A program made the position numbers and the translations under genes. Positions 1 through 64,000 of a DNA stretch of 64,000 nt are shown here, piece by piece. The number at the start of each line of letters is the position of its first letter. Within the stretch, counting starts at the first letter, position 1. Location of the stretch: contig JASEVX010000005.1 in assembly GCA_031761405.1 (NCBI GenBank), positions 1,438,571-1,502,570 on the forward strand. The letters run 5' to 3'. Source of the stretch: Serripes groenlandicus (taxonomy: Eukaryota > Mollusca > Bivalvia > Cardiida > Cardiidae). The notes under the pieces were generated by a model that ran no database searches, was not told the DNA's origin, and saw nothing but the letters and a program-made list of their open reading frames with translations.

Positions 1-344
1 ATTATAAGCATTGGCTCCTGAACACTCAATGAAGAAAACATTTTTGCAAGTAATTCTGAAAACCTTTATCTTCATAACAATTTTCATCCACCAAGTTCTT
101 GATGATCAAGTGGAAATATAATTATTATATTACGGTTTTATGAAAAATAGATTTTTGCAATTAAAGTTTGAATGCATTCAAAGATTTAAAACCAATTGCC
201 AAGAACCTAATCAGAAGACTGTTTTAGTTGATGTGATAGCATTATCATTAATATCAACAAATTAACTAATGCAAATTCAACAACTCAACAACTCTCATTG
301 ATATATACAAATGGTGGTTTTCAATAAAATGGCATTTTCATGGG
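1..344. other. unassigned AT-rich sequence
   Basis: No open frame, splice-flanked exon or recognisable repeat border is visible here. It runs into the satellite that follows. Confidence 0.4.
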
Positions 345-2121
345 TCTTAAATTTGTGCTTTTAAACACAAAACTTTAACCATAATTTCTAAGTGAAAAAA
401 GGGGTAACAATTTGCATCATATGCAGGATAGAATTAACTTAATTGGTTGTGTATATAGTCGTGAAATTGGGAAAGGTTGTATATAGTTTCAATACAATGC
501 TTCAAGTAGTAACTGAGATAAGGACTCTGAATGTAGTTGCACACAAAACCTCAACCATAATTTCTTAGTCAAAAAGGGCCATAATTAGCATTATATGCAG
601 GATAGAGTTATCCTCATTGATTGTTTACATAGGTGGAAGGGTTGTATAAATGCATCAAGCAGTTACTAAGGTATGGTCTCTTAATGTAGTTGCACACAAA
701 ACTTTAACCAGAACTAAAGTAAAAAGATGGCCATAACTTGCATAAACTGCAGGATAGGGTTATCTTACTTGATAATCAACATAGGTGTGATAGTTAGGTA
801 CAGTTGTATAAAGTTTCAATGCATTGCATCAAGTAAATAATAAGATATGGACTCTTAATTTAGTTGCATGCAAAACCTTAACCAGAATTTCCAAGTAAAA
901 AAAGGGCCTTAACTTGCATTAAATGCAGGCTAGAGTTATCTTACTTGATAATCTACAAAGGTGTAATAGTTGAGTAGGGTTGTATAAAGTTTCAATACAA
1001 TGCTTCAAGTAGTTACTGTGATATGGAATCTTAATTTAGTTGCATGCAGAACTTTAACCAGGATTTCTAAGTAAAAAAAGGGCCATAACTTGCATAAAAT
1101 GCAGGATAGAGTTAACTAATTTAATAATCTACAAAGGTTTGATAGTTGGGTAGGGTTGGATAAAGTTTCAATGCAATGCATCAAGTAAATACAGAGATAT
1201 GGACTCATAATTTAGTTGCACGCAATACTTAAACCAGAATTTCTTAGTAAAAAAAAGGCCATAACTTGCATTAAATGCAGGATAGAGTTATCTCACTTGA
1301 TAATCTACAAAGGTATGATAGTTGGGTAGGGTTGTAAAAAGTTTCAATGCAATGCATCAAGTAAATACAGAGATATGAACTCTTAATGTAGTTGCGAACA
1401 AAACTTTAACCAGGACTTCTAAGTAAAAAAAGGGATATAACTTGCTTAAAATGCAGGATAGAGTTAATTAATTTAATAATCTACAAAGGTTTGATAGTTG
1501 GGTAGGGTTGTATCAAGTTTCAATGCAATGCATCAAGTAAATACAGAGATATGGATTCTTATTTTAGTTGCATGCAAAACTTTAACCAGAATTTTTAGGT
1601 AAAAAATTGGCAATAACTTGCATAAAATGCAGGATAGAGTTATCTTACTTGATAATCTACAAAGGAGTGATAGTCGGGTAGGGTTGTATAAAGTTGCAAT
1701 GCAATACATCAAGCTAATACAGAGATATTGACTCTTAATTTAGTTGCACGCAAAACTTAAACCAGAATTTCTAAGTAAAAAAGTTCCATAACTTGCATTA
1801 TATGCAGGATAGAGTTCTCATACTTGATTGTTTATATAGGTGTGATGGTTGAGAAGGGTTGTATAAAAGTATGATGCAATGAATCAAGCAGTTACTAAGG
1901 TATGGTCTTTAATGTAGTTGCACACAAAACTTTAACCAGGATTTCTAAGTAAAAAAAAAGGGCCATAAAATGCAGGATAGAGTTATCTTACTTAATAATC
2001 TATAAAGGTATGATAGTTGGGTAGGGTTGTAAAAAGTTTCAATGCAATGCATCAAGTAAATACAGAGATATGGACAGATAATTTAGTTGCACACAAAACT
2101 TTAACCAGGATTTCTAAGTAA
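345..2121 (+). repeat. ~176-bp satellite array, left block
   Basis: About ten diverged direct copies of a unit containing 'gggccataacttgcat', 'atgcaggatagagtta', 'agggttgtataaagtttca' and 'ctttaaccagaatttc' recur every ~175-180 bp. The short ORFs here are by-products of the repeat. The same unit returns at 3678-3985, 18.5-19.5 kb and 21.2-21.6 kb. Confidence 0.85.
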
Positions 2122-3677
2122 ACAAGAGGGCCAAGATGGCCCTAAATCGATCACCTAATTGATAGTAAATTAGTAGCAAATATTTAACTGCAAATATCTT
2201 GGAAAATTTTATCAGGGAATGCAAATGAAACTGCAAAGGAGTGGACACTTCTCAAGAAACAGCTTATCAGTAAAGGCCATTTATATCTTGAAATCTAACA
2301 AGAACTTTAATAAGAATGGAATTATAAAGTTTTTGTCATTTTGCACATTTCCTGATGCCGCCTTGCTGCCCTGTTTTTCAACGAAATCAATATGGCTTCA
2401 ACAGTTTATTTAGAGGGTCACTTAAGGAACATTTCTACCAAATTATCTTGCAATCGCACAAGTAGATTATGGAGGAAAAGGATTTTAAAATTTGGGTATT
2501 TTTCTCACTTTCTGATGCCGCAGCAACCAAAGTTATCAATGGAATTTAAATCTTTGAACAATTTTGAAAGAGGACCACCAAAGGAACATTCTTGTGATGT
2601 TTTGTGGAAATTGGTCTATTGGAATGGTAGGAGTTGGTTGTCATTTGTAGCTAAAAGTTCAATTTACCCTTTTTGTGACGACGCCTGGTTGATATGATTG
2701 TGTAACCAATCAAAACGGCTTAAACAAATTAAATAGAGGATCATTACAGTAAGATTCGTATTATATTTTCTTAAAATCAGACAAACACTTTCATAAAAAA
2801 TGGAATTTTCAAATTTTGTCATTTTGCCCCTTTTCTGATGCCGCCTGACTGCCATGTTTTTCGACCAATCAGTATGGCTTGAACACATTTTATAGAGGGT
2901 CACCCAAGGAACATTTCTACCAAATTATATTTGAATCTGACAGGCAGATTCGGAGGAGAAGATTTTTAAAGTTTGGACATTAAATCGATCACCTGATTGA
3001 TAGTGTATGGTGAGTGTAAGGAACGACAACTCTGCGAAGGAGATTGCCCTTGCATAATACTCTGCCAAGTGTTACCTCCCTTAGACCATCAATCTAATAA
3101 CCATATGTCATTTGAAGCAAAAAGTTAATTTTACTCCTTTTCTGATGCTGCTTGGTTGCTATGCCTTTCAACAAATCAATATGGCTTGACAAAGTATGTA
3201 GATGATCAATGAAAGAACATTTCTACAAAACTATCTTTAAATCAGACAAGCACTTTTATAAGGATACTTTATTAAAGTATTGTCATTTTGCCCCTTTTTT
3301 GATGCCGCCTGACTGCCATGTTTTTCGACCAATCAGTATGGCTTGAACAATTTTTATAGAGGGTCACCCAAGGAACATTTCTACCAAATTATATTTGAAT
3401 CTGACAGGCAGATTCGGAGGAGAAGATTTTCAAAGTTTGGACATTTTGTCCCCTTTCTGATGCCGCAGCAACCAAAGTTCTCAATGGAATTTAAATCTTT
3501 GAACAACTTTGAAAGAGGCCAACCAGAGGAACAGTCCTGTGATGTTTCACGAAAATTGTCCTTGGCGTTTGGGAGGAGTTGAAGTTTAAAGCTAAAAGTT
3601 AACACCGGACGGACGACGGACGACGGACGACGGACAAAAAGTGATCAGAATAGCTCACCTTCAGCCTTCGGCTAAGG
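2122..3677 (+). mobile_element. non-autonomous ACAAGAGGGCC element inserted in the satellite
   Basis: The element opens with ACAAGAGGGCCAAGATGGCC and closes with GGACGACGGAC repeats (about 3606-3635), a hairpin (AGCCTTCGGCT within a TCACCTT/AAGGTGA stem) and CTAAAAA. The satellite unit is cut at an A-run and resumes directly after it. The start (GATCACCT) and end (AGGTGATC) are inverted. Inside are two or three diverged copies of a ~320-bp block with 'tgatgccgc'. No transposase frame is visible. Hairpin plus CTAA could suit a Helitron-like 3' end, but I cannot assign a class. Confidence 0.6.
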
Positions 3678-4110
3678 TGATCTAAAAAAGGGCCATAACT
3701 TGCATAAAATGCAGGATAGAGTTATCTAACTTGATAATCGACAGAGGTATGATAGTTGGGTAGGGTTGTATAGTTTCAATGCAATGCATCAAGTAAATAC
3801 AGAGATATCAACTCTTAACTTTACTTAGTTGCACGCAAAACTTAAGCCAGAATTTCTAAGTTAAAAAGGGCCATAACTTGCAGAGTAGAGTTATCTTCTT
3901 TGTTAATCTACATAGGTGTGATAGTTTGGTAGGGTTGTAGAAAGTTTCAATGCAATACATGTAGTACTTAAGTACTTGCATGCAAAACCATAACCAAGGT
4001 GTGACGTGGACCCGACGGCAGGGCGAGTAGTTATAGCTCCCATATTCTTTGAATAGTGGTGTTAAAAACTCTTGATTGATGGCAGACTTCTTAGTTCTAC
4101 TCCCTACTTT
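3678..4110 (+). repeat. satellite continuation and element 3' end
   Basis: Two further ~176-bp satellite units, then 'aaggtgtgacgt...gacggcagggcgagtag...tagctc', which resembles the terminal segment at 21645-21713. The 0.35-4.1 kb block is therefore probably one large element with the 2122-3677 insertion inside it. Confidence 0.55.
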
Positions 4111-5204
4111 TTGAAGTTGCATCTATCAAAGACTTTCCAACATAATCTTCTTTTTTGTTGAGCTCTAAATAGAAAAACTGCATTTATACTGTAGTTTTTC
4201 CTTTTGCCACTATGTTTTCAACAATAAATAATTTTACTTTCATTTATAGTAATATCCCTTATTTCAGTCTAGAAACATATATGCAGTCCGCTGCTTCAGA
4301 TGTGTTGTATGATGAAAAGGGTTAATACATAATAGGCTTTTAAGTATTATTATCAATTCTAGTCATCAATATTTTTGCTGAATGTCCAACTCATGTGTCG
4401 TGCCATGGTGCCAAATGTTGGTGATATATTAATTTCACTGTAATTGAACATATAGAATAAAATACCTTTCAGTAAATGGTACAACTTGCCAACTTTCTCT
4501 TGTCAAATGGTATCTCATCTTGATTCTTCACATGCATGTTTGATGCTTGTTATGTCGTTTACTGCTTATTGGATAATGGTTCCTGTTAAATCAGATATAT
4601 GTAAAAATGTAAGATAAATATAACTGAATAATGTTTGTATCAGACACACTGACAAATGGAAAAGAGTAAAGTTATTGTTTTTGGGGAGGAAAACAAAATG
4701 GCAGAATGTGCCTTTTGGAGAAGAACATTTTTATTTGTTTCGCTTTAGTCATTTAAGGCAAAACAGCTATGTCTTTTGACTAATCAACATAGCTTGAAGG
4801 AATCTGATAGAGGGTCATCCAAGGATAATTTCTACAAAATGATTTGGAAAGTATATGTAAACATGGGAATGTGTCTTGAATTTGTGCCTCCTGCTATAGT
4901 AGTCTACATAGAAAGACATCGCAAATGCTCATTTTGTAATTATCCTGCATCCCGATAAATGACATGATAAAACGCGTTCTCTTTCACAGAGACTAAATTA
5001 TTTGGACTGAGGGAAGGGTTGTGGGGGAAGAGAGCTTCGTAACAGCAATTAGATTGCAATACACATGAAATAATGCAAAATAAAATTAAAATAATTACTT
5101 ACGAATATTCTAGAACATTTATCTGTCAACCAAACAAATATAAATGTAGAGGATCGCTGATAAATTGCAAATGAATCCCCAAAACAACATCCCTGCTGAA
5201 AAAA
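4111..5204. other. intergenic, mostly unassigned
   Basis: Non-coding. About 4770-4850 resembles the inside of the ACAAGAGGGCC element ('agcttgaa...tagagggtcatccaaggata'). No gene is supported. Confidence 0.4.
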
Positions 5205-5290
5205 CAAACGGCCGCCATCTTGGTTTTGAACATTTTTCGGAACGCTGATCTACTTTTTTATGACGTCATACCACGCGCCATGACGTAACA
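5205..5290. promoter_or_regulatory. CRE plus YY1-like motif cluster
   Basis: GGCCGCCATCTTGG (a YY1-type core on the minus strand) lies ~40 bp from a perfect TGACGTCA (5261-5268) and a TGACGTAA half-site. This may be a host promoter or an old element end. No adjacent gene is recognised. Confidence 0.3.
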
Positions 5291-6984
5291 CTTACCACAT
5301 TTTATCCTGTTTGTAAACACAGTTGAATTTTAACATTTGATTTAACTTCCATACGCATTTTGATGCATCTGAAGCAGACATAACCTGTTTCTCCCTTTCA
5401 CAATGTTTCAAAATTAAAAGTTGGTTAGCTGAAAGTAAAACTTAAAAAAATAGTTTGACAGTACAAATACTAGATGCAGATATTGTGTATGAATTGACTG
5501 ACATTGCATGTTTCTCCATTTTATCACAATGTTTTCATACGCTAGTTGGCTGAAAGAAAAAGTAACAATGACCAACCCATCTTGTATACAGTTAATCCAA
5601 AAATGTATATGTTTGAATACACTCGGACAGTAAGTGTGTAACTGTTTCACCTTTTCTCACAAGTTTTCAAATGGTGCAACTGCGTCAAAAGTTGTTTGTT
5701 TGAAGAATCTATAAACATCTGGACAAATTTGCACAGAGGTTAAAATATGTAAGACTTTTGAAGCAATTTGGAAATCTAGTTCATAACATGTCACCAATTA
5801 ATCAATTTGGACTGGTCCGAATATAAATGCTTTGGAAAGTCCATTTTATTTTAACATGAAGTCTGGCTGTCTAACTCACGTGACCTAACAGTTTCAAGCC
5901 ACGTCATATGAAAACCCACATTATAAATCAATGAGCTACGATCACATTTCATACTTCTATGTCATTTTTTTTCCATTTTAATAAAGCATTGTTATTCCCC
6001 TGTGGAGTTGTTTGTGTGACTATATGAATGGCGAACACGAAAGATCCTGACCAGATTATCGGCTGGTTGCACAGAACCCAAATATTATTTTTGTCATTTT
6101 TGTATGACGTGGCTCATTTGTGGAGGAAAAAAGTAGGTCAGCTCCAGTTTTCCCCGGGTAAATAAGTTCACCCTTACCCATTTGTGGACGCATTTTTATG
6201 CATCTGCAGTAAACACAATTTAATAACATTGTAAAAAAAGGAGAAATTGCTACTTTTACTATGATTTTTTCAACTCTTTTATTCATTCCACCAAGGGACA
6301 ATATATAACTGTTCAACTTATATTTGAAGAGGTGATCAACAATTTGCCTATGAGTTTTAAAATCGTCTGTTGAAAATTTGTTTTGAAAAAGGATTGAGAC
6401 AAGCATTTTTTTGGTGCGATTGTTTTTATTCAAATTTAGTGCAGATTATGATTCCTGATTTCATGTGATCTAATTTTAATACCTAAAATGTCCATATTAA
6501 AATTGCAGACGATTGAAAATATATTTTATTTTATTATTTTCAATAAATCAAATTTTCAAATTATAGTGTTAAGTCATAGAAGTCCATTTAAAGCTCCTAA
6601 TATTCTTCTGTTATTTTGAGCAAGTCATAAGAGTACATTTGAAGCAGGTGTATTTCATTTGCAGCTTGAAGAAGTACACTTAAAGTCAGCTTTTGAAAAT
6701 ATTGTGAGAAAAGGAGAAATTGTTCGTAACAAGCAATGTATCTTGTTTTTACATTGCTTTATCTATCGCGTCTTTTTATACTCTTCGACAATGCAAATGT
6801 AACTTGAATTGATTCAACAATAAAATATTGGAAGTTTCATTTCACCCCAGGTGTAGCAGAATAATGATTACATAAGATCAGGTGCCACTTTAAAGCGGTC
6901 GACCTTTCATTTGAATTAACTTTGCCCAGTGTAGGTCATTTTACTGACCATGATTTTAAAAATAATTTGGCAGGGATAACACAA
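5291..6984. other. intergenic with degenerate MITE pieces
   Basis: Fragments resembling the TTAA-flanked MITE family occur near 5340-5400 and 6180-6270 ('gcatctgcagtaaac', 'ggagaaattgct'). The 125-residue minus-strand ORF at 6056-6433 has no recognisable domain and is probably spurious. Confidence 0.35.
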
Positions 6985-7560
6985 GTCACGTCTTCCCCCA
7001 TATAATGGGAAGACATATTGTTTTTGCTCTGACTGTCTGTCTGTCAGTCTGTCAGTCTGTCTCTAACAAATCGTGTTTGCACCCTACCATTTGAACCACT
7101 TGAAGGATTATGAAATAGATCGCCACAAATGTTGACCATTCTGAGTCAATGTGCAGAGTGCATGTTACAACCACTTTGGTTCAAGGTCAAGGTTGCAATT
7201 ACAGGTCAAAGGTCATATGACTATATTTCATTTCCCCTCAATAACTTTTGAACTGCTTGAAGGATATTGAAATAATTCACCACAAATGTTCACCATACTG
7301 AATCCATGTGCAGCGCGCATGTTTCTACCATTTTGGTCCAAGGTCAAGGCCACAATTAGAGATCAAAGGTCATATGACTATAATTTGTGTCTGCTCAATA
7401 ACTTTTGAACTGCTTGAAGGATTTTTAAATAACTCGCCACAAATGTTATCAACACTGAGATGATGTGCAGATCGCATGTTGCAACCACTTTGCCTCAAAG
7501 TCAAGGTCGCAATTAAAGGTCATAGGTCAAGATCAAAATTAGATTATTTATTTTTTTTAT
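6985..7560 (+). repeat. dispersed element with ~165-bp direct repeats
   Basis: A (CTGT)n-like tract at 7026-7062 precedes three diverged copies of a unit containing 'ccacaaatgttcaccat', 'aaggtcaagg' and 'aggtcatatgactat'. Non-coding. Confidence 0.6.
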
Positions 7561-7750
7561 GGTTTTTTTCACCCTTCAAATTAAGTGCAGATTATGATTC
7601 CTGATGTCATGTGATTTAATTTGAATACCTAAATGTCCATATTAAAATAACTGAAAATTAATTTATTTTTTTTCTTATAAATTGGACTTAGACATTTTTA
7701 GGCTCGTTTTTATGATTTTCTGTGAAAATATTCTGAGTTATCATAAAAAT

Positions 7751-8007
7751 GTCCATGGAAAATTCTTTCCATGTTGGTTTTGTCTGTCCATGGACAATTT
7801 TCCATGCTGGTCTGAACTATCCATGGATACTTTCTTGCTTTCCATGGACAACTTTCTTCTTGTCCATGGAAAACAACCCTCTTTTCCATGGAAATATTCC
7901 ATGGAAGTCAAAATTCCATGGAATATCAACACTTTTCCATGGAATTCCATGCTATGTCCATGGATTTCCATGCATTTTCCATGGAAGATTGTACAAGTCC
8001 ATGGAAG
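7751..8007. repeat. CCATGG palindrome array
   Basis: Twelve CCATGG hexamers in ~257 bp, mostly as TTCCATGGAA or GTCCATGGA, spaced irregularly at 8-45 bp. Because the unit is self-complementary, open frames appear on both strands (for example 7682-8128 plus, 7741-7971 minus) with HGK, FPW and SME repeats. I read these frames as by-products. Confidence 0.8.
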
Positions 8008-8193
8008 ATGTACAGCCGGGCAGTTACATCACGTCAAAATGGCATCAAAACACGAAACCTGGACCGATAAACATATTTTCACTACATTCCAAGCGAGTGA
8101 TTGCTACTGTTCTTTGTTAATGTCTTAAACACGTTAAGTCAAAATAACATTTATGAAAATGGTGTCTTTTTTGTTATTTCACATTATCTTTTA

Positions 8194-8326
8194 GAATTAA
8201 CAAATGCTTCGTCTATCACCTAGGAGGAAACATAAAATTTGCTGTTCTATTTGCGACATAAACTATCGCAATGATATACGAAAGTTAGACTGTTTACGAC
8301 AAGTGCATCAAAAAGGCCGCAAACTG
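8194..8326 (+). CDS. possible short exon with cysteine pairs (uncertain)
   Basis: A pyrimidine-rich stretch ending TTTTAG at about 8193 could be a 3' splice site. It is followed by ~40 open codons from ATG 8203 containing C-C-x2-C and a later C-x5-H, with a GTAAGA-like donor at the end. The pattern loosely recalls a single zinc-finger exon. No neighbouring exon was found, so this may be chance. Confidence 0.15.
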
Positions 8327-8951
8327 TAAGACTTCTGACTTTGTAACATCCACTATGCCGTTTTAGATAATCAGTGGTTGCTTATAATGTATTGCAATGT
8401 GTGGTTGCTTTTTATTTCTTGATTTAAATTTTTCAGAGATGTTTGCGAGCTTATTTAATTCATTAGAAGAATTGTTTATTCATATTTGACTGGGAAATAA
8501 AACCGTGATTAGTGTCTCTTTTGACTTGTAACATCGACTGGCCTGGAAGGCATATTCTACGTCCATAATCACGGTGTTTGCGTAATAAATACATATTTGC
8601 ATGATTATTATATTTTCATTTAAATGGAGAATAATTTATACTGAATATGTTTATGCTTATGTGATTTGTTTAGTTTTTTCTTTGGTGTCCTGTTACATAC
8701 TTATATGAAGTGCAGTCTTTTTGGTGTCTTGTTACACAATTATTGGTGTCCTGTGACATCATTCTTCATCTAGTTGTATACTATTAAATATTTCACTAAA
8801 CAAACCATTTATTTATTGAAATAATTTCAAATAAAGGTGGTGAAAATGTAAAATAGGACTGGTCTAAAAATGTTTAACTAGTCAACAGAGCTTCATAAAA
8901 AGGACAAAGATCAAAAAAATTGTATGTGCAAAATTTGAAGTCAATCTATAT
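8327..8951. other. unassigned intergenic sequence
   Basis: Contains several diverged 'ggtgtcctgttacat' phrases at 8684-8762. No gene seen. Confidence 0.35.
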
Positions 8952-8955
8952 TTAA

Positions 8956-9179
8956 CCCTTTCCCTAGGCTCATACGACAATTCTGCAGCAGACGACTTTG
9001 AACGTATTTTGTCAAAACATAGAAAATCTCCATAATTGAATGGATAACCTATGACAAAAAGTGGAAAACATTGTGGCAAAAGGAGAAATTGCACGTTTTG
9101 TGCAATTTCTTCTTTTGTCACTATGTTTTCAAAAAGCCGTCTGCTGCAGAGGCGTCAGAAAGCGTCTATATGAGGGAAA
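8956..9179 (+). mobile_element. piggyBac-like MITE
   Basis: Begins CCCTTTCCC after a TTAA and ends GAGGGAAAGGG followed by a degenerate ATAA. Subterminal CTGCAGCAGACGACTTT is inverted against AAAGCCGTCTGCTGCAG. About 225 bp, no coding capacity. Confidence 0.75.
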
Positions 9180-9297
9180 GGGATAACAAGGGTTTTCATC
9201 AAGAAAATAAGTTACAATCATCATCAACAACATACAATATGTAACTATGATTGAAGTTAAATAGCCCTTGCACTTGCACTTTTTGAGCAAAAGTAAA

Positions 9298-9952
9298 ACA
9301 AGAGGGCCATGATGGCACTAGTTCGCTCACCTGAAGTATGCAATGTAATGCAATGCAAAACACATCACGACAATTATTCTGACAAAGATTCAAAATGCAA
9401 CCTCCCGAGTGTTTACAAGATTTTCCTTCATTTGGCCTAGTGATCTATATTTTTTTTACCTGATATGACACATATTCCAACATGGACTAGATATCATCAA
9501 GACGAACATTCTGACAAAGTTTCAACTTGCTCAAAGTAAAAATGCGGCCTCTGGATTTTGAACAATATTTTCCTTTATTGATCTAGTTTAAACCCAATAT
9601 GACCCATATTCGAACTAGACCTAGACAAACATTCTGACAGAATTTCAAGCTGCTGAAGGCAAAAATGCAGCCTTCAGAGTGTTAACAAATTTTTTCTTCA
9701 ATTTGGCCTAGTGACCTTCTTTTTGACCCGGCATAACCCATATTTAAGCTTGGCCTAGATATTAGCAAGATAAACATTCTGACCAAATTTTAAGGTAATG
9801 AAGCAAAATATGCGGCTTCTACAATGTTAACAAGATTTCCCTTCAATTTGGCCTAGTGACCTAGTTTCTGAACCAATATGACCCATATTCAACCTTGACC
9901 TAGATATATTTTTAAGACAAACATTCTGACTAAATTTTAAACTGCTGAATAA
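9298..9952 (+). repeat. ACAAGAGGGCC dispersed element with ~120-bp internal repeats
   Basis: Opens ACAAGAGGGCCATGATGGCA. It then holds about five diverged units with 'ggcctagtgacct', 'gacccatattc', 'acattctgac' and 'gttaacaagat'. No intact 3' end is seen because another element interrupts it. Confidence 0.6.
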
Positions 9953-10115
9953 ACAAGAGGGCCAAGATGGCCCTAAATCGATCACGGAAATTGTCCTTGG
10001 AGTTTGGGAGGAAATGATGTTTAAAGCTAAAAGTTAACACCGGACGGACGACGGACGACGGACAAAAAGTGATCAGAATAGCTCACCTTGAGCCTTTGGC
10101 TCAGGTGATCTAAAA
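9953..10115 (+). mobile_element. short internally deleted ACAAGAGGGCC element
   Basis: Same start and same GGACGACGGAC, hairpin and CTAAAAA end as the 2122-3677 copy, but only ~163 bp long. It is an internal-deletion derivative nested in the preceding repeat. Confidence 0.65.
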
Positions 10116-10116
10116 A

Positions 10117-10545
10117 GGAAAATCTCTATAATTGACTGGATAACCGCTATGACTAAAAGTGGAACATCCGATAGTGGCAAATGGAGAAATAGCTCGATTT
10201 GAGTAATTTCTTCTTATGTCACTATGTTTTCAAAAAGTCGTCTGCAGCAGAGGCGTCATAAAGCGTCTATATGAGGGAAAGGGTTAAAGACCCATTTCGA
10301 TGCAGCTGCAGTAGACTTTGGTAATTCCCTGTGGCAAAAGAAGAAATAGCTCAGTGAGGAATTTCTCCTTCTGCAACAGTGTTTTCAACTCTGTATACTA
10401 ATTACACTTTCATTACTTTTGCACAGATGGTTCTATTATATATAATTAACCCTTTCCCTCATACGACAATTCTGCAGCAGACGACTTTGAACCTATTTTA
10501 AAACATAGACAATCTCCATAATTGAATGGATGACCTATGACACCA
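10117..10545 (+). mobile_element. partial piggyBac-like MITE copies
   Basis: 10117-10284 is a right half ending GAGGGAAAGGG TTAA. 10286-10400 is a degenerate body. 10449-10545 is a left half starting TTAACCCTTTCCCTCATACG. All lack one terminus. Confidence 0.6.
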
Positions 10546-10952
10546 ATTTTAATACCCAACAATTTTTTAACAATTGGGTATTTTCTGAAAATGATATGTA
10601 TATGAATGACTTAATGAGCAAATACATTGCTTTAATAACTTTAGTTTGTCTTTAAATTCTAGGCATGTTTTACAACAGTCTTATTTTTTCATCTTCATCT
10701 TTAATCCTAAGCCAAGGATACTTATCAATCCAATCCCTCAACGGTACTGCCTGAATGAAAACATCATCTGCAATTTCGTTCATGATTGATCAGTTATGGC
10801 ACACGGTAATAATGTCATCAATGATACATTTGCGTATTTTTCCGCGTCAAAAGTAGATTTGGGGACCGTAAAATACTTAAATATATTGTTTATCTGTGAA
10901 AGTGTTGTCACATTGAACTTTTTTCTTCCCCGTTTTGACATTTTGTATACTA
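10546..10952. other. unassigned intergenic sequence
   Basis: Non-coding as far as I can see. Confidence 0.35.
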
Positions 10953-11210
10953 ATCACTGGGCGCTTGTTTCCGCAGTACAAAACAGTTTGAAATGCAAAC
11001 CAATCTCTCGACTGATACAGATACCATTATCCCACAATTTGATCAATAAGAGATATCCCCCTCTGGGCGAAATCTATTTTTATCACTGGACGCTTGTTTT
11101 CCGAGGTACAAAAGAGTTTGAAATGCGAACCAATCTCTCGACTGATACAGATTCCATTATCGCACAATTTGATTAATAAGAGCTATCCCCCTCTGGGCGA
11201 AATCTATTTT
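10953..11210 (+). repeat. 129-bp tandem duplication
   Basis: Two adjacent copies containing 'atcactggrcgcttgtttyc', 'ccaatctctcgactgatac' and 'ccccctctgggcgaaatct'. The ORF across it is not recognised. Confidence 0.7.
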
Positions 11211-11395
11211 TAATCACGGAATTTCCAGTTTCTAGTATTATTTTAACCTTTCGTCGCATACGCAGGCTGAAAAAAAGTTTTGCGTAACTGGATTTTTGTA
11301 TGCTTTTTTGTACGCGTACGTTACATTTTTATTGGGTTTTTGCTATTTTTATTTGGGTATATACGCAAATACGCTGCTTATCTGTAGCTTTGGAG

Positions 11396-11455
11396 ATCGA
11401 GAGAGATAGACAGACAAACAGACAAACAGACAGACAGATAGACACAACAACAACA
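11396..11455 (+). repeat. (GACA/CAA)n microsatellite
   Basis: A run of gataGACAGACAAACAGACAAACAG type repeats leading into the minisatellite. Confidence 0.8.
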
Positions 11456-13790
11456 AAAATTCCCCGAACAAATTCTATCCGAACACGAACATATTTAACC
11501 GGAACACGAACATATTCTACCCGAACAAATTTTAACTGAACAAAACCAATTATACCCGAACACAAACCATTACCAGAATAAATTTTACCCGAAAAAAATA
11601 TACCCGAACACGAACAAATTTTACGTGAATTTTTTTTATCAGAACAATTTCTACCCGAACACGAACATATATTACCTGAAAAATTTCTGCCGGAACATAT
11701 TTTACCCGAAAAAAATATACCCTAACACGAACAAATTTTATCTGAAAAATGTTTATCCGAACAATTTCTACCCTAACACGAACATATTTTACCCGAACAA
11801 TTTCTAGCCGAACATATTATACCCGAACAAATTCTACCCGAAAAAAATATACCCGAACACGAACAAATTTTATCGGAAAAATGTTTATCTGAACAATTTC
11901 TACCCGAACACGAACATATTTTACCCGAACACGAACACATTTCTACCAGAACAAATTTTACCCGAACAATATATAAACGAATGTATTTTACCCGAAAAAA
12001 ATATACCCGAACACGAAAATATTTTACACGAACAAATTTTACCCGAACACGAACCAATTTTACCCGAACAATTTATACCCGAATATATTTTACCCGAAAA
12101 GAAATAGCCGAACACGAAAACATTTTACATGAACAAATTTTACACGAACAAATTTTACCAAAAATTATTACCCGAACACGAACATATTTTATCCGAACAC
12201 GAACAAATTTTATCGGAAAACATTTGATCCAAACAATTTCTACCAGAACAAATTTTACCCGAACACAAACAAATTTTACCCGAACATTTTATACCCGAAT
12301 ATATTTTAACCGAACAAATTATAGCCGAAAAAAATATACCCGAACACGAGAAATTTAACCCGAACAAATTCTACCCGAACACAAACAAATTTTATCGAAA
12401 AATTTTACCCGAATATATTTATACCCGAACAAATTCTACCCGAAAAAAATATACCGGAACACGAACAAATTTTATCGGAAAACATCCGAACAATTTCAAC
12501 CCGAAAATATTTTACACGAACAAATTTTACCCGAACATTTATTATCCGAACAATTTTTACCAGAACACGAACATATTTTAACCGAACAAATTCTACCCGA
12601 ACACGAACAAATTTTATCGGAAAACATTTTAACCCGAACAATTTATACCCGAACATATTTTACTCGAACATTTTTTATCCGAACAATTTTTAGCCGAACA
12701 CGAACATATTTTACCCGAACAAATTCTACCCGAAAACGAAGAAATATTATCGGAAAACAAAAATCCGAACAATTTCTACCCGAACACGAAAATATTTTAC
12801 ACGAACAAATTTTACCCGAACACGAACATATTTTACCCGAACACGAACAAATTTTATCGGAAAACATTTTAACCCGAACAATTTATACCCGAACATATTT
12901 TACTCGAACATTTTTTATCCGAACAATTTTTACCCGAACACGAACATATTTTACCCGAACACAAACAAATTTTATCGGAACACATTTTAACCCGAACAAT
13001 TTATACCCGAACATATTTTACTCGAACATTTTTTATCCGAACAATTTTTACCCGAACACGAACATAGTTTACCCGAACAAATTCTACCAGAACACGAAGA
13101 AATTTTATCGGAAAACATTTTATCCGAACAATTTCTCCCCGAACAAATTTTACCCGAATTTTTTTTATCCGAACAATTTTTACCCGAACACGGACACATT
13201 TTATCCAAACAATTTCTACCCAAACATGAACAAATTTTATCGGAATACATTTTATCCGAACAATTTTTACCCGAATATATTTTACCCGAACAAATTGTAC
13301 CAGAAAAAAGCATACCCGAACACAAACAAATATTATCGGAAAACATTTTATCCGAACAATTTCTATCAAATTTTACCCGAACACGAACAAATTTTACCCA
13401 AATATATTTTACCCGAACAATTTTTATCCGAACAATTTTTACCTGAAAAAATTCTACCCGAACACGAACACATTTTATCGGAAAACATTTCATCCGAACA
13501 CATTTTATCGGAAAACATTTTATCCGAACAATTTCTACCCGAACAAATTTTACCCGAACTTTTTTTATCCGAACAATTTTTACCCGAACACAAACATATT
13601 TTACACGAACACAAACAAATTTTATCGGAAAACATTTTATCCAAACAATTTCTACCCGAACACGAACAAATTTTACCCGAACACGAAGATGTTTTACCCG
13701 AACACGAACACATTTTATCGGAAAACATTTTATCCGAACAAATTTTATTTTATCCGAACAATTTCTACCCGAACAAATTTTACCCGATAA
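11456..13790 (+). repeat. 2.3-kb degenerate CCGAACACGAACA minisatellite
   Basis: Built from shuffled short phrases: 'tacccgaacacgaacaaatt', 'tatcggaaaacattt', 'tatccgaacaattt' and 'cccgaaaaaaatata'. Higher-order units of ~60-150 bp recur. Open frames of up to 195 codons on both strands simply reflect the scarcity of stops in the unit, and I do not treat them as genes. Confidence 0.9.
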
Positions 13791-14821
13791 GGGTTAAATC
13801 GATAAAGACATGAGTTTTCTCTTTTTCTCAAAATGATATTAGCTAAGCATCCTAATTATATCATACTTTAACAAATGTTGAAATGTAGTCCAATATTTAT
13901 AAATTAGACCACCTTCGAAATATAATATCAACTAAACAGTTAAATCTCATTGAAATTGTTGTATAATTTAAACTTAATTTCGAACATAAACTTAGCCCTA
14001 CAACATGTTAATTTATTTTAATTCTTTCCTTCCTTTTTTATAATGAAAACAACAAACTACTCATGTTTTAAAATTATATTATGATGAGCGCCCTTGTGTC
14101 AATGATGCATAACAATATGCAGATCGGAAGAAATATGCCTTTAGGGAATTAAATGACACATTTAAAATTGTCAAGGACGAAATAATTTTGTACGAAAGAC
14201 CCGATTCTTTCTTATTCGCAGAGGTGTCGTTCTTGAAACTCTCTTTATAGGCAGAGAGTGTTCGTTCAAAGTCATTTTTCCATTAAAACCAGTTTTATCT
14301 CGGTTTGTTCTTTTCTTCATTTGTTTCGAACCAAATAAACATTTTAAATCAGCTATAATTTACTATTTGTTAGTGAGTGTAAAGAGCGGCTCTCTGCAAA
14401 GGAGATTGATCTACGCAGTTGGTATTCGCGAGTAACGCAGGTGCGCGTAAGTAAACAAATTAGACTGCAACGTAAAGGTTTGTAGTTATCGACTTTTGAT
14501 TACATGTAGTATATAGTGTAAAATAAAGTATACCAGTCTAGCTAATAGGGACTGTTATTATTGTCTTCGTAAATAAAACAAAAAAACATAAATGCGAGTC
14601 AAAATAAAGAAACTGAAAATACCTAAAACATCGGAATACTTATTTCATTTTAGATGTGTCATTACTTAGTGTTTTTAAACAAACACAATTGTAATATGTT
14701 CAAAACATCTAAATGTGTTTCTTTCTAATAATAATCCCCCCTCCCATGTGATTTCAGAAAACCTATTAAAAATAGAAGTCACGGGCTTCTGCCCGGCGAC
14801 TAATGATCACTAAAACAGTGT
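13791..14821. other. unassigned intergenic sequence
   Basis: About 1 kb with no recognised repeat or exon. 'gtgagtgtaaagagcg...ctctgcaaaggagattg' at 14374-14411 also occurs near 3010-3046, so a repeat fragment is present. Confidence 0.35.
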
Positions 14822-14944
14822 TAAAATCATTGTGGCAAAAGGTGAAATTGATAATTTTGAGCAATTTCTCCTTTTGTCACAATGTTTTCAAAAAGACGTC
14901 TGCTGCAGAGGAGTCAAAAAGCATCTATATGTGGGAAAGGGTTA
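14822..14944 (+). mobile_element. piggyBac-like MITE, right half
   Basis: 'ttgtggcaaaagg...tctgctgcagagg...tgtgggaaagggTTAA' matches the right half of the MITE; the left half is missing. Confidence 0.6.
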
Positions 14945-15144
14945 ACACAATGTAACCAGTGTTCCGCTATTTACAATTAATTTGTGATTTCACCACTAGA
15001 CATACAACACTGTAAATAAACTTTATTCAGGTTACATTCTTTTTTTTTTCAGATAAATCTAAAACAGGTGACTAATTAAAATTTCATGTCAGCTTAATGG
15101 ATAAACGAAATACCATAACGGTCCTATAGAACTCAGCTGATTTA

Positions 15145-15364
15145 ACCCTTTTCCTCATACAACAATTCTGCAGCAGATAACTTTGAACGTATTTTGTCAA
15201 AACATAGAAAATCTCCATAATTGAATGGATAACCTATGACAAAAAGTGGAAAACATTGTGGCAAAAGGAGAAATTGCACGTTTTGTGCAATTTCTTCTTT
15301 TGTCACTATGTTTTTAAAAAGCAGTCTGCTGCAGAGGCGTTAGAAAGCGTCTATATGAGGGAAA
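15145..15364 (+). mobile_element. piggyBac-like MITE
   Basis: CCCTTTTCCTCATAC after TTAA at the left; GTCTATATGAGGGAAAGG at the right with a degenerate TSD. Internally close to the 8956 copy. Confidence 0.7.
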
Positions 15365-15501
15365 GGACTCAAGAACTCCAATAGAAGTCACGTACTTTTA
15401 TATTATAAAGAACTGTACTTGGCTCATATTCACCTGATGCAATAAGGTTACAGAGTTACAGTTTGACCCAGGTTTGTACTGATGACCTATGGCCATATTA
15501 A

Positions 15502-15723
15502 CCCTTTCTCTCATATAGATGCTTTTAGAAACCTCTGCAGTAGACAGCTTTTTGAAAACATAGTGACAAAAGAAGAAATTGCTCAAAATGAACCATTTCT
15601 CCTTTTGCCACAATGTTTTACACTTTTAGTCATAGGTTATCCATTCAATTATAGAGATTTTCTATTTTTTGACAAAATATGTTCACTGTCGTCTGATGCA
15701 GAATTGTTGTATGAGGGAAAGGG
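15502..15723 (-). mobile_element. piggyBac-like MITE, intact ends
   Basis: A 222-bp copy in the opposite orientation to its neighbours. Exact TTAA lies on both sides (15498-15501 and 15724-15727). Termini are CCCTTTCTCTCATA and TATGAGGGAAAGGG. The ORF across it is a by-product. Confidence 0.8.
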
Positions 15724-15727
15724 TTAA

Positions 15728-16134
15728 CTATATACATGTTCAATGTTTTTCTTATCTAAACATGTGCTGCTGGGGTGGGGTGGGGCCATTTTTGCCACCA
15801 GGTACATAATTAACATCAACAATAGTGATAGAATAACCTTTGTGATGCTACATACCATTGCAAATACTAGAAAAATAGATCTTTATTTTTTGTATTGTTT
15901 ACTGTTAAATAATACATAAAGGGAAACAAGCCCAAAAGGAGACTATATTTTATTACTAATTGCAGGGATGTAGATATCTATGTCCCTGGTAATTGAAATA
16001 ATGTGAACACATTTTGCAGAGAGTTGATCAGTGAAAAGACGTGTCAAATGATCTTAAAATTGGGCCAGTACTTTCGTAAAAGAAGATTGTTTAACTTCTA
16101 ACACTATATAATACATTATATAATAAACCCAACT
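15728..16134. other. unassigned sequence
   Basis: No gene seen. It would lie in intron 2 of the NOX-like gene if that gene extends toward lower coordinates. Confidence 0.3.
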
Positions 16135-16400
16135 CCTTAAGAGCTATGTTTGGCACAGGATCGGGTCACCAAAGAAACATTTATGCCAAACTATTTGCAA
16201 AGAGGGCCAGTATTTTGGACAAGAATATTTATTTTAGTTCCCATGGCATGGAGTTTCCATGGAATTCAGTTCTTTGATCAGTTTTGAAAGAGGCCCATCT
16301 AAAGAAAGTTCTGTTAAATCATCCATTGGTTTAGGACATGAAGGTGTTTGTAGGCAAATTGGAATGGACAGACAGTGATCACAATAGCTCACCCGTCACT
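16135..16400 (+). repeat. degenerate ACAAGAGGGCC-type element 3' part
   Basis: 'gggtcaccaaagaaacattt', 'gaaagaggcccatctaaaga' and 'acagtgatcacaatagctcacc' match the 3' portion of the 2122-3677 family. Confidence 0.45.
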
Positions 16401-16448
16401 TCTTTGTGTTTAAGAGAGTTAAATACAAGCCAAAGATCGAATCTTACC

Positions 16449-16544
16449 CCAATGATAAGTCTCAGATAAAAGAAAGATGCTTCATTCTTGTATTTCAGGT
16501 AAGCATAGACAAACATCCCAATGTTACCAGCAATCCAGAAAGCC
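16449..16544 (-). CDS. NADPH oxidase (NOX2-type) coding exon 2
   Basis: Read on the minus strand, a pyrimidine-rich TTTCAG acceptor precedes a 96-nt exon that ends at a GTAAGATT donor. It encodes 32 residues with W3, N7, F11, Y18, F25-Y26, R28 and G32. This is the spacing of the first transmembrane helix and following loop of NOX2-family oxidases. Human CYBB exon 2 is also 96 nt, with phase-0 introns on both sides. NOX enzymes are membrane flavocytochromes that pass electrons from NADPH through FAD and two haems to oxygen. Only this N-terminal helix is visible; later exons with the haem histidines and the FAD/NADPH domain would lie at lower coordinates, and I did not find them. It could be a 5' fragment of a gene or a pseudogene. 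Family call fairly sure; intactness unknown. Confidence 0.7.
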
Positions 16545-16558
16545 TGAAATTAATTACT

Positions 16559-16680
16559 AGACACATAACAAGTTAAATATAGCCTGCTTTAAATAACCAG
16601 ACACATAACAAGTTAAATATAGCCTGCTTTAAATAACTAGACACATAACAAGTTAAATATAGTCTGCTTTAAATAACTAG
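16559..16680 (+). repeat. 40-bp tandem repeat, 3 copies
   Basis: Three near-identical copies of a unit starting AGACACATAACAAGTTAAAT, exactly 40 bp apart. Confidence 0.9.
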
Positions 16681-16859
16681 ACATCTAGTCAGCAATCAAT
16701 ATGGTCTAAAAAATCAACATTTTCAATCTATTTAGGCAGCCTGGAATTAAAAGCAAATAAGGTTTTTCCTTTTTTCCGCAATGGTTTCATATCATGAGAA
16801 GATTCAAGAAAGGATTAAACAACAATAGCAAATATGACAGTTCTATGAGTACATCTTAA

Positions 16860-17064
16860 CCGTTTCCCTTATACGACAATTCTGCAGCAGACGACTTTGA
16901 ACATATTTTGTCAAAAAATAGAATGGATAACCTATGACTAAAAGTGAAAAACACTGTGGCAAAAGGAAAATTGCTCGTTTTGAGCAATTTCTTCTTTTGT
17001 CACAATGTTTTCAAAAAGCTGTCTGCTGCAGAGGCATCAGAAAGCGACTATATGAGGGAAAAGG
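16860..17064 (+). mobile_element. piggyBac-like MITE in the NOX-like intron
   Basis: TTAA at 16856-16859 and 17065-17068 flank a 205-bp copy with CCGTTTCCCTTATACG / TATATGAGGGAAAAGG termini and the CTGCAGCAGACGACTTT subterminal repeat. Confidence 0.75.
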
Positions 17065-17079
17065 TTAATTAATACTTAC

Positions 17080-17121
17080 GATGAGAATCCATCTTGGGAT
17101 ATCATTCAAAATTCTTGCCAT
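17080..17121 (-). CDS. NADPH oxidase (NOX2-type) coding exon 1
   Basis: On the minus strand an ATG in a good context (AAGATGG) opens a 14-codon exon (first residues M-A-R-I, last W-I-L-I) ending at a consensus GTAAGTATT donor. The intron is phase 0, so it joins the 16449-16544 exon in frame and puts a hydrophobic helix about ten residues from the N terminus, as in NOX1-4. The 42-nt coding length is close to the 45 nt of human CYBB exon 1. The MITE just inside intron 1 (16860-17064) abuts the donor. Upstream UTR exons and a promoter were not identified. Confidence 0.65.
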
Positions 17122-18013
17122 CTTGATTCTACTGTAGATTGCTTATCATCATTGAAGTTTGATTTTGGTAATTACTTCTTAATGAACAGGTGTGTTACAG
17201 GTGTGTTACAGGTGTCCACAGCGGTGTTGTTGTGTTGCTTTCTGAAATAAAATGAATGTAAATACTGGTAACATTATGTTTTTTGTTTGAATGGTGTTAG
17301 GGACCCAACTCAGTCATATGAATTAAGGCATTTCCTGGGTAAATTACAGCTGGTTAGTTTATCCCGGCATCTGCACATCAGTTGTAATGTTAAACAGTTA
17401 TCCCAGCGACCCTGAGCACCAGGTAGGGAAGCTCAAAACCAGCCATTTCTTCAAATTTGTTTCAATATTATAATGTGTCCCATTTATCCTGCTGTAACAT
17501 TTTGGTCCTCATTCATTTTTAAAACGGTCATAAATATCATATCAAGTAAACAGAAAAATCATGCTAACCTCTTTAATCTTTTGTCAATTTCAAATTCAGA
17601 ATCTTATCATTCTAATGGTAAATTCTAAAAAAAAATCACTCTTAAACATCGTCATATGACCCATTAATCAAGTCACAATTTAATCATAATGGCCTCATGT
17701 TGAACACACCCCATTGCTGTGTGACTCATAACATAAGAAATATCCTATATATATAGATTAAATAACAAACCTTAAAACTATATTCATGATCAGAAAATTA
17801 AACAAGCAGAATATAATATGCATACTTGTGCAAACAGTAAGCTTATTCAATATCCTAAATTCTATTAATAGAATATCTTACAATGATTTCAACAGTATTT
17901 TAATTTGTGAACCTTTAATCATTCGCTTTATTATTTACAATAATGTTTCATTAGATATCTTATATATATTTTAACTCATTTGTCCTTTCCCATTAATATT
18001 CACACTGTCAAAT
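17122..18013. other. region 5' of the NOX-like gene
   Basis: AT-rich, no further exon recognised. The 62-codon frame at 17786-17974 is low complexity. The promoter of the minus-strand gene should lie here or further right, but no TATA or Inr can be called with confidence. Confidence 0.35.
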
Positions 18014-18135
18014 TTAACGCCGTTTTCAGTCATATCACGACGACCAATTCACCTACTCATGTTTCCTGGTTTTCTCACACCAATATTTATTTCACACAAC
18101 ATACTTTCCAAGCAACTGGCTGCTTTAACATTAGA
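18014..18135 (-). mobile_element. SINE fragment
   Basis: 'taacgccgttttcagtcatatcacg...ccaattcacctactcatgtttcctggttttctcacacc...caactggctgc' is the 3' part of the SINE at 46922-47218, inverted and without its tRNA-like head. Confidence 0.65.
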
Positions 18136-18227
18136 AATGGTAAAAAATAGTATACAATGTATCAAATTAATTCTGATGCTTTATTTTACACATATTTGCA
18201 AGAACTGCTGCTAAAAATAAAAACCTA

Positions 18228-18292
18228 CACTGTAGTTTAATGGTTAACACCTGGTCTAACAAGAGTTCTGAGTTCAAATCTCAGCAAGAACA
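18228..18292 (+). repeat. tRNA-like sequence (A and B box)
   Basis: TAGTTTAATGGTTAACA resembles an A box and GAGTTCAAATCTC a B box, 24 nt apart. The acceptor ends do not pair, so this is a tRNA-derived repeat head rather than a tRNA gene. Confidence 0.35.
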
Positions 18293-19923
18293 TGTTTTGA
18301 ACGAAGCAACTAAAAATACCGAAACACTAATCACATTATTATCCAGTGAAAACATTTCATGAATAAAAATATTTACTCCCTGTAATTGAGCAATAGCAAT
18401 CAGAACAAGAGCTGTCGGAGGACAGCGCGCTCGACTATTCCACAGCTTATTTAAGTTACTGAGATAATGGACTGTAATGTAGTTGCATGCAAAACATTAA
18501 CCACAATTTCTTAAAGGGTGATAATTTTCATTATATGCAGGATAGAGTTATTTAACTTGATTATCTTAATAGGTGCGATGGTTAGGAAGGGTTGTATAAC
18601 GTTTCAATGGATATGCATCAAGTAGTTAATAAGATATGGACTCTTAATGTAGTTGCATGCAAACCTTTAACCATAATTTCTAAGTAAAAAAAACGGCAAC
18701 AATTTGCACCATAAGCAGGAAAGAGTTATCTTAATTGGTTGTGTTTTTTTAGTTGTGAAATTGGGAAAGAAAGGTTGTATAAAGTTTCAATACAATAGTT
18801 CCAAGTTTTTAATGAGATTACTCTCTAAACTAACATACATGTGATGATTGGATGGGGCTGTATAAAGTTTCAATGCAATGCATGAAATAATTACTAAGAT
18901 ATGGTCTCTTAATGTAGTTGCATGCAAAACTTTAACCAGAATGTATAAGTCCAAAAAGGGCCATAACTTGCATAAAATGCAGGATAGAGTTATTTAACTT
19001 GAAAATCAACATAGGTATGATAGTTGGAAAGGGTTGTATAAAGTTTCAAAGCAATGAATAAAGTAAATACTAGGATATCAACTCTTAATGTAGTTGCATG
19101 CAAAACTTTAACCAAATTTCTAGTTAAAAAAGGGCCATAAATTGCAAAATATACTAGATAGAGTTATCATACTTGATTGTTTACATAGGTGTGATGGTTG
19201 GGAAGGGTTGTATAAAGTTTCAATGCAATGCATCAATTAGTTACTAAGAGATGGTCTCTTAATGTAATTGTATACATAACTTTAACCAGAATTTCTAAGT
19301 AAAAAAAGGGCCATTACTTGCATAAAATGCAGGAGAGTTATCTAACTTGAATTCTACATAGGTGTGATAGTTGGGTACGGTTGTATAAAGTTTCAATGCA
19401 ATGCATGAAGTAAATACTGAGATATGGACTCTTAATTTAGTTGCACGCAAAACTTTAACCAGAATTTCTAAATAAAACAAGAGCACTGCCCGCGGGTGCC
19501 TGACGCTCGTCTGTTATTATCCTTTTACGATTTATTTGTTTTATATAAAAAATATTCAAATTCGGAAATAATATTCACATATTATAATGACCGCACACAA
19601 TTGCTATTTTTCAAGAAATGAAACAAGATCAACTATGTGGAAATAAATACAAGTTCATATACATGATAAGAAAGATCTTCACGTTGGATGGCTGTCACAA
19701 TCAGTCAAGATCATAAGCTGAGTCTTGTGTATGCAATGGACAGGCAAATGATATTGGTACATTAAGTCAACTTTAACTAAAGATATTAAATATATTACTA
19801 TTTTCCTATGTTAAGTAACAGCGACCTTGACCCCCCAAAACACAATCTGTTTTAAGATATTCATAATATGTTGAAGTACATTATGTTTTTATTGTTTGGG
19901 AAAAATTTGAAATTAATGTATCA

Positions 19924-20102
19924 ACAAGAGCACCGTGTACGGCACAGACGCTCGACTGATAGGGAGAAAACAGAACAAAAAAATGAACTAACAAAAAAAA
20001 CCTTAACCGGACGACCACGCCGCCGCCGCAGACGCCGCCGCTGCCGCCGACGCCAGGGTCATGACAATAGCTCTCGTTTTTTTCAAAAGTCGAGCTAAAA
20101 AA
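19924..20102 (+). mobile_element. nested ACAAGAG element (third level)
   Basis: ACAAGAGCACCGTGTACGGC...GCTCGACTGATAG to AATAGCTCTCG...GTCGAGCTAAAA, ~180 bp, with a (CGCCGC)n-type GC-rich core at 20017-20054. The arginine-rich and glycine-rich ORFs across the core are artefacts. Confidence 0.6.
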
Positions 20103-20674
20103 TGAAGAAACTATGTCCAATTCTCATACACAACCAAAATACATCAAAATTGATTTCTTTTACCCCAAAAAACAGGGCCCCTCATCATCTTTATCAATCA
20201 ATGTGAAGAAGGTTATTAGATACACCAGTTTTTCAAATATTTATAGTAATAGGTTTGATAGTTTCCATGAAAGAAACCAAAACGCAAAAATTTAACCAAC
20301 TATGTCCATTTCTCAAAATCGACCAAAATACATAAAAAAATATGTTTTTTACCCCAAAAATCAGGCCGACTCAGCATCTTTATCATACAATAAGTTTGAT
20401 AGTTTCCATGTAAGTGACCTAAACGGAACACATAACCAACACCGCCAATTCTCAAAATCAGCCAAAGTACATAAAAATTTATGTTTTTTACCCAAAAAAC
20501 AGACCACACTCAGCATCTTTAGCATACAATGTGAAGAAGGGTATTAGATAAACAAGTTTCAAAGTATTAGGTTTGATAGTTTCCATGTAAGTGACCTAAA
20601 CACAAAACTTAACCAACATTGCCAATACTCAAAATCAACCAAATTTCACCCAAATTTATGTTTTTAACCCAAAA

Positions 20675-20976
20675 CTAGAATGGAGTGCTCCCCGGAGCAC
20701 GTGTGTCACCTGCCGGGGCCTTGTCAGAAAATTTTAATTTTTGACAGAAAAGGGGCAATAACTCTGATGTAAAAATATTTGGATTATCCCCCTTTTGTGA
20801 ACCAATCACACACATTGATATAAACATGTGTTAGAAGTATCAATGTAAACCTTTGAGTAGAAAAAAAGTTATTTGAAAACGTGACGAAAAAGTGTGACGG
20901 ACAGACAGACACACGGACAGACGCCGGACAAAAAAAAGTAATCCCTAAGTGCCTACCATGCTACGCAGGTGACACA
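20675..20976 (+). mobile_element. nested element with GTGTCACCTGC inverted repeats
   Basis: About 300 bp. GTGTCACCTGC near the start is inverted as GCAGGTGACAC at the end, with GGACAGACGCCGGAC before it. It is inserted in an AAAA run of the second-level element, which continues with 'acaggctacactcagcatc'. Confidence 0.6.
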
Positions 20977-21713
20977 AAAACAGGCTACACTCAGCATCTT
21001 TAGCATAAAATGTGAAGAAGGGTATTAGATGAACAAGTTTTCCATGTTTCAAAGTATTATGTTTGATAGTTTCCATGTAAGTGACCTAAACGCAAAACTT
21101 AACCAATAACGACGATCAAGTGACGACAATAGCTCGTCTTTTTTTTTAAAAAATCAGACAAGCTAAAAAGGGCCATAACTTGCACAAAATGCAGGATATA
21201 GTTATCTAACTTGATAATCTACAAAGGTGTGATAGTTGGGTAGGGTTGTAGAAAGTTTCAATGCAATGTATCAAGTAAATACTGAGATATGGACTCTTAA
21301 TTTAGTTGCATGCAAAACTTTAACCAGAATTTCTAAGTTAAAAAAAAGGGCCATAACTTGCATAAAATGCAGGATAGAGTTATCTTATTTGATAATCTAC
21401 ATAAGTGTGATAGTAGGGTAGGGTTGTATAAAGTTTCAATGCAATGCATGAAGTAAATACTGAGATATGGACTCTTAATTTAGTTGCACGCAAAACTTTA
21501 ACCAGAATTTCTAAGTAAAAAAGGGGCATAATATGCAGGATAGAGTTATCTAACTTCATGGTGTGATGGTTTGATAGGGTTGTAGAAAGTTTCAATGCAA
21601 TACATCTAGTATTTTAGTACTTGCATGCAAAACCTTAATCAAGGTGTGACATAGATGCCGACGCCAGGGTGAGTAGTATAGCTCAAATATTCTTCGAAAA
21701 GTCGAGCTAAAAA

Positions 21714-21973
21714 GGCACTTGATCAACAATCATGACTCTGGAAGCTGCACATTTTCACAGTCTATCAGTTGTTGACAATTGTACTCATTATCCAATAACC
21801 TGATGATTTTCATGTTTTACAAATTAAAAACCAGCAAAGGTGATAGTATTTCAAAGTGAAAATATTGTCCGATAGGAAGATAGTGTTCTTTTTGGAGCAA
21901 TTACACCATTCCAACAATGTATTCAGATTAGTCACAGACATCAAGTTATCAACATCAGGCCAGGGACTAAACT
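21714..21973. other. unassigned intergenic sequence
   Basis: No gene or repeat recognised. Confidence 0.3.
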
Positions 21974-21975
21974 TA

Positions 21976-22208
21976 ACCTTTTCCAACATAAATCAAACCT
22001 GCAGCAGATGACTTTGACAATGTTGCGGTAAAAAAAAAAAATCTCAATAAGCAAAAGTTTAATTAATGTATAAAATTTGAAACATTGTGGCAAAAGTAGA
22101 AATTGCTCATCATGAGCAAGTGGTGCTTTTGCCACAGTGTTTTTAGACGTTTTCTGCTGCATCATGTGTCAACAATTTTAACTCAAAATACAAGTGGTAA
22201 AAGGTTGA
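21976..22208 (+). mobile_element. diverged piggyBac-like MITE
   Basis: 'TTAACCTTTTCCAACATA...CTGCAGCAGATGACTTTGA' and 'ttctgctgca...tggtaaaaggttga' keep the MITE plan with many substitutions. Confidence 0.55.
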
Positions 22209-22415
22209 TAGTCTATAAAAATGTTTTTGCTTTACAATGCTTAATGCTACTTCAATATTAAACAATAAGAAGCAACAGGTAATTCAGAGACAACTGTAAG
22301 TTACTTTTATTGCCTTTTTCTGTTTTTTCAAACCCAATGGTCAGTGTGTAGATGTGTGCACACATTTACAGTAACATTTTGCTATGATACAGACAAAGTT
22401 TGTTGCCTCTTATGG
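22209..22415. other. unassigned sequence
   Basis: Nothing recognisable. Confidence 0.3.
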
Positions 22416-23400
22416 ACAAGAGCGCCAAATGTCACAAAATACGCCTGTCCTGGTTTTTTGAGACCAATTAAGTATAGTGATAATTGGTTGTACATCAGGC
22501 AAATTTAAAGAGCAGACACTGTTAGTACAGTTTTGGCCATTTTGAGGGACATAAGTGTGTAGTGACTAAGATAACGTGGTAAGTTATCGAACTTGTCCAA
22601 GATATTATGCCAATACACATTCTGATCAAATTTGGTGATGATTGGACAAAGGCTTCTAAAGTTATTGAGCTGACAAGACCAATTTTAGGTAATTTCTATA
22701 ATTAAAGGGCGATAACTCTTGATTGACTTAAGCTATATGGCTAGTTATAAACCTTGTCCGAGATATTATGCCAATACACATTCTGAATAAATTTGGTGAA
22801 GATTGGACAAAGGCTTCTCAAGTTATTGAGCTGACAATCCCAATATTAGGTAATATTTTTAATAAAAGGGCAATAACTCTTGATTGACTTAAGCGATATG
22901 GCTAGTTATCGAACTTGTCCGAGATATTATGCCAATACATATTCTGACTAAATATGGTGATGATTGGACAAAGGTTTCTAAAGTTATTGAGCTGACAAGA
23001 CCAATTTTAGGTAATTTCTTTAATAAAAGGGTGATAACTCTTGATTGACTAAAGCGATATGGCTAGTTATCGAACTTGTCTGAGATATTATCCCAATACA
23101 CATTCTGACTAAATTTGGTGATGATTGCACAAAGGCTTCTACAGTTATTGAGCTGACAAGACCAATTTTGGGTAATGTCTATAATTAAAGGGCGATAACT
23201 CTCGATTGACGAAAGCGATATGGCTAGTTATCGAACGTGTCCGAAATATTATCCCAATACACATTCTGACCAAATTTGGTGATGATTGGACAAAGGCTTC
23301 TAAAGTTATTGAGCTGACAACATACTGGACGCCGCCCGCCCGCCTGTACGCCGCAGATAAAACTATATTATGATCCTTTTTTTCAAAACGGGCGTATAAA
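22416..23400 (+). mobile_element. ACAAGAGCGCC element with ~170-bp internal repeats
   Basis: Starts ACAAGAGCGCCAAATGTCAC, then ATACGCC. It ends with GC-rich 'gacgccgcccgcccgcctg' and TTTTTTCAAAACGGGCGTATAAAA. Four or five direct units contain 'gggcgataactcttgattga', 'gatatggctagttatcgaac' and 'aaggcttctaaagttattga'. Related in reverse at 60117-61285. Confidence 0.75.
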
Positions 23401-24025
23401 AGGGGAAACTGAACAAGAATGCTTTTTCAAAGTAAAGGTTTTTCTAATCCTTTGATCAATATTTAGATTTATGTCCTCAAGTGATTTAAAGCAGTATATA
23501 TTATATATATCAGGTAAATAGTTAAAACAATGATATGGGGAATTTTTATTAATCCTACAAAATTTAACCCATTTCCCTTATATAGACATATAATCTTTAA
23601 AGCACCTTATACATGTGACTTTTGAACGTATTTGTCAAAAAGTACAGTTTTCTCAGTCTTTACGCATATAGTCTTTTCATCTCTGTCTCAAGATTATACA
23701 TTGAGCCAGATCATAACCCGTCTTGATGCTGGTCTGACAGTTCAATGAAAGCTATTTTTAATTTAATTGGCTATACTTTAGTTTTCTTGGCATAATACCT
23801 TGTCCTTGAATAGTCAGCCATCGCTTTCATATTGCCAAATAACAGAAGATTTGATAAGTTATCACATATCCATCAGTCCATTCAATCTTTCCAATGATTG
23901 ACAAAAGTCATTGTTACTATAGCGCCTTTCACCAATTGATGGGCTAAATATGTGAAGTAATTTTTCTAGAAAGCCAGGGGAAACATGTTAGGTGAACTGA
24001 AATACCATTGAAAATAATGATAAGC
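23401..24025. other. degenerate MITE and SINE remnants
   Basis: 23567-23660 resembles a MITE left half. 23893-24025 ('ttgacaaaagtcatt...ttcaccaattgatgggcta...aaacatgttaggtgaactg') resembles the body of the 46.9-kb SINE in plus orientation. Confidence 0.4.
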
Positions 24026-25918
24026 TCAAGTCAATCAATCAACCATGGTAAGAGTTAGTTTCCAATTAAACTTATTAATACTAGTTTACAAATAACTGGC
24101 ATTTGCAAAAAGAAACATTCTTCACAGCCTTCTAGTGTTGTTTTCCATCAACATCACTGGAAATCTTACACTCTGTTAGTATTTACACTGATGACCGTAT
24201 AAAAAAGAAAACAGATATGTACAGTCAAGTTACCCTTAACTGATCAGTAACGAAACAACGTTGTGCACGAAAGAAATGGTCAATGTTTCGGAACTCGTTT
24301 GTTTATAGTCCTCAAGTAAAATCATTTTCCTTTAAATTGACAAACACTTTTTCAGTTTTAGTGCAAAAACAGCTGTACAGACCGTTGTTTACCAGTTTGA
24401 GTTAATGTAGCATTAAGGGATTAATTGTAGCAATAGGGGATCACGTGACTTTCTGATATTGGGGGTGATTTTAAGCAACATTTTAGCTGTCAAAACTTCC
24501 GCTGTTATTGTACAAGTTATCATTTATCTAACTGCAGATTTCTATTGATAGATTTCCAATTTAATCACTAGCATCTTCGGGAATGGCTAAATTGATTGAA
24601 AATCAAATTTTGAGAAAATCCCTCAGACTCAGTCATGGAAACTAAGTGGCGATCCGCTAATGGTAGCTTACCAAGCTATTCTATTATCGTTTCAGTGAAA
24701 ACATGCAAAGACAAATGAGAATGATTGGTTACATTTCAATAGGTGTATGTATTTGTCTTTCATAAAATGTCAAAATAAATAACTAACATAATTAAGATCG
24801 ATAGTTGTTGTCACGAAAAACACATGTTCTCTGTAAAACAAGGTAGAAATAACTGGGTTACGTAAACACTTGCATCAGACGTTCAGATGATATGGATGAA
24901 TTTGAAATCCGACAAGCATCATTTTTATTGTGTATTTAAATAATACCATAAAGTACTTACCTGCCAATTTATACACAATACTTTTTTCTAATAAATAAGT
25001 TAGCATGTCTTAAAAATTAAAGTGATCCGCTATTGGTTATGAATATGATCCGCTAAGGGTTACTTGACTGTACTAATTGAACTAAAATACATGATAAGTT
25101 TTTCAAATTCCTTGTTGTAACTTTCTACAATTTGACTATTAACTTGTTTCTTTTTTGGGGATATATATATATATGTCAAATGACAAAACTGTCAAATTGA
25201 TAAAACAAAACAAATCCAAAGGGAAGATGAATAAATGAATAAAACTATTCTTGTTAATTTATAAATAATTATAATTTAACGAATAGTAGTTAGACGAAAC
25301 CTCAGTAAACCGTAAAAATGTACCTCTTACATAGCCTTGTCACAAAATCATCGAATTAAACATCGAAAGACCCCGAATAAAACGGGAATTATCATCATAA
25401 GTTGGGTGGATACAGCATTTCCTGGATTGTTTTGACGTTTCTTTGCAGCATATTTTCCAATATTTCGGCCATAGGATCTTTTAAGGAAAACAACGAAGTT
25501 TTCCGATTGAACGGTGTAGTTTATATATCGCTACCATAATGAATACACGCCAGTATTACAAGTCAAATAGTCTGCTCGCCAAATAATTAGGGTAAAAAAT
25601 ACCAAAGAATAAAACAATCTAATAGTCCCTAAAAAAAAATTGTTTGCGTAGAAATGTGTATATAACTTCAACAGAATGCATTGCATATATGGCATTGAGT
25701 TTAAATTAATTGTTAAAAATAATAGGGGGCACGGAGCAATGAAAAATTTAGTATTTTGACATTGTTTGAAAGTGGAAAAAAAGTGGTCGAAGTAGAGTGG
25801 GACCCAAGTAGAGTATGTGAATCAAAGCATTAAAAGTGCTCACAGCAAGATTACAGTTTGACATGGATTTGCCAATCCCAACAGTCTAACAAGAACACTG
25901 TATATAGTCCATATATTG
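24026..25918. other. unassigned intergenic sequence, left flank of the palindrome
   Basis: About 1.9 kb, AT-rich, no ORF of note. A GTAAGTACTT-like donor on the minus strand ends near 24961, but no convincing exon precedes it. (AT)n at 25162-25174. Confidence 0.35.
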
Positions 25919-25924
25919 AATGAT
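25919..25924 (+). repeat. 6-bp target-site duplication, left
   Basis: AATGAT immediately before the AGTAGT terminus; the identical hexamer follows the other end. Polintons/Mavericks are known for 6-bp target duplications made by a retroviral-type integrase. Confidence 0.8.
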
Positions 25925-25949
25925 AGTAGTATAGGCGTCGGTTTAGGTG

Positions 25950-26020
25950 TAAACAAAGATGACGTAATCGGCGGCCATTTTGTTGACCTAGTTACTATTT
26001 ATAGTATCTCATTTGCATAT
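25950..26020 (+). promoter_or_regulatory. subterminal CRE/YY1/MEF2/octamer motif cluster, left
   Basis: Within 100 bp of the terminus lie TGACGTAA, GGCGGCCATTTTG, CTATTTATAG (25995-26004) and ATTTGCAT. Together they resemble an enhancer-like cluster; no experimental basis. Mirrored at 35187-35257. Confidence 0.3.
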
Positions 26021-26105
26021 AAGGATTGACAGGAGTGAGGACGCCATTTTGTAGTTATACAATGACTGCGCATGTCCATTTTAGTTCTATATCTAGAATG
26101 ACATC

Positions 26106-26375
26106 ATGGGTCTATATTTAGAAAGCTTTAACAATGGAGCAAGTGTTTCAGTAGCACCCTTCGGGCGAGACCACCAACGATTTGTCTCTAGCCTTCTACC
26201 AATAGATTCTAGCGGGTATGTTGTTGGAACCCTCGAAAATAATGGCGGGGAAATTCGACCTAACCTTTGCTACATTGTTTCGGGAAACCTGACACGAGAC
26301 ATCCATACGACACGATATATCCCTTTAATATGTCGTATAGTCGAGCCGAAGCACGCAGTCAAACATGTATGGTAA
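26106..26375 (+). CDS. hypothetical 89-residue protein, left copy (doubtful)
   Basis: An open frame pointing inward, opposite to the main genes of this arm. I recognise no domain, signal or membrane helix. The start (M-G-L-Y-L-E-S) and a middle segment (EIRP-LCYIVS) recur in frame in the truncated relative at 26599-26690. That could mean coding constraint, or simply that the DNA repeat spans both places. Its first codons overlap a CTATATTTAG decamer, which favours a non-coding explanation. Confidence 0.2.
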   Translation: MGLYLESFNNGASVSVAPFGRDHQRFVSSLLPIDSSGYVVGTLENNGGEIRPNLCYIVSGNLTRDIHTTRYIPLICRIVEPKHAVKHVW

Positions 26376-27310
26376 AGCAATAAATGTAACGTCTTACCTC
26401 GAGAACGTCCAGAGTTCAAATGACAGATGCGCATGTCCTGACACCACGATCTATTTTTAGACTCGGTATTTCACCATATTTTTATAAATAGATTATGTGT
26501 CATGTTCTATAAATAGATTATATGTCATTTACTATAAATAGATTATATGTCATTTACTATAAATAGATATTTCTAATAGTTCTATATTTAGAATGACATC
26601 ATGGGTCTATATTTAGAAAGTGTTGGAGCTGGCGGAGAAATTCGACCTACCCTTTGCTACATTGTTTCATGGGAATCCATACGACACGATATATCCCTTT
26701 AGTATAGTCGGCACATAGTCAAACATGTATGGCAATAAATGTAACGTCTTACCTCTAGAGCGTCCAGAGTTCAAATGACAGAGGTCCCGATCTATTTTTA
26801 GTTTCGATATTTCACAACCACTATCGAATATTTCATCAGACCAGGTGTACCAACAATAGAGCATTGAAATGACAAAGTTAATCTCATTTAAAGGCGCCAT
26901 ACTGTCTGCGTCTGAACACCTGCAACGAACGTGTTAACACTTGTCTGAGAATAACACTTTACAGTGCGGTTTCAAAACCTGAATATTGACAGAGTTTCAA
27001 ACTCATAACCCTCATCGTATTGCTCTCAGGTGTGTTAGCATTGACCCATTATCAGAGTCATCAGATTGTGTTCATTTGGTGACGGAAGTACGGACAAAGA
27101 CCTTTTGAAATGCTAAACACGATATATCCCTTTTGTATGTCATATAGTCGAGTCGAAGCACGCAGTCAAACATGTATGGTAAAGCAATAAATTTAACGTC
27201 TTACCTCTAGAACGTCCAGATCTCAAATGACCGATGCGCATGTCCCAATTTATTTTTAGATTCGATATTTCACCATCGCTATCGGATATTTCATCAGAAA
27301 CTCAACAGGT
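26308..27310 (+). repeat. three diverged ~150-bp direct repeats, left arm
   Basis: Units near 26308-26480, 26689-26830 and 27116-27310 share 'acacgatatatcccttt', 'gtcaaacatgtatgg', 'caataaatgtaacgtctta' and 'cgtccagagttcaaatgac'. They lie inside the arm end and are mirrored at 33897-34899. Confidence 0.7.
26482..26616 (+). promoter_or_regulatory. six MEF2-like decamers on a 25-bp period, left
   Basis: YTAWWWWTAG decamers start at 26482, 26507, 26532, 26557, 26582 and 26607, exactly 25 bp apart. A further pair (26087 imperfect, 26112) has the same spacing. Isolated perfect CTAWWWWTAG copies lie at 25995, 26451 and 26792. The palindromic core matches the MADS/MEF2 consensus and includes TATAAATAG. 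Role unknown; iteron-like or promoter-like. Confidence 0.55.
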
Positions 27311-27857
27311 GTGAGAACAATATAGCATTGAAATGCCAAAGAAAACGTGGACAATGGATGAATAGACTGCTTTAAACCAAACGGCGCCACAGTGTCTGAA
27401 GAACATCTGCACGTTAACACTTGCCTGAGAATAACCCTTTACACTGCTGTTCAAAAGTTTATCCTTCATGATGAAAGTTATTATTATGTTTGAATTTGCA
27501 CTTGAAAAGTGTCAGTGAAGTTATACACGACTTTACCAAATTGATCATATTTCAAATATAGCGGTAAAAGGAGCCCATTAAAAGCGTCAAATCAGTTTTT
27601 ACTAATTCATTTCACTATTTACGCTTTAACTTTTTCTCTTTATGCTACCAAATGATAGAGGTCACCAAAAGCTTTCATTTAAACCCGGGGTTGTAGAGAA
27701 AATATTCAGCCGTTTTCGAGTTATGTAATATGAGAGATTTTTAAACCCCCAAAATGAACTTGCCCCGATCCTCAAGTTTGATATACCATTGGAAAGATCT
27801 CGTTGCGCCCTTTTCATATATGAAAAAATTATGGTCCTACGAATATTAGTTCTCTAG

Positions 27858-28070
27858 TTATCGTCGTTTTAAATATGTGTTTGTTTCAAAGTGCGTCAAA
27901 AGGCTTCTTAATGCGTAAATGCCGATAACTCCTTTATTTCTTGTCCGAATGTAGTCGTGTTTGGACTCGTTGAAAAGGGTTTCGTAAACTCTATCGATTG
28001 AGGAGGTCAAACCGGAAGTTTGGTCTGTCTGTAAACCGGAAGTGTCGTCATTATATTTTACAATGGTCAT
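27858..28070 (-). CDS. hypothetical 70-residue ORF, left copy (doubtful)
   Basis: Open frame on the same strand as the main genes, ~390 bp beyond the 86-residue gene and past both poly(A) signals. No recognisable motif; basic C terminus. It may be part of a non-coding terminal region. Confidence 0.15.
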   Translation of the reverse strand: MTIVKYNDDTSGLQTDQTSGLTSSIDRVYETLFNESKHDYIRTRNKGVIGIYALRSLLTHFETNTYLKRR

Positions 28071-28247
28071 ATCTTCCTTAGTTCTGAACCGATGTTTACA
28101 ATTTGTATATCATTCGAAAGCTCTCATCGAGATATGAGTATATTCGAAGTTGAAAGATATCCGATCAATGTTTTCATGACATTGTACTTTAAATAAGCAG
28201 CGCAAGGGGTAAATGAAAAACAAAGACATGAATACAATTTCTACAAT

Positions 28248-28305
28248 TTTATTATATAATCAAGTATTGTAGTTCGCATAATCAAAATAACTAACACTAT
28301 TTATT
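28248..28305 (-). terminator. poly(A) signals, left cluster
   Basis: AATAAA on the minus strand at 28300-28305 and 28248-28253, ~160-215 bp after the 86-residue gene stops. They could end transcripts of the whole left cluster. Confidence 0.5.
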
Positions 28306-28464
28306 GAACACAGTATTCACAAATTACGATTCATTAAGGGATAAAAATGATTGTCAATTCGTCTCATATTCCATCCATGACGTCTATGAATAACTGTCAA
28401 CCGTTCCGTTATGTTGTAAACGTGGTTAATTTAGGGCTCCCCCCGGCATTTTCTTTCCGATAAT

Positions 28465-28725
28465 TTAGTCACGTAGTCCCGGTGGTCCGTGTATTCGATA
28501 CCCCTTTTTCGCATTGTCAATCATGGTATGTTGTCTTTTACTGGATACCTCTGATTTGGCTAGTTCAACAGCTTGAGCCACGGGTGTCACAAAGTTAATG
28601 GTGGGTTCTTTCATCGTCCCACCCATCTGAATTTTTTCCACGACGTATTGTCCTTTATGATTAGGTTTCAACTTCCCTTCGGCCATCCGTTGAAAATGTC
28701 GTGTCCACATTTCTACTCTATCCAT
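28465..28725 (-). CDS. conserved-type 86-residue protein, left copy
   Basis: Third gene of the left cluster. Small, basic in its first half and rich in polar residues. A central 'FVTPVAQAVELAKSE' stretch looks like an amphipathic helix. No enzyme motif, signal peptide or membrane helix. It is preceded by its own TATAAGGGG motif overlapping the end of the C2HC gene. In Polinton/adintovirus-type genomes small basic proteins next to the ATPase are often virion components, so a core or accessory structural role is possible, but that is inference. Identical to the right copy. Confidence 0.6.
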   Translation of the reverse strand: MDRVEMWTRHFQRMAEGKLKPNHKGQYVVEKIQMGGTMKEPTINFVTPVAQAVELAKSEVSSKRQHTMIDNAKKGYRIHGPPGLRD

Positions 28726-28791
28726 CGTTGACGTAAGTGAAGTACACAGCGAGTGATAGTTTTATCTTTGGCTATTAGCTGTAACTTTCCT

Positions 28792-28800
28792 CCCCTTATA
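28792..28800 (-). promoter_or_regulatory. TATAAGGGG promoter-like motif, left 86-residue gene
   Basis: Minus-strand TATAAGGGGAGGA, 67 bp upstream of the start codon and overlapping the stop of the preceding gene. The same motif lies before the ATPase gene. Confidence 0.45.
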
Positions 28801-29539
28801 GCATGTCTTCACCATCACTGTCGTCGCTACCACCATAGCTAACGTCGTCGTTCTCAGACTTCACTATACCTTCTATTAAATAACTGTGTTTTTTAATGGC
28901 CGACTGTATGGCCTGTTCTAGTATCATTCCCTCGGACACGAGTTCGTGTACATCTTCCATGACACGTTGGTGAATGACTCCGTGTTCTAATTGGAATGTG
29001 TGGAGAAGCAGTTGGCTATACATACGTAAGACATGTGTTGTATCTTCCGCTACTATTTTTGAGTCTGCCTTTTTCTTGGCCTCGTCATTGGACATTCCAT
29101 CTCGCTCATACTTTTCCACTTTTTTTCGCCAAGATTTTTCATTATTGTTCGAAGCTTTACGGTACATGACTTCAAACACTTTGTGTTCTTCGCTGTCTTT
29201 ATCTTTTACATCTTCTTCGCTCTGGTCATAGGATATCCACCGTTTTAATGGAGGCGTTTCCGAGTGATCCTCCGTGGCAGAACGCTTATTACACCATCGT
29301 TTGACATGATTTTGTAAAGAATGAACGTCACCAAACACGATACCACAATCGTCGCAAACGGGCATGTCTAGACTGTTATCAGACTCGAGGCTGGAATCAC
29401 TCTTTATGTACTCCACAGGGGTGTCCCTTATAGTTTTCTTAACTGAATATCCTCGCTGATCATACGCTGGAGTATCACTTATATACTTGTGTTCAGCTAC
29501 TGATACATTCTGTTCAAAAATGTTTGGTCTAAGTCGCAT
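28796..29539 (-). CDS. C2HC zinc-finger protein with ATPase-tail frame, left copy
   Basis: 247 residues if started at the ATG within the ATPase 3' end (43-nt overlap, -1 frame). One finger: C62-x2-C65-x12-H78-x4-C83. It is followed by a charged, probably helical region (about 120-215, W-x-K-K-V then an EAKKKA stretch) and a strongly acidic tail (last ~20 residues rich in D/E/S). The opening residues, including RLRPNIF, look like the end of the ATPase domain, so translation may come from frameshifting on the ATPase message instead of the internal ATG. DNA binding or packaging partner is plausible, not shown. Confidence 0.65.
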   Translation of the reverse strand: MRLRPNIFEQNVSVAEHKYISDTPAYDQRGYSVKKTIRDTPVEYIKSDSSLESDNSLDMPVCDDCGIVFGDVHSLQNHVKRWCNKRSATEDHSETPPLKRWISYDQSEEDVKDKDSEEHKVFEVMYRKASNNNEKSWRKKVEKYERDGMSNDEAKKKADSKIVAEDTTHVLRMYSQLLLHTFQLEHGVIHQRVMEDVHELVSEGMILEQAIQSAIKKHSYLIEGIVKSENDDVSYGGSDDSDGEDML

Positions 29540-30519
29540 GTATTCGGGTGTAGAGGCTTGAAGATCAATAACGAGATGTCCATATGGCTTTTCTGTGGCG
29601 TTTCGATATACATTCTGTGACTACTGGTAGGGTAGATCCGTCGTGCCAGTACAGAAATTTGATGTCTATCAACTGGGTTGTTAAACACAATTAAATATTT
29701 TGTATTAAGGCTGATATCTCGGCACGCTTTTCCTTGAGGAAAAACGTTCTGTGTCAGGAAAATGACCGTCAAGTTTCTATGATGAGATCCTTTAGTAAAA
29801 AGATTAGCCACTCTTTCATCCTTCTTCGCCTCTCCCATCAAATCATCTAATATGATGCAGTTCCGCACGTTTACGTCTAGATACATATCTTGTTCAAGAC
29901 AGTCTGGAATACCCCTCACAAATTCAACGTTAGACAATTCTGTCTTGATTTCGTCGTATAATGGTTGATTTTGACTATAACACCAGATGATCCTCTGAGG
30001 TGGTGGTTGGATTGTATCTTGGCACAATATCATCTTAGTCAATACCGATTTACCACTTCCACTCGGCCCAGACAAAACGAGTGTACACGGATGTTTAAAC
30101 TTAAATACGGGCGCTCCGGGCGCTCCCAAATGCGCTCCGGGAGCTCCCAAATGCGCTCCGGGAGCTCCCAAATGCGCTCCGGGCGCTCCCAAATGCGCTC
30201 CGGGAGCTCCCAAATGCGCTCCGGGAGCTCCTAAATGCGCTCCGGGCGCTCCCAAATGCGCTCCCAGATGCGCTCCGGGCGCTCCCAGATGCGCTCCGGG
30301 AGCTCCCAGATGCGCTCCGGGCGCTCCCAAATGCGCTCCGGGCGCTCCCAAATGCGCTCCGGGCGCTCCCTCATATTGTTGTACTCCTGGTGATATATTC
30401 CAGTATCTTTGGTCTGTATGTGAAGATGGTTCTTCAAAGTGTTTGTTTCTCTCATGTCTCATTAGATTGTATCTACTACAGAACGTCTGATCACACGTTG
30501 TACAGAAAATTGTACTCAT
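29497..30519 (-). CDS. packaging-type P-loop ATPase with zinc finger and GAPGAHL linker, left copy
   Basis: 340 residues, mirror of 30688-31710 and identical in translation. C2H2 finger (C6, C9, H22, H27), GAPGAHL repeats (51-137), Walker A GPSGSGKS (151-158), Walker B IILDD (222-226) and a polar-sensor Q in LTQN (255-258). FtsK/HerA-type ATPases of this kind load DNA into capsids in Polintons, adintoviruses and large DNA viruses. The start lies 41 nt downstream of a TATAAGGGG motif in the central spacer region. The frame ends prematurely: the expected tail is in the -1 frame shared with the next gene, exactly as in the right copy. Confidence 0.8.
   Translation of the reverse strand: MSTIFCTTCDQTFCSRYNLMRHERNKHFEEPSSHTDQRYWNISPGVQQYEGAPGAHLGAPGAHLGAPGAHLGAPGAHLGAPGAHLGAHLGAPGAHLGAPGAHLGAPGAHLGAPGAHLGAPGAHLGAPGAHLGAPGAPVFKFKHPCTLVLSGPSGSGKSVLTKMILCQDTIQPPPQRIIWCYSQNQPLYDEIKTELSNVEFVRGIPDCLEQDMYLDVNVRNCIILDDLMGEAKKDERVANLFTKGSHHRNLTVIFLTQNVFPQGKACRDISLNTKYLIVFNNPVDRHQISVLARRIYPTSSHRMYIETPQKSHMDISLLIFKPLHPNTCDLDQTFLNRMYQ
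30109..30369 (-). repeat. 21-bp in-frame coding minisatellite, left ATPase
   Basis: Eleven 21-bp units plus a 12-bp partial, GC-rich and built from GGAGCGC/GGAGCTC, encode GAPGAHL. Alternative frames stay open (RPERIWE on the coding strand, RSGSSQM on the other), which explains the shadow ORFs. Confidence 0.9.
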
Positions 30520-30559
30520 CTTTTCAAAGTCGTGTGTTGCAGTTTATTGTGAATATCCT

Positions 30560-30568
30560 CCCCTTATA
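30560..30568 (-). promoter_or_regulatory. TATAAGGGG promoter-like motif, left ATPase
   Basis: Minus-strand TTTATAAGGGGAGGATAT, about 41 nt upstream of the left ATPase start, back-to-back with the right one across the spacer. Confidence 0.5.
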
Positions 30569-30577
30569 AACTTACAG

Positions 30578-30629
30578 AGCGCTCGGAGCGCTCCGGGAGA
30601 CCGGGCTCCCGGAGCGCATTTGGGAGCGC
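30578..30629. other. asymmetric central spacer with 12-bp hairpin
   Basis: The only stretch that does not mirror. It contains GCGCTCCGGGAG (30588-30599) and CTCCCGGAGCGC (30606-30617), a perfect 12-bp stem with a 6-nt loop, plus extra GGAGCGC pieces like those in the ATPase minisatellite. It separates the two divergent promoters. Confidence 0.8.
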
Positions 30630-30638
30630 CTGTAAGTT

Positions 30639-30647
30639 TATAAGGGG
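30639..30647 (+). promoter_or_regulatory. TATAAGGGG promoter-like motif, right ATPase
   Basis: TTTATAAGGGGAAGATAT, 40 nt upstream of the ATPase start at 30688. Differs from the left copy by one base in the motif tail. Confidence 0.5.
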
Positions 30648-30687
30648 AAGATATCCACAATAAACTGCAACACACGACTTTGAAAAG

Positions 30688-31710
30688 ATGAGTACAATTT
30701 TCTGTACAACGTGTGATCAGACGTTCTGTAGTAGATACAATCTAATGAGACATGAGAGAAACAAACACTTTGAAGAACCATCTTCACATACAGACCAAAG
30801 ATACTGGAATATATCACCAGGAGTACAACAATATGAGGGAGCGCCCGGAGCGCATTTGGGAGCGCCCGGAGCGCATTTGGGAGCGCCCGGAGCGCATCTG
30901 GGAGCTCCCGGAGCGCATCTGGGAGCGCCCGGAGCGCATCTGGGAGCGCATTTGGGAGCGCCCGGAGCGCATTTAGGAGCTCCCGGAGCGCATTTGGGAG
31001 CTCCCGGAGCGCATTTGGGAGCGCCCGGAGCGCATTTGGGAGCTCCCGGAGCGCATTTGGGAGCTCCCGGAGCGCATTTGGGAGCGCCCGGAGCGCCCGT
31101 ATTTAAGTTTAAACATCCGTGTACACTCGTTTTGTCTGGGCCGAGTGGAAGTGGTAAATCGGTATTGACTAAGATGATATTGTGCCAAGATACAATCCAA
31201 CCACCACCTCAGAGGATCATCTGGTGTTATAGTCAAAATCAACCATTATACGACGAAATCAAGACAGAATTGTCTAACGTTGAATTTGTGAGGGGTATTC
31301 CAGACTGTCTTGAACAAGATATGTATCTAGACGTAAACGTGCGGAACTGCATCATATTAGATGATTTGATGGGAGAGGCGAAGAAGGATGAAAGAGTGGC
31401 TAATCTTTTTACTAAAGGATCTCATCATAGAAACTTGACGGTCATTTTCCTGACACAGAACGTTTTTCCTCAAGGAAAAGCGTGCCGAGATATCAGCCTT
31501 AATACAAAATATTTAATTGTGTTTAACAACCCAGTTGATAGACATCAAATTTCTGTACTGGCACGACGGATCTACCCTACCAGTAGTCACAGAATGTATA
31601 TCGAAACGCCACAGAAAAGCCATATGGACATCTCGTTATTGATCTTCAAGCCTCTACACCCGAATACATGCGACTTAGACCAAACATTTTTGAACAGAAT
31701 GTATCAGTAG
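30688..31710 (+). CDS. packaging-type P-loop ATPase with zinc finger and GAPGAHL linker, right copy
   Basis: 340 residues. An N-terminal C2H2 finger (C6-x2-C9-x12-H22-x4-H27) is followed by a 40-residue polar segment, then eleven GAPGAHL repeats (51-137) and a compact ATPase domain with Walker A at 151-158, Walker B at 222-226 and LTQN at 255-258. These are features of virus-type DNA-packaging ATPases of the FtsK/HerA class, which act at the capsid portal. I chose ATG 30688 because the finger begins at once and a promoter-like motif precedes it. After about residue 300 the frame loses family resemblance. The likely native tail (LVIDL, RLRPNIF) is in the -1 frame from ~31587 onward. Either a programmed -1 frameshift or an old lesion; being in both arms, it predates or was copied with the palindrome. 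Confidence 0.8.
   Translation: MSTIFCTTCDQTFCSRYNLMRHERNKHFEEPSSHTDQRYWNISPGVQQYEGAPGAHLGAPGAHLGAPGAHLGAPGAHLGAPGAHLGAHLGAPGAHLGAPGAHLGAPGAHLGAPGAHLGAPGAHLGAPGAHLGAPGAPVFKFKHPCTLVLSGPSGSGKSVLTKMILCQDTIQPPPQRIIWCYSQNQPLYDEIKTELSNVEFVRGIPDCLEQDMYLDVNVRNCIILDDLMGEAKKDERVANLFTKGSHHRNLTVIFLTQNVFPQGKACRDISLNTKYLIVFNNPVDRHQISVLARRIYPTSSHRMYIETPQKSHMDISLLIFKPLHPNTCDLDQTFLNRMYQ
30838..31098 (+). repeat. 21-bp in-frame coding minisatellite, right ATPase
   Basis: Eleven GGAGC(G/T)CCCGGAGCGCAT(T/C)TG units with one 12-bp partial after the fifth, same order of variants as the left arm. Confidence 0.9.
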
Positions 31711-32411
31711 CTGAACACAAGTATATAAGTGATACTCCAGCGTATGATCAGCGAGGATATTCAGTTAAGAAAACTATAAGGGACACCCCTGTGGAGTACA
31801 TAAAGAGTGATTCCAGCCTCGAGTCTGATAACAGTCTAGACATGCCCGTTTGCGACGATTGTGGTATCGTGTTTGGTGACGTTCATTCTTTACAAAATCA
31901 TGTCAAACGATGGTGTAATAAGCGTTCTGCCACGGAGGATCACTCGGAAACGCCTCCATTAAAACGGTGGATATCCTATGACCAGAGCGAAGAAGATGTA
32001 AAAGATAAAGACAGCGAAGAACACAAAGTGTTTGAAGTCATGTACCGTAAAGCTTCGAACAATAATGAAAAATCTTGGCGAAAAAAAGTGGAAAAGTATG
32101 AGCGAGATGGAATGTCCAATGACGAGGCCAAGAAAAAGGCAGACTCAAAAATAGTAGCGGAAGATACAACACATGTCTTACGTATGTATAGCCAACTGCT
32201 TCTCCACACATTCCAATTAGAACACGGAGTCATTCACCAACGTGTCATGGAAGATGTACACGAACTCGTGTCCGAGGGAATGATACTAGAACAGGCCATA
32301 CAGTCGGCCATTAAAAAACACAGTTATTTAATAGAAGGTATAGTGAAGTCTGAGAACGACGACGTTAGCTATGGTGGTAGCGACGACAGTGATGGTGAAG
32401 ACATGCTATAA
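31668..32411 (+). CDS. C2HC zinc-finger protein, right copy
   Basis: 247 residues from the internal ATG at 31668, overlapping the ATPase by 43 nt. The frame is open from 31587 (stop TAG at 31584-31586), so about 27 extra codons upstream could be read by -1 shifting from the ATPase. C2HC finger at 62-83, basic/acidic helical region, acidic C-terminal tail. Identical to the left copy. The stop codon overlaps the TATAAGGGG motif of the next gene. Function unknown; its constant partnership with the ATPase suggests a packaging or core role. Confidence 0.65.
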   Translation: MRLRPNIFEQNVSVAEHKYISDTPAYDQRGYSVKKTIRDTPVEYIKSDSSLESDNSLDMPVCDDCGIVFGDVHSLQNHVKRWCNKRSATEDHSETPPLKRWISYDQSEEDVKDKDSEEHKVFEVMYRKASNNNEKSWRKKVEKYERDGMSNDEAKKKADSKIVAEDTTHVLRMYSQLLLHTFQLEHGVIHQRVMEDVHELVSEGMILEQAIQSAIKKHSYLIEGIVKSENDDVSYGGSDDSDGEDML

Positions 32412-32415
32412 GGGG
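32407..32415 (+). promoter_or_regulatory. TATAAGGGG promoter-like motif, right 86-residue gene
   Basis: CTATAAGGGGAGGA overlapping the preceding stop codon, 66 nt before ATG 32482. Confidence 0.45.
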
Positions 32416-32481
32416 AGGAAAGTTACAGCTAATAGCCAAAGATAAAACTATCACTCGCTGTGTACTTCACTTACGTCAACG

Positions 32482-32742
32482 ATGGATAGAGTAGAAATGT
32501 GGACACGACATTTTCAACGGATGGCCGAAGGGAAGTTGAAACCTAATCATAAAGGACAATACGTCGTGGAAAAAATTCAGATGGGTGGGACGATGAAAGA
32601 ACCCACCATTAACTTTGTGACACCCGTGGCTCAAGCTGTTGAACTAGCCAAATCAGAGGTATCCAGTAAAAGACAACATACCATGATTGACAATGCGAAA
32701 AAGGGGTATCGAATACACGGACCACCGGGACTACGTGACTAA
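32482..32742 (+). CDS. conserved-type 86-residue protein, right copy
   Basis: Mirror of 28465-28725 with the same translation. The 70-nt gap after the C2HC gene carries only the promoter-like motif, so this gene may have its own transcript. Two AATAAA signals follow at 32902 and 32954. No family is named with confidence. Start choice: first ATG of the frame, directly followed by the W-T-R-H-F-Q-R-M-A-E-G segment. Confidence 0.6.
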   Translation: MDRVEMWTRHFQRMAEGKLKPNHKGQYVVEKIQMGGTMKEPTINFVTPVAQAVELAKSEVSSKRQHTMIDNAKKGYRIHGPPGLRD

Positions 32743-32901
32743 ATTATCGGAAAGAAAATGCCGGGGGGAGCCCTAAATTAACCACGTTTACAACATAACG
32801 GAACGGTTGACAGTTATTCATAGACGTCATGGATGGAATATGAGACGAATTGACAATCATTTTTATCCCTTAATGAATCGTAATTTGTGAATACTGTGTT
32901 C

Positions 32902-32959
32902 AATAAATAGTGTTAGTTATTTTGATTATGCGAACTACAATACTTGATTATATAATAAA
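32902..32959 (+). terminator. poly(A) signals, right cluster
   Basis: AATAAA at 32902-32907 and 32954-32959, with T-rich sequence about 25-40 nt beyond the second. Confidence 0.5.
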
Positions 32960-33136
32960 ATTGTAGAAATTGTATTCATGTCTTTGTTTTTCATTTACCC
33001 CTTGCGCTGCTTATTTAAAGTACAATGTCATGAAAACATTGATCGGATATCTTTCAACTTCGAATATACTCATATCTCGATGAGAGCTTTCGAATGATAT
33101 ACAAATTGTAAACATCGGTTCAGAACTAAGGAAGAT

Positions 33137-33349
33137 ATGACCATTGTAAAATATAATGACGACACTTCCGGTTTACAGACAGACCAAACTTCCGGTTTGA
33201 CCTCCTCAATCGATAGAGTTTACGAAACCCTTTTCAACGAGTCCAAACACGACTACATTCGGACAAGAAATAAAGGAGTTATCGGCATTTACGCATTAAG
33301 AAGCCTTTTGACGCACTTTGAAACAAACACATATTTAAAACGACGATAA
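33137..33349 (+). CDS. hypothetical 70-residue ORF, right copy (doubtful)
   Basis: Mirror of 27858-28070, beyond the poly(A) signals. Nothing recognisable; listed because it is the only frame on the gene strand in the ~2.3 kb between the signals and the terminal repeats apart from 34307-34540, which merely spans repeat units. Confidence 0.15.
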   Translation: MTIVKYNDDTSGLQTDQTSGLTSSIDRVYETLFNESKHDYIRTRNKGVIGIYALRSLLTHFETNTYLKRR

Positions 33350-33896
33350 CTAGAGAACTAATATTCGTAGGACCATAATTTTTTCATATATGAAAAGGGC
33401 GCAACGAGATCTTTCCAATGGTATATCAAACTTGAGGATCGGGGCAAGTTCATTTTGGGGGTTTAAAAATCTCTCATATTACATAACTCGAAAACGGCTG
33501 AATATTTTCTCTACAACCCCGGGTTTAAATGAAAGCTTTTGGTGACCTCTATCATTTGGTAGCATAAAGAGAAAAAGTTAAAGCGTAAATAGTGAAATGA
33601 ATTAGTAAAAACTGATTTGACGCTTTTAATGGGCTCCTTTTACCGCTATATTTGAAATATGATCAATTTGGTAAAGTCGTGTATAACTTCACTGACACTT
33701 TTCAAGTGCAAATTCAAACATAATAATAACTTTCATCATGAAGGATAAACTTTTGAACAGCAGTGTAAAGGGTTATTCTCAGGCAAGTGTTAACGTGCAG
33801 ATGTTCTTCAGACACTGTGGCGCCGTTTGGTTTAAAGCAGTCTATTCATCCATTGTCCACGTTTTCTTTGGCATTTCAATGCTATATTGTTCTCAC

Positions 33897-34899
33897 ACCT
33901 GTTGAGTTTCTGATGAAATATCCGATAGCGATGGTGAAATATCGAATCTAAAAATAAATTGGGACATGCGCATCGGTCATTTGAGATCTGGACGTTCTAG
34001 AGGTAAGACGTTAAATTTATTGCTTTACCATACATGTTTGACTGCGTGCTTCGACTCGACTATATGACATACAAAAGGGATATATCGTGTTTAGCATTTC
34101 AAAAGGTCTTTGTCCGTACTTCCGTCACCAAATGAACACAATCTGATGACTCTGATAATGGGTCAATGCTAACACACCTGAGAGCAATACGATGAGGGTT
34201 ATGAGTTTGAAACTCTGTCAATATTCAGGTTTTGAAACCGCACTGTAAAGTGTTATTCTCAGACAAGTGTTAACACGTTCGTTGCAGGTGTTCAGACGCA
34301 GACAGTATGGCGCCTTTAAATGAGATTAACTTTGTCATTTCAATGCTCTATTGTTGGTACACCTGGTCTGATGAAATATTCGATAGTGGTTGTGAAATAT
34401 CGAAACTAAAAATAGATCGGGACCTCTGTCATTTGAACTCTGGACGCTCTAGAGGTAAGACGTTACATTTATTGCCATACATGTTTGACTATGTGCCGAC
34501 TATACTAAAGGGATATATCGTGTCGTATGGATTCCCATGAAACAATGTAGCAAAGGGTAGGTCGAATTTCTCCGCCAGCTCCAACACTTTCTAAATATAG
34601 ACCCATGATGTCATTCTAAATATAGAACTATTAGAAATATCTATTTATAGTAAATGACATATAATCTATTTATAGTAAATGACATATAATCTATTTATAG
34701 AACATGACACATAATCTATTTATAAAAATATGGTGAAATACCGAGTCTAAAAATAGATCGTGGTGTCAGGACATGCGCATCTGTCATTTGAACTCTGGAC
34801 GTTCTCGAGGTAAGACGTTACATTTATTGCTTTACCATACATGTTTGACTGCGTGCTTCGGCTCGACTATACGACATATTAAAGGGATATATCGTGTCG
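33897..34899 (-). repeat. three diverged ~150-bp direct repeats, right arm
   Basis: Mirror of the left-arm set: units near 33897-34091, 34377-34518 and 34727-34899. The 77-residue frame at 34307-34540 crosses one unit and is not counted as a gene. Confidence 0.7.
34591..34725 (-). promoter_or_regulatory. six MEF2-like decamers on a 25-bp period, right
   Basis: Mirror of 26482-26616, about 560-690 bp from the right terminus. Confidence 0.55.
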
Positions 34900-35101
34900 T
34901 ATGGATGTCTCGTGTCAGGTTTCCCGAAACAATGTAGCAAAGGTTAGGTCGAATTTCCCCGCCATTATTTTCGAGGGTTCCAACAACATACCCGCTAGAA
35001 TCTATTGGTAGAAGGCTAGAGACAAATCGTTGGTGGTCTCGCCCGAAGGGTGCTACTGAAACACTTGCTCCATTGTTAAAGCTTTCTAAATATAGACCCA
35101 T
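34832..35101 (-). CDS. hypothetical 89-residue protein, right copy (doubtful)
   Basis: Mirror of 26106-26375, reading inward from the right end. No domain recognised, and it overlaps the CTAWWWWTAG motifs. Confidence 0.2.
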   Translation of the reverse strand: MGLYLESFNNGASVSVAPFGRDHQRFVSSLLPIDSSGYVVGTLENNGGEIRPNLCYIVSGNLTRDIHTTRYIPLICRIVEPKHAVKHVW

Positions 35102-35186
35102 GATGTCATTCTAGATATAGAACTAAAATGGACATGCGCAGTCATTGTATAACTACAAAATGGCGTCCTCACTCCTGTCAATCCTT

Positions 35187-35257
35187 ATATGCAAATGAGA
35201 TACTATAAATAGTAACTAGGTCAACAAAATGGCCGCCGATTACGTCATCTTTGTTTA
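35187..35257 (-). promoter_or_regulatory. subterminal CRE/YY1/MEF2/octamer motif cluster, right
   Basis: Mirror of the left cluster: ATGCAAAT, CTATAAATAG, CAAAATGGCCGCC and TTACGTCA approaching the terminus. Confidence 0.3.
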
Positions 35258-35282
35258 CACCTAAACCGACGCCTATACTACT

Positions 35283-35288
35283 AATGAT
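35283..35288 (+). repeat. 6-bp target-site duplication, right
   Basis: AATGAT directly after the ACTACT terminus, identical to 25919-25924. The inferred empty site is a single AATGAT between 'catatattg' and 'attagagtgg'. Confidence 0.8.
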
Positions 35289-35580
35289 ATTAGAGTGGAA
35301 CGAAAAATACTGATTACACAGTATGGGGGTTGATACAAAATCCTTTTTTTTATTATGCGCATCTGCTATCTAAGTAGTTCCTGTTTATATTAGCACATTG
35401 TTATATTGACAAGCGCGTATCCAGGCTTACGCACGAACGCCAATGCGTACACTTCGTCAGAGAAATTGAAAAAATAAAAGGTTCAAATTTGCAATAAAAA
35501 TTGAAGGCTGAGGAGGGTAACGGCTATGAAGAATGAAGAATGAGTATCAGTCTACCACTTCGTGCAGTTTGGTTAGAACC
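35289..35580. other. right flank of the palindrome
   Basis: Unique non-palindromic sequence, no gene seen. Confidence 0.35.
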
Positions 35581-35584
35581 GACT

Positions 35585-35740
35585 CGATCGGTGGTTTAAT
35601 GGTTATGATGTCCGCCTCGAGAGCGGGCGGTCATCCCCGGTCGGGTCATACCAAAGACTTGACTGTGGTAGTAGTTATTTATCTCCATGGTGCTAAAGTG
35701 TTGCGGACGGGTGAACTGGCGTAAGGATAAACTTCAAATC
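35585..35740 (+). mobile_element. tRNA-derived SINE
   Basis: GGTGGTTTAATGGTTATGATG resembles an A box and anticodon-arm start, followed by CCGCCTCGAGAGCGGGCGG and 'ccccggtcgggtcataccaaagactt'. A headless relative is at 46470-46590. The frames across it are by-products. Confidence 0.5.
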
Positions 35741-37200
35741 AGCACTGATAATGTACACAGGAAACACCGTATAATGACTGAAATACTGTTTTTGGCAATG
35801 TATCATTTCCCAAAAACATTTGTAAACGTCATCTGTTTTATCGAAGAGTTATATGTGACAGATAGATTATACATGTTGAAATTGATATTAAACTTCCGCC
35901 GAAAGTTACAGGTTTGATACAAAGATTTACGTCTGAAAGTAAGACAACATGCATGTTCATCTTTTATATATATAGTTTAATTTATTTATTCAACGATCCA
36001 TGTGGAAACAAGTTACAAGTTACAAAAATACAAACATATTAAACATACAAGAAATTACACGTAAAACATGGCAGTATGATATTTCTTTAAAACAAACACA
36101 CCAGATCTAGTAGCACATGCACGCTATCAGAGCACTAGATGAGGGGCCCATACTTCATGTTCTTAAATTATTATCAGAACTCCGAACCATTTGGTGTGCT
36201 TTCTCAAAAGACTAAGGTCTGAACAAATATGGAGCGTCTTCCTACCATACGCATCGAGATTTATTATCGTAATTAACCGTGCATCCGTGATCTAAGTGCA
36301 TCCTGCAAGATACGTATATTGTATCCTGTGATTAAGCGTGTTGTTCCTTTCCTGCAATGTTCGATAAATGTGTTGATGTTGTACGAATGTAGAGTTAAGC
36401 AGTTCTCTGATGAGATTATTAACTAACACACACGAGATGTTTCTACAACGTTATTCACTAATATAGAACGTCTAGACGTATAACAAGAGACAGGATAGAG
36501 CGAGCGAGTTTCAGACGATATTTATGTGAGTTATGAGCATGCGTATTTTACAAATAAGTAAAACTATGGTCCATTTCAATAATGGGACGTATACTACAAT
36601 ACACTAGACGCACATCCTGGTTTACAATGGACTTTAGCCGTATTTGTATGTAATGATCACATATACAGGTCATATCATAATATTGCATTCTGTCATCTTA
36701 TTAAAAGACAATGTACTGGTAAAGTGTAGTTTAACATAAGTGAAACCGGAAACAACACCAAGTTTCACATTATCGTAGGACCATTTCTCCCTTTGTGACA
36801 GGACCACCCCTTCTAAATACTAAAACTTTTGTCTTATCCGTAATGACCTGAAGTTTATTTTGTTGACAAAATGTATGTAATGTATTAAGCTGTTTTTGCC
36901 TCGTCCAAGTTTCGTTATCCCCGCCCAATGAATAGTCCGTTAACCGACGTGACCCTTGTTAGTGTATACAAATCGGCTCGTGAATCCATCTGTTAAAGGA
37001 CAACGCTCGGCTGAAAACAACCCGCTTTGATATGAAAGATATCGATCTCAACTAAATTTATTTTAGATGCATTTCATTAACAAACACCTTATAATCAAGA
37101 AATTGCAATTTTAAGACGACTAAAAGTGCTTTTCGGTTCCGGTAATGGGCGCGGCCATTGTTTGCTTATCAGTCGATCGCGAGACATTCTGATAAGAATC
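35741..37200. other. unassigned intergenic sequence
   Basis: About 1.5 kb without recognised genes or repeats. The right end has GGGCGCGGCCATTG and a CRE, treated separately. Confidence 0.35.
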
Positions 37201-37220
37201 GTGACGTCATAACCCCTCAT
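37201..37220 (+). repeat. 20-bp inverted repeat with CRE, left partner
   Basis: GTGACGTCATAACCCCTCAT, exactly inverted at 42725-42744. Both have a GGGCGC/GGC-CAT motif just outside. Possible termini of a ~5.5-kb element holding the THAP exon. Confidence 0.45.
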
Positions 37221-37384
37221 CGGTTCATTTATCACACAGTAAAGTATACACATAGCCGGTGGTCGAAATTAAAAATTAAACATCGTAACTATAAAAAGAA
37301 TTTACAATAGTTTGTGAAATACTTTAACGTAAAATTACTTGCTCAAATAAGAGTTCTTGGTGCATATATTTGTTTCGAATACAG

Positions 37385-39160
37385 GACAAAAGATCCCATG
37401 GACAAAAGCTCCCATGCTATTTTTGACAGGGTGGACAAAAGGTCCCATATCATTTTAATAGGGTGGACAAAAGATCCCATGTTATTTTAACAGGGTGGAC
37501 AAAAGTTCCCACACCATTTTGACAGGATGGACAAAAGATCCCATATTGATGAGCCATCCAGGTTTTTGTCTTAAGGTGACAGACAGTTAAGGCGTTGAGT
37601 ATATTTACTTCTTATTAAATGATTTCATAGAAAAATAAACCAGAAAAAACCAAAGAGATTAATTAAGTCAAATTTATTCCCTGTTAATAAAAATTATGAA
37701 TAAATATATGGCAAACAAAATATAGCATATGGTAACTACTAGTGTTGAAAATTTAGCACATCATGATAATAAAACAATGAAAAGTGGATGTACATTTATT
37801 TACAAACAAAACTGCTTTCAAAGTAGTTCATGCAGACATATTCAATCAACACACAGTCTGGTCATTGTCATTAACACAGCTATTTATAAAGTTCACACCA
37901 ATAATATGCTCAATGTTTTATTTTTCACAGTTTATGTAAAGAGTTCAATTAACAACACAATTTAAACTTTGATTGCCTTTAATTTAAAATAGCAGGTGAT
38001 AACTTTGACCCTCTACATTAATTGGCTGTTTACCTTGAAATTCACATCCATTATATGCTCAATGGATAGGAATTATATATTCATATAGTTTATTCATTTC
38101 AATCTCTTTATTACTGACTGATATATATTATAAGTGGGATCTTTTGTCCACCCTGCCAAAATGATGCGGGAGCTTTTGTCCACCCTGTTAAAATAACATG
38201 GGATCTTTTGTCCACCCTGTAAAAATGATGTGGGAGCTTTTGTCCACCCTGCTAAAAACAGCATGGGATCTTTTGTCCATGGGATCTTTTGTCCGGCTCC
38301 CAACCATCATTTTAATAGGGTGGACAAAAGATCCCATGTTATTTTAACAGGGTGGACAAAAGTTCCCACACCATTTTGACAGGATGGACAAAAGATCCCA
38401 TATTGATGAGCCATCCAGGTTTTTGTCTTAAGGTGACAGACAGTTAAGGCGTTGAGTATATTTACTTCTTATTAAATGATTTCATAGAAAAATAAACCAG
38501 AAAAAACCAAAGAGATTAATTAAGTCAAATTTATTCCCTGTTAATAAAAATTATGAATAAATATATGGCAAACAAAATATAGCATATGGTAACTACTAGT
38601 GTTGAAAATTTAGCACATCATGATAATAAAACAATGAAAAGTGGATGTACATTTATTTACAAACAAAACTGCTTTCAAAGTAGTTCATGCAGACATATTC
38701 AATCAACACACAGTCTGGTCATTGTCATTAACACAGCTATTTATAAAGTTCACACCAATAATATGCTCAATGTTTTATTTTTCACAGTTTATGTAAAGAG
38801 TTCAATTAACAACACAATTTAAACTTTGATTGCCTTTAATTTAAAATAGCAGGTGATAACTTTGACCCTCTACATTAATTGGCTGTTTACCTTGAAATTC
38901 ACATCCATTATATGCTCAATGGATAGGAATTATATATTCATATAGTTTATTCATTTCAATCTCTTTATTACTGACTGATATATATTATAAGTGGGATCTT
39001 TTGTCCACCCTGCCAAAATGATGCGGGAGCTTTTGTCCACCCTGTTAAAATAACATGGGATCTTTTGTCCACCCTGTAAAAATGATGTGGGAGCTTTTGT
39101 CCACCCTGCTAAAAACAGCATGGGATCTTTTGTCCATGGGATCTTTTGTCCGGCTCCCAT
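37385..39160. mobile_element. fold-back element of GGACAAAAGATCCCAT repeats, with 857-bp tandem duplication
   Basis: The left end has ~50-bp units 'agggtggacaaaagatccca' and the right end the inverse 'gggatcttttgtccaccct', giving long iterated inverted repeats. From 37449 to 38302 the sequence is repeated at 38306-39159 (offset 857), apparently without change, including both short ORFs. The junction falls in the right-hand repeat block. No transposase. Confidence 0.75.
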
Positions 39161-39281
39161 TTGTTTCTGTAGTGTACTAAATCGACTAAATCATGACCCC
39201 TTCGTGAAGGATATTGTGGGTGGGGTAGTGTTACGAAAACCATACAGTTTTGTTACTGGAATTTGTACAAGCGAATGAACA

Positions 39282-39632
39282 ATGTCTCAGTGCCAGGCAA
39301 TTCACTGCACAAACAGACAGGGAAATGGCAAGAAAAGCTTCTTTCGGTTTCCGAAACCTGAAAAGGGAATTGAAGAGAGAAAATTGTGCAAAAAATGGAT
39401 TGACAATTTGAAAAATGGAAAACTTCGGATTGAAACATTTCGTGACTATAAACATATGGTAGTGTGTGAAGATCATTTTACGGAAGACTGTTTTTCGGGG
39501 AGCTTCAGTAGTACAGTGTTTGCATCAACAATTAATATACTGAAAACATCATGCCTTTATTTGTTAATAAGGTGTTATAACCAATATTCAGTTAAAAAAT
39601 ACATGCATGCAAGTAATTATATAAATATATAA
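39282..39632 (+). CDS. THAP-domain zinc-finger protein, 5' exon
   Basis: The first ~71 residues form a THAP domain: C4-x4-C9, FRFP at 21-24, W39, then C62-x2-H65 with F66. THAP is a C2CH DNA-binding module of P-element-type transposases and host regulators such as THAP1. After about residue 75 the frame drifts into low-complexity, AT-rich codons. The coding exon therefore probably ends at a splice donor near 39515-39575 (several GT options), and the ORF end at 39632 is unlikely to be real. No catalytic RNase H-like region was found in the window. It may be the 5' exon of a host THAP gene, or a transposase remnant given the inverted repeats at 37201 and 42725. Confidence 0.65.
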   Translation: MSQCQAIHCTNRQGNGKKSFFRFPKPEKGIEERKLCKKWIDNLKNGKLRIETFRDYKHMVVCEDHFTEDCFSGSFSSTVFASTINILKTSCLYLLIRCYNQYSVKKYMHASNYINI

Positions 39633-40820
39633 ACATATCCACATTGTGACCACAAAAATTTGTAGGGATTTTTTCAAACCTGAACTCGTGTGATTGATCA
39701 AGTAATCAGGGACACTCTATTACATATAAATTATAATTGTATTGTTTTGTAATATACTGTGGTGAATCAACCAGTTCCAACTCCAGGTTCAGTTATTAAT
39801 TCTTTCCAATGTTTGACAAAAGTAATTTGTACCTGGTATAATCATAAAGCTGTTAAAGGTTTTATATGCTAGCATATTACACCGTTATTTACAGACAGTG
39901 ATCAATATAAAACTGGTCAAAAAGGGCAATTTCTAAACAGGACCAAACTAATACTTATTATATCATTTATTTACAACTAGTATGAGAAAGTAAAATTAAA
40001 AGGATTTATCTGAATTTATATAATTACAATACATCTGATCCCCTGTGTGCAACTTGTAACATAAATCATAATATATATATAGAGAGAATTCAAGTGAAGT
40101 TTCTTCTTTTGTCACCATTGTTATTTGTATCTTGAAGTCTGCATCATCACAGAAAAGGTTAGTTCTACAGAACAATTAGCATAAATTAAAATATAATTCT
40201 TTATAATCTACAGCATATGACTTTGAAATTATAAAATCCAAAATACAGAAACTCTCAATAAAGGATATTTTTATCAATAAATATTATTCCATTATATGGA
40301 CAGTTTCAGTTAAGAAACACTGTTTTACTGGAATAGAGAATCACTATTATTTATAAATCATTTGTTTTCTTCAAAATTATAAAAATTGTCAAATCAAAAT
40401 CATCATCATCAAGTAACTTACAAGCTGATAAGATTACATCAAAGTGTCATAAAACACACTAGTGTGCCTGTACATCACAGCCAGATGGTCACACAGCAGG
40501 GGACCAACCATAAAGTACTGTCAATCAATGATAGTATTCTTTTGTTATGCAAGGGTCAGTCCAAGAACACCACCCTCTGCACAGCATGGGTCATAATTTT
40601 TTGTAGTTTTTTTTTGTAATTAAAAGAAATGCCATTTATAAGCAAGAAAATTTATTAAAAATAAATCAGTTGATAATAACAATAAATGTTATATTTTACT
40701 TTCTCCTGATTTTCATTCTTTTTTACAGTCATATAAATATCAAAATCATTCATGCATATCCCCATTTTAATTCAAGGAGACCACTTTGAAAACATCTAAG
40801 CAAATTTTGGGTAAACCTGT
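39633..40820. other. unassigned AT-rich sequence
   Basis: No exon is evident. It could be intron following the THAP exon. Confidence 0.35.
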
Positions 40821-40823
40821 AAT

Positions 40824-41325
40824 AACCTTTTTCCTCATACTACAATTCTGCAGCAGACGACTTTGAACAGATTGTGTAATATTTTGTAAAAAAATGGAAA
40901 ATCTTTATAATTAAATGTATAACCTATGACTAAAAGTGGAAAATATTGTGGCAAAAGGAGTAATTGCATGTTTTGTTCAATTTATTCTTTTGTCACTATG
41001 TTTTCATAAAGCCATCTGCTGCAGAGGCATCAGAAATTGTCTATATTAGGGAAAGGGTTGAAGGATATAATATATGTAAAGAGTTGAAACGTTTTGGCAA
41101 AAAGTGTCTGCTGCAGAAATTCTCAATAATTGCATGGAAAACCTATGACTAATAATAGATAACATGATTGCAAAAGGAGAAATTGCCATGTTTGAGCAAT
41201 TTCATATTTTGTCACCATGTTTTAATGAATAACCTATGACTAAAAGTGGAAAACATTGTGACAAAGGGAGAACATGCTTGTTTTGTGCAATTTCTTCTTT
41301 TGTCACTATGTTTTATACTCAATTG
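40824..41325 (+). mobile_element. piggyBac-like MITE and adjoining partial copies
   Basis: 'taacctttttcctcatac...ctgcagcagacgactttgaa' to 'atattagggaaagggtt' (40824-41058) is one copy. 41090-41325 holds two partial right-side bodies. Confidence 0.6.
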
Positions 41326-41379
41326 TGTATTCGCTACATACATAATGTACTGAGAAATAGTGTGTGTAGGCGCACTTGA

Positions 41380-41518
41380 TATGTACGCATATGTATATGT
41401 GTATGCGTCTGTTTAATCATGCGTACATGTGTGTATCTGTGCATGTGTACATGTATATATATAGACATGAGTATGTATGTATATGTATATATGTGTTGAT
41501 GTATATGTATGTATATCT
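41380..41518 (+). repeat. TATG/TGTA-rich microsatellite
   Basis: Alternating 'gtatatgtgtatg', 'catgtgtacatgtatatata' sequence; the Tyr/Met/Val-rich ORF across it is low complexity. Confidence 0.75.
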
Positions 41519-42010
41519 TTTCTTCTCACCCTTTGTTGATCATCTGTCTGTAAATTCCTCTGTTAGATCTTCTCATATGTACATTTGCTACTGCCCTTCG
41601 GATCACTTCATATTTCGTTTCGATGAGGTGCTCCTCAGGGGTATATAAGAATATATCCTGCGAACAGTGAAGACTCTGGTGGCTCTGCTCATTCGAGCAG
41701 AATATCCAGAGTTTTCACAAACATTACCTCTGTATTTGTTGCGTTTATAACGTTAATGAATGTAAGTGTAGCCTACTAAATGTATATACTAAATGTATAT
41801 ATCTGTGTCTATTGACAAATGCCACTGCACATGTGCAGAGCTTCTGAAGCATATTTCTCTGCACATGTGTCGATGTATAGGTGAATTTCAATCAATTTTA
41901 CGAAATGAATAATGTCCGTGTAAATCTGTTTAATATTCAATGTTTGTCACTTTTTGTTCAATGTTTATGTCAACCTTCTCTGTTAACCTTTGTTTTGTTT
42001 CTTTGTATAT
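41519..42010. other. possible retroelement-derived non-coding sequence
   Basis: An imperfect hairpin (GTGAAGACTCTGG...CCAGAGTTTTCAC, 41668-41720) and a TATATAAAG near 42006 are visible. Origin unclear. Confidence 0.3.
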
Positions 42011-42079
42011 AAAGCCGATTAAAGTAATGACGCCTTCTTAATATTTTCAAAGCTGCAACAAACATTACACATTTTTAAT
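42011..42079 (+). repeat. 69-bp perfect inverted repeat, left
   Basis: AAAGCCGATTAAAGTAATGA... to ...CATTTTTAAT pairs with 42337-42405 across a 257-bp spacer. A second, separate pair GGGAGTCAAAACGTCGAAAA is at 42080-42099 and inverted at 42620-42639. Confidence 0.9.
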
Positions 42080-42336
42080 GGGAGTCAAAACGTCGAAAAT
42101 GAGAATATATATATAGTCAAAAGGAAAATATATTGTCTTTATACTATGCCGTAAAATAAACAGTGTGTAGTTAATTGTGATAGATCTATTCAATAAGAGT
42201 TGTGTAAATAAATAAAAAGAATAAAGCGATGGCATAATGAATTTGTTTGTTGCAGTTTTAAAAAATAAATTGCTGTGGCAATTATGAATATTATATGTGT
42301 AATAAGTGCATGGTTCTTTATATTGTCGTACCGATT

Positions 42337-42405
42337 ATTAAAAATGTGTAATGTTTGTTGCAGCTTTGAAAATATTAAGAAGGCGTCATTACTTTAATCG
42401 GCTTT
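42337..42405 (-). repeat. 69-bp perfect inverted repeat, right
   Basis: Exact reverse complement of 42011-42079. Confidence 0.9.
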
Positions 42406-42724
42406 ATAACTAAAATTAAAAGTTAATCATTCATTGATGTGTTCTTGTTTATTCCTTTTATTTAATTTCTCCTTTATAATTGCATTGACAGAAAAGTTTC
42501 GAAAATGTACGTTTCGTATATGACTAAAGATATTTTATTTAATTGTAGTATTGTCTTATCACATTGTGCGTTAAAACTTTATAAAACAGCATATATAAGA
42601 ATTATTCTATACATTTTACTTTTCGACGTTTTGACTCCCGTTTTTTCTTGTTTATCAATTCGACGTTTTGACTGTTTAAAAGATAAGATGGCGATCTGAA
42701 AATTTTCTAATCTGTGAAAAACGA
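42406..42724. other. unassigned sequence
   Basis: Holds the inverted TTTTCGACGTTTTGACTCCC copy at 42620 and a shorter one at 42658; no gene. Confidence 0.35.
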
Positions 42725-42744
42725 ATGAGGGGTTATGACGTCAC
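42725..42744 (-). repeat. 20-bp inverted repeat with CRE, right partner
   Basis: ATGAGGGGTTATGACGTCAC followed by AATATGGCGGCGCCCAT; see 37201. Confidence 0.45.
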
Positions 42745-43866
42745 AGTAAGTTATGAATAGACCAATATGGCGGCGCCCATAGCTGATCGACACGACGTGA
42801 AAACACAAACTTTAAAAGCATATATCTTGGTAGTTACAGCATATAAAACAAAATTAATTACATCAAAATGATGCATTACTGTAGGGCTATTAAGGGATAT
42901 AGTTTAGACTCAGCCAAGCGTATTCCTTTAATAATCGGCAAACGATCAGAGCTAGATTATATTTCGAGGATGTGCAGGGTGATCTTCCTTTACATTATTC
43001 GCAAATACCTTAAGGTTGTTTTACCTGAAGCACCGATTAATTATAATGATTTTAAAACGAATAATACCTTGATATTAAAATGACAACACAGCTCTAGATA
43101 AAGGGAAATTTCATGTTCCTAAACCCTCATATGACATTCAATGCCTATGTTTCAGTGAGACGATTCTTTTGAGTACCAACAACAAAGGACTTGTTCACTC
43201 CCTCTTATCAAGGCGCGTAGCTGATTGTAAGCAAAATACGTTCTCTACAGTACGCAAATTTTAAAAAGTTCAAATCTGTAATAATCAAAGTACTGAAGTA
43301 CTGGTAACGAATTATTTTGAACATTTGTAAAATCTAATTTATGAATGCAATTGATCATGCTATTGCACAATTTAGTCTATTTTATTATTATTAATATTTT
43401 TGTCAAGAGATTTTTTTTTATCAGTTGACAGTTTTAGTAAATGTAGCATTTCAACGGCGATGCGAGCGTTTAACATGCACACTAACTCTTTCACTGAGCT
43501 CTGCGTAAAGTCTGTCAAAACACCCATGGCATATTTGTGAGATTTACATTGTTAGTTCGATTTGTTTTCGTCACCAGGGGCGGATCCAGGATTTCGGCTT
43601 ATATTATATATAACTATGTTTCATGTGAGTGAATTAATTATTATAAATCTATAATGTTTAACAAATCGCATAAAATAAGAATTAAAAAAAAAAAAAAAAA
43701 CAGTTCCTATTAGGACTCGAACTCGCGTCCATAAGTAGTCCATGATTAGTAGTTCTACACGCTCTCCATTGCACCACGGTACTTTGATACAACGTTTGAG
43801 CGTTACTTTCATGTATATATTAAGCTAACTGCTAACTGAATGCGCGCGTATGTAAACCATGATCTA
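42745..43866. other. intergenic with a tRNA-like remnant
   Basis: Minus-strand 43707-43785 has A-box-like TGGTGCAATGG and B-box GAGTTCGAGTCC, next to poly(A) (43683-43701): a tRNA-derived repeat. 43455-43560 is partly duplicated at 45599-45680. The 71-codon frame at 42868 is not recognised. Confidence 0.4.
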
Positions 43867-45542
43867 CAGGGCTCTCACTAGGCTTAAATTTTAGGGAGAA
43901 GTGACTTCCCCCTCCGGACAATTTAGGGCGAAGTGGGGAGACTTAAGGGAGAAATTACATCTCTTTTTGTGTCGTTACGCGTCGTAACCGCATCGCATCG
44001 TTTGGGATAGAACACATTTACTTAAACAAAGATGAATGTTTTATTATTTTATTTTAATTATGATTATCACATGAAGTTCTAAAATTGTTTTTCCCTAAGA
44101 GTACAGTGAACTCGACAGTTCCGGGTCATCGACAATTCCGGGTCAAATTTGGAAAAAAATGTTTAGTATTCGAGAATGATACAGCATTTTGACAATTTGA
44201 TTATCAAGTCATATTTCCCATTAGCTTGGCTAGTTTCACTTCGATTTAGGACGTTGTCATTTCAAGAACGGATGTCGTAATCTCGAAACACATGACTGCA
44301 TCGATTCCCGCGAAATTAAAATCTCAATATTTTTATTTACCTGTCACAGCGTAAATTGCTGATTGTAGCCATAATTTCAGTAATACAGTTATGTATTGCA
44401 CATACATGTATAGGTGATTTACTACTGAACAAGATATATATCTTTTATTGACCTGTCGAAGTTGCTTATGCAAAACTAGCGGATAAATTTGACCTAGTTC
44501 ACATACGACACTTTCGGGTCAGCCAAAAGAATTTCTCAAAATTATCAATTTATTATTAAAACTATTTTGGGAACTTTTTAAGAATAATTTAAAGCTTATG
44601 GTGATAAATCAATGTTAAAAATGTGTTATTAAAATTTACATTTTTTGTCAAATATTATTAATGAAGCTACCTTTTACTCGCCATTCCGTGTGTCAGGCAT
44701 TTTATAAAGAATTCGGTCGTAAGTGTCATAAACAATGTAAATTATTTGTATCGGGTTTGCGATCCGAACATTGTGTTCTAAAGTCGCCGAAATATAATTA
44801 ATGAAGCTACATTTTACTCGCCGTGTAAAGGTTTCAGGCATTTTGTAAATTAGTCTGTCGTAAGTGTCATAAACAACGTAAATTATTTGTATCGGCTAAA
44901 CATACACACTCTTTACAAGTAGAATTGAGGTATTGTCTTTTGATTGGTTAATTCCAAATAGTATGACACCCCCATGCTACAGCATTTATTATGAAACCCC
45001 TAAAAAAATCTCTAAAAAATCTCATTTTCTCAATTATTGAAGACGATTATCTCATTAAACCATGAATAGATTCATAATATTATTTATACTATTGAAAGGG
45101 TTAAAACATAATTCGAATTCCATCTCATTTACATCGGATACGTATTTAATGTTTTATCAGGGGGCGTCATACTATTTGATATGACAATCGGTACTTTGAT
45201 TATGCAAATTGGACTAAAGTGCACGATTTTGATTGGTTCTACGTCATTGTGTGTGTTAAATGATTCGATTCTTCAGCTTTTAATGGATATACACTCTCAG
45301 TTGTCAAATAACTGATTACGCAACTGTGTATATCGAACTGTATAGGCCTACATCAATTCGACATGGTGCGTGACCGTGATCATTTTAACAGTGTCCGATG
45401 CTAGGACAAAATTGTCGGCGAAGTCAACTTCGCTTTGACTGAGATTTTGGGCGAAGTCGACTTCGCTTTGATCGAGTGAATGGGCGAAGTCAGAAACTTT
45501 TAGGCGACCACTTCGCCCAAATCGCCCCCTCGTGAGAGCCCT
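43867..45542. mobile_element. hAT-like non-autonomous element
   Basis: CAGGGCTCTCAC at the left is inverted as GTGAGAGCCCT at the right; CAGGG-type ends resemble hAT terminal repeats. I could not find a clean 8-bp target duplication. GGCGAAGT phrases occur at both ends. Inside is a 140-bp tandem duplication ('atgaagctac...tttgtatcgg', copies from 44661 and 44801). No transposase frame. Confidence 0.45.
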
Positions 45543-46469
45543 CTATAATTAGAAAGCCCCTTTGATCATCGTTATCATGTTGGAAAAAGGAGAAACAACG
45601 GCGATGCGAGCGTTTAAAATGCACACTGACTATTTCACTGAGCTCTGCGTAGTGGCATATTTGTGAGACTAACATTGTTCTATACAGCGTGGGGTCGACT
45701 TCTAGTGAATGGGCATACGACTAAAATTCATACTCGTGGCTTATACGTACCTGCCGACAAATGAAATATATATGCGCGTACTGTTAATTTGATATTTCTC
45801 TAGAAAATTGATTATCTATGATGATTCGATAGTATAATTATGACTTCACTGTATTGAAATAACACGTAGAAGTCATTTTAATATCGAAAAAATACTAGGA
45901 CTATTTAGGTGCAGCGAATGTGCATTCTAAGCGGAAGTGTAGTTTAACCGTGACTTCCGGAATCAAACACGACCGCGTTAACTGTATTATTTTTTGAGAA
46001 AAAATAATTCGTTAAAAACTTGACATGTAGTAGGCGTAAGTATAAAACAACCGATCTGAGTTGATAGATTTGACTAAATTTCCTAGAAAATACGTTTATT
46101 TCCGTCATATTTTGCTACTGAAATGCTCCCAGAAGTCTCCACAGGCGATATAAAGGCCCCCCCCCCCCCAAGGGACCCCCCCCCCCCCCTAAAAGACTTG
46201 CGTACACACTCTGTATACACTAGCTACGCCCTTGTTATCTAGTCTTCTGTTTAGAATAGAAATCTTACACCTATATTCATAAGTCCCGATCACTGTACAT
46301 TCCATTTAAAACAAGATGAGAAATAAATACAGACCTGTTAGTTACACAGTCCTGTTATATGACATATAGCCCTACCGCCTCGAGCAGTTATTATGTGAAC
46401 CAACCTTTACCCTCATATACAACACAAAAGCACCTCGTTGATGTAGTGCTAAAAGAAACTACTTAGACA
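45543..46469. other. unassigned intergenic sequence with poly(C)
   Basis: Two C-runs at 46158-46192. 45599-45680 duplicates part of the left flank of the hAT-like element. No gene. Confidence 0.4.
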
Positions 46470-46590
46470 TGGCTCGTTCCCCGGTCGGGTGATGCCAAAT
46501 ACTTTAGCTTAAAAGTGGTAGTTATGACTTTCCTTCTTGGCGGTTAAGGTTGCGGAGATTACATTACGACTGACTCATTGATAATGTCAT
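46470..46590 (+). mobile_element. headless SINE fragment
   Basis: 'ttccccggtcgggtgatgcca' and 'ggttgcggagattac' match the body of the 35585 SINE. Confidence 0.4.
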
Positions 46591-46921
46591 GCGTTATTTT
46601 AAACCACGAACTAAACTTATAAAGGACGATGTGTACGTGTAATGTAATTCAGTAAGACAAATTGCTAATTACAATATTAAGTAGACATGCAATGAGAGCA
46701 GTAAATATGGGCTTTATTTTAATTTGGGAATTCTTAAAACCTGTCGCAGTAATTAAATTGAAACGAATCGTGGATGCTGCTTGTGAAAATCGGCTTATTA
46801 ACTATATTCAATGTCGTCTGCTTTGAAAAGTTTAAGTGTTATGTAATGTAAATCGCAAGGTAAGTCTTGATACACATTTAAATGAAGAACCAATAATTAT
46901 CTCCCTTTCCCTCAAGGTTAT
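46591..46921. other. unassigned sequence
   Basis: Nothing recognisable. Confidence 0.3.
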
Positions 46922-47218
46922 GCCGAGCCCAGGTAGCTCAGTCGATAGCGACGCGGGCTGTCAATCCAGGGCTTGTGAGTTCGAACCCCAGCTCGGCCAA
47001 CATTCTTTTCGACGTTTGACAAAAGTCACTGTGACACGCGTCATTCGTCTTTCACCAATGGGCTAACAGTCGATGTGGAAAAGCAGCCAGTTACTTGGAA
47101 AGCATGTTGTGTGGAGTACTGGTGTGAGAAAACCAGGAAACATATGAATATGTTAACTGGCCGCCGTGATATGACTAAACATTGTTGAAAACGGCGTTAA
47201 ACCCAAATAAATCAATCT
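46922..47218 (+). mobile_element. tRNA-headed SINE
   Basis: The head GCCGAGC...GCTCGGC pairs like an acceptor stem. It has GGTAGCTCAGTCGATAGCG (A box), a loop with GTC in the anticodon position (Asp-like) and GAGTTCGAACCCC (B box). The body continues 'tttgacaaaagtcactg...caccaatgggctaacagtcg...gaaaaccaggaaacat' and ends 'ggcgttaaacccaaataaatcaatc'. Because of the fused body I treat it as a SINE, not a functional tRNA gene. Confidence 0.75.
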
Positions 47219-47941
47219 CAAGGTTACCAGTGATGGTCCGCAAATGGTATTTGGGAAAAAACCCGCTTTACACGTTAAATTGCATTTACAGTTAATTTGA
47301 TGAAAGTCAATTCCAATTACATCATTTCATTCAAAGCATAAACCGTCAAATTCGAACAGAGTAACAACGCATAAACCGTCAAATTCGAACAGAGAAATGG
47401 CCCTGTCACACCAGAACGTTTAAGGCCAACGCGTGAGTAGTAAAAAGAAAAGTCAAGTGGAAACATGATTTCAGCGTGTCCATAACGCGTTGCTAACGGG
47501 CTCATATCGTATGCCAGCGCGTAAGTAGCGTGCGAGGACCGCATCACTCATTTAAAGATAACATAAGACAGCGTATCGCCAGCGTTCGCCAGCGCGTGAG
47601 TAATGCGTTAGTTTCGCACTCGATGACTGGGAACGACTGCCTAGCGTGTGAGTAGCGCGTTTCTACGCGCGCCGGCGAACTGCACCGACCACGTGATTGT
47701 TTGTATATACAGCCGACGAGCTACTACGGTATCAACGTGTCAACAGCAGTCGCCAGCGTGTGAGTAGCGGGTTGGTGACTATCGTTTAGCGCGTTCGACG
47801 CGTGATTTACGACCCTCAAGCGTTGACAGCATTAGACTACGTGTGCAGTCACACGCTTGCAAACGCTGGAAATTTTAGGCATGTTGAAAAGTGTATTTTT
47901 GCCATTACAAAGCATAAACCGTCAAATTCGAACAGAGTAAC
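47219..47941. repeat. GC-richer region with recurrent GCGTGAGTAG phrases
   Basis: 'gcgtgagtag' or 'gcgtgtgagtagcg' variants recur about ten times between 47420 and 47775. 'aaagcataaaccgtcaaattcgaacagagtaac' occurs at ~47334 and 47911 and in part at 47371. No coding evidence. Confidence 0.5.
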
Positions 47942-48475
47942 AAAGCGGAAACCGAATACTAATCCACATAGCTTCGTGTAAAGTTGATTGTATAGATCAG
48001 TAAGCAGAAACCGAATACCATTCCACATAGCTTCGTGAAAAGTTGATTGTATAGATCAGTAAGCGGAAACCGAATACCAATCCACATAGCTTCGTGTGAA
48101 GTTGATTGTATAGATCAGTAAGCGGAAACCGAATACCATTCCACATAGCTTCGTGTGAAGTTGATTGTATAGATCAGTAAGCAGAAACCGAATACCAATC
48201 CACATAGCTTCGTGTAAAGTTGATTGTATAGATCAGTAAGCGGAAACCGAATACCAATCCACATAGCTTCGTGTAAAGTTGATTGTATAGATCAGTAAGC
48301 GGAAACCGAATACCAATCCACATAGCTTCGTGTAAAGTTGATTGTATAGATCAGTAAGCGGAAACCGAATACCAATATACATAGCTTCGTGTGAAGTTGA
48401 TTGTATAGATCAGTAAGCGGAAACTGAATATCAATCCACATACCATCGTGTGAAGTTGATTGTAGATCAGTAATT
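47942..48475 (+). repeat. 59-bp tandem repeat, ~9 copies
   Basis: The unit starts 'cggaaaccgaataccaatcc' and ends 'ttgtatagatcagtaag', spaced exactly 59 bp, with few substitutions. Confidence 0.9.
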
Positions 48476-49048
48476 TTCTTCTGGACCCTTTTCCTGCTTT
48501 ACATGTTTTTAAACAATATTTATCAAAAATGTGGAGCAAGATTTCAGCTTGGGCAATATGGCATTTACGTCATGGTCTACAGTGTTCACAACTCAATTGG
48601 TTTACCCAGGCACCATAAATAAGTGAACTGTCACAGTGAAATAACTGAAATAATGTTGAAAACGGCGTAGAACTGTTGGAGCCCGCTCGGCTTGTTCCGG
48701 TAATACAGCTCACGACATAAATCGAGGCGATGCGATCGAACGTACTTAATCTAAAACTATTATAAAATGCATTTATAGTTATAATTCATCAGACTATACT
48801 AACCTTTGACATTAACGGTATTGTATTTTACGGATAATAAGTCGACTTTGGTGGGGGAGGTAAATCATCATAGTATCAATTTGCTCTCTTTTATCGAAAA
48901 GGTTTTCAGCCCCAAACACAAATAGTACTTATAAATTGTGTTCACCGATCTGTACCAGGGAATATAACCATCAGTTCAGTTCATATCATTAAGAGCGGTA
49001 GTAATCTCCCTTTATACACTCAATTCTTCATCACACTCTGCTAATTAA
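48476..49048. other. unassigned intergenic sequence
   Basis: No gene or repeat recognised. Confidence 0.35.
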
Positions 49049-49253
49049 CTCTTTCAGCGCCAAAGGCAATATTGAGCTTTTTGCAAACAATGCAGATTCA
49101 GGTGAGTCAGCTCGTAACGAGCTGTCTCACCTGAAATCTGCATTGTTTGGTTGCGAGTTATAAAAATATTCCAAACATCCTATAACATGAAAATAGAATC
49201 GTCCGAGTTTGAACATGGAAGAGTCTACTTTAAACAATTCGGCGCTGAAAGGG
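49049..49253 (+). mobile_element. TTAA-flanked MITE with internal hairpin
   Basis: TTAA at 49045-49048 and 49254-49257. Termini CTCTTTCAGCGCC / GGCGCTGAAAGGG. An almost perfect ~33-bp stem (49084-49150) is centred on AGCTCGTAACGAGCT. Distinct from the CCCTTTCCC MITE family. Confidence 0.75.
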
Positions 49254-49619
49254 TTAATGAAATGGATTAGCCCGTTCGTGCGAAAAAGGTATCAGTGGAC
49301 ATTTCCGAACAGTGAAGGTTCAGATAGGCCTGTCCACGTCTCCGTCTTGTCCGAATATACACAAGTTGACAGAAACATCTAATGAGATTGTGTAAGTTTA
49401 TTGTGAACAGTGTACATATTGATCAGGCAGTGTTGATATCAAGAACCATCGTGTACGTTTCCAATGAAGGCGCACGTTTATAGTGTCTGCAAGTTAAACC
49501 AAACAGAGTCGATGGATGCATCAGCTAAAGGTTTCAAACTTTTATTTGGTTTATACAAACAATATAAATGACATGTATAGAATAATAGATCAGTATAACA
49601 GGTGGGTTTCCTGACAAAA
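49254..49619. other. unassigned sequence
   Basis: Nothing recognisable. Confidence 0.3.
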
Positions 49620-49722
49620 GTGACGGGCGATGAGTAATGTAGCTAACCGTTGTCCTAATAAAAGTGCCGGGCGATGAGTAATGTAGCTAACCGTTGTCCT
49701 AATAAAAGTGCCGGGCGATGAG
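49620..49722 (+). repeat. 44-bp tandem repeat, 2.4 copies
   Basis: 'tgccgggcgatgagtaatgtagctaaccgttgtcctaataaaag' type unit repeated every 44 bp. Confidence 0.85.
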
Positions 49723-50275
49723 TGGTTGATTTAAGTATAAGTGAAGAGACAACCATGAGCGAATCAAAATACTGAAGTACTTAAAGTAGAATTGTGGTCG
49801 GTTAAGAGGAGATGCTTAAGTGCATATAGAAATATTTATCTAAATCAAATCCCCACCATGACAGACAAGTAATGATGCAGCATTAGGCTAGAACGAAATA
49901 TTTCCAGGACAATCAATTCTTGTTGGTCTTGTGATATAATGTTTAAAATATATAGGTTCGTTTATATTTGTAATGTTTGTATTACCTATGTTAATATGTA
50001 CATTGTTTAATACTGTATACTTATGGGCATGTTGCCCACTGTATTTCTCAATACAACTTGTGAAAATTAATTGACCCCAACTCCGAATATATCATTCGGT
50101 ACACATAATACTTTTTTAATTATCGTATTGCCCAATAGCTCTACGGAAATCCCACCAGGAACGTTCATGACAGATCAGTGTCTTCCTATTTATTGACTGT
50201 ACTGAACCAACTGATGCATTCAGAGTATGCAATCTATTAACACAATCTATTAATGTTTGCATCTCCAAAACCGAG
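49723..50275. other. unassigned sequence
   Basis: No gene seen. Confidence 0.3.
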
Positions 50276-51160
50276 GACAAGCGTGGCCCTGAATCGATCA
50301 CCTGAGTAATAGCTATGAAGCATATGTGTAACTGCTAGTACCGGAGAAAATTTAATCAAGAGCTTGAATGAAACTGCTAAGGGTGGACACTGTAAATGAA
50401 ACTTATCAATAAAGGACATTTGTTATGATATTAAATCTTGGAACAGTTTGTAAGAGGACCACCAAAGTATCATTCCCGTGAAGTCTGGTTGATATCAGTC
50501 CAATGGTTTGACAGGAAGTTGTGTTTAAAGCTAAACCTTCATTTTATGCCTATTCTGATGCAGCATGGACGCTTGAACAAATTACAAATGTATCCTGGAA
50601 TCAGACAAAAACTTGAATAGAAAAGGAACTATTAAGTTTTGTCATTTTGCCTCTTTTCTGATGCCATCTGACTGCCATGTTTGTCAACCAATCAATACGG
50701 CTTAAGCAAGTCTTATAAAAGGTCACTTAAGGAACATAAGTACTAAATTATTTTGGAATCTGACAAGCGGATTCCGAGAAGACGAATTTTACAGTTTAGG
50801 CATTTTACTCCCTTCGTTCTGCCGCAGCAACAACAGTTGTGATTATAATTCATATCTTTGCACATATTTGAAAGAAGACCACGGAAGGAACATTTCTGTG
50901 AGTTTTCTTTTTATATTTCCCAGTGGATAAGGATGAGATATAATTCCGACTCACAATTTCTTCATTTGCCACACTATTTCCGAAAGTCTCTTGAAGAGGT
51001 GTCACAAGGGGTCTGTATGCGGGTAAGGTTTGCTATCTCAGGTTTATTTTTCTGATTATTTCAGAATAGCATAAAAACATTGTTACAAAAAGATATATAT
51101 CTATTTATGTCTCCTTTTGCCAACATGTTTTCAAAAGTTGTCTGCAGCAAATGCATCTGG
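50276..51160 (+). repeat. degenerate ACAAGAGGGCC-type element and MITE fragment
   Basis: 'gacaagcgtggccctgaatcgatcacctgag' is the element start; 'ttctgatgccatctgactgccatg' and 'caatcaatacggctta' match its body. 51060-51155 is a MITE right-half remnant. Confidence 0.5.
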
Positions 51161-52235
51161 GTAGGGCGTAGTGATAGCTTTATCCTTTATTACACTTAAA
51201 TATGATATGTACACATTCAGAGACTTGTAATTTTATTTGGTTACATAGAATAAGTGGATTTTATTTTACTTATTTGAATTTTGCCTATGTTTGCATTCGT
51301 AATTCAGTCTAGAATTGTATGCACCATTTTTTGGGCGAACTGATATGATAGAAATGGTTTTCTCAGTCATTTACATCACGTGACTTCAAAATCTCACTTT
51401 TTAACTGTGGTAGCCTTGTATGGATTGAACGCAACAATATTAACAATAACTAATCAGCCCGGGTAACACGAAAACCTGCCTTTGGGACCAGTGAAGGTCC
51501 GGATGAGTCTGCGTCCCCGAGTATTCTTATCAGGGTCTTCCCTGTCCGCCAACTCGTCAAACAATAATGCAATCCTGCAGCAGAGGCGGGGATAGGGCGT
51601 AGTGATATTCTTATCCTTTATTACACTTAAATATGATATTTACACATTCAGATAATTGAAATTTTATTTGGTTACCTAGAATAAGTGGAATTTATTTTAT
51701 TTATTTGAATTGTGTTTATGTTTGCATTCGTAATGCAGTCAAGAATTGTATGCATCTTTTTTGTTGGCGTACTGATATGATACGGTGTTCTCAGTCATTT
51801 ACATCACGTGACTTCAACATCTTACTTGTAACTATGGTAGCCTTGTTAATGCAATTCTACCAACAAATGAAAAACTCCCTTTAAATGAAACAACTATTGA
51901 ATAGAGTTGAAAACATGGTGCCATACGGAGAAGTTGCTCGTTTTGAGCAATTTCTTCTTTTGTCGCCATGTTTTTAAAAAGTCTCCTCCTGCAGAGGCGT
52001 CAGAAAGCGTCATATGAGGAAAATGGTTAAATAAAGTTTATTACAATGTGCCAGCTGGGGATTGGTAAGGCTTGAACGCAAACAATATTAACAATAAATA
52101 ATCAGGCCGGGTTACACGAAAACCGGCCTTCGGGACAAGTAAAGATCCGAATGAGTCTGCGCCCCCGAGTATTCTTATGAGGCTCTTTCCTGTTCGCCAA
52201 CCCGTCAAACATTAATGCAATCCTGCACCAGAGTC
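51161..52235 (+). repeat. duplicated A-B / A'-B' block
   Basis: A (51161-51420) recurs at 51592-51850. B (51457-51590, 'acacgaaaacctgcctttggg...gagtattcttat') recurs at 52102-52230. A MITE right half sits at 51903-52031 between A' and B'. Confidence 0.7.
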
Positions 52236-52431
52236 TTCAACACTCTGTAAACGAAATATGTGCTCGGAAATTAACTCCTTTCTCTCAATAAGACTTCCGA
52301 TTGGTCAATTTCGAGAATGAAATTGCTGACCAATCATTTCACTCTCTGCTCAAGTAGCTGATTGGCAAAAAGAAAATTCATTCTCCAAATTGACCACCTG
52401 AAGAACAGTTTTAATCCAAACCAACTCTACA

Positions 52432-52510
52432 ATAATAATAATAATAACGACTTTATTGCATGAGGCTACACATCTTCCATGTGGGCTTCAGAACAATGCA
52501 CAGAGAGGAC
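52432..52510 (-). mobile_element. probable non-LTR retrotransposon 3' tail
   Basis: On the minus strand 'cacatggaagatgtg...catgcaataaagtcg' followed by (TTA)n: the polyadenylation-like motif plus trinucleotide tail is typical of some LINE 3' ends. No reverse transcriptase is present. Confidence 0.4.
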
Positions 52511-52964
52511 GTTTTTTTCTGGGGCGCCGCTGTAATGGTTTTTTACAAATTAATTACCTTTTATTATACCACTTGATGTTTGTGTGATGTTTACAAAGTT
52601 ATGTTTTATGCCCGTGAATTGTTTACCTGTCTGTTCATGCTACTCGAGCCACAATATATACATGTCTATAGAAACCGTTTTAATCCCTATTCTGCTTTAA
52701 AATCTCATCTGTGTAGGTATGGGACTACACAAATAAAACATTCTTACGGTTCAGTCTTTAATTGTGACATTTTCATCAGTTTCCTTCCAGGTGGAAAAAG
52801 ACTAATCAATTTAACCCTTTCTCACATACAGATGCTTTCTGAGACCTCTATGACAGATGAATTCTGAAAACATTGTGGTAAAATAAGATATTGAACTGGT
52901 CCTACATTTCCCACTGTATTTTTTTTCTCAAAAGCAGCGCTAAAATAAAAATCCTCGAACAAAT
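52511..52964. other. unassigned sequence with a MITE left half
   Basis: 52814-52900 starts CCCTTTCTCACATACAG after TTAA. The 95-codon frame at 52580-52867 runs into it and is not recognised. Confidence 0.4.
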
Positions 52965-54875
52965 TTCTGAGCTGACTGTCTAAAGGGTCTGAGCTGACTG
53001 TCTAAGGGGTCTGACCTGACTGTCTAAAGGGTCTGAAATGACTGTCCAAGGGGTCTGAGCTGACTGTCTAAAGGGTCTGATCTGACTCTCTAAAGGGTTT
53101 GAAGTGACTGTTCAAAAGGTCTGAGCTGACTGTCTAAAGGGTCTGAGATGACTGTCTAAAGGGTCTTAGCTGACTGTCTAAAGGGTGTGAACTGACTGTT
53201 TAAAGGTCTGTGCTGACTGTCTAAAGGGTCTGAGATGACTGTCTAAAGGGTCTTAGCTGACTGTCTAAAGGGTCTGAGCTGACTGTCTTAAGGGCTGAAC
53301 TGACTGTCTAAGGGGTCTGAGCCGAGTTTATAAATGGTCTGAGCTGACTGTCTAAGAAGTCTGACCTGACTTTATAAATGGTCTGAGCTGACTGTCTAAA
53401 GGGTCTGACCTGACGTTTTATATGGTCTGAGCTGACGTTTTAAATGGTCCGAGCTGACTGTCTAAAGGGTCTGAGCTGACTGTCTAGATTATCTGAGCTG
53501 ACTGTCTAAGGGGTCTGAGCTTACTTTATAGATGGTCTGAGCTGACTGTCTAAGGGGTCTGCGCTGACTGTCTTAAGGGCTGAGCTGACTGTCTAAAGGG
53601 TCTCAGCTGACTGTCTCAATTGTCTGAGCTGACTGTCGAAGGGGTCTGAGCTGACTTTATAAATGGTCTGAGCTGACTGTCTACGGGGTCTGAGATGACT
53701 TTATAAATGGTCTGAGCTGACTGTCTAAAGGGTCTGAGCTGACTATCTAAATTGTCTGAGCTGACTGTCTAAGGGGTCTAAGCTGACGTTTTAAATGGTC
53801 TGAGCTGACTGTCTAAAGGGTCTGACCTGACGTTTTAAATGGTCTGAGCTGACTGTCTAAAGGGTTGAGCTGAGTGTCTAAAGAGTCTGACCTGACGTTT
53901 AAAATGGTCTGAGCTGACTGTCTAAGGGGTCTGAGCTGACTGTCTAAATGGTCTAAGCTGACTGTCTAAGGGGTCTGAGCTGACTTTTTAAATGGTCTGA
54001 GCTGACTGTGTTAAGGGTCTAAGCTGAGTGTCTAAAGAGTCTGAGCTGACTGTCCACAGAGTCTGAGCTGAATGTCTAAAGAGTCTGAGCTGACTGTCTA
54101 AAGAGTCTGAGCTGACTGTCTAAAGAGTCTGAGCTGACTGTCTAAAGAGTCTGAGCTGACTGTCTAAAGAGTCTGAGCTGACTGTCTAAATAGTCTGAGC
54201 TGACTGTCTAAAGAGTCTGAGCTGAATGTCTATAGGGTCTGAGCTGACTGTCTAAAGGATGTGAACTGACTGTTTAAAAGAGCTGAGCTGACTGTCTAAA
54301 GGGTCTGAGCTGACTGTCTAAAGTGTCTGAGTTAACTGTCGAATGCGTCTAAGCTAACTGTCTAAATGGTCTGAGATGAGTGTCTAAGGGGTCTGAGCTG
54401 ACTGTCTTCTGGGTATGAGCGTGACTGTCTAAAGGGTCTGAGATGAGTGTCTAAGGGGTCTGAGCTGACTGTCTAAAAGATCTGAGCTAACAGTCTTTTG
54501 AGTCTGAGCTGACTGTCTTTTGGATCTGAGCTAACTGTCTTCTGGGTATGAGCGTGACTGTCTAAATGGTCTGAGATGAGTGTCTAAGGGGTCTGAGCTG
54601 ACTGTCTTAAGGATCTGAGCTAAACAGTCTTTTGGGTCTGAGCTGACTGTCTTTTGGGTCTGAGCTGACGGTCTTCTGGGTATGAGCGTGACTGTCTAAA
54701 GGGTCTGAGCTGAATGTTTAAGTTTTATGAGCTGACTGTCTAACTGGTCTGAGCTGACTGTTTAAGTTTTCTGAGCTGACTGTCTAAATGTTCTAAGCTG
54801 TCTAAAGGTACTGAGCGTGACTGGCTAAGGGGTCTGTGATGACTGGCTAAGGGATCTGAGCTGACTGTCTAGCGG
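52965..54875 (+). repeat. 1.9-kb GAGCTGACTGTCTAAAGGGTCT minisatellite
   Basis: About 85-90 copies of a 22-bp unit with variant sub-blocks: 'ttataaatggtct', 'aagagtct' (homogeneous at 54061-54230) and 'cttttgggtct'. Non-coding. Confidence 0.95.
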
Positions 54876-55381
54876 TCTGGGCTGGAATAACGCCACAGAA
54901 GAATTAATCACAATACAAATCAGATTCCGACATACAGTTAATCTTTAACAGGCGACTTCGAAAACATCTTGGCAATAATATATACGAACTCTCTAAATGA
55001 ATGTTTTATTATGGAATAGAGTTGAAAACATTGTGGCAAAAGGAGAAATTGCTCATCATGAAAATGACTAACCTGATCCCGAAAATTGTGCACATATAAT
55101 AGGGATCCACGTGTAGCACAGAGCCTTTACTGTCCGTCTAATGTAACTATGTCGTAGATGCATCTGTTGACATAAACCTACAACTGTATCCCTATCAGTT
55201 TGACGTCAACATACCTTCATACATTTCGTTTACGGAGGAGAGTCATTTAGAACCCCCGAATCGACAGACGCCGCTCAACTATAATTATGACATAGATCTA
55301 CATGCTACAACGTTAATGTAATGGAATTTATCTTACCATGTGCAGTTTAATTAAATAAGTAACACATGTACTGAAGTCTCC
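54876..55381. other. unassigned sequence
   Basis: A MITE body fragment is at 55018-55060. No gene. Confidence 0.35.
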
Positions 55382-55450
55382 AACGTGGCCGAGTGGTTCA
55401 TTTGGAACAGGGCGTCCGGGTTCGATCCCAGATCGCAGGCGAAAACAGTG
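55382..55450 (+). repeat. tRNA-like head (Leu/Ser-type A box)
   Basis: ACGTGGCCGAGTGGTTC and GGGTTCGATCCCAGATCG are good A and B boxes, but the acceptor and anticodon arms do not fold into a complete tRNA. Probably the head of a SINE-like repeat. Confidence 0.45.
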
Positions 55451-56118
55451 GCGAGTCCTTGGTCAAGGCACATAATTTCCTAGTGTTCACAAAGTTATTC
55501 TAACAATTGACATCGTGGCCTACATGTAGTTTTGAACTTGACCGAGATTTGATTGAGATAAATGTGCTGATAAACTTTCATAAACAATGAATGGAAAATG
55601 TGGCTTCTTCAGTCAAAGTTAAGCAATGTTAAGTTTTGGCAAACTATGACCTTGACCTTGGTAATTCTGATGTTGAATGATTGAAATAAATGTTATGATA
55701 AACTGTCATGAAGATTAAATGAAAAATGAAGCCTCTACAGTCAAAGTTAACCAAGGTTAGTTTTTGAGGTTAAGTAACTTAACCAATGTCAAGTTCTGCC
55801 AAAGTATGACCTTGACCTTCAATGATGTTCCATGACCCAACAAATCATTTGATAAAGTTTCACAAAAATTCCAGCAGGGGTTGCTGAGATATAACCAAGG
55901 TTAAGTTACCTAACCAAGGTCAAGTTCTGACAAATTATGACATTGACCTTGATAATTTTTACGTTGAACGTTGTTCCATGACATAAAAATACATCTGACA
56001 AAGTTTCAGAAAAATTCCAGCAGAGGCTGCTGAGATATAGTTATTTTTAAAGTGGCCGCCGCCGTCGCCGGAAAAGTGACTGCTATGTCTCACTCCACTA
56101 TCGTGGGCGAGACAAAAA
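55451..56118 (+). repeat. dispersed element with ~120-bp units
   Basis: Repeated 'atgaccttgaccttg', 'gataaactttcataaa' and 'ttccagcagaggctgctgagatata' units. It ends 'ggccgccgccgtcgcc...ctatgtctcactccac...gggcgagacaaaaa', the same overall plan as the ACAAGAG elements. Confidence 0.5.
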
Positions 56119-58040
56119 GAAAAAGTGTTAACAATATATAAGCAATTTACATTTGTTTACAAAGGTCAAGACCAGGTTAATTTGGTCAGTTATAATATCA
56201 AACACAATTCAGCAATCTATGACCTCTTCAGATAGACTGGAGCCAGTTCCTATATGTTAATCAAGTTTACAAATTCAGAATCAATGTACTCATTCAATCT
56301 CCAAACTTTTTTTATTTATTAGTTTTGTTTTACTGGGATTTCAACATTGTTTCAGTTAAATCACTTATCCATGGTCCCTGGTTGTAAACCGACGAGTACT
56401 AGACTAGAAATGTTCCTTGTGCAGGCTGGGATTGTACACTGAATGCCCAGTTCCAAATTTAAACTTCTTATTTATACATTTTGACCAAACCGGTGAATGT
56501 TTATACAATTAGAAATGAAATAATTGGACTGTATCCAGTCTACTCTAAACATGTCATGTCATATCTTTTCAAACAACTGATATGGCTTGAACAATTTTCG
56601 TAGAGAGTCTCTGAGGGAATATTTCTACTTAATAACTGGAATCGGACAAGAATTTTAGATATTGAGCATTTTGCCCTCTTTCTCCCTAGACGAGGAGAAT
56701 ATACCCTTAAATTTAAAGCGGAAGCCCTTGAGTCTAAAATATAGCGGACATACTTTTCTCCGTCTGTCTGGAATACCGGAAGGAAACGGGGAATCTGTAG
56801 ATTCCAAAGTCATGAACATTGCGTCTGCAAGTGAAGGCTAATTGAACCCTCGAGGAAATCGACTGCACACATCGGGTAGGAAAACCACAACATTCAAGCA
56901 CAAAACTCAGAGACATTATAATAAAATTCACTAGTTTCTACGTCCCTGAAATTAGTTAATAGCGATTGCTACCGAACGATTTCCGAAATCATCCGGAAAA
57001 AATTCCGTTTGACCTCGCCATGAATTGAAACGGTAAACAATTAACTTTTACAAACCGGTACAAAGTCATTTTTTTTTTTTTTTACATATTTGTGTATGCT
57101 TCTACTCGATATTAGTCACACAAAACGAAGGTTTATTACGAAATATACTATATATATATATGCGAATTTGATCGCCATTAACTCGGCATCTTCGGAAAGC
57201 CTTCTGCGAAGCTTCGGTATCTTTTAGCCATCCCGAGCGGTCCCTGATGGAAGCTGAATTGATGCCGACATGCATGATATATAAAATAACATTGCAAAGT
57301 GAAAGAAAATATTAGAACTTTGTGTTACATATAGGGTTGTAAACAGTTTAATCTGACTCCATTTCGTTGAACAATGCACTAAGGTATATTAAGGTATATA
57401 ACCAACAAAATGTATAAAAAAAAATCCTTACAATATCAAGAATATGTGTCCCCCAAGGAGATATATTAATCCTCTGCTAGTGTGTGTCTTTTTCATATTT
57501 GGAGACTTAAACATATCGATTTCATAGTATTTTTGAAAATGTGTTGCTTCCCCTGCTTTTTAACCTGTTTCTTTTTTTCCGTTGCTTTTTGTTCTGTTAT
57601 TCTTTATCCGGTTTCTTTTTATCCTAGAATCATTTCCCACATACAACAAATTCGCAGCAGACGACTTTCAACGCATCTAGGCGAAACTATGAAAAATCTC
57701 TATATATGAAATTAAATTATTGAATTAGGTTGAAAACATTGTGGCGATAGGAGAAATTGCTCAATATGAGAAATTTCACCTTTTGCCAGAATGTTGTACA
57801 AAACCATCTACCTCAGATGTGTCAGAAAGCGTCTGTACGTGGATAAGATTACAGAGCTTGGCAACGCAACTAAGGTGAACTTCTTGAAAAACTTACAGCA
57901 TGTATGTGAATAACTGAGACTTCGTAATTTTAACATCAAACGTACTATAAATGTACCTGTAGTGATTTAACAACTATTAGACTTACTAAAGCTCGTAATA
58001 TCGCCTTTTTTTATAACGGATATGAATATTACTAGTTTAA
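56119..58040. other. intergenic with degenerate repeats
   Basis: 56575-56650 is an ACAAGAGGGCC body fragment. 57630-57845 is a diverged MITE ('tttcccacatac...cgcagcagacgacttt'). Poly(T) at 57069-57082. No gene. Confidence 0.4.
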
Positions 58041-58070
58041 TTGCTGTTTTTCTGTCTTGAATATAAATAT

Positions 58071-58605
58071 ACTGATGTTCCTACCAAAATCGCTGATGAA
58101 AGCAATTACCCTAGAGATGACAGCAGCATTGTTGCTGCGGACATCATGAGTGGTGTCCGAAAGCAGGTCCGAGGGTCAACACAGCCTATGCCCTCCATCT
58201 TCAACGATGTGCTGGCAGAAAAAAGATCGGTCGAATGGGACAATTACACCCAAGAGGTTGTGGCTAATCTGCCCACATTCTACGAAGCCAAATCCAGTTT
58301 ATATAGACAGCGGTCAAAGACTAGACCAGTCCTGCCAAAGACAAGGGCGGATGTCAACTTGGAAGGGAAGTGGACATAGTCGCTAGCAGAGGAGCCATTC
58401 CTAATCGCCAATGACGGTAATGTGAAGCGAATGCTCATATACAGCCGAGACCTGGTATATGGACGGTACTTTCTACGTATCGCCATCATATTTCTACCAG
58501 CTATACACCAATGAAGAAGTGAAGAAACTTGTGCTACGTGCTTCGGCACTGCCACTTGTCACCCTAGCCTCTGTCGAAGATGTGTGGTTCCAGACTTTGG
58601 AATAA
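58071..58605 (+). pseudogene. broken MULE (Mutator-like) transposase fragment
   Basis: Plus-strand frame 58041-58379 encodes a charged segment typical of the region before the catalytic core. It stops at a TAG. The same frame then continues with PFLIANDGNVKRMLIYS, and a +1 shift gives WYMDGTFYVSPSYFYQLYT around 58455-58515. W-x-x-DGTF-x2-x-P is the hallmark around the first catalytic Asp of MULE transposases. Only ~180 codons remain, with no zinc finger, second Asp or Glu region. At least one stop and one frameshift, so it is dead. Confidence 0.65.
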
Positions 58606-58914
58606 TGTGACAATAGTTATGTGCCAGTGTCTAAGGGTAAGGACTATGTGTGTGAGCAGTCCAACAGCGAACTGGCGAAATGGACATCATGACGTATATT
58701 GCTGCTGCTTCTCACTTAGTTAAATTAAAATGATTATGCGTTTTCTTTTATTGTGTGCGTGTGCGCGCGACCGTTAAAGAAACAGACAGATTAAACAAAT
58801 ATATATTAATTGGTAGCTTAATCTACACAGGTCCTGCTAAAAAGAATAGCTGTCAAAAAGCCGACTCTACCCTCTCGGAATTCTAACTGACATATATATA
58901 TACGTTTTTACGAA
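58606..58914. other. unassigned sequence
   Basis: (TG/CG)n-like tract at 58752-58772. No gene. Confidence 0.3.
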
Positions 58915-59275
58915 ATAATTATTCGATACTTTTTTTTAATATGCAAACAAGCCAAGTTATCTCGTATTAACGAAATAATAATTTCGTTTAAACGAAAAAC
59001 TTATTTCGTAAAAACGAAATAAAAATTCTATACTTTTTTTTAATATGCAAAGAAGCCCGCTTTATTTCGTATTTACGAACTACTTATTTCGTTTAAACAC
59101 TTTTTTTTAATATGCAAATTAGCCGTTTTATTTCGTATTTACGAAATAATACTTACTATTCGACATTTCTTTTTAATATGCAAATAAGCCGTTTTATTTC
59201 TTATTTACGAAATAATAGTATTCAACACTTTTTAAATATACAAATTTTCGCTGTTTTATTATGTAAATTAAAATA
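58915..59275. repeat. ATTTCGTAAATACGAAAT palindromic array, left block
   Basis: Alternating 'atttcgtttaaacgaaat', 'tttcgtatttacgaaataa' and 'tttttttaatatgcaaa' units. It continues at 59960-60116 and 61288-61470; SINEs and an ACAAGAG element are inserted between. Confidence 0.75.
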
Positions 59276-59296
59276 AATATCTCGAGTCTACCATCA

Positions 59297-59897
59297 GCCG
59301 AGCACCGGTAGCTCAGTTGGTAAGGACGCGGGCTGTCAATCTAGGGGTTTTGAGTTCGAACCCCAGCTCGGCAAACATTCTTTACGATGTTGGAAAAAAA
59401 CCACTGCGACAAGCGTCATTCGTCTTTCACCAATGGGCTAACAGTCGATGTGGAAAAGCAGCTAGTTGCGTGGAAAGTATGTTGTTGATTGATTGGGGTT
59501 TAACGCCGTTTTTAACGATTGTTCAGTTATATCACGGCGGCCAGTTCACCTACTCATGCATTTCCTGGTTTTCTCACACCAGTACTCCACACAACAATCT
59601 TCCCAAGCAACTGGCTGCTTTTCTACATAGACTAAGCCCATTGGTGGAAGACGAATGACGCATGTCGCATTGACTTTTGTCAATCGTCGGTAAGAAAGTT
59701 GGCCGAGCCGGGATTCGAACTAACAAACCCCTGGATTGACAGCCCGCATCGCTACCGACTGAGCTACCGGGGCTCGGCAAAGTATGTTGTGTGGAGTATT
59801 GGCGTGAAAAAAATAGGAAACATATGATTAGGTGAACTGGCTGCCGTGATATGACTGAAAAGTTGATTGTTGAAAACGGCATTAAATCAATCAAAAA
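59297..59897 (+). mobile_element. tRNA-headed SINE split by another SINE
   Basis: Same family as 46922-47218. Head and first half at 59297-59484; second half resumes at 59779 and ends 'gaaaacggcattaaatcaatc'. The A box reads GGTAGCTCAGTTGGTAAGG, the B box GAGTTCGAACCCC. Confidence 0.75.
59485..59778 (-). mobile_element. inverted SINE nested in the SINE
   Basis: A full copy in opposite orientation, tail 'ttgattgattggggtttaacgccg' and head 'gagctaccggggctcggc'. AAAGTATGTTG (59474-59484) is repeated at 59779-59789, an 11-bp target duplication as expected from LINE-driven insertion. Confidence 0.85.
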
Positions 59898-60116
59898 CAT
59901 CAGACAACCATGTGGAAACTCGGTAACACGTGCACTTATAAAGTTTATGAAATGACATGTGTTATGGTAAATACGAAATAAAATTGCTTATTTGCATATC
60001 AAAAAAAGGTACCGAATTATTATTTCGTTTAAACGAAATATTTATTTCGTAAATACGAAATAAAAACAGCTAATTAGCATATCAAAAAAAAAGTATCGAA
60101 TTTTTATTTCGTTTTT
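59898..60116. repeat. ATTTCG array, middle block
   Basis: Continuation of the 58915 array, preceded by ~60 bp of unassigned sequence. Confidence 0.6.
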
Positions 60117-61285
60117 ATACGCCCGTTTTGAAAAAACTGATCGTAGTATAGTTTTACCTGCGGCGTACGGGCGGGCGGGCGGTCGGGCGGGCGGCGTCCA
60201 GTATGTTGTCAGCTCAATAACTTTAGAAGCCTTTGTTCAATCATCACCAAATTTAGTCAGAATGTGTATCTCGGACAAGTTCAATAACTAGCCATATCGC
60301 TTTTGTCAATCAAGAGTTATCGCCCTTCAATTATAGAAATTACCCAAAATTGGTCTTTTCAGCTCAATAACTTTAGAAGCTTTTGTCAAATGATTACCAA
60401 ATTGTGTCAGAATGTATATTGGGCTAATATCTCAGACAAGTTCGATAACTAGCCATATCGCTTTAGTCAATCAAGAGTTATTGCCCTTTTATTATAGAAA
60501 TTACCCGAAATTGGTCTTGTCAGCTCATAACAAAAGAAGCCTTTGTCCAATCATCACCAAATTTAGTCAGAATGTGTATTGGGATAATATCTCGGACAAG
60601 TTCGATAACTAGCCATATTGCTTTAGTTAATCAAGAGTTATCGCCCTTTAATTATAGAATTTACCCAAAATTGGTCTTGTCAGCTCAAAAACTTTAGAAG
60701 CCTTTTCCCAATCATCACCAAATTTAGTCAGAATGTGTATTGGCATAATATCTCCGACAAGTTCGATAACTAGCCATATCGCTTTAGTCAATCAAGAGTT
60801 ATCGCCCTTTGATTATAGAAATTACCTAAAATTGGTCTTGTCAGCTCAATAACTTTAGAAGCCTTTGTCCTATCATTACAAAATTTAATCAGAATGTGTA
60901 TTTGCATAATATCTCGGAGAAGTTTGATAACTGGCAATATCCCTTTAGTCAATCGTGAGTTACTGCCCTTTAATTATAGAAATTACCTCAAATTGGTCTT
61001 GTCAGCTCAATAACTTTAGGAGCCTTTGTTTAATCATCACCAAATTTAGTCAGAATGTGTATTGGCATAATATCTCGGACAAGTTTGATAACTAGCCATA
61101 TCGCTTAAGTCAATTGAGAGTTATCGCCCTTTAATTATATAAATTACCTAAAATTGGTCTTGTCAGCTCAATAACTTTAGAAGCCTTGATCCAATCATTA
61201 CTAAATTTGGTCAGAATGTGTATTGGCGTAATATCTTGAACAAGTTCGATAACTATGCGTATTTTGTGACATTTGGCGCTCTTGT
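60117..61285 (-). mobile_element. ACAAGAGCGCC element, inverted copy
   Basis: Reverse orientation relative of 22416-23400: starts TATACGCCCGTTTTGAAAA, GC-rich 'gcgggcgggcgg' next, six or seven direct units, ends GTGACATTTGGCGCTCTTGT. Inserted in the ATTTCG array, which resumes at once. Confidence 0.75.
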
Positions 61286-61470
61286 TACGAAATAAGTATT
61301 TCATTTAAACGAAATGATTATTTCGTTAATACGAGATAAATTGGCCCTATTTGCATATTAAAAAAAACCTATCGAATTATTATTTCGTAAAAACGAAATA
61401 AAAATCCGATACTTTTTTTTAATATGCAAATTAGCTGTTTTATTTGCATATTAAAACAATATATTGAATG
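61286..61470. repeat. ATTTCG array, right block
   Basis: Same units as 58915-59275, including 'atatgcaaat'. Confidence 0.65.
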
Positions 61471-61734
61471 TCACTTTAGGGGCTCCGTAGTTTTCTGTAT
61501 TGTTGTATTATAAATGTAATCTTCTTAATTGGGGGAAAACTAATTCGGTTAAAAACAGTTTGTTTAAAATCATTTGTATTCTGTTGCAACTGTTGGAAAT
61601 GTGATTTTGCTGTGCATGAGTTGTATAAAAAAAACACCTAGAGGAGTCGGGTAACTGTTCATATTTCATATGTAAGACATGTCCATTGGAAGATTGGAAA
61701 TGAGGAAGTCGCTAAAGGGTTAATGGCACACGAT
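61471..61734. other. unassigned sequence
   Basis: Nothing recognisable. Confidence 0.3.
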
Positions 61735-62357
61735 GATGGGGGGGAGGGGTAACTTCCCATTTAGTCTACAGTTTTTTGTCCCATTTCGTCTACACCCTTA
61801 TTCCCATTTCGTCTACTGTTCATAAAATGAATATGCATAGCTATATGTCTACGGAGATCGCCATTTCATCTTACATTGACCATCCTTAAAGCATATTTGT
61901 CTAAAATATAAACAGTTAAGCTCTAGATCAGTTGACTTGAGCAGACATTTGTAGCACAAGAAATAATGACTATAAATAGTAGTCATTTACTAAAGTTCAA
62001 ATGGGAGGAGACAGTCAGTTTTGTATATTTAACATTTTATGTGTTTATGGCTCACGTTGAAGGTATTTAGCATACAATGCATTTACATATATTATCTTGT
62101 ATTTAGCATGAAAAATGAAATGAATGCCATGAGTCCCTTAAAGTAATTGTGACATTCCAATATAATCAGATAAAAATTCAAAGGTCATGTGCCTTCGAAC
62201 TTTGCAAACAGAGACGATTCAGGTTGCCTGCTTCATTTAATAAGGGACAGGTCTAAAACAATTAATTGTTGATAATTGTCCAATCAGTTAGTTGTTTTGG
62301 TCTATTTTTTTCAAAAATAGAACAATAAAATAACACAATTTCAAATGAAAAGATGCT

Positions 62358-62431
62358 TTTTTTCGTAAATAGGTAGCACCTATAGATATATTACGTAATA
62401 TATCTATAGGTGCTACCTATTTACGAAAAAA
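62358..62431. repeat. 74-bp perfect palindrome without spacer
   Basis: Centred on TTAC|GTAA (62394/62395), arms contain CGTAAATAGGTAGCACCTAT. Every base pairs from TTTTTT to AAAAAA. Lies inside the fold-back element. Confidence 0.95.
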
Positions 62432-62639
62432 CGTAAGATAATTATAAACAAAAATTAAAACGCATACTTTGGCCATAAAAAATGATTTATAAGTAATTTA
62501 CTAGACGATAAAAATGTTAATGTCATGTTTTTTCTTGCATGATCAAAACATGTTCGGAATTCGTATTGCTGTCGTATACTATAACGAACAGAAAATAATA
62601 AAATAAAGACTTTCAGAAAATCAAGGAATATATTTATGA

Positions 62640-62925
62640 TGAACGAGGTTACAACATGAGGGCGAAGATGATCCATTATCGATCACCTGCATTATGGTAA
62701 AGAACAAATATATCAGCCATTTTCTGATGCCACCCGGCGACTGCCATTTTCAACCAGTTAATATGACAGGAACACATTATGTAAGGGGTCACATTTCTGC
62801 TAAACCATTTCACTAATAGAGACGGTTTCTGACGCCTTTTCAGCAGACGACATAGGAAATGATTGTCGCCAAAGAACAATTGCTCATTATGAGAAAGTTA
62901 TTCTTTTGCCACAATGTTTGATAAA
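62640..62925. repeat. ACAAGAGGGCC and MITE fragments
   Basis: 'gagggcgaagatgatccattatcgatcacctgc' and 'ttctgatgccacccggcgactgccat' match the former; 'agcagacgacatagg...ttgccacaatgttt' the latter. Confidence 0.45.
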
Positions 62926-63545
62926 TAATTATACTTTGTATGAGTGAGTCTATAGCTCATGTATAGGAATTTGGGGTCTTTCATGTTGATGCCGTTTTTG
63001 CGGAAAACGACGTCGCTCCATTTGACGTTACGCCAAGATGAAGTGTTACGGAAATGACAACATATTTTGTACAGAGTTCCATTTTTTAACTTTTTCGTAC
63101 AACTGTTAATTAACACGAAACAACACAGCACTATTATGATCTAAAATATCGTGTGGTTTTTTTTTTAAAAAAGACTAAAAAGACTAAAAAGACGACAATT
63201 ATTTTCAATCCGTGATTTTCGTCTCATTTTATAAATAACCAAAATGGCGGCCCAAATGGATTTTGCCAGTTTCATTTCAGAAAGGTTCATGGGTTATTGA
63301 AAAAAAAAAGAATTCTCACACCTGTTACCCAGTTATGTTTTTTGTTCGTATAACCCACATATTTTAAACAAAAGATGTCGGTCTTATTGAATTAGCGTGT
63401 AAGCAACTTATTTAGGGACTGTCTGTCACGTTAATCTAAGTGTAGACGAAATGGTACCGGGGTGTAGACGGGGTGTAGACGAAATGGGACAAAGTGCAAA
63501 GAGTGTAGACAAAATGGGATTAGACGAAATAGGCGTAAACCGGCG

Positions 63546-63737
63546 AAGGCGTCGTCGACGTTAATGGATGCTTCTCAGGAAGATGTAGGGAGGTATCAAG
63601 TGATAAAAGCGGCCAATCGTTTGTCTTGGGTTTTTTTCTTTTGCATTTAGGCGATATTTGAGCAATGAAGAAATCCAATAAGCCAGAAAAGTTTAAAATA
63701 TGGAACTGCTGCTGTGATATGTAATGATTAGTCTCTC
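63546..63737. other. unassigned sequence
   Basis: No gene seen. Confidence 0.3.
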
Positions 63738-63888
63738 TAACGTGTATATGAGTATTGGGGGCAAGTCTATTATTGATTGCCTGTGTACGTGTACATGAGT
63801 TTTTGGGGCAAGTCTATTATTGATTGCCTGGGTACGTGTACATGAGTCTTGGGGGAAAGTCTATTATTAATTGCGTGTGTACGTGATC
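63738..63888 (+). repeat. ~55-bp tandem repeat, 3 copies
   Basis: Units share 'gtgtacatgagt', 'ttggggcaagtctattattgattgc' and 'ctgtgtacgt'. Confidence 0.8.
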
Positions 63889-64000
63889 ATCCGCTCAGGC
63901 GTGAAGAATTGATTGTATAAAGACAGGTATAAGGTGGTCACCATTCATCCATATATTTTATTGTATTAAAACATACTTGTTTCATAGCATATACTGATTA

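Follow-up and report, generated by a model that had tools for sequence, protein, structure and literature searches.

A palindromic element with Polinton-type ends in the bivalve Serripes groenlandicus, a candidate integrated snap-back genome

Results and discussion

The window analysed here, a 64,000-nt stretch of the S. groenlandicus genome, includes a 9,358-nt element (positions 25925-35282) that, on self-comparison of the assembled sequence, agrees with its reverse complement in 9,320 positions. We consider it reasonably probable that this element arose as a snap-back genome from a Polinton- or adintovirus-like element and then integrated; it is itself not a complete Polinton. The preliminary description had proposed a fold-back, helper-dependent Polinton-like virus; the palindrome, a predicted packaging ATPase, integration-type ends, the lack of a recognised replication or capsid gene and a centre compatible with snap-back formation support that proposal in part.

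Structure and ends of the palindrome

The two arms (Table 1) differ from one another at only two mismatched pairs (30552/30655 and 30558/30649) and show no net indel, confirming in the assembled sequence the coordinates and symmetry of the two mirrored 4,653-nt arms described previously. All arm differences, and likewise the indels of the centre, lie no more than 54 nt from the axis, each arm being free of them over its outer 4,627 nt, and the identity extends through a 21-nt minisatellite. This symmetry is far beyond chance, the second-longest inverted repeat in the window being a 728-nt pair of satellite arrays with 91% identity. No further match to the arm was found elsewhere in the window by self-BLAST.

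The symmetry ends exactly at the element ends, where the termini (AG...CT) are directly abutted on both sides by a 6-bp duplication, AATGAT. As a chance control, a 6-nt match was found in 110 of 200,000 random position pairs of the window. The element has the target site duplication of 5-6 bp and the terminal inverted repeats of Polintons/Mavericks, the inverted repeat here being made up of the whole arms. According to PMC12220804, the rve integrases of polinton-like viruses typically leave 6-bp duplications. These observations support the assignment of the element ends as Polinton-type integration ends.

Table 1. Positions of the features of the palindromic element in the window
Feature	Position	Strand	Details and basis
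Left target site duplication	25919..25924	.	AATGAT, equals 35283-35288; direct reading
Left arm	25925..30577	.	4,653 nt, begins with AGTAGTATAGG, the element terminus; symmetry analysis, direct reading
Degenerate subterminal repeats	26082..27456	.	outer, apparently non-coding left arm, mirrored right; self-BLAST of arm
86-aa ORF, left copy	28465..28725	-	ORF call; homologues
Promoter-like box, upstream of left 86-aa ORF	28789..28800	-	TATAAGGGGAGG
ATPase C-terminal half, left copy	28796..29620	-	C2HC motif and tail, in a different frame from the ATPase domain; tblastn of relatives, stop-to-stop ORF
ATPase N-terminal half, left copy	29497..30519	-	C2H2 finger, GAPGAHL repeat, P-loop packaging ATPase (predicted); ORF, same protein as right copy
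21-nt minisatellite within ATPase ORF	30111..30370 (left); 30837-31096 (right)	.	
Promoter-like box, upstream of left ATPase copy	30557..30568	-	TATAAGGGGAGG
Centre	30578..30629	.	imperfect stem continuation, minisatellite-like, loop ACCGGG at 30600-30605; self-BLAST, pairing analysis
Right arm	30630..35282	.	4,653 nt; symmetry analysis, direct reading
Promoter-like box, upstream of right ATPase copy	30639..30650	+	TATAAGGGGAAG, includes the 30649 mismatch
ATPase N-terminal half, right copy	30688..31710	+	ORF, profiles, fold matches
ATPase C-terminal half, right copy	31587..32411	+	stop-to-stop ORF, tblastn
Promoter-like box, upstream of right 86-aa ORF	32407..32418	+	
86-aa ORF, right copy	32482..32742	+	ORF call; homologues
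Right target site duplication	35283..35288	.	AATGAT; direct reading

The packaging-ATPase gene

Each arm had been described as carrying an ATPase gene, a C2HC gene and an 86-residue gene. All three ORFs are present in both arms, but in tblastn searches the relatives of the ATPase read across both the 'ATPase' and the 'C2HC' ORFs and their frames in 7 of 7 cases tested (out of 120 listed), as did the ATPase of a contig designated L001, and three separate genes per arm were ruled out. Judged from these alignments, the two ORFs are the halves of a single putative packaging-ATPase gene, the frame of which is broken at an identical position in each arm, leaving two genes per arm. As the arms share this break, it is probably older than the palindrome, in which case the source copy would already have been damaged, unless a programmed frameshift operates.

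In the profile search, Adeno_IVa2 and Pox_A32 matched the ATPase weakly, both under their curated cut-offs, and other P-loop families scored close to these matches (ABC_tran, 0.0024). The predicted model of the ATPase was closest in the PDB to packaging NTPases (STIV2 B204), with KaiC-type ATPases scoring similarly, and in the BFVD it matched adenovirus IVa2, a Klosneuvirus P-loop protein and the FtsK protein of a Drosophila-associated adintovirus. The fold and the weak profile matches support prediction of a packaging-type ATPase of the adenovirus IVa2/A32/adintovirus kind, and it is via such fold and sub-threshold matches, and in a frame-broken gene, that the element would share the FtsK/HerA-type packaging ATPase of Polintons/Mavericks. 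Among PDB sequences the top match was to splicing factor 3A subunit 2 (5.4e-05); it aligned with residues 52-140, which correspond to the GAPGAHL repeat, and was dismissed as composition.

Other ORFs and missing functions

All 14 candidates examined for the 86-aa ORF were homologous, the best of them (P0121, 99% identical) being located on a 1,107-nt contig in public data. On this homology the ORF is taken to represent a real protein family; it has no Pfam match. An 89-aa ORF close to the element ends, absent from the preliminary description, had no homologue; of the short ORFs in the outermost 2.5 kb, it is the one that the homologue search covered. Apart from frames on the strand opposite the ATPase ORF and its minisatellite, the arms contained no further ORF of at least 130 aa.

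A protein-primed family-B DNA polymerase (PolB) was not recognised in profile scans of four ORFs or by tblastn with a single query, the PolB of L001, and the same four ORFs gave no Pfam match to an RVE integrase, an adenain-like protease, a double-jelly-roll (DJR) capsid protein or a penton. As polymerase, integrase, protease and capsid genes were not recognised, the element is not a complete Polinton. Searches of the window with Rfam (gathering cut-off) and ARAGORN yielded nothing, and PHROGs returned nothing informative for the three ORFs of the window.

Relatives of the element

One genome-contig scan yielded a sole relative among 13, namely L001, in which the ATPase relative (48%) lies one ORF from a family-B DNA polymerase (PF03175, 1.4e-19) that also matches a phage DNA polymerase family in PHROGs. 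L001 is filed as a bacterial metagenome-assembled genome (MAG) contig and is probably not bacterial DNA. The promoter-like box of the element is missing from L001, which has just one TATAAG, on the opposite strand. The other genome-contig scan identified no relatives (0 of 36), and among viral contigs there was none in the 2 pattern matches to the window ATPase or in the 41 matches to alignment A1. Phage records included no match to the ATPase protein.

The centre and the origin of the palindrome

The 52-nt 'spacer' between the arms is mostly base-paired, only a 6-nt loop remaining unpaired at the tip, and holds a 12-bp inverted repeat flanking this loop, across which the ATPase promoter regions of both arms face each other. 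The asymmetry of the centre comprises two transitions and an internal loop of 3/6 nt, and reading of the sequence shows no element terminus in it. A sequencing adapter was judged not to be its source, since the spacer is minisatellite-like. Confinement of the differences to the vicinity of the axis is what one would expect if copying had been primed by a short, imperfect inverted repeat already in place, or if the hairpin tip was later revised, and the structure of the centre fits snap-back formation.

In the mechanism proposed, protein-primed strand-displacement synthesis would start at one terminus, and the growing strand would reach a stretch rich in repeats that lies upstream of the ATPase gene. 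There the 3' end of the strand would fold back at the 12-bp inverted repeat, and the polymerase would re-copy the strand as far as its own start. Since the product would have two identical ends, a helper polymerase could replicate it and a helper retrovirus-type integrase could insert it, leaving the 6-bp duplication; a single-strand hairpin form would retain one double-stranded end and could be replicated from it. No complete helper function was recognised in the element, which would need a full-length relative to supply proteins in trans.

Snap-back formation is supported by the exact symmetry limited to the element, the target site duplication and AG...CT ends, the ATPase matches, the proximity of ATPase and PolB genes in L001 and the near-axis position of the differences. 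Against it, the ATPase is identified from fold and weak profiles, PolB and integrase were not recognised, and the link to L001 is distant. Furthermore, arms identical beyond the innermost 26 nt, even in the minisatellite, are also compatible with a copying artefact. This is the chief alternative, unlikely though far from negligible, in which a normal element with differing halves gave rise to an inverted chimera of its left half (an amplification fold-back or hairpin read) that the assembler joined to the right flank via identical terminal repeats. Fold-back priming also works in vitro, in-vitro strand-displacement amplification could yield the same centre, and the terminal repeats and target site duplication of a normal element would allow the assembler to cross to the right flank. 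However, two coincident errors would be required, and the asymmetric, minisatellite-like centre is unlike a simple ligated joint: a ligated library hairpin is expected to give a symmetric joint, which the centre is not.

Chromosomal palindromes do arise by breakage and inverted repair or by gene conversion, and their centres tend toward asymmetry. Formation in the chromosome after integration, by the former route or by conversion between halves of a head-to-head pair of elements, is nevertheless improbable, as such a process alone would not account for a boundary precisely at the element ends that is flanked on both sides by a matching duplication, and the centre lacks an element terminus. A propagating non-autonomous family, in which the palindrome is the normal form (all terminal repeat, with no unique middle) and is repeatedly mobilised by a helper, would suit the clean ends, the 6-bp duplication, the absence of outer-arm divergence expected after recent mobilisation, and the near-identical P0121 in public data, but with only one copy observed and no other stretch matching the arm in the window it is highly improbable.

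Comparison with known systems

Adenovirus is said, in work by Daniell in 1976 and by Hammarskjold and Winberg in 1980, to form defective genomes with two left ends, one end being duplicated in inverse. An integrated snap-back genome would resemble these in form, as a linear genome of the protein-primed kind in which one end is duplicated and inverted, whereas the adenovirus genomes are not integrated. The self-complementary structure with one end duplicated in inverse is also that of the snapback genomes (SBG) of AAV, documented in PMC8235507 as 5'-SBG and 3'-SBG, in which one genome moiety is self-complementary in a symmetric or asymmetric fashion. The same paper describes a 3'-SBG dimer whose promoters meet head to head at its centre, as in the element, and replication that requires Rep and helper functions in trans. 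Unlike the element, which is integrated with a target site duplication and would be of the protein-primed kind, AAV is a parvovirus and its snapback genomes were sequenced from particles.

The likeness to Polintons/Mavericks and adintoviruses lies in the terminal inverted repeats, the 6-bp target duplication and the predicted IVa2/A32/FtsK-HerA packaging ATPase. In contrast to Polintons, for which PMC4028283 gives 15-20 kb, the element is 9.4 kb long, consists entirely of terminal inverted repeat and has no recognised PolB, integrase, protease or capsid gene. Titles and abstract openings on Polintons, adintoviruses, Mavericks and snap-back genomes mentioned no palindromic Polinton, which does not establish its absence from print, and PMC11071296 does not contain the word 'palindrom'.

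Implications

A published screen retained, according to PMC12220804, only elements with a 6-80 kb insert between the repeats, and palindromic snap-back genomes would be discarded by such a screen. It is conceivable, but we consider it rather unlikely, that protein-primed integrating eukaryotic viruses shed snap-back palindromes, and that these integrate and go on to spread as a helper-dependent, self-perpetuating class, the genome of which consists of two inverted ends only.

If reads confirm the palindrome, the element would preserve, as a fossil, an error of replication in a Polinton-type virus, with a record of a linear extrachromosomal intermediate that had been copied from its end, of a fold-back step and of integration in trans. 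To our knowledge, none of these has been directly observed for Polintons. A palindrome bounded by a 6-bp duplication may then serve as a search rule for defective forms in other genomes.

Symmetry, termini and centre of the element

When the element was set against its own reverse complement, 9,320 of 9,358 positions matched and the symmetry ended immediately beyond the element limits. A repeat finder returned two 4,653-nt arms separated by 52 nt, in agreement with the palindrome proposed in the preliminary description. The second-longest inverted repeat in the window, a pair of satellite arrays, measures 728 nt (91%). The arms differ by only two substitutions, both transitions, and their outer 4,627 nt show no difference, giving a divergence below ~0.0007 per site (rule of three). 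The palindrome is therefore young, homogenised or an artefact.

As read directly at the junctions, AATGAT closes the left flank and opens the right flank, and the element begins with AGTAGTATAGG and ends with CCTATACTACT; AG is the start of Polintons. Random pairs of window positions gave a 6-nt match in 110 of 200,000 trials. The retrovirus-type integrase of polinton-like viruses typically produces duplications of six bases (PMC12220804), and those of mavirus and Maverick-Polinton elements measure 5-6 bp (PMC8547959).

The central 206 nt, treated as single-stranded DNA, fold into a single hairpin with an energy of minus 104 kcal/mol; shuffled sequences averaged minus 21. Within the so-called spacer, 18 further pairs form around a 6-nt loop, broken by a single bulged nucleotide and by an internal loop with 3 nt on one side and 6 nt on the other. 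The right edge of the spacer is an exact 26-nt copy of minisatellite sequence in the ATPase ORF. Every left/right difference lies within 54 nt of the axis. Under random placement, the chance of both substitutions falling in the innermost 78 nt of an arm is 0.0003, and in the innermost 26 nt, where they actually lie, 0.00003, both limits having been picked post hoc. The arm differences thus stem from the birth of the palindrome or from its tip, rather than from slow decay.

Positions of the palindromic element, its parts and other repeats in the window
Feature	Left or sole position	Right or further position	Remarks
Element	25925-35282
Arms	25925-30577	30630-35282
Spacer	30578-30629
Terminal loop	30600-30605
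Minisatellite copy	30605-30630
First substitution	30552	30655
Second substitution	30558	30649
ATPase ORF, N-terminal half	29497-30519 (-)	30688-31710 (+)
Second ORF	28796-29620 (-)	31587-32411 (+)
Frame change	near 29617	near 31590	tblastn
86-aa ORF	28465-28725 (-)	32482-32742 (+)
Related tandem arrays	649-2133	18855-19481, 21165-21522	174-178-bp unit
Satellite arrays	22545-23320	60267-61262	161-bp; opposite orientation, 84-91% alike
Degenerate 2.3-kb array	11498-13787		~15-nt unit (CGAACAAATTTTACC); several frames open
22-bp satellite	52966-54871		~87 copies
160-bp block of 32-nt repeats	37384-37543	38135-38294, 38992-39151	one orientation once, the other twice
SINE-like head	~35580-35680		tRNA-derived by eye; no tRNA by ARAGORN

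Gene content

In each arm, the ATPase ORF is followed outward from the centre by the second ORF. Used as a protein query, the ATPase domain retrieved 795 candidates, of which 641 reached E ≤ 0.001; 23 of the 120 relatives listed were aligned with the window domain. Finger, ATPase, C2HC motif and C-terminal tail all lie on one protein in relatives P0002 and P0010, and all except the first finger in P0006 and P0012; P0001 has no C-terminal tail. By tblastn against the window, all seven of the relatives used (from the 120 listed), and the ATPase of L001, a MAG contig, switch frame midway. The second ORF, previously taken for a separate C2HC gene, is instead the rest of the ATPase gene, as relatives read across both ORFs. 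This change of frame means that, barring a programmed frameshift, the gene is broken in the same way in the two arms, and the damage would most simply be older than the palindrome.

Against Pfam, the N-terminal ORF matched Adeno_IVa2 and Pox_A32 below cut-offs, with other P-loop families scoring close. Its own predicted structure (mean pLDDT 77) matched the STIV2 packaging NTPase best in the PDB (TM near 0.5), where KaiC-like ATPases reached comparable scores; the top matches in a viral library were adenovirus IVa2, a Klosneuvirus P-loop protein and a Drosophila-associated adintovirus FtsK. ATPase relatives are abundant, one cluster (P0072) having 1,802 member sequences. Another relative, P0049, is assigned to a MAG of Candidatus Thiodiazotropha and is probably host DNA inside a symbiont bin.

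All 14 candidates retrieved for the 86-aa ORF are relatives, and one of them, encoded on a contig of 1,107 nt, shares 99% identity. This upholds the gene as a family; a small virion protein is our guess for its product. The window has four copies of the box TATAAGGGGA[AG]GA, all within the element, in front of the ATPase and 86-aa ORFs of both arms. In both arms the outermost 2.5 kb, with degenerate subterminal repeats and short ORFs, looks non-coding; the 89-aa ORF, the one searched among those listed, gave no relative. Pfam on four ORFs, the ORF lists and one PolB query revealed no recognisable gene for PolB, integrase, protease or capsid.

The sole DNA relative found, L001 (7,071 nt), belongs to a MAG entitled bacterium isolate nzgw456, a name that may point to groundwater. 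On one strand, a family-B polymerase of 1,224 aa (PF03175, 1.4e-19) is followed by a single ORF and, beyond it, by the related ATPase (48%). This proximity links the ATPase family, at a distance, to PolB-bearing elements. L001 contains neither a palindrome nor the promoter boxes of the element, and its polymerase and other ORFs had no tblastn match in the window. Besides PolB and the packaging ATPase, positions 155-6911 include a small ORF that contains a hydrophobic stretch, so L001 looks like a Polinton-like virus fragment.

Origin of the element

The element is best explained as a snap-back genome. Synthesis of a strand from one protein-bound end would have halted upstream of the ATPase gene; the strand would then have turned back on itself at the GC-rich repeat and grown until it reached its own 5' end. 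Such a molecule, with two identical ends, could replicate and integrate through the enzymes of a relative. Fold-back chemistry in a tube would also be consistent with the arms, but an artefact of this kind requires a second error, in which the assembly skipped from one terminal repeat to the other, and we regard it as rather unlikely.

Among known snap-back genomes, adenovirus genomes with two left ends exist. For AAV, symmetric and asymmetric snapback genomes that replicate using proteins in trans are described, including a class with head-to-head promoters (PMC8235507); the promoter-like boxes before both ATPase copies here also face each other. No palindromic Polinton was found in titles and abstract openings of literature on Polintons, palindromes and terminal inverted repeats. 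One large survey required 6-80 kb between the repeats of an element (PMC12220804), a filter that this element would fail.

The earlier Polinton-like fold-back reading is partly supported: the palindrome holds, and the integration-type ends and the centre fit it. As PolB and integrase were looked for and not recognised, the element is filed not as a Polinton but as a derivative that would work like a snap-back genome.
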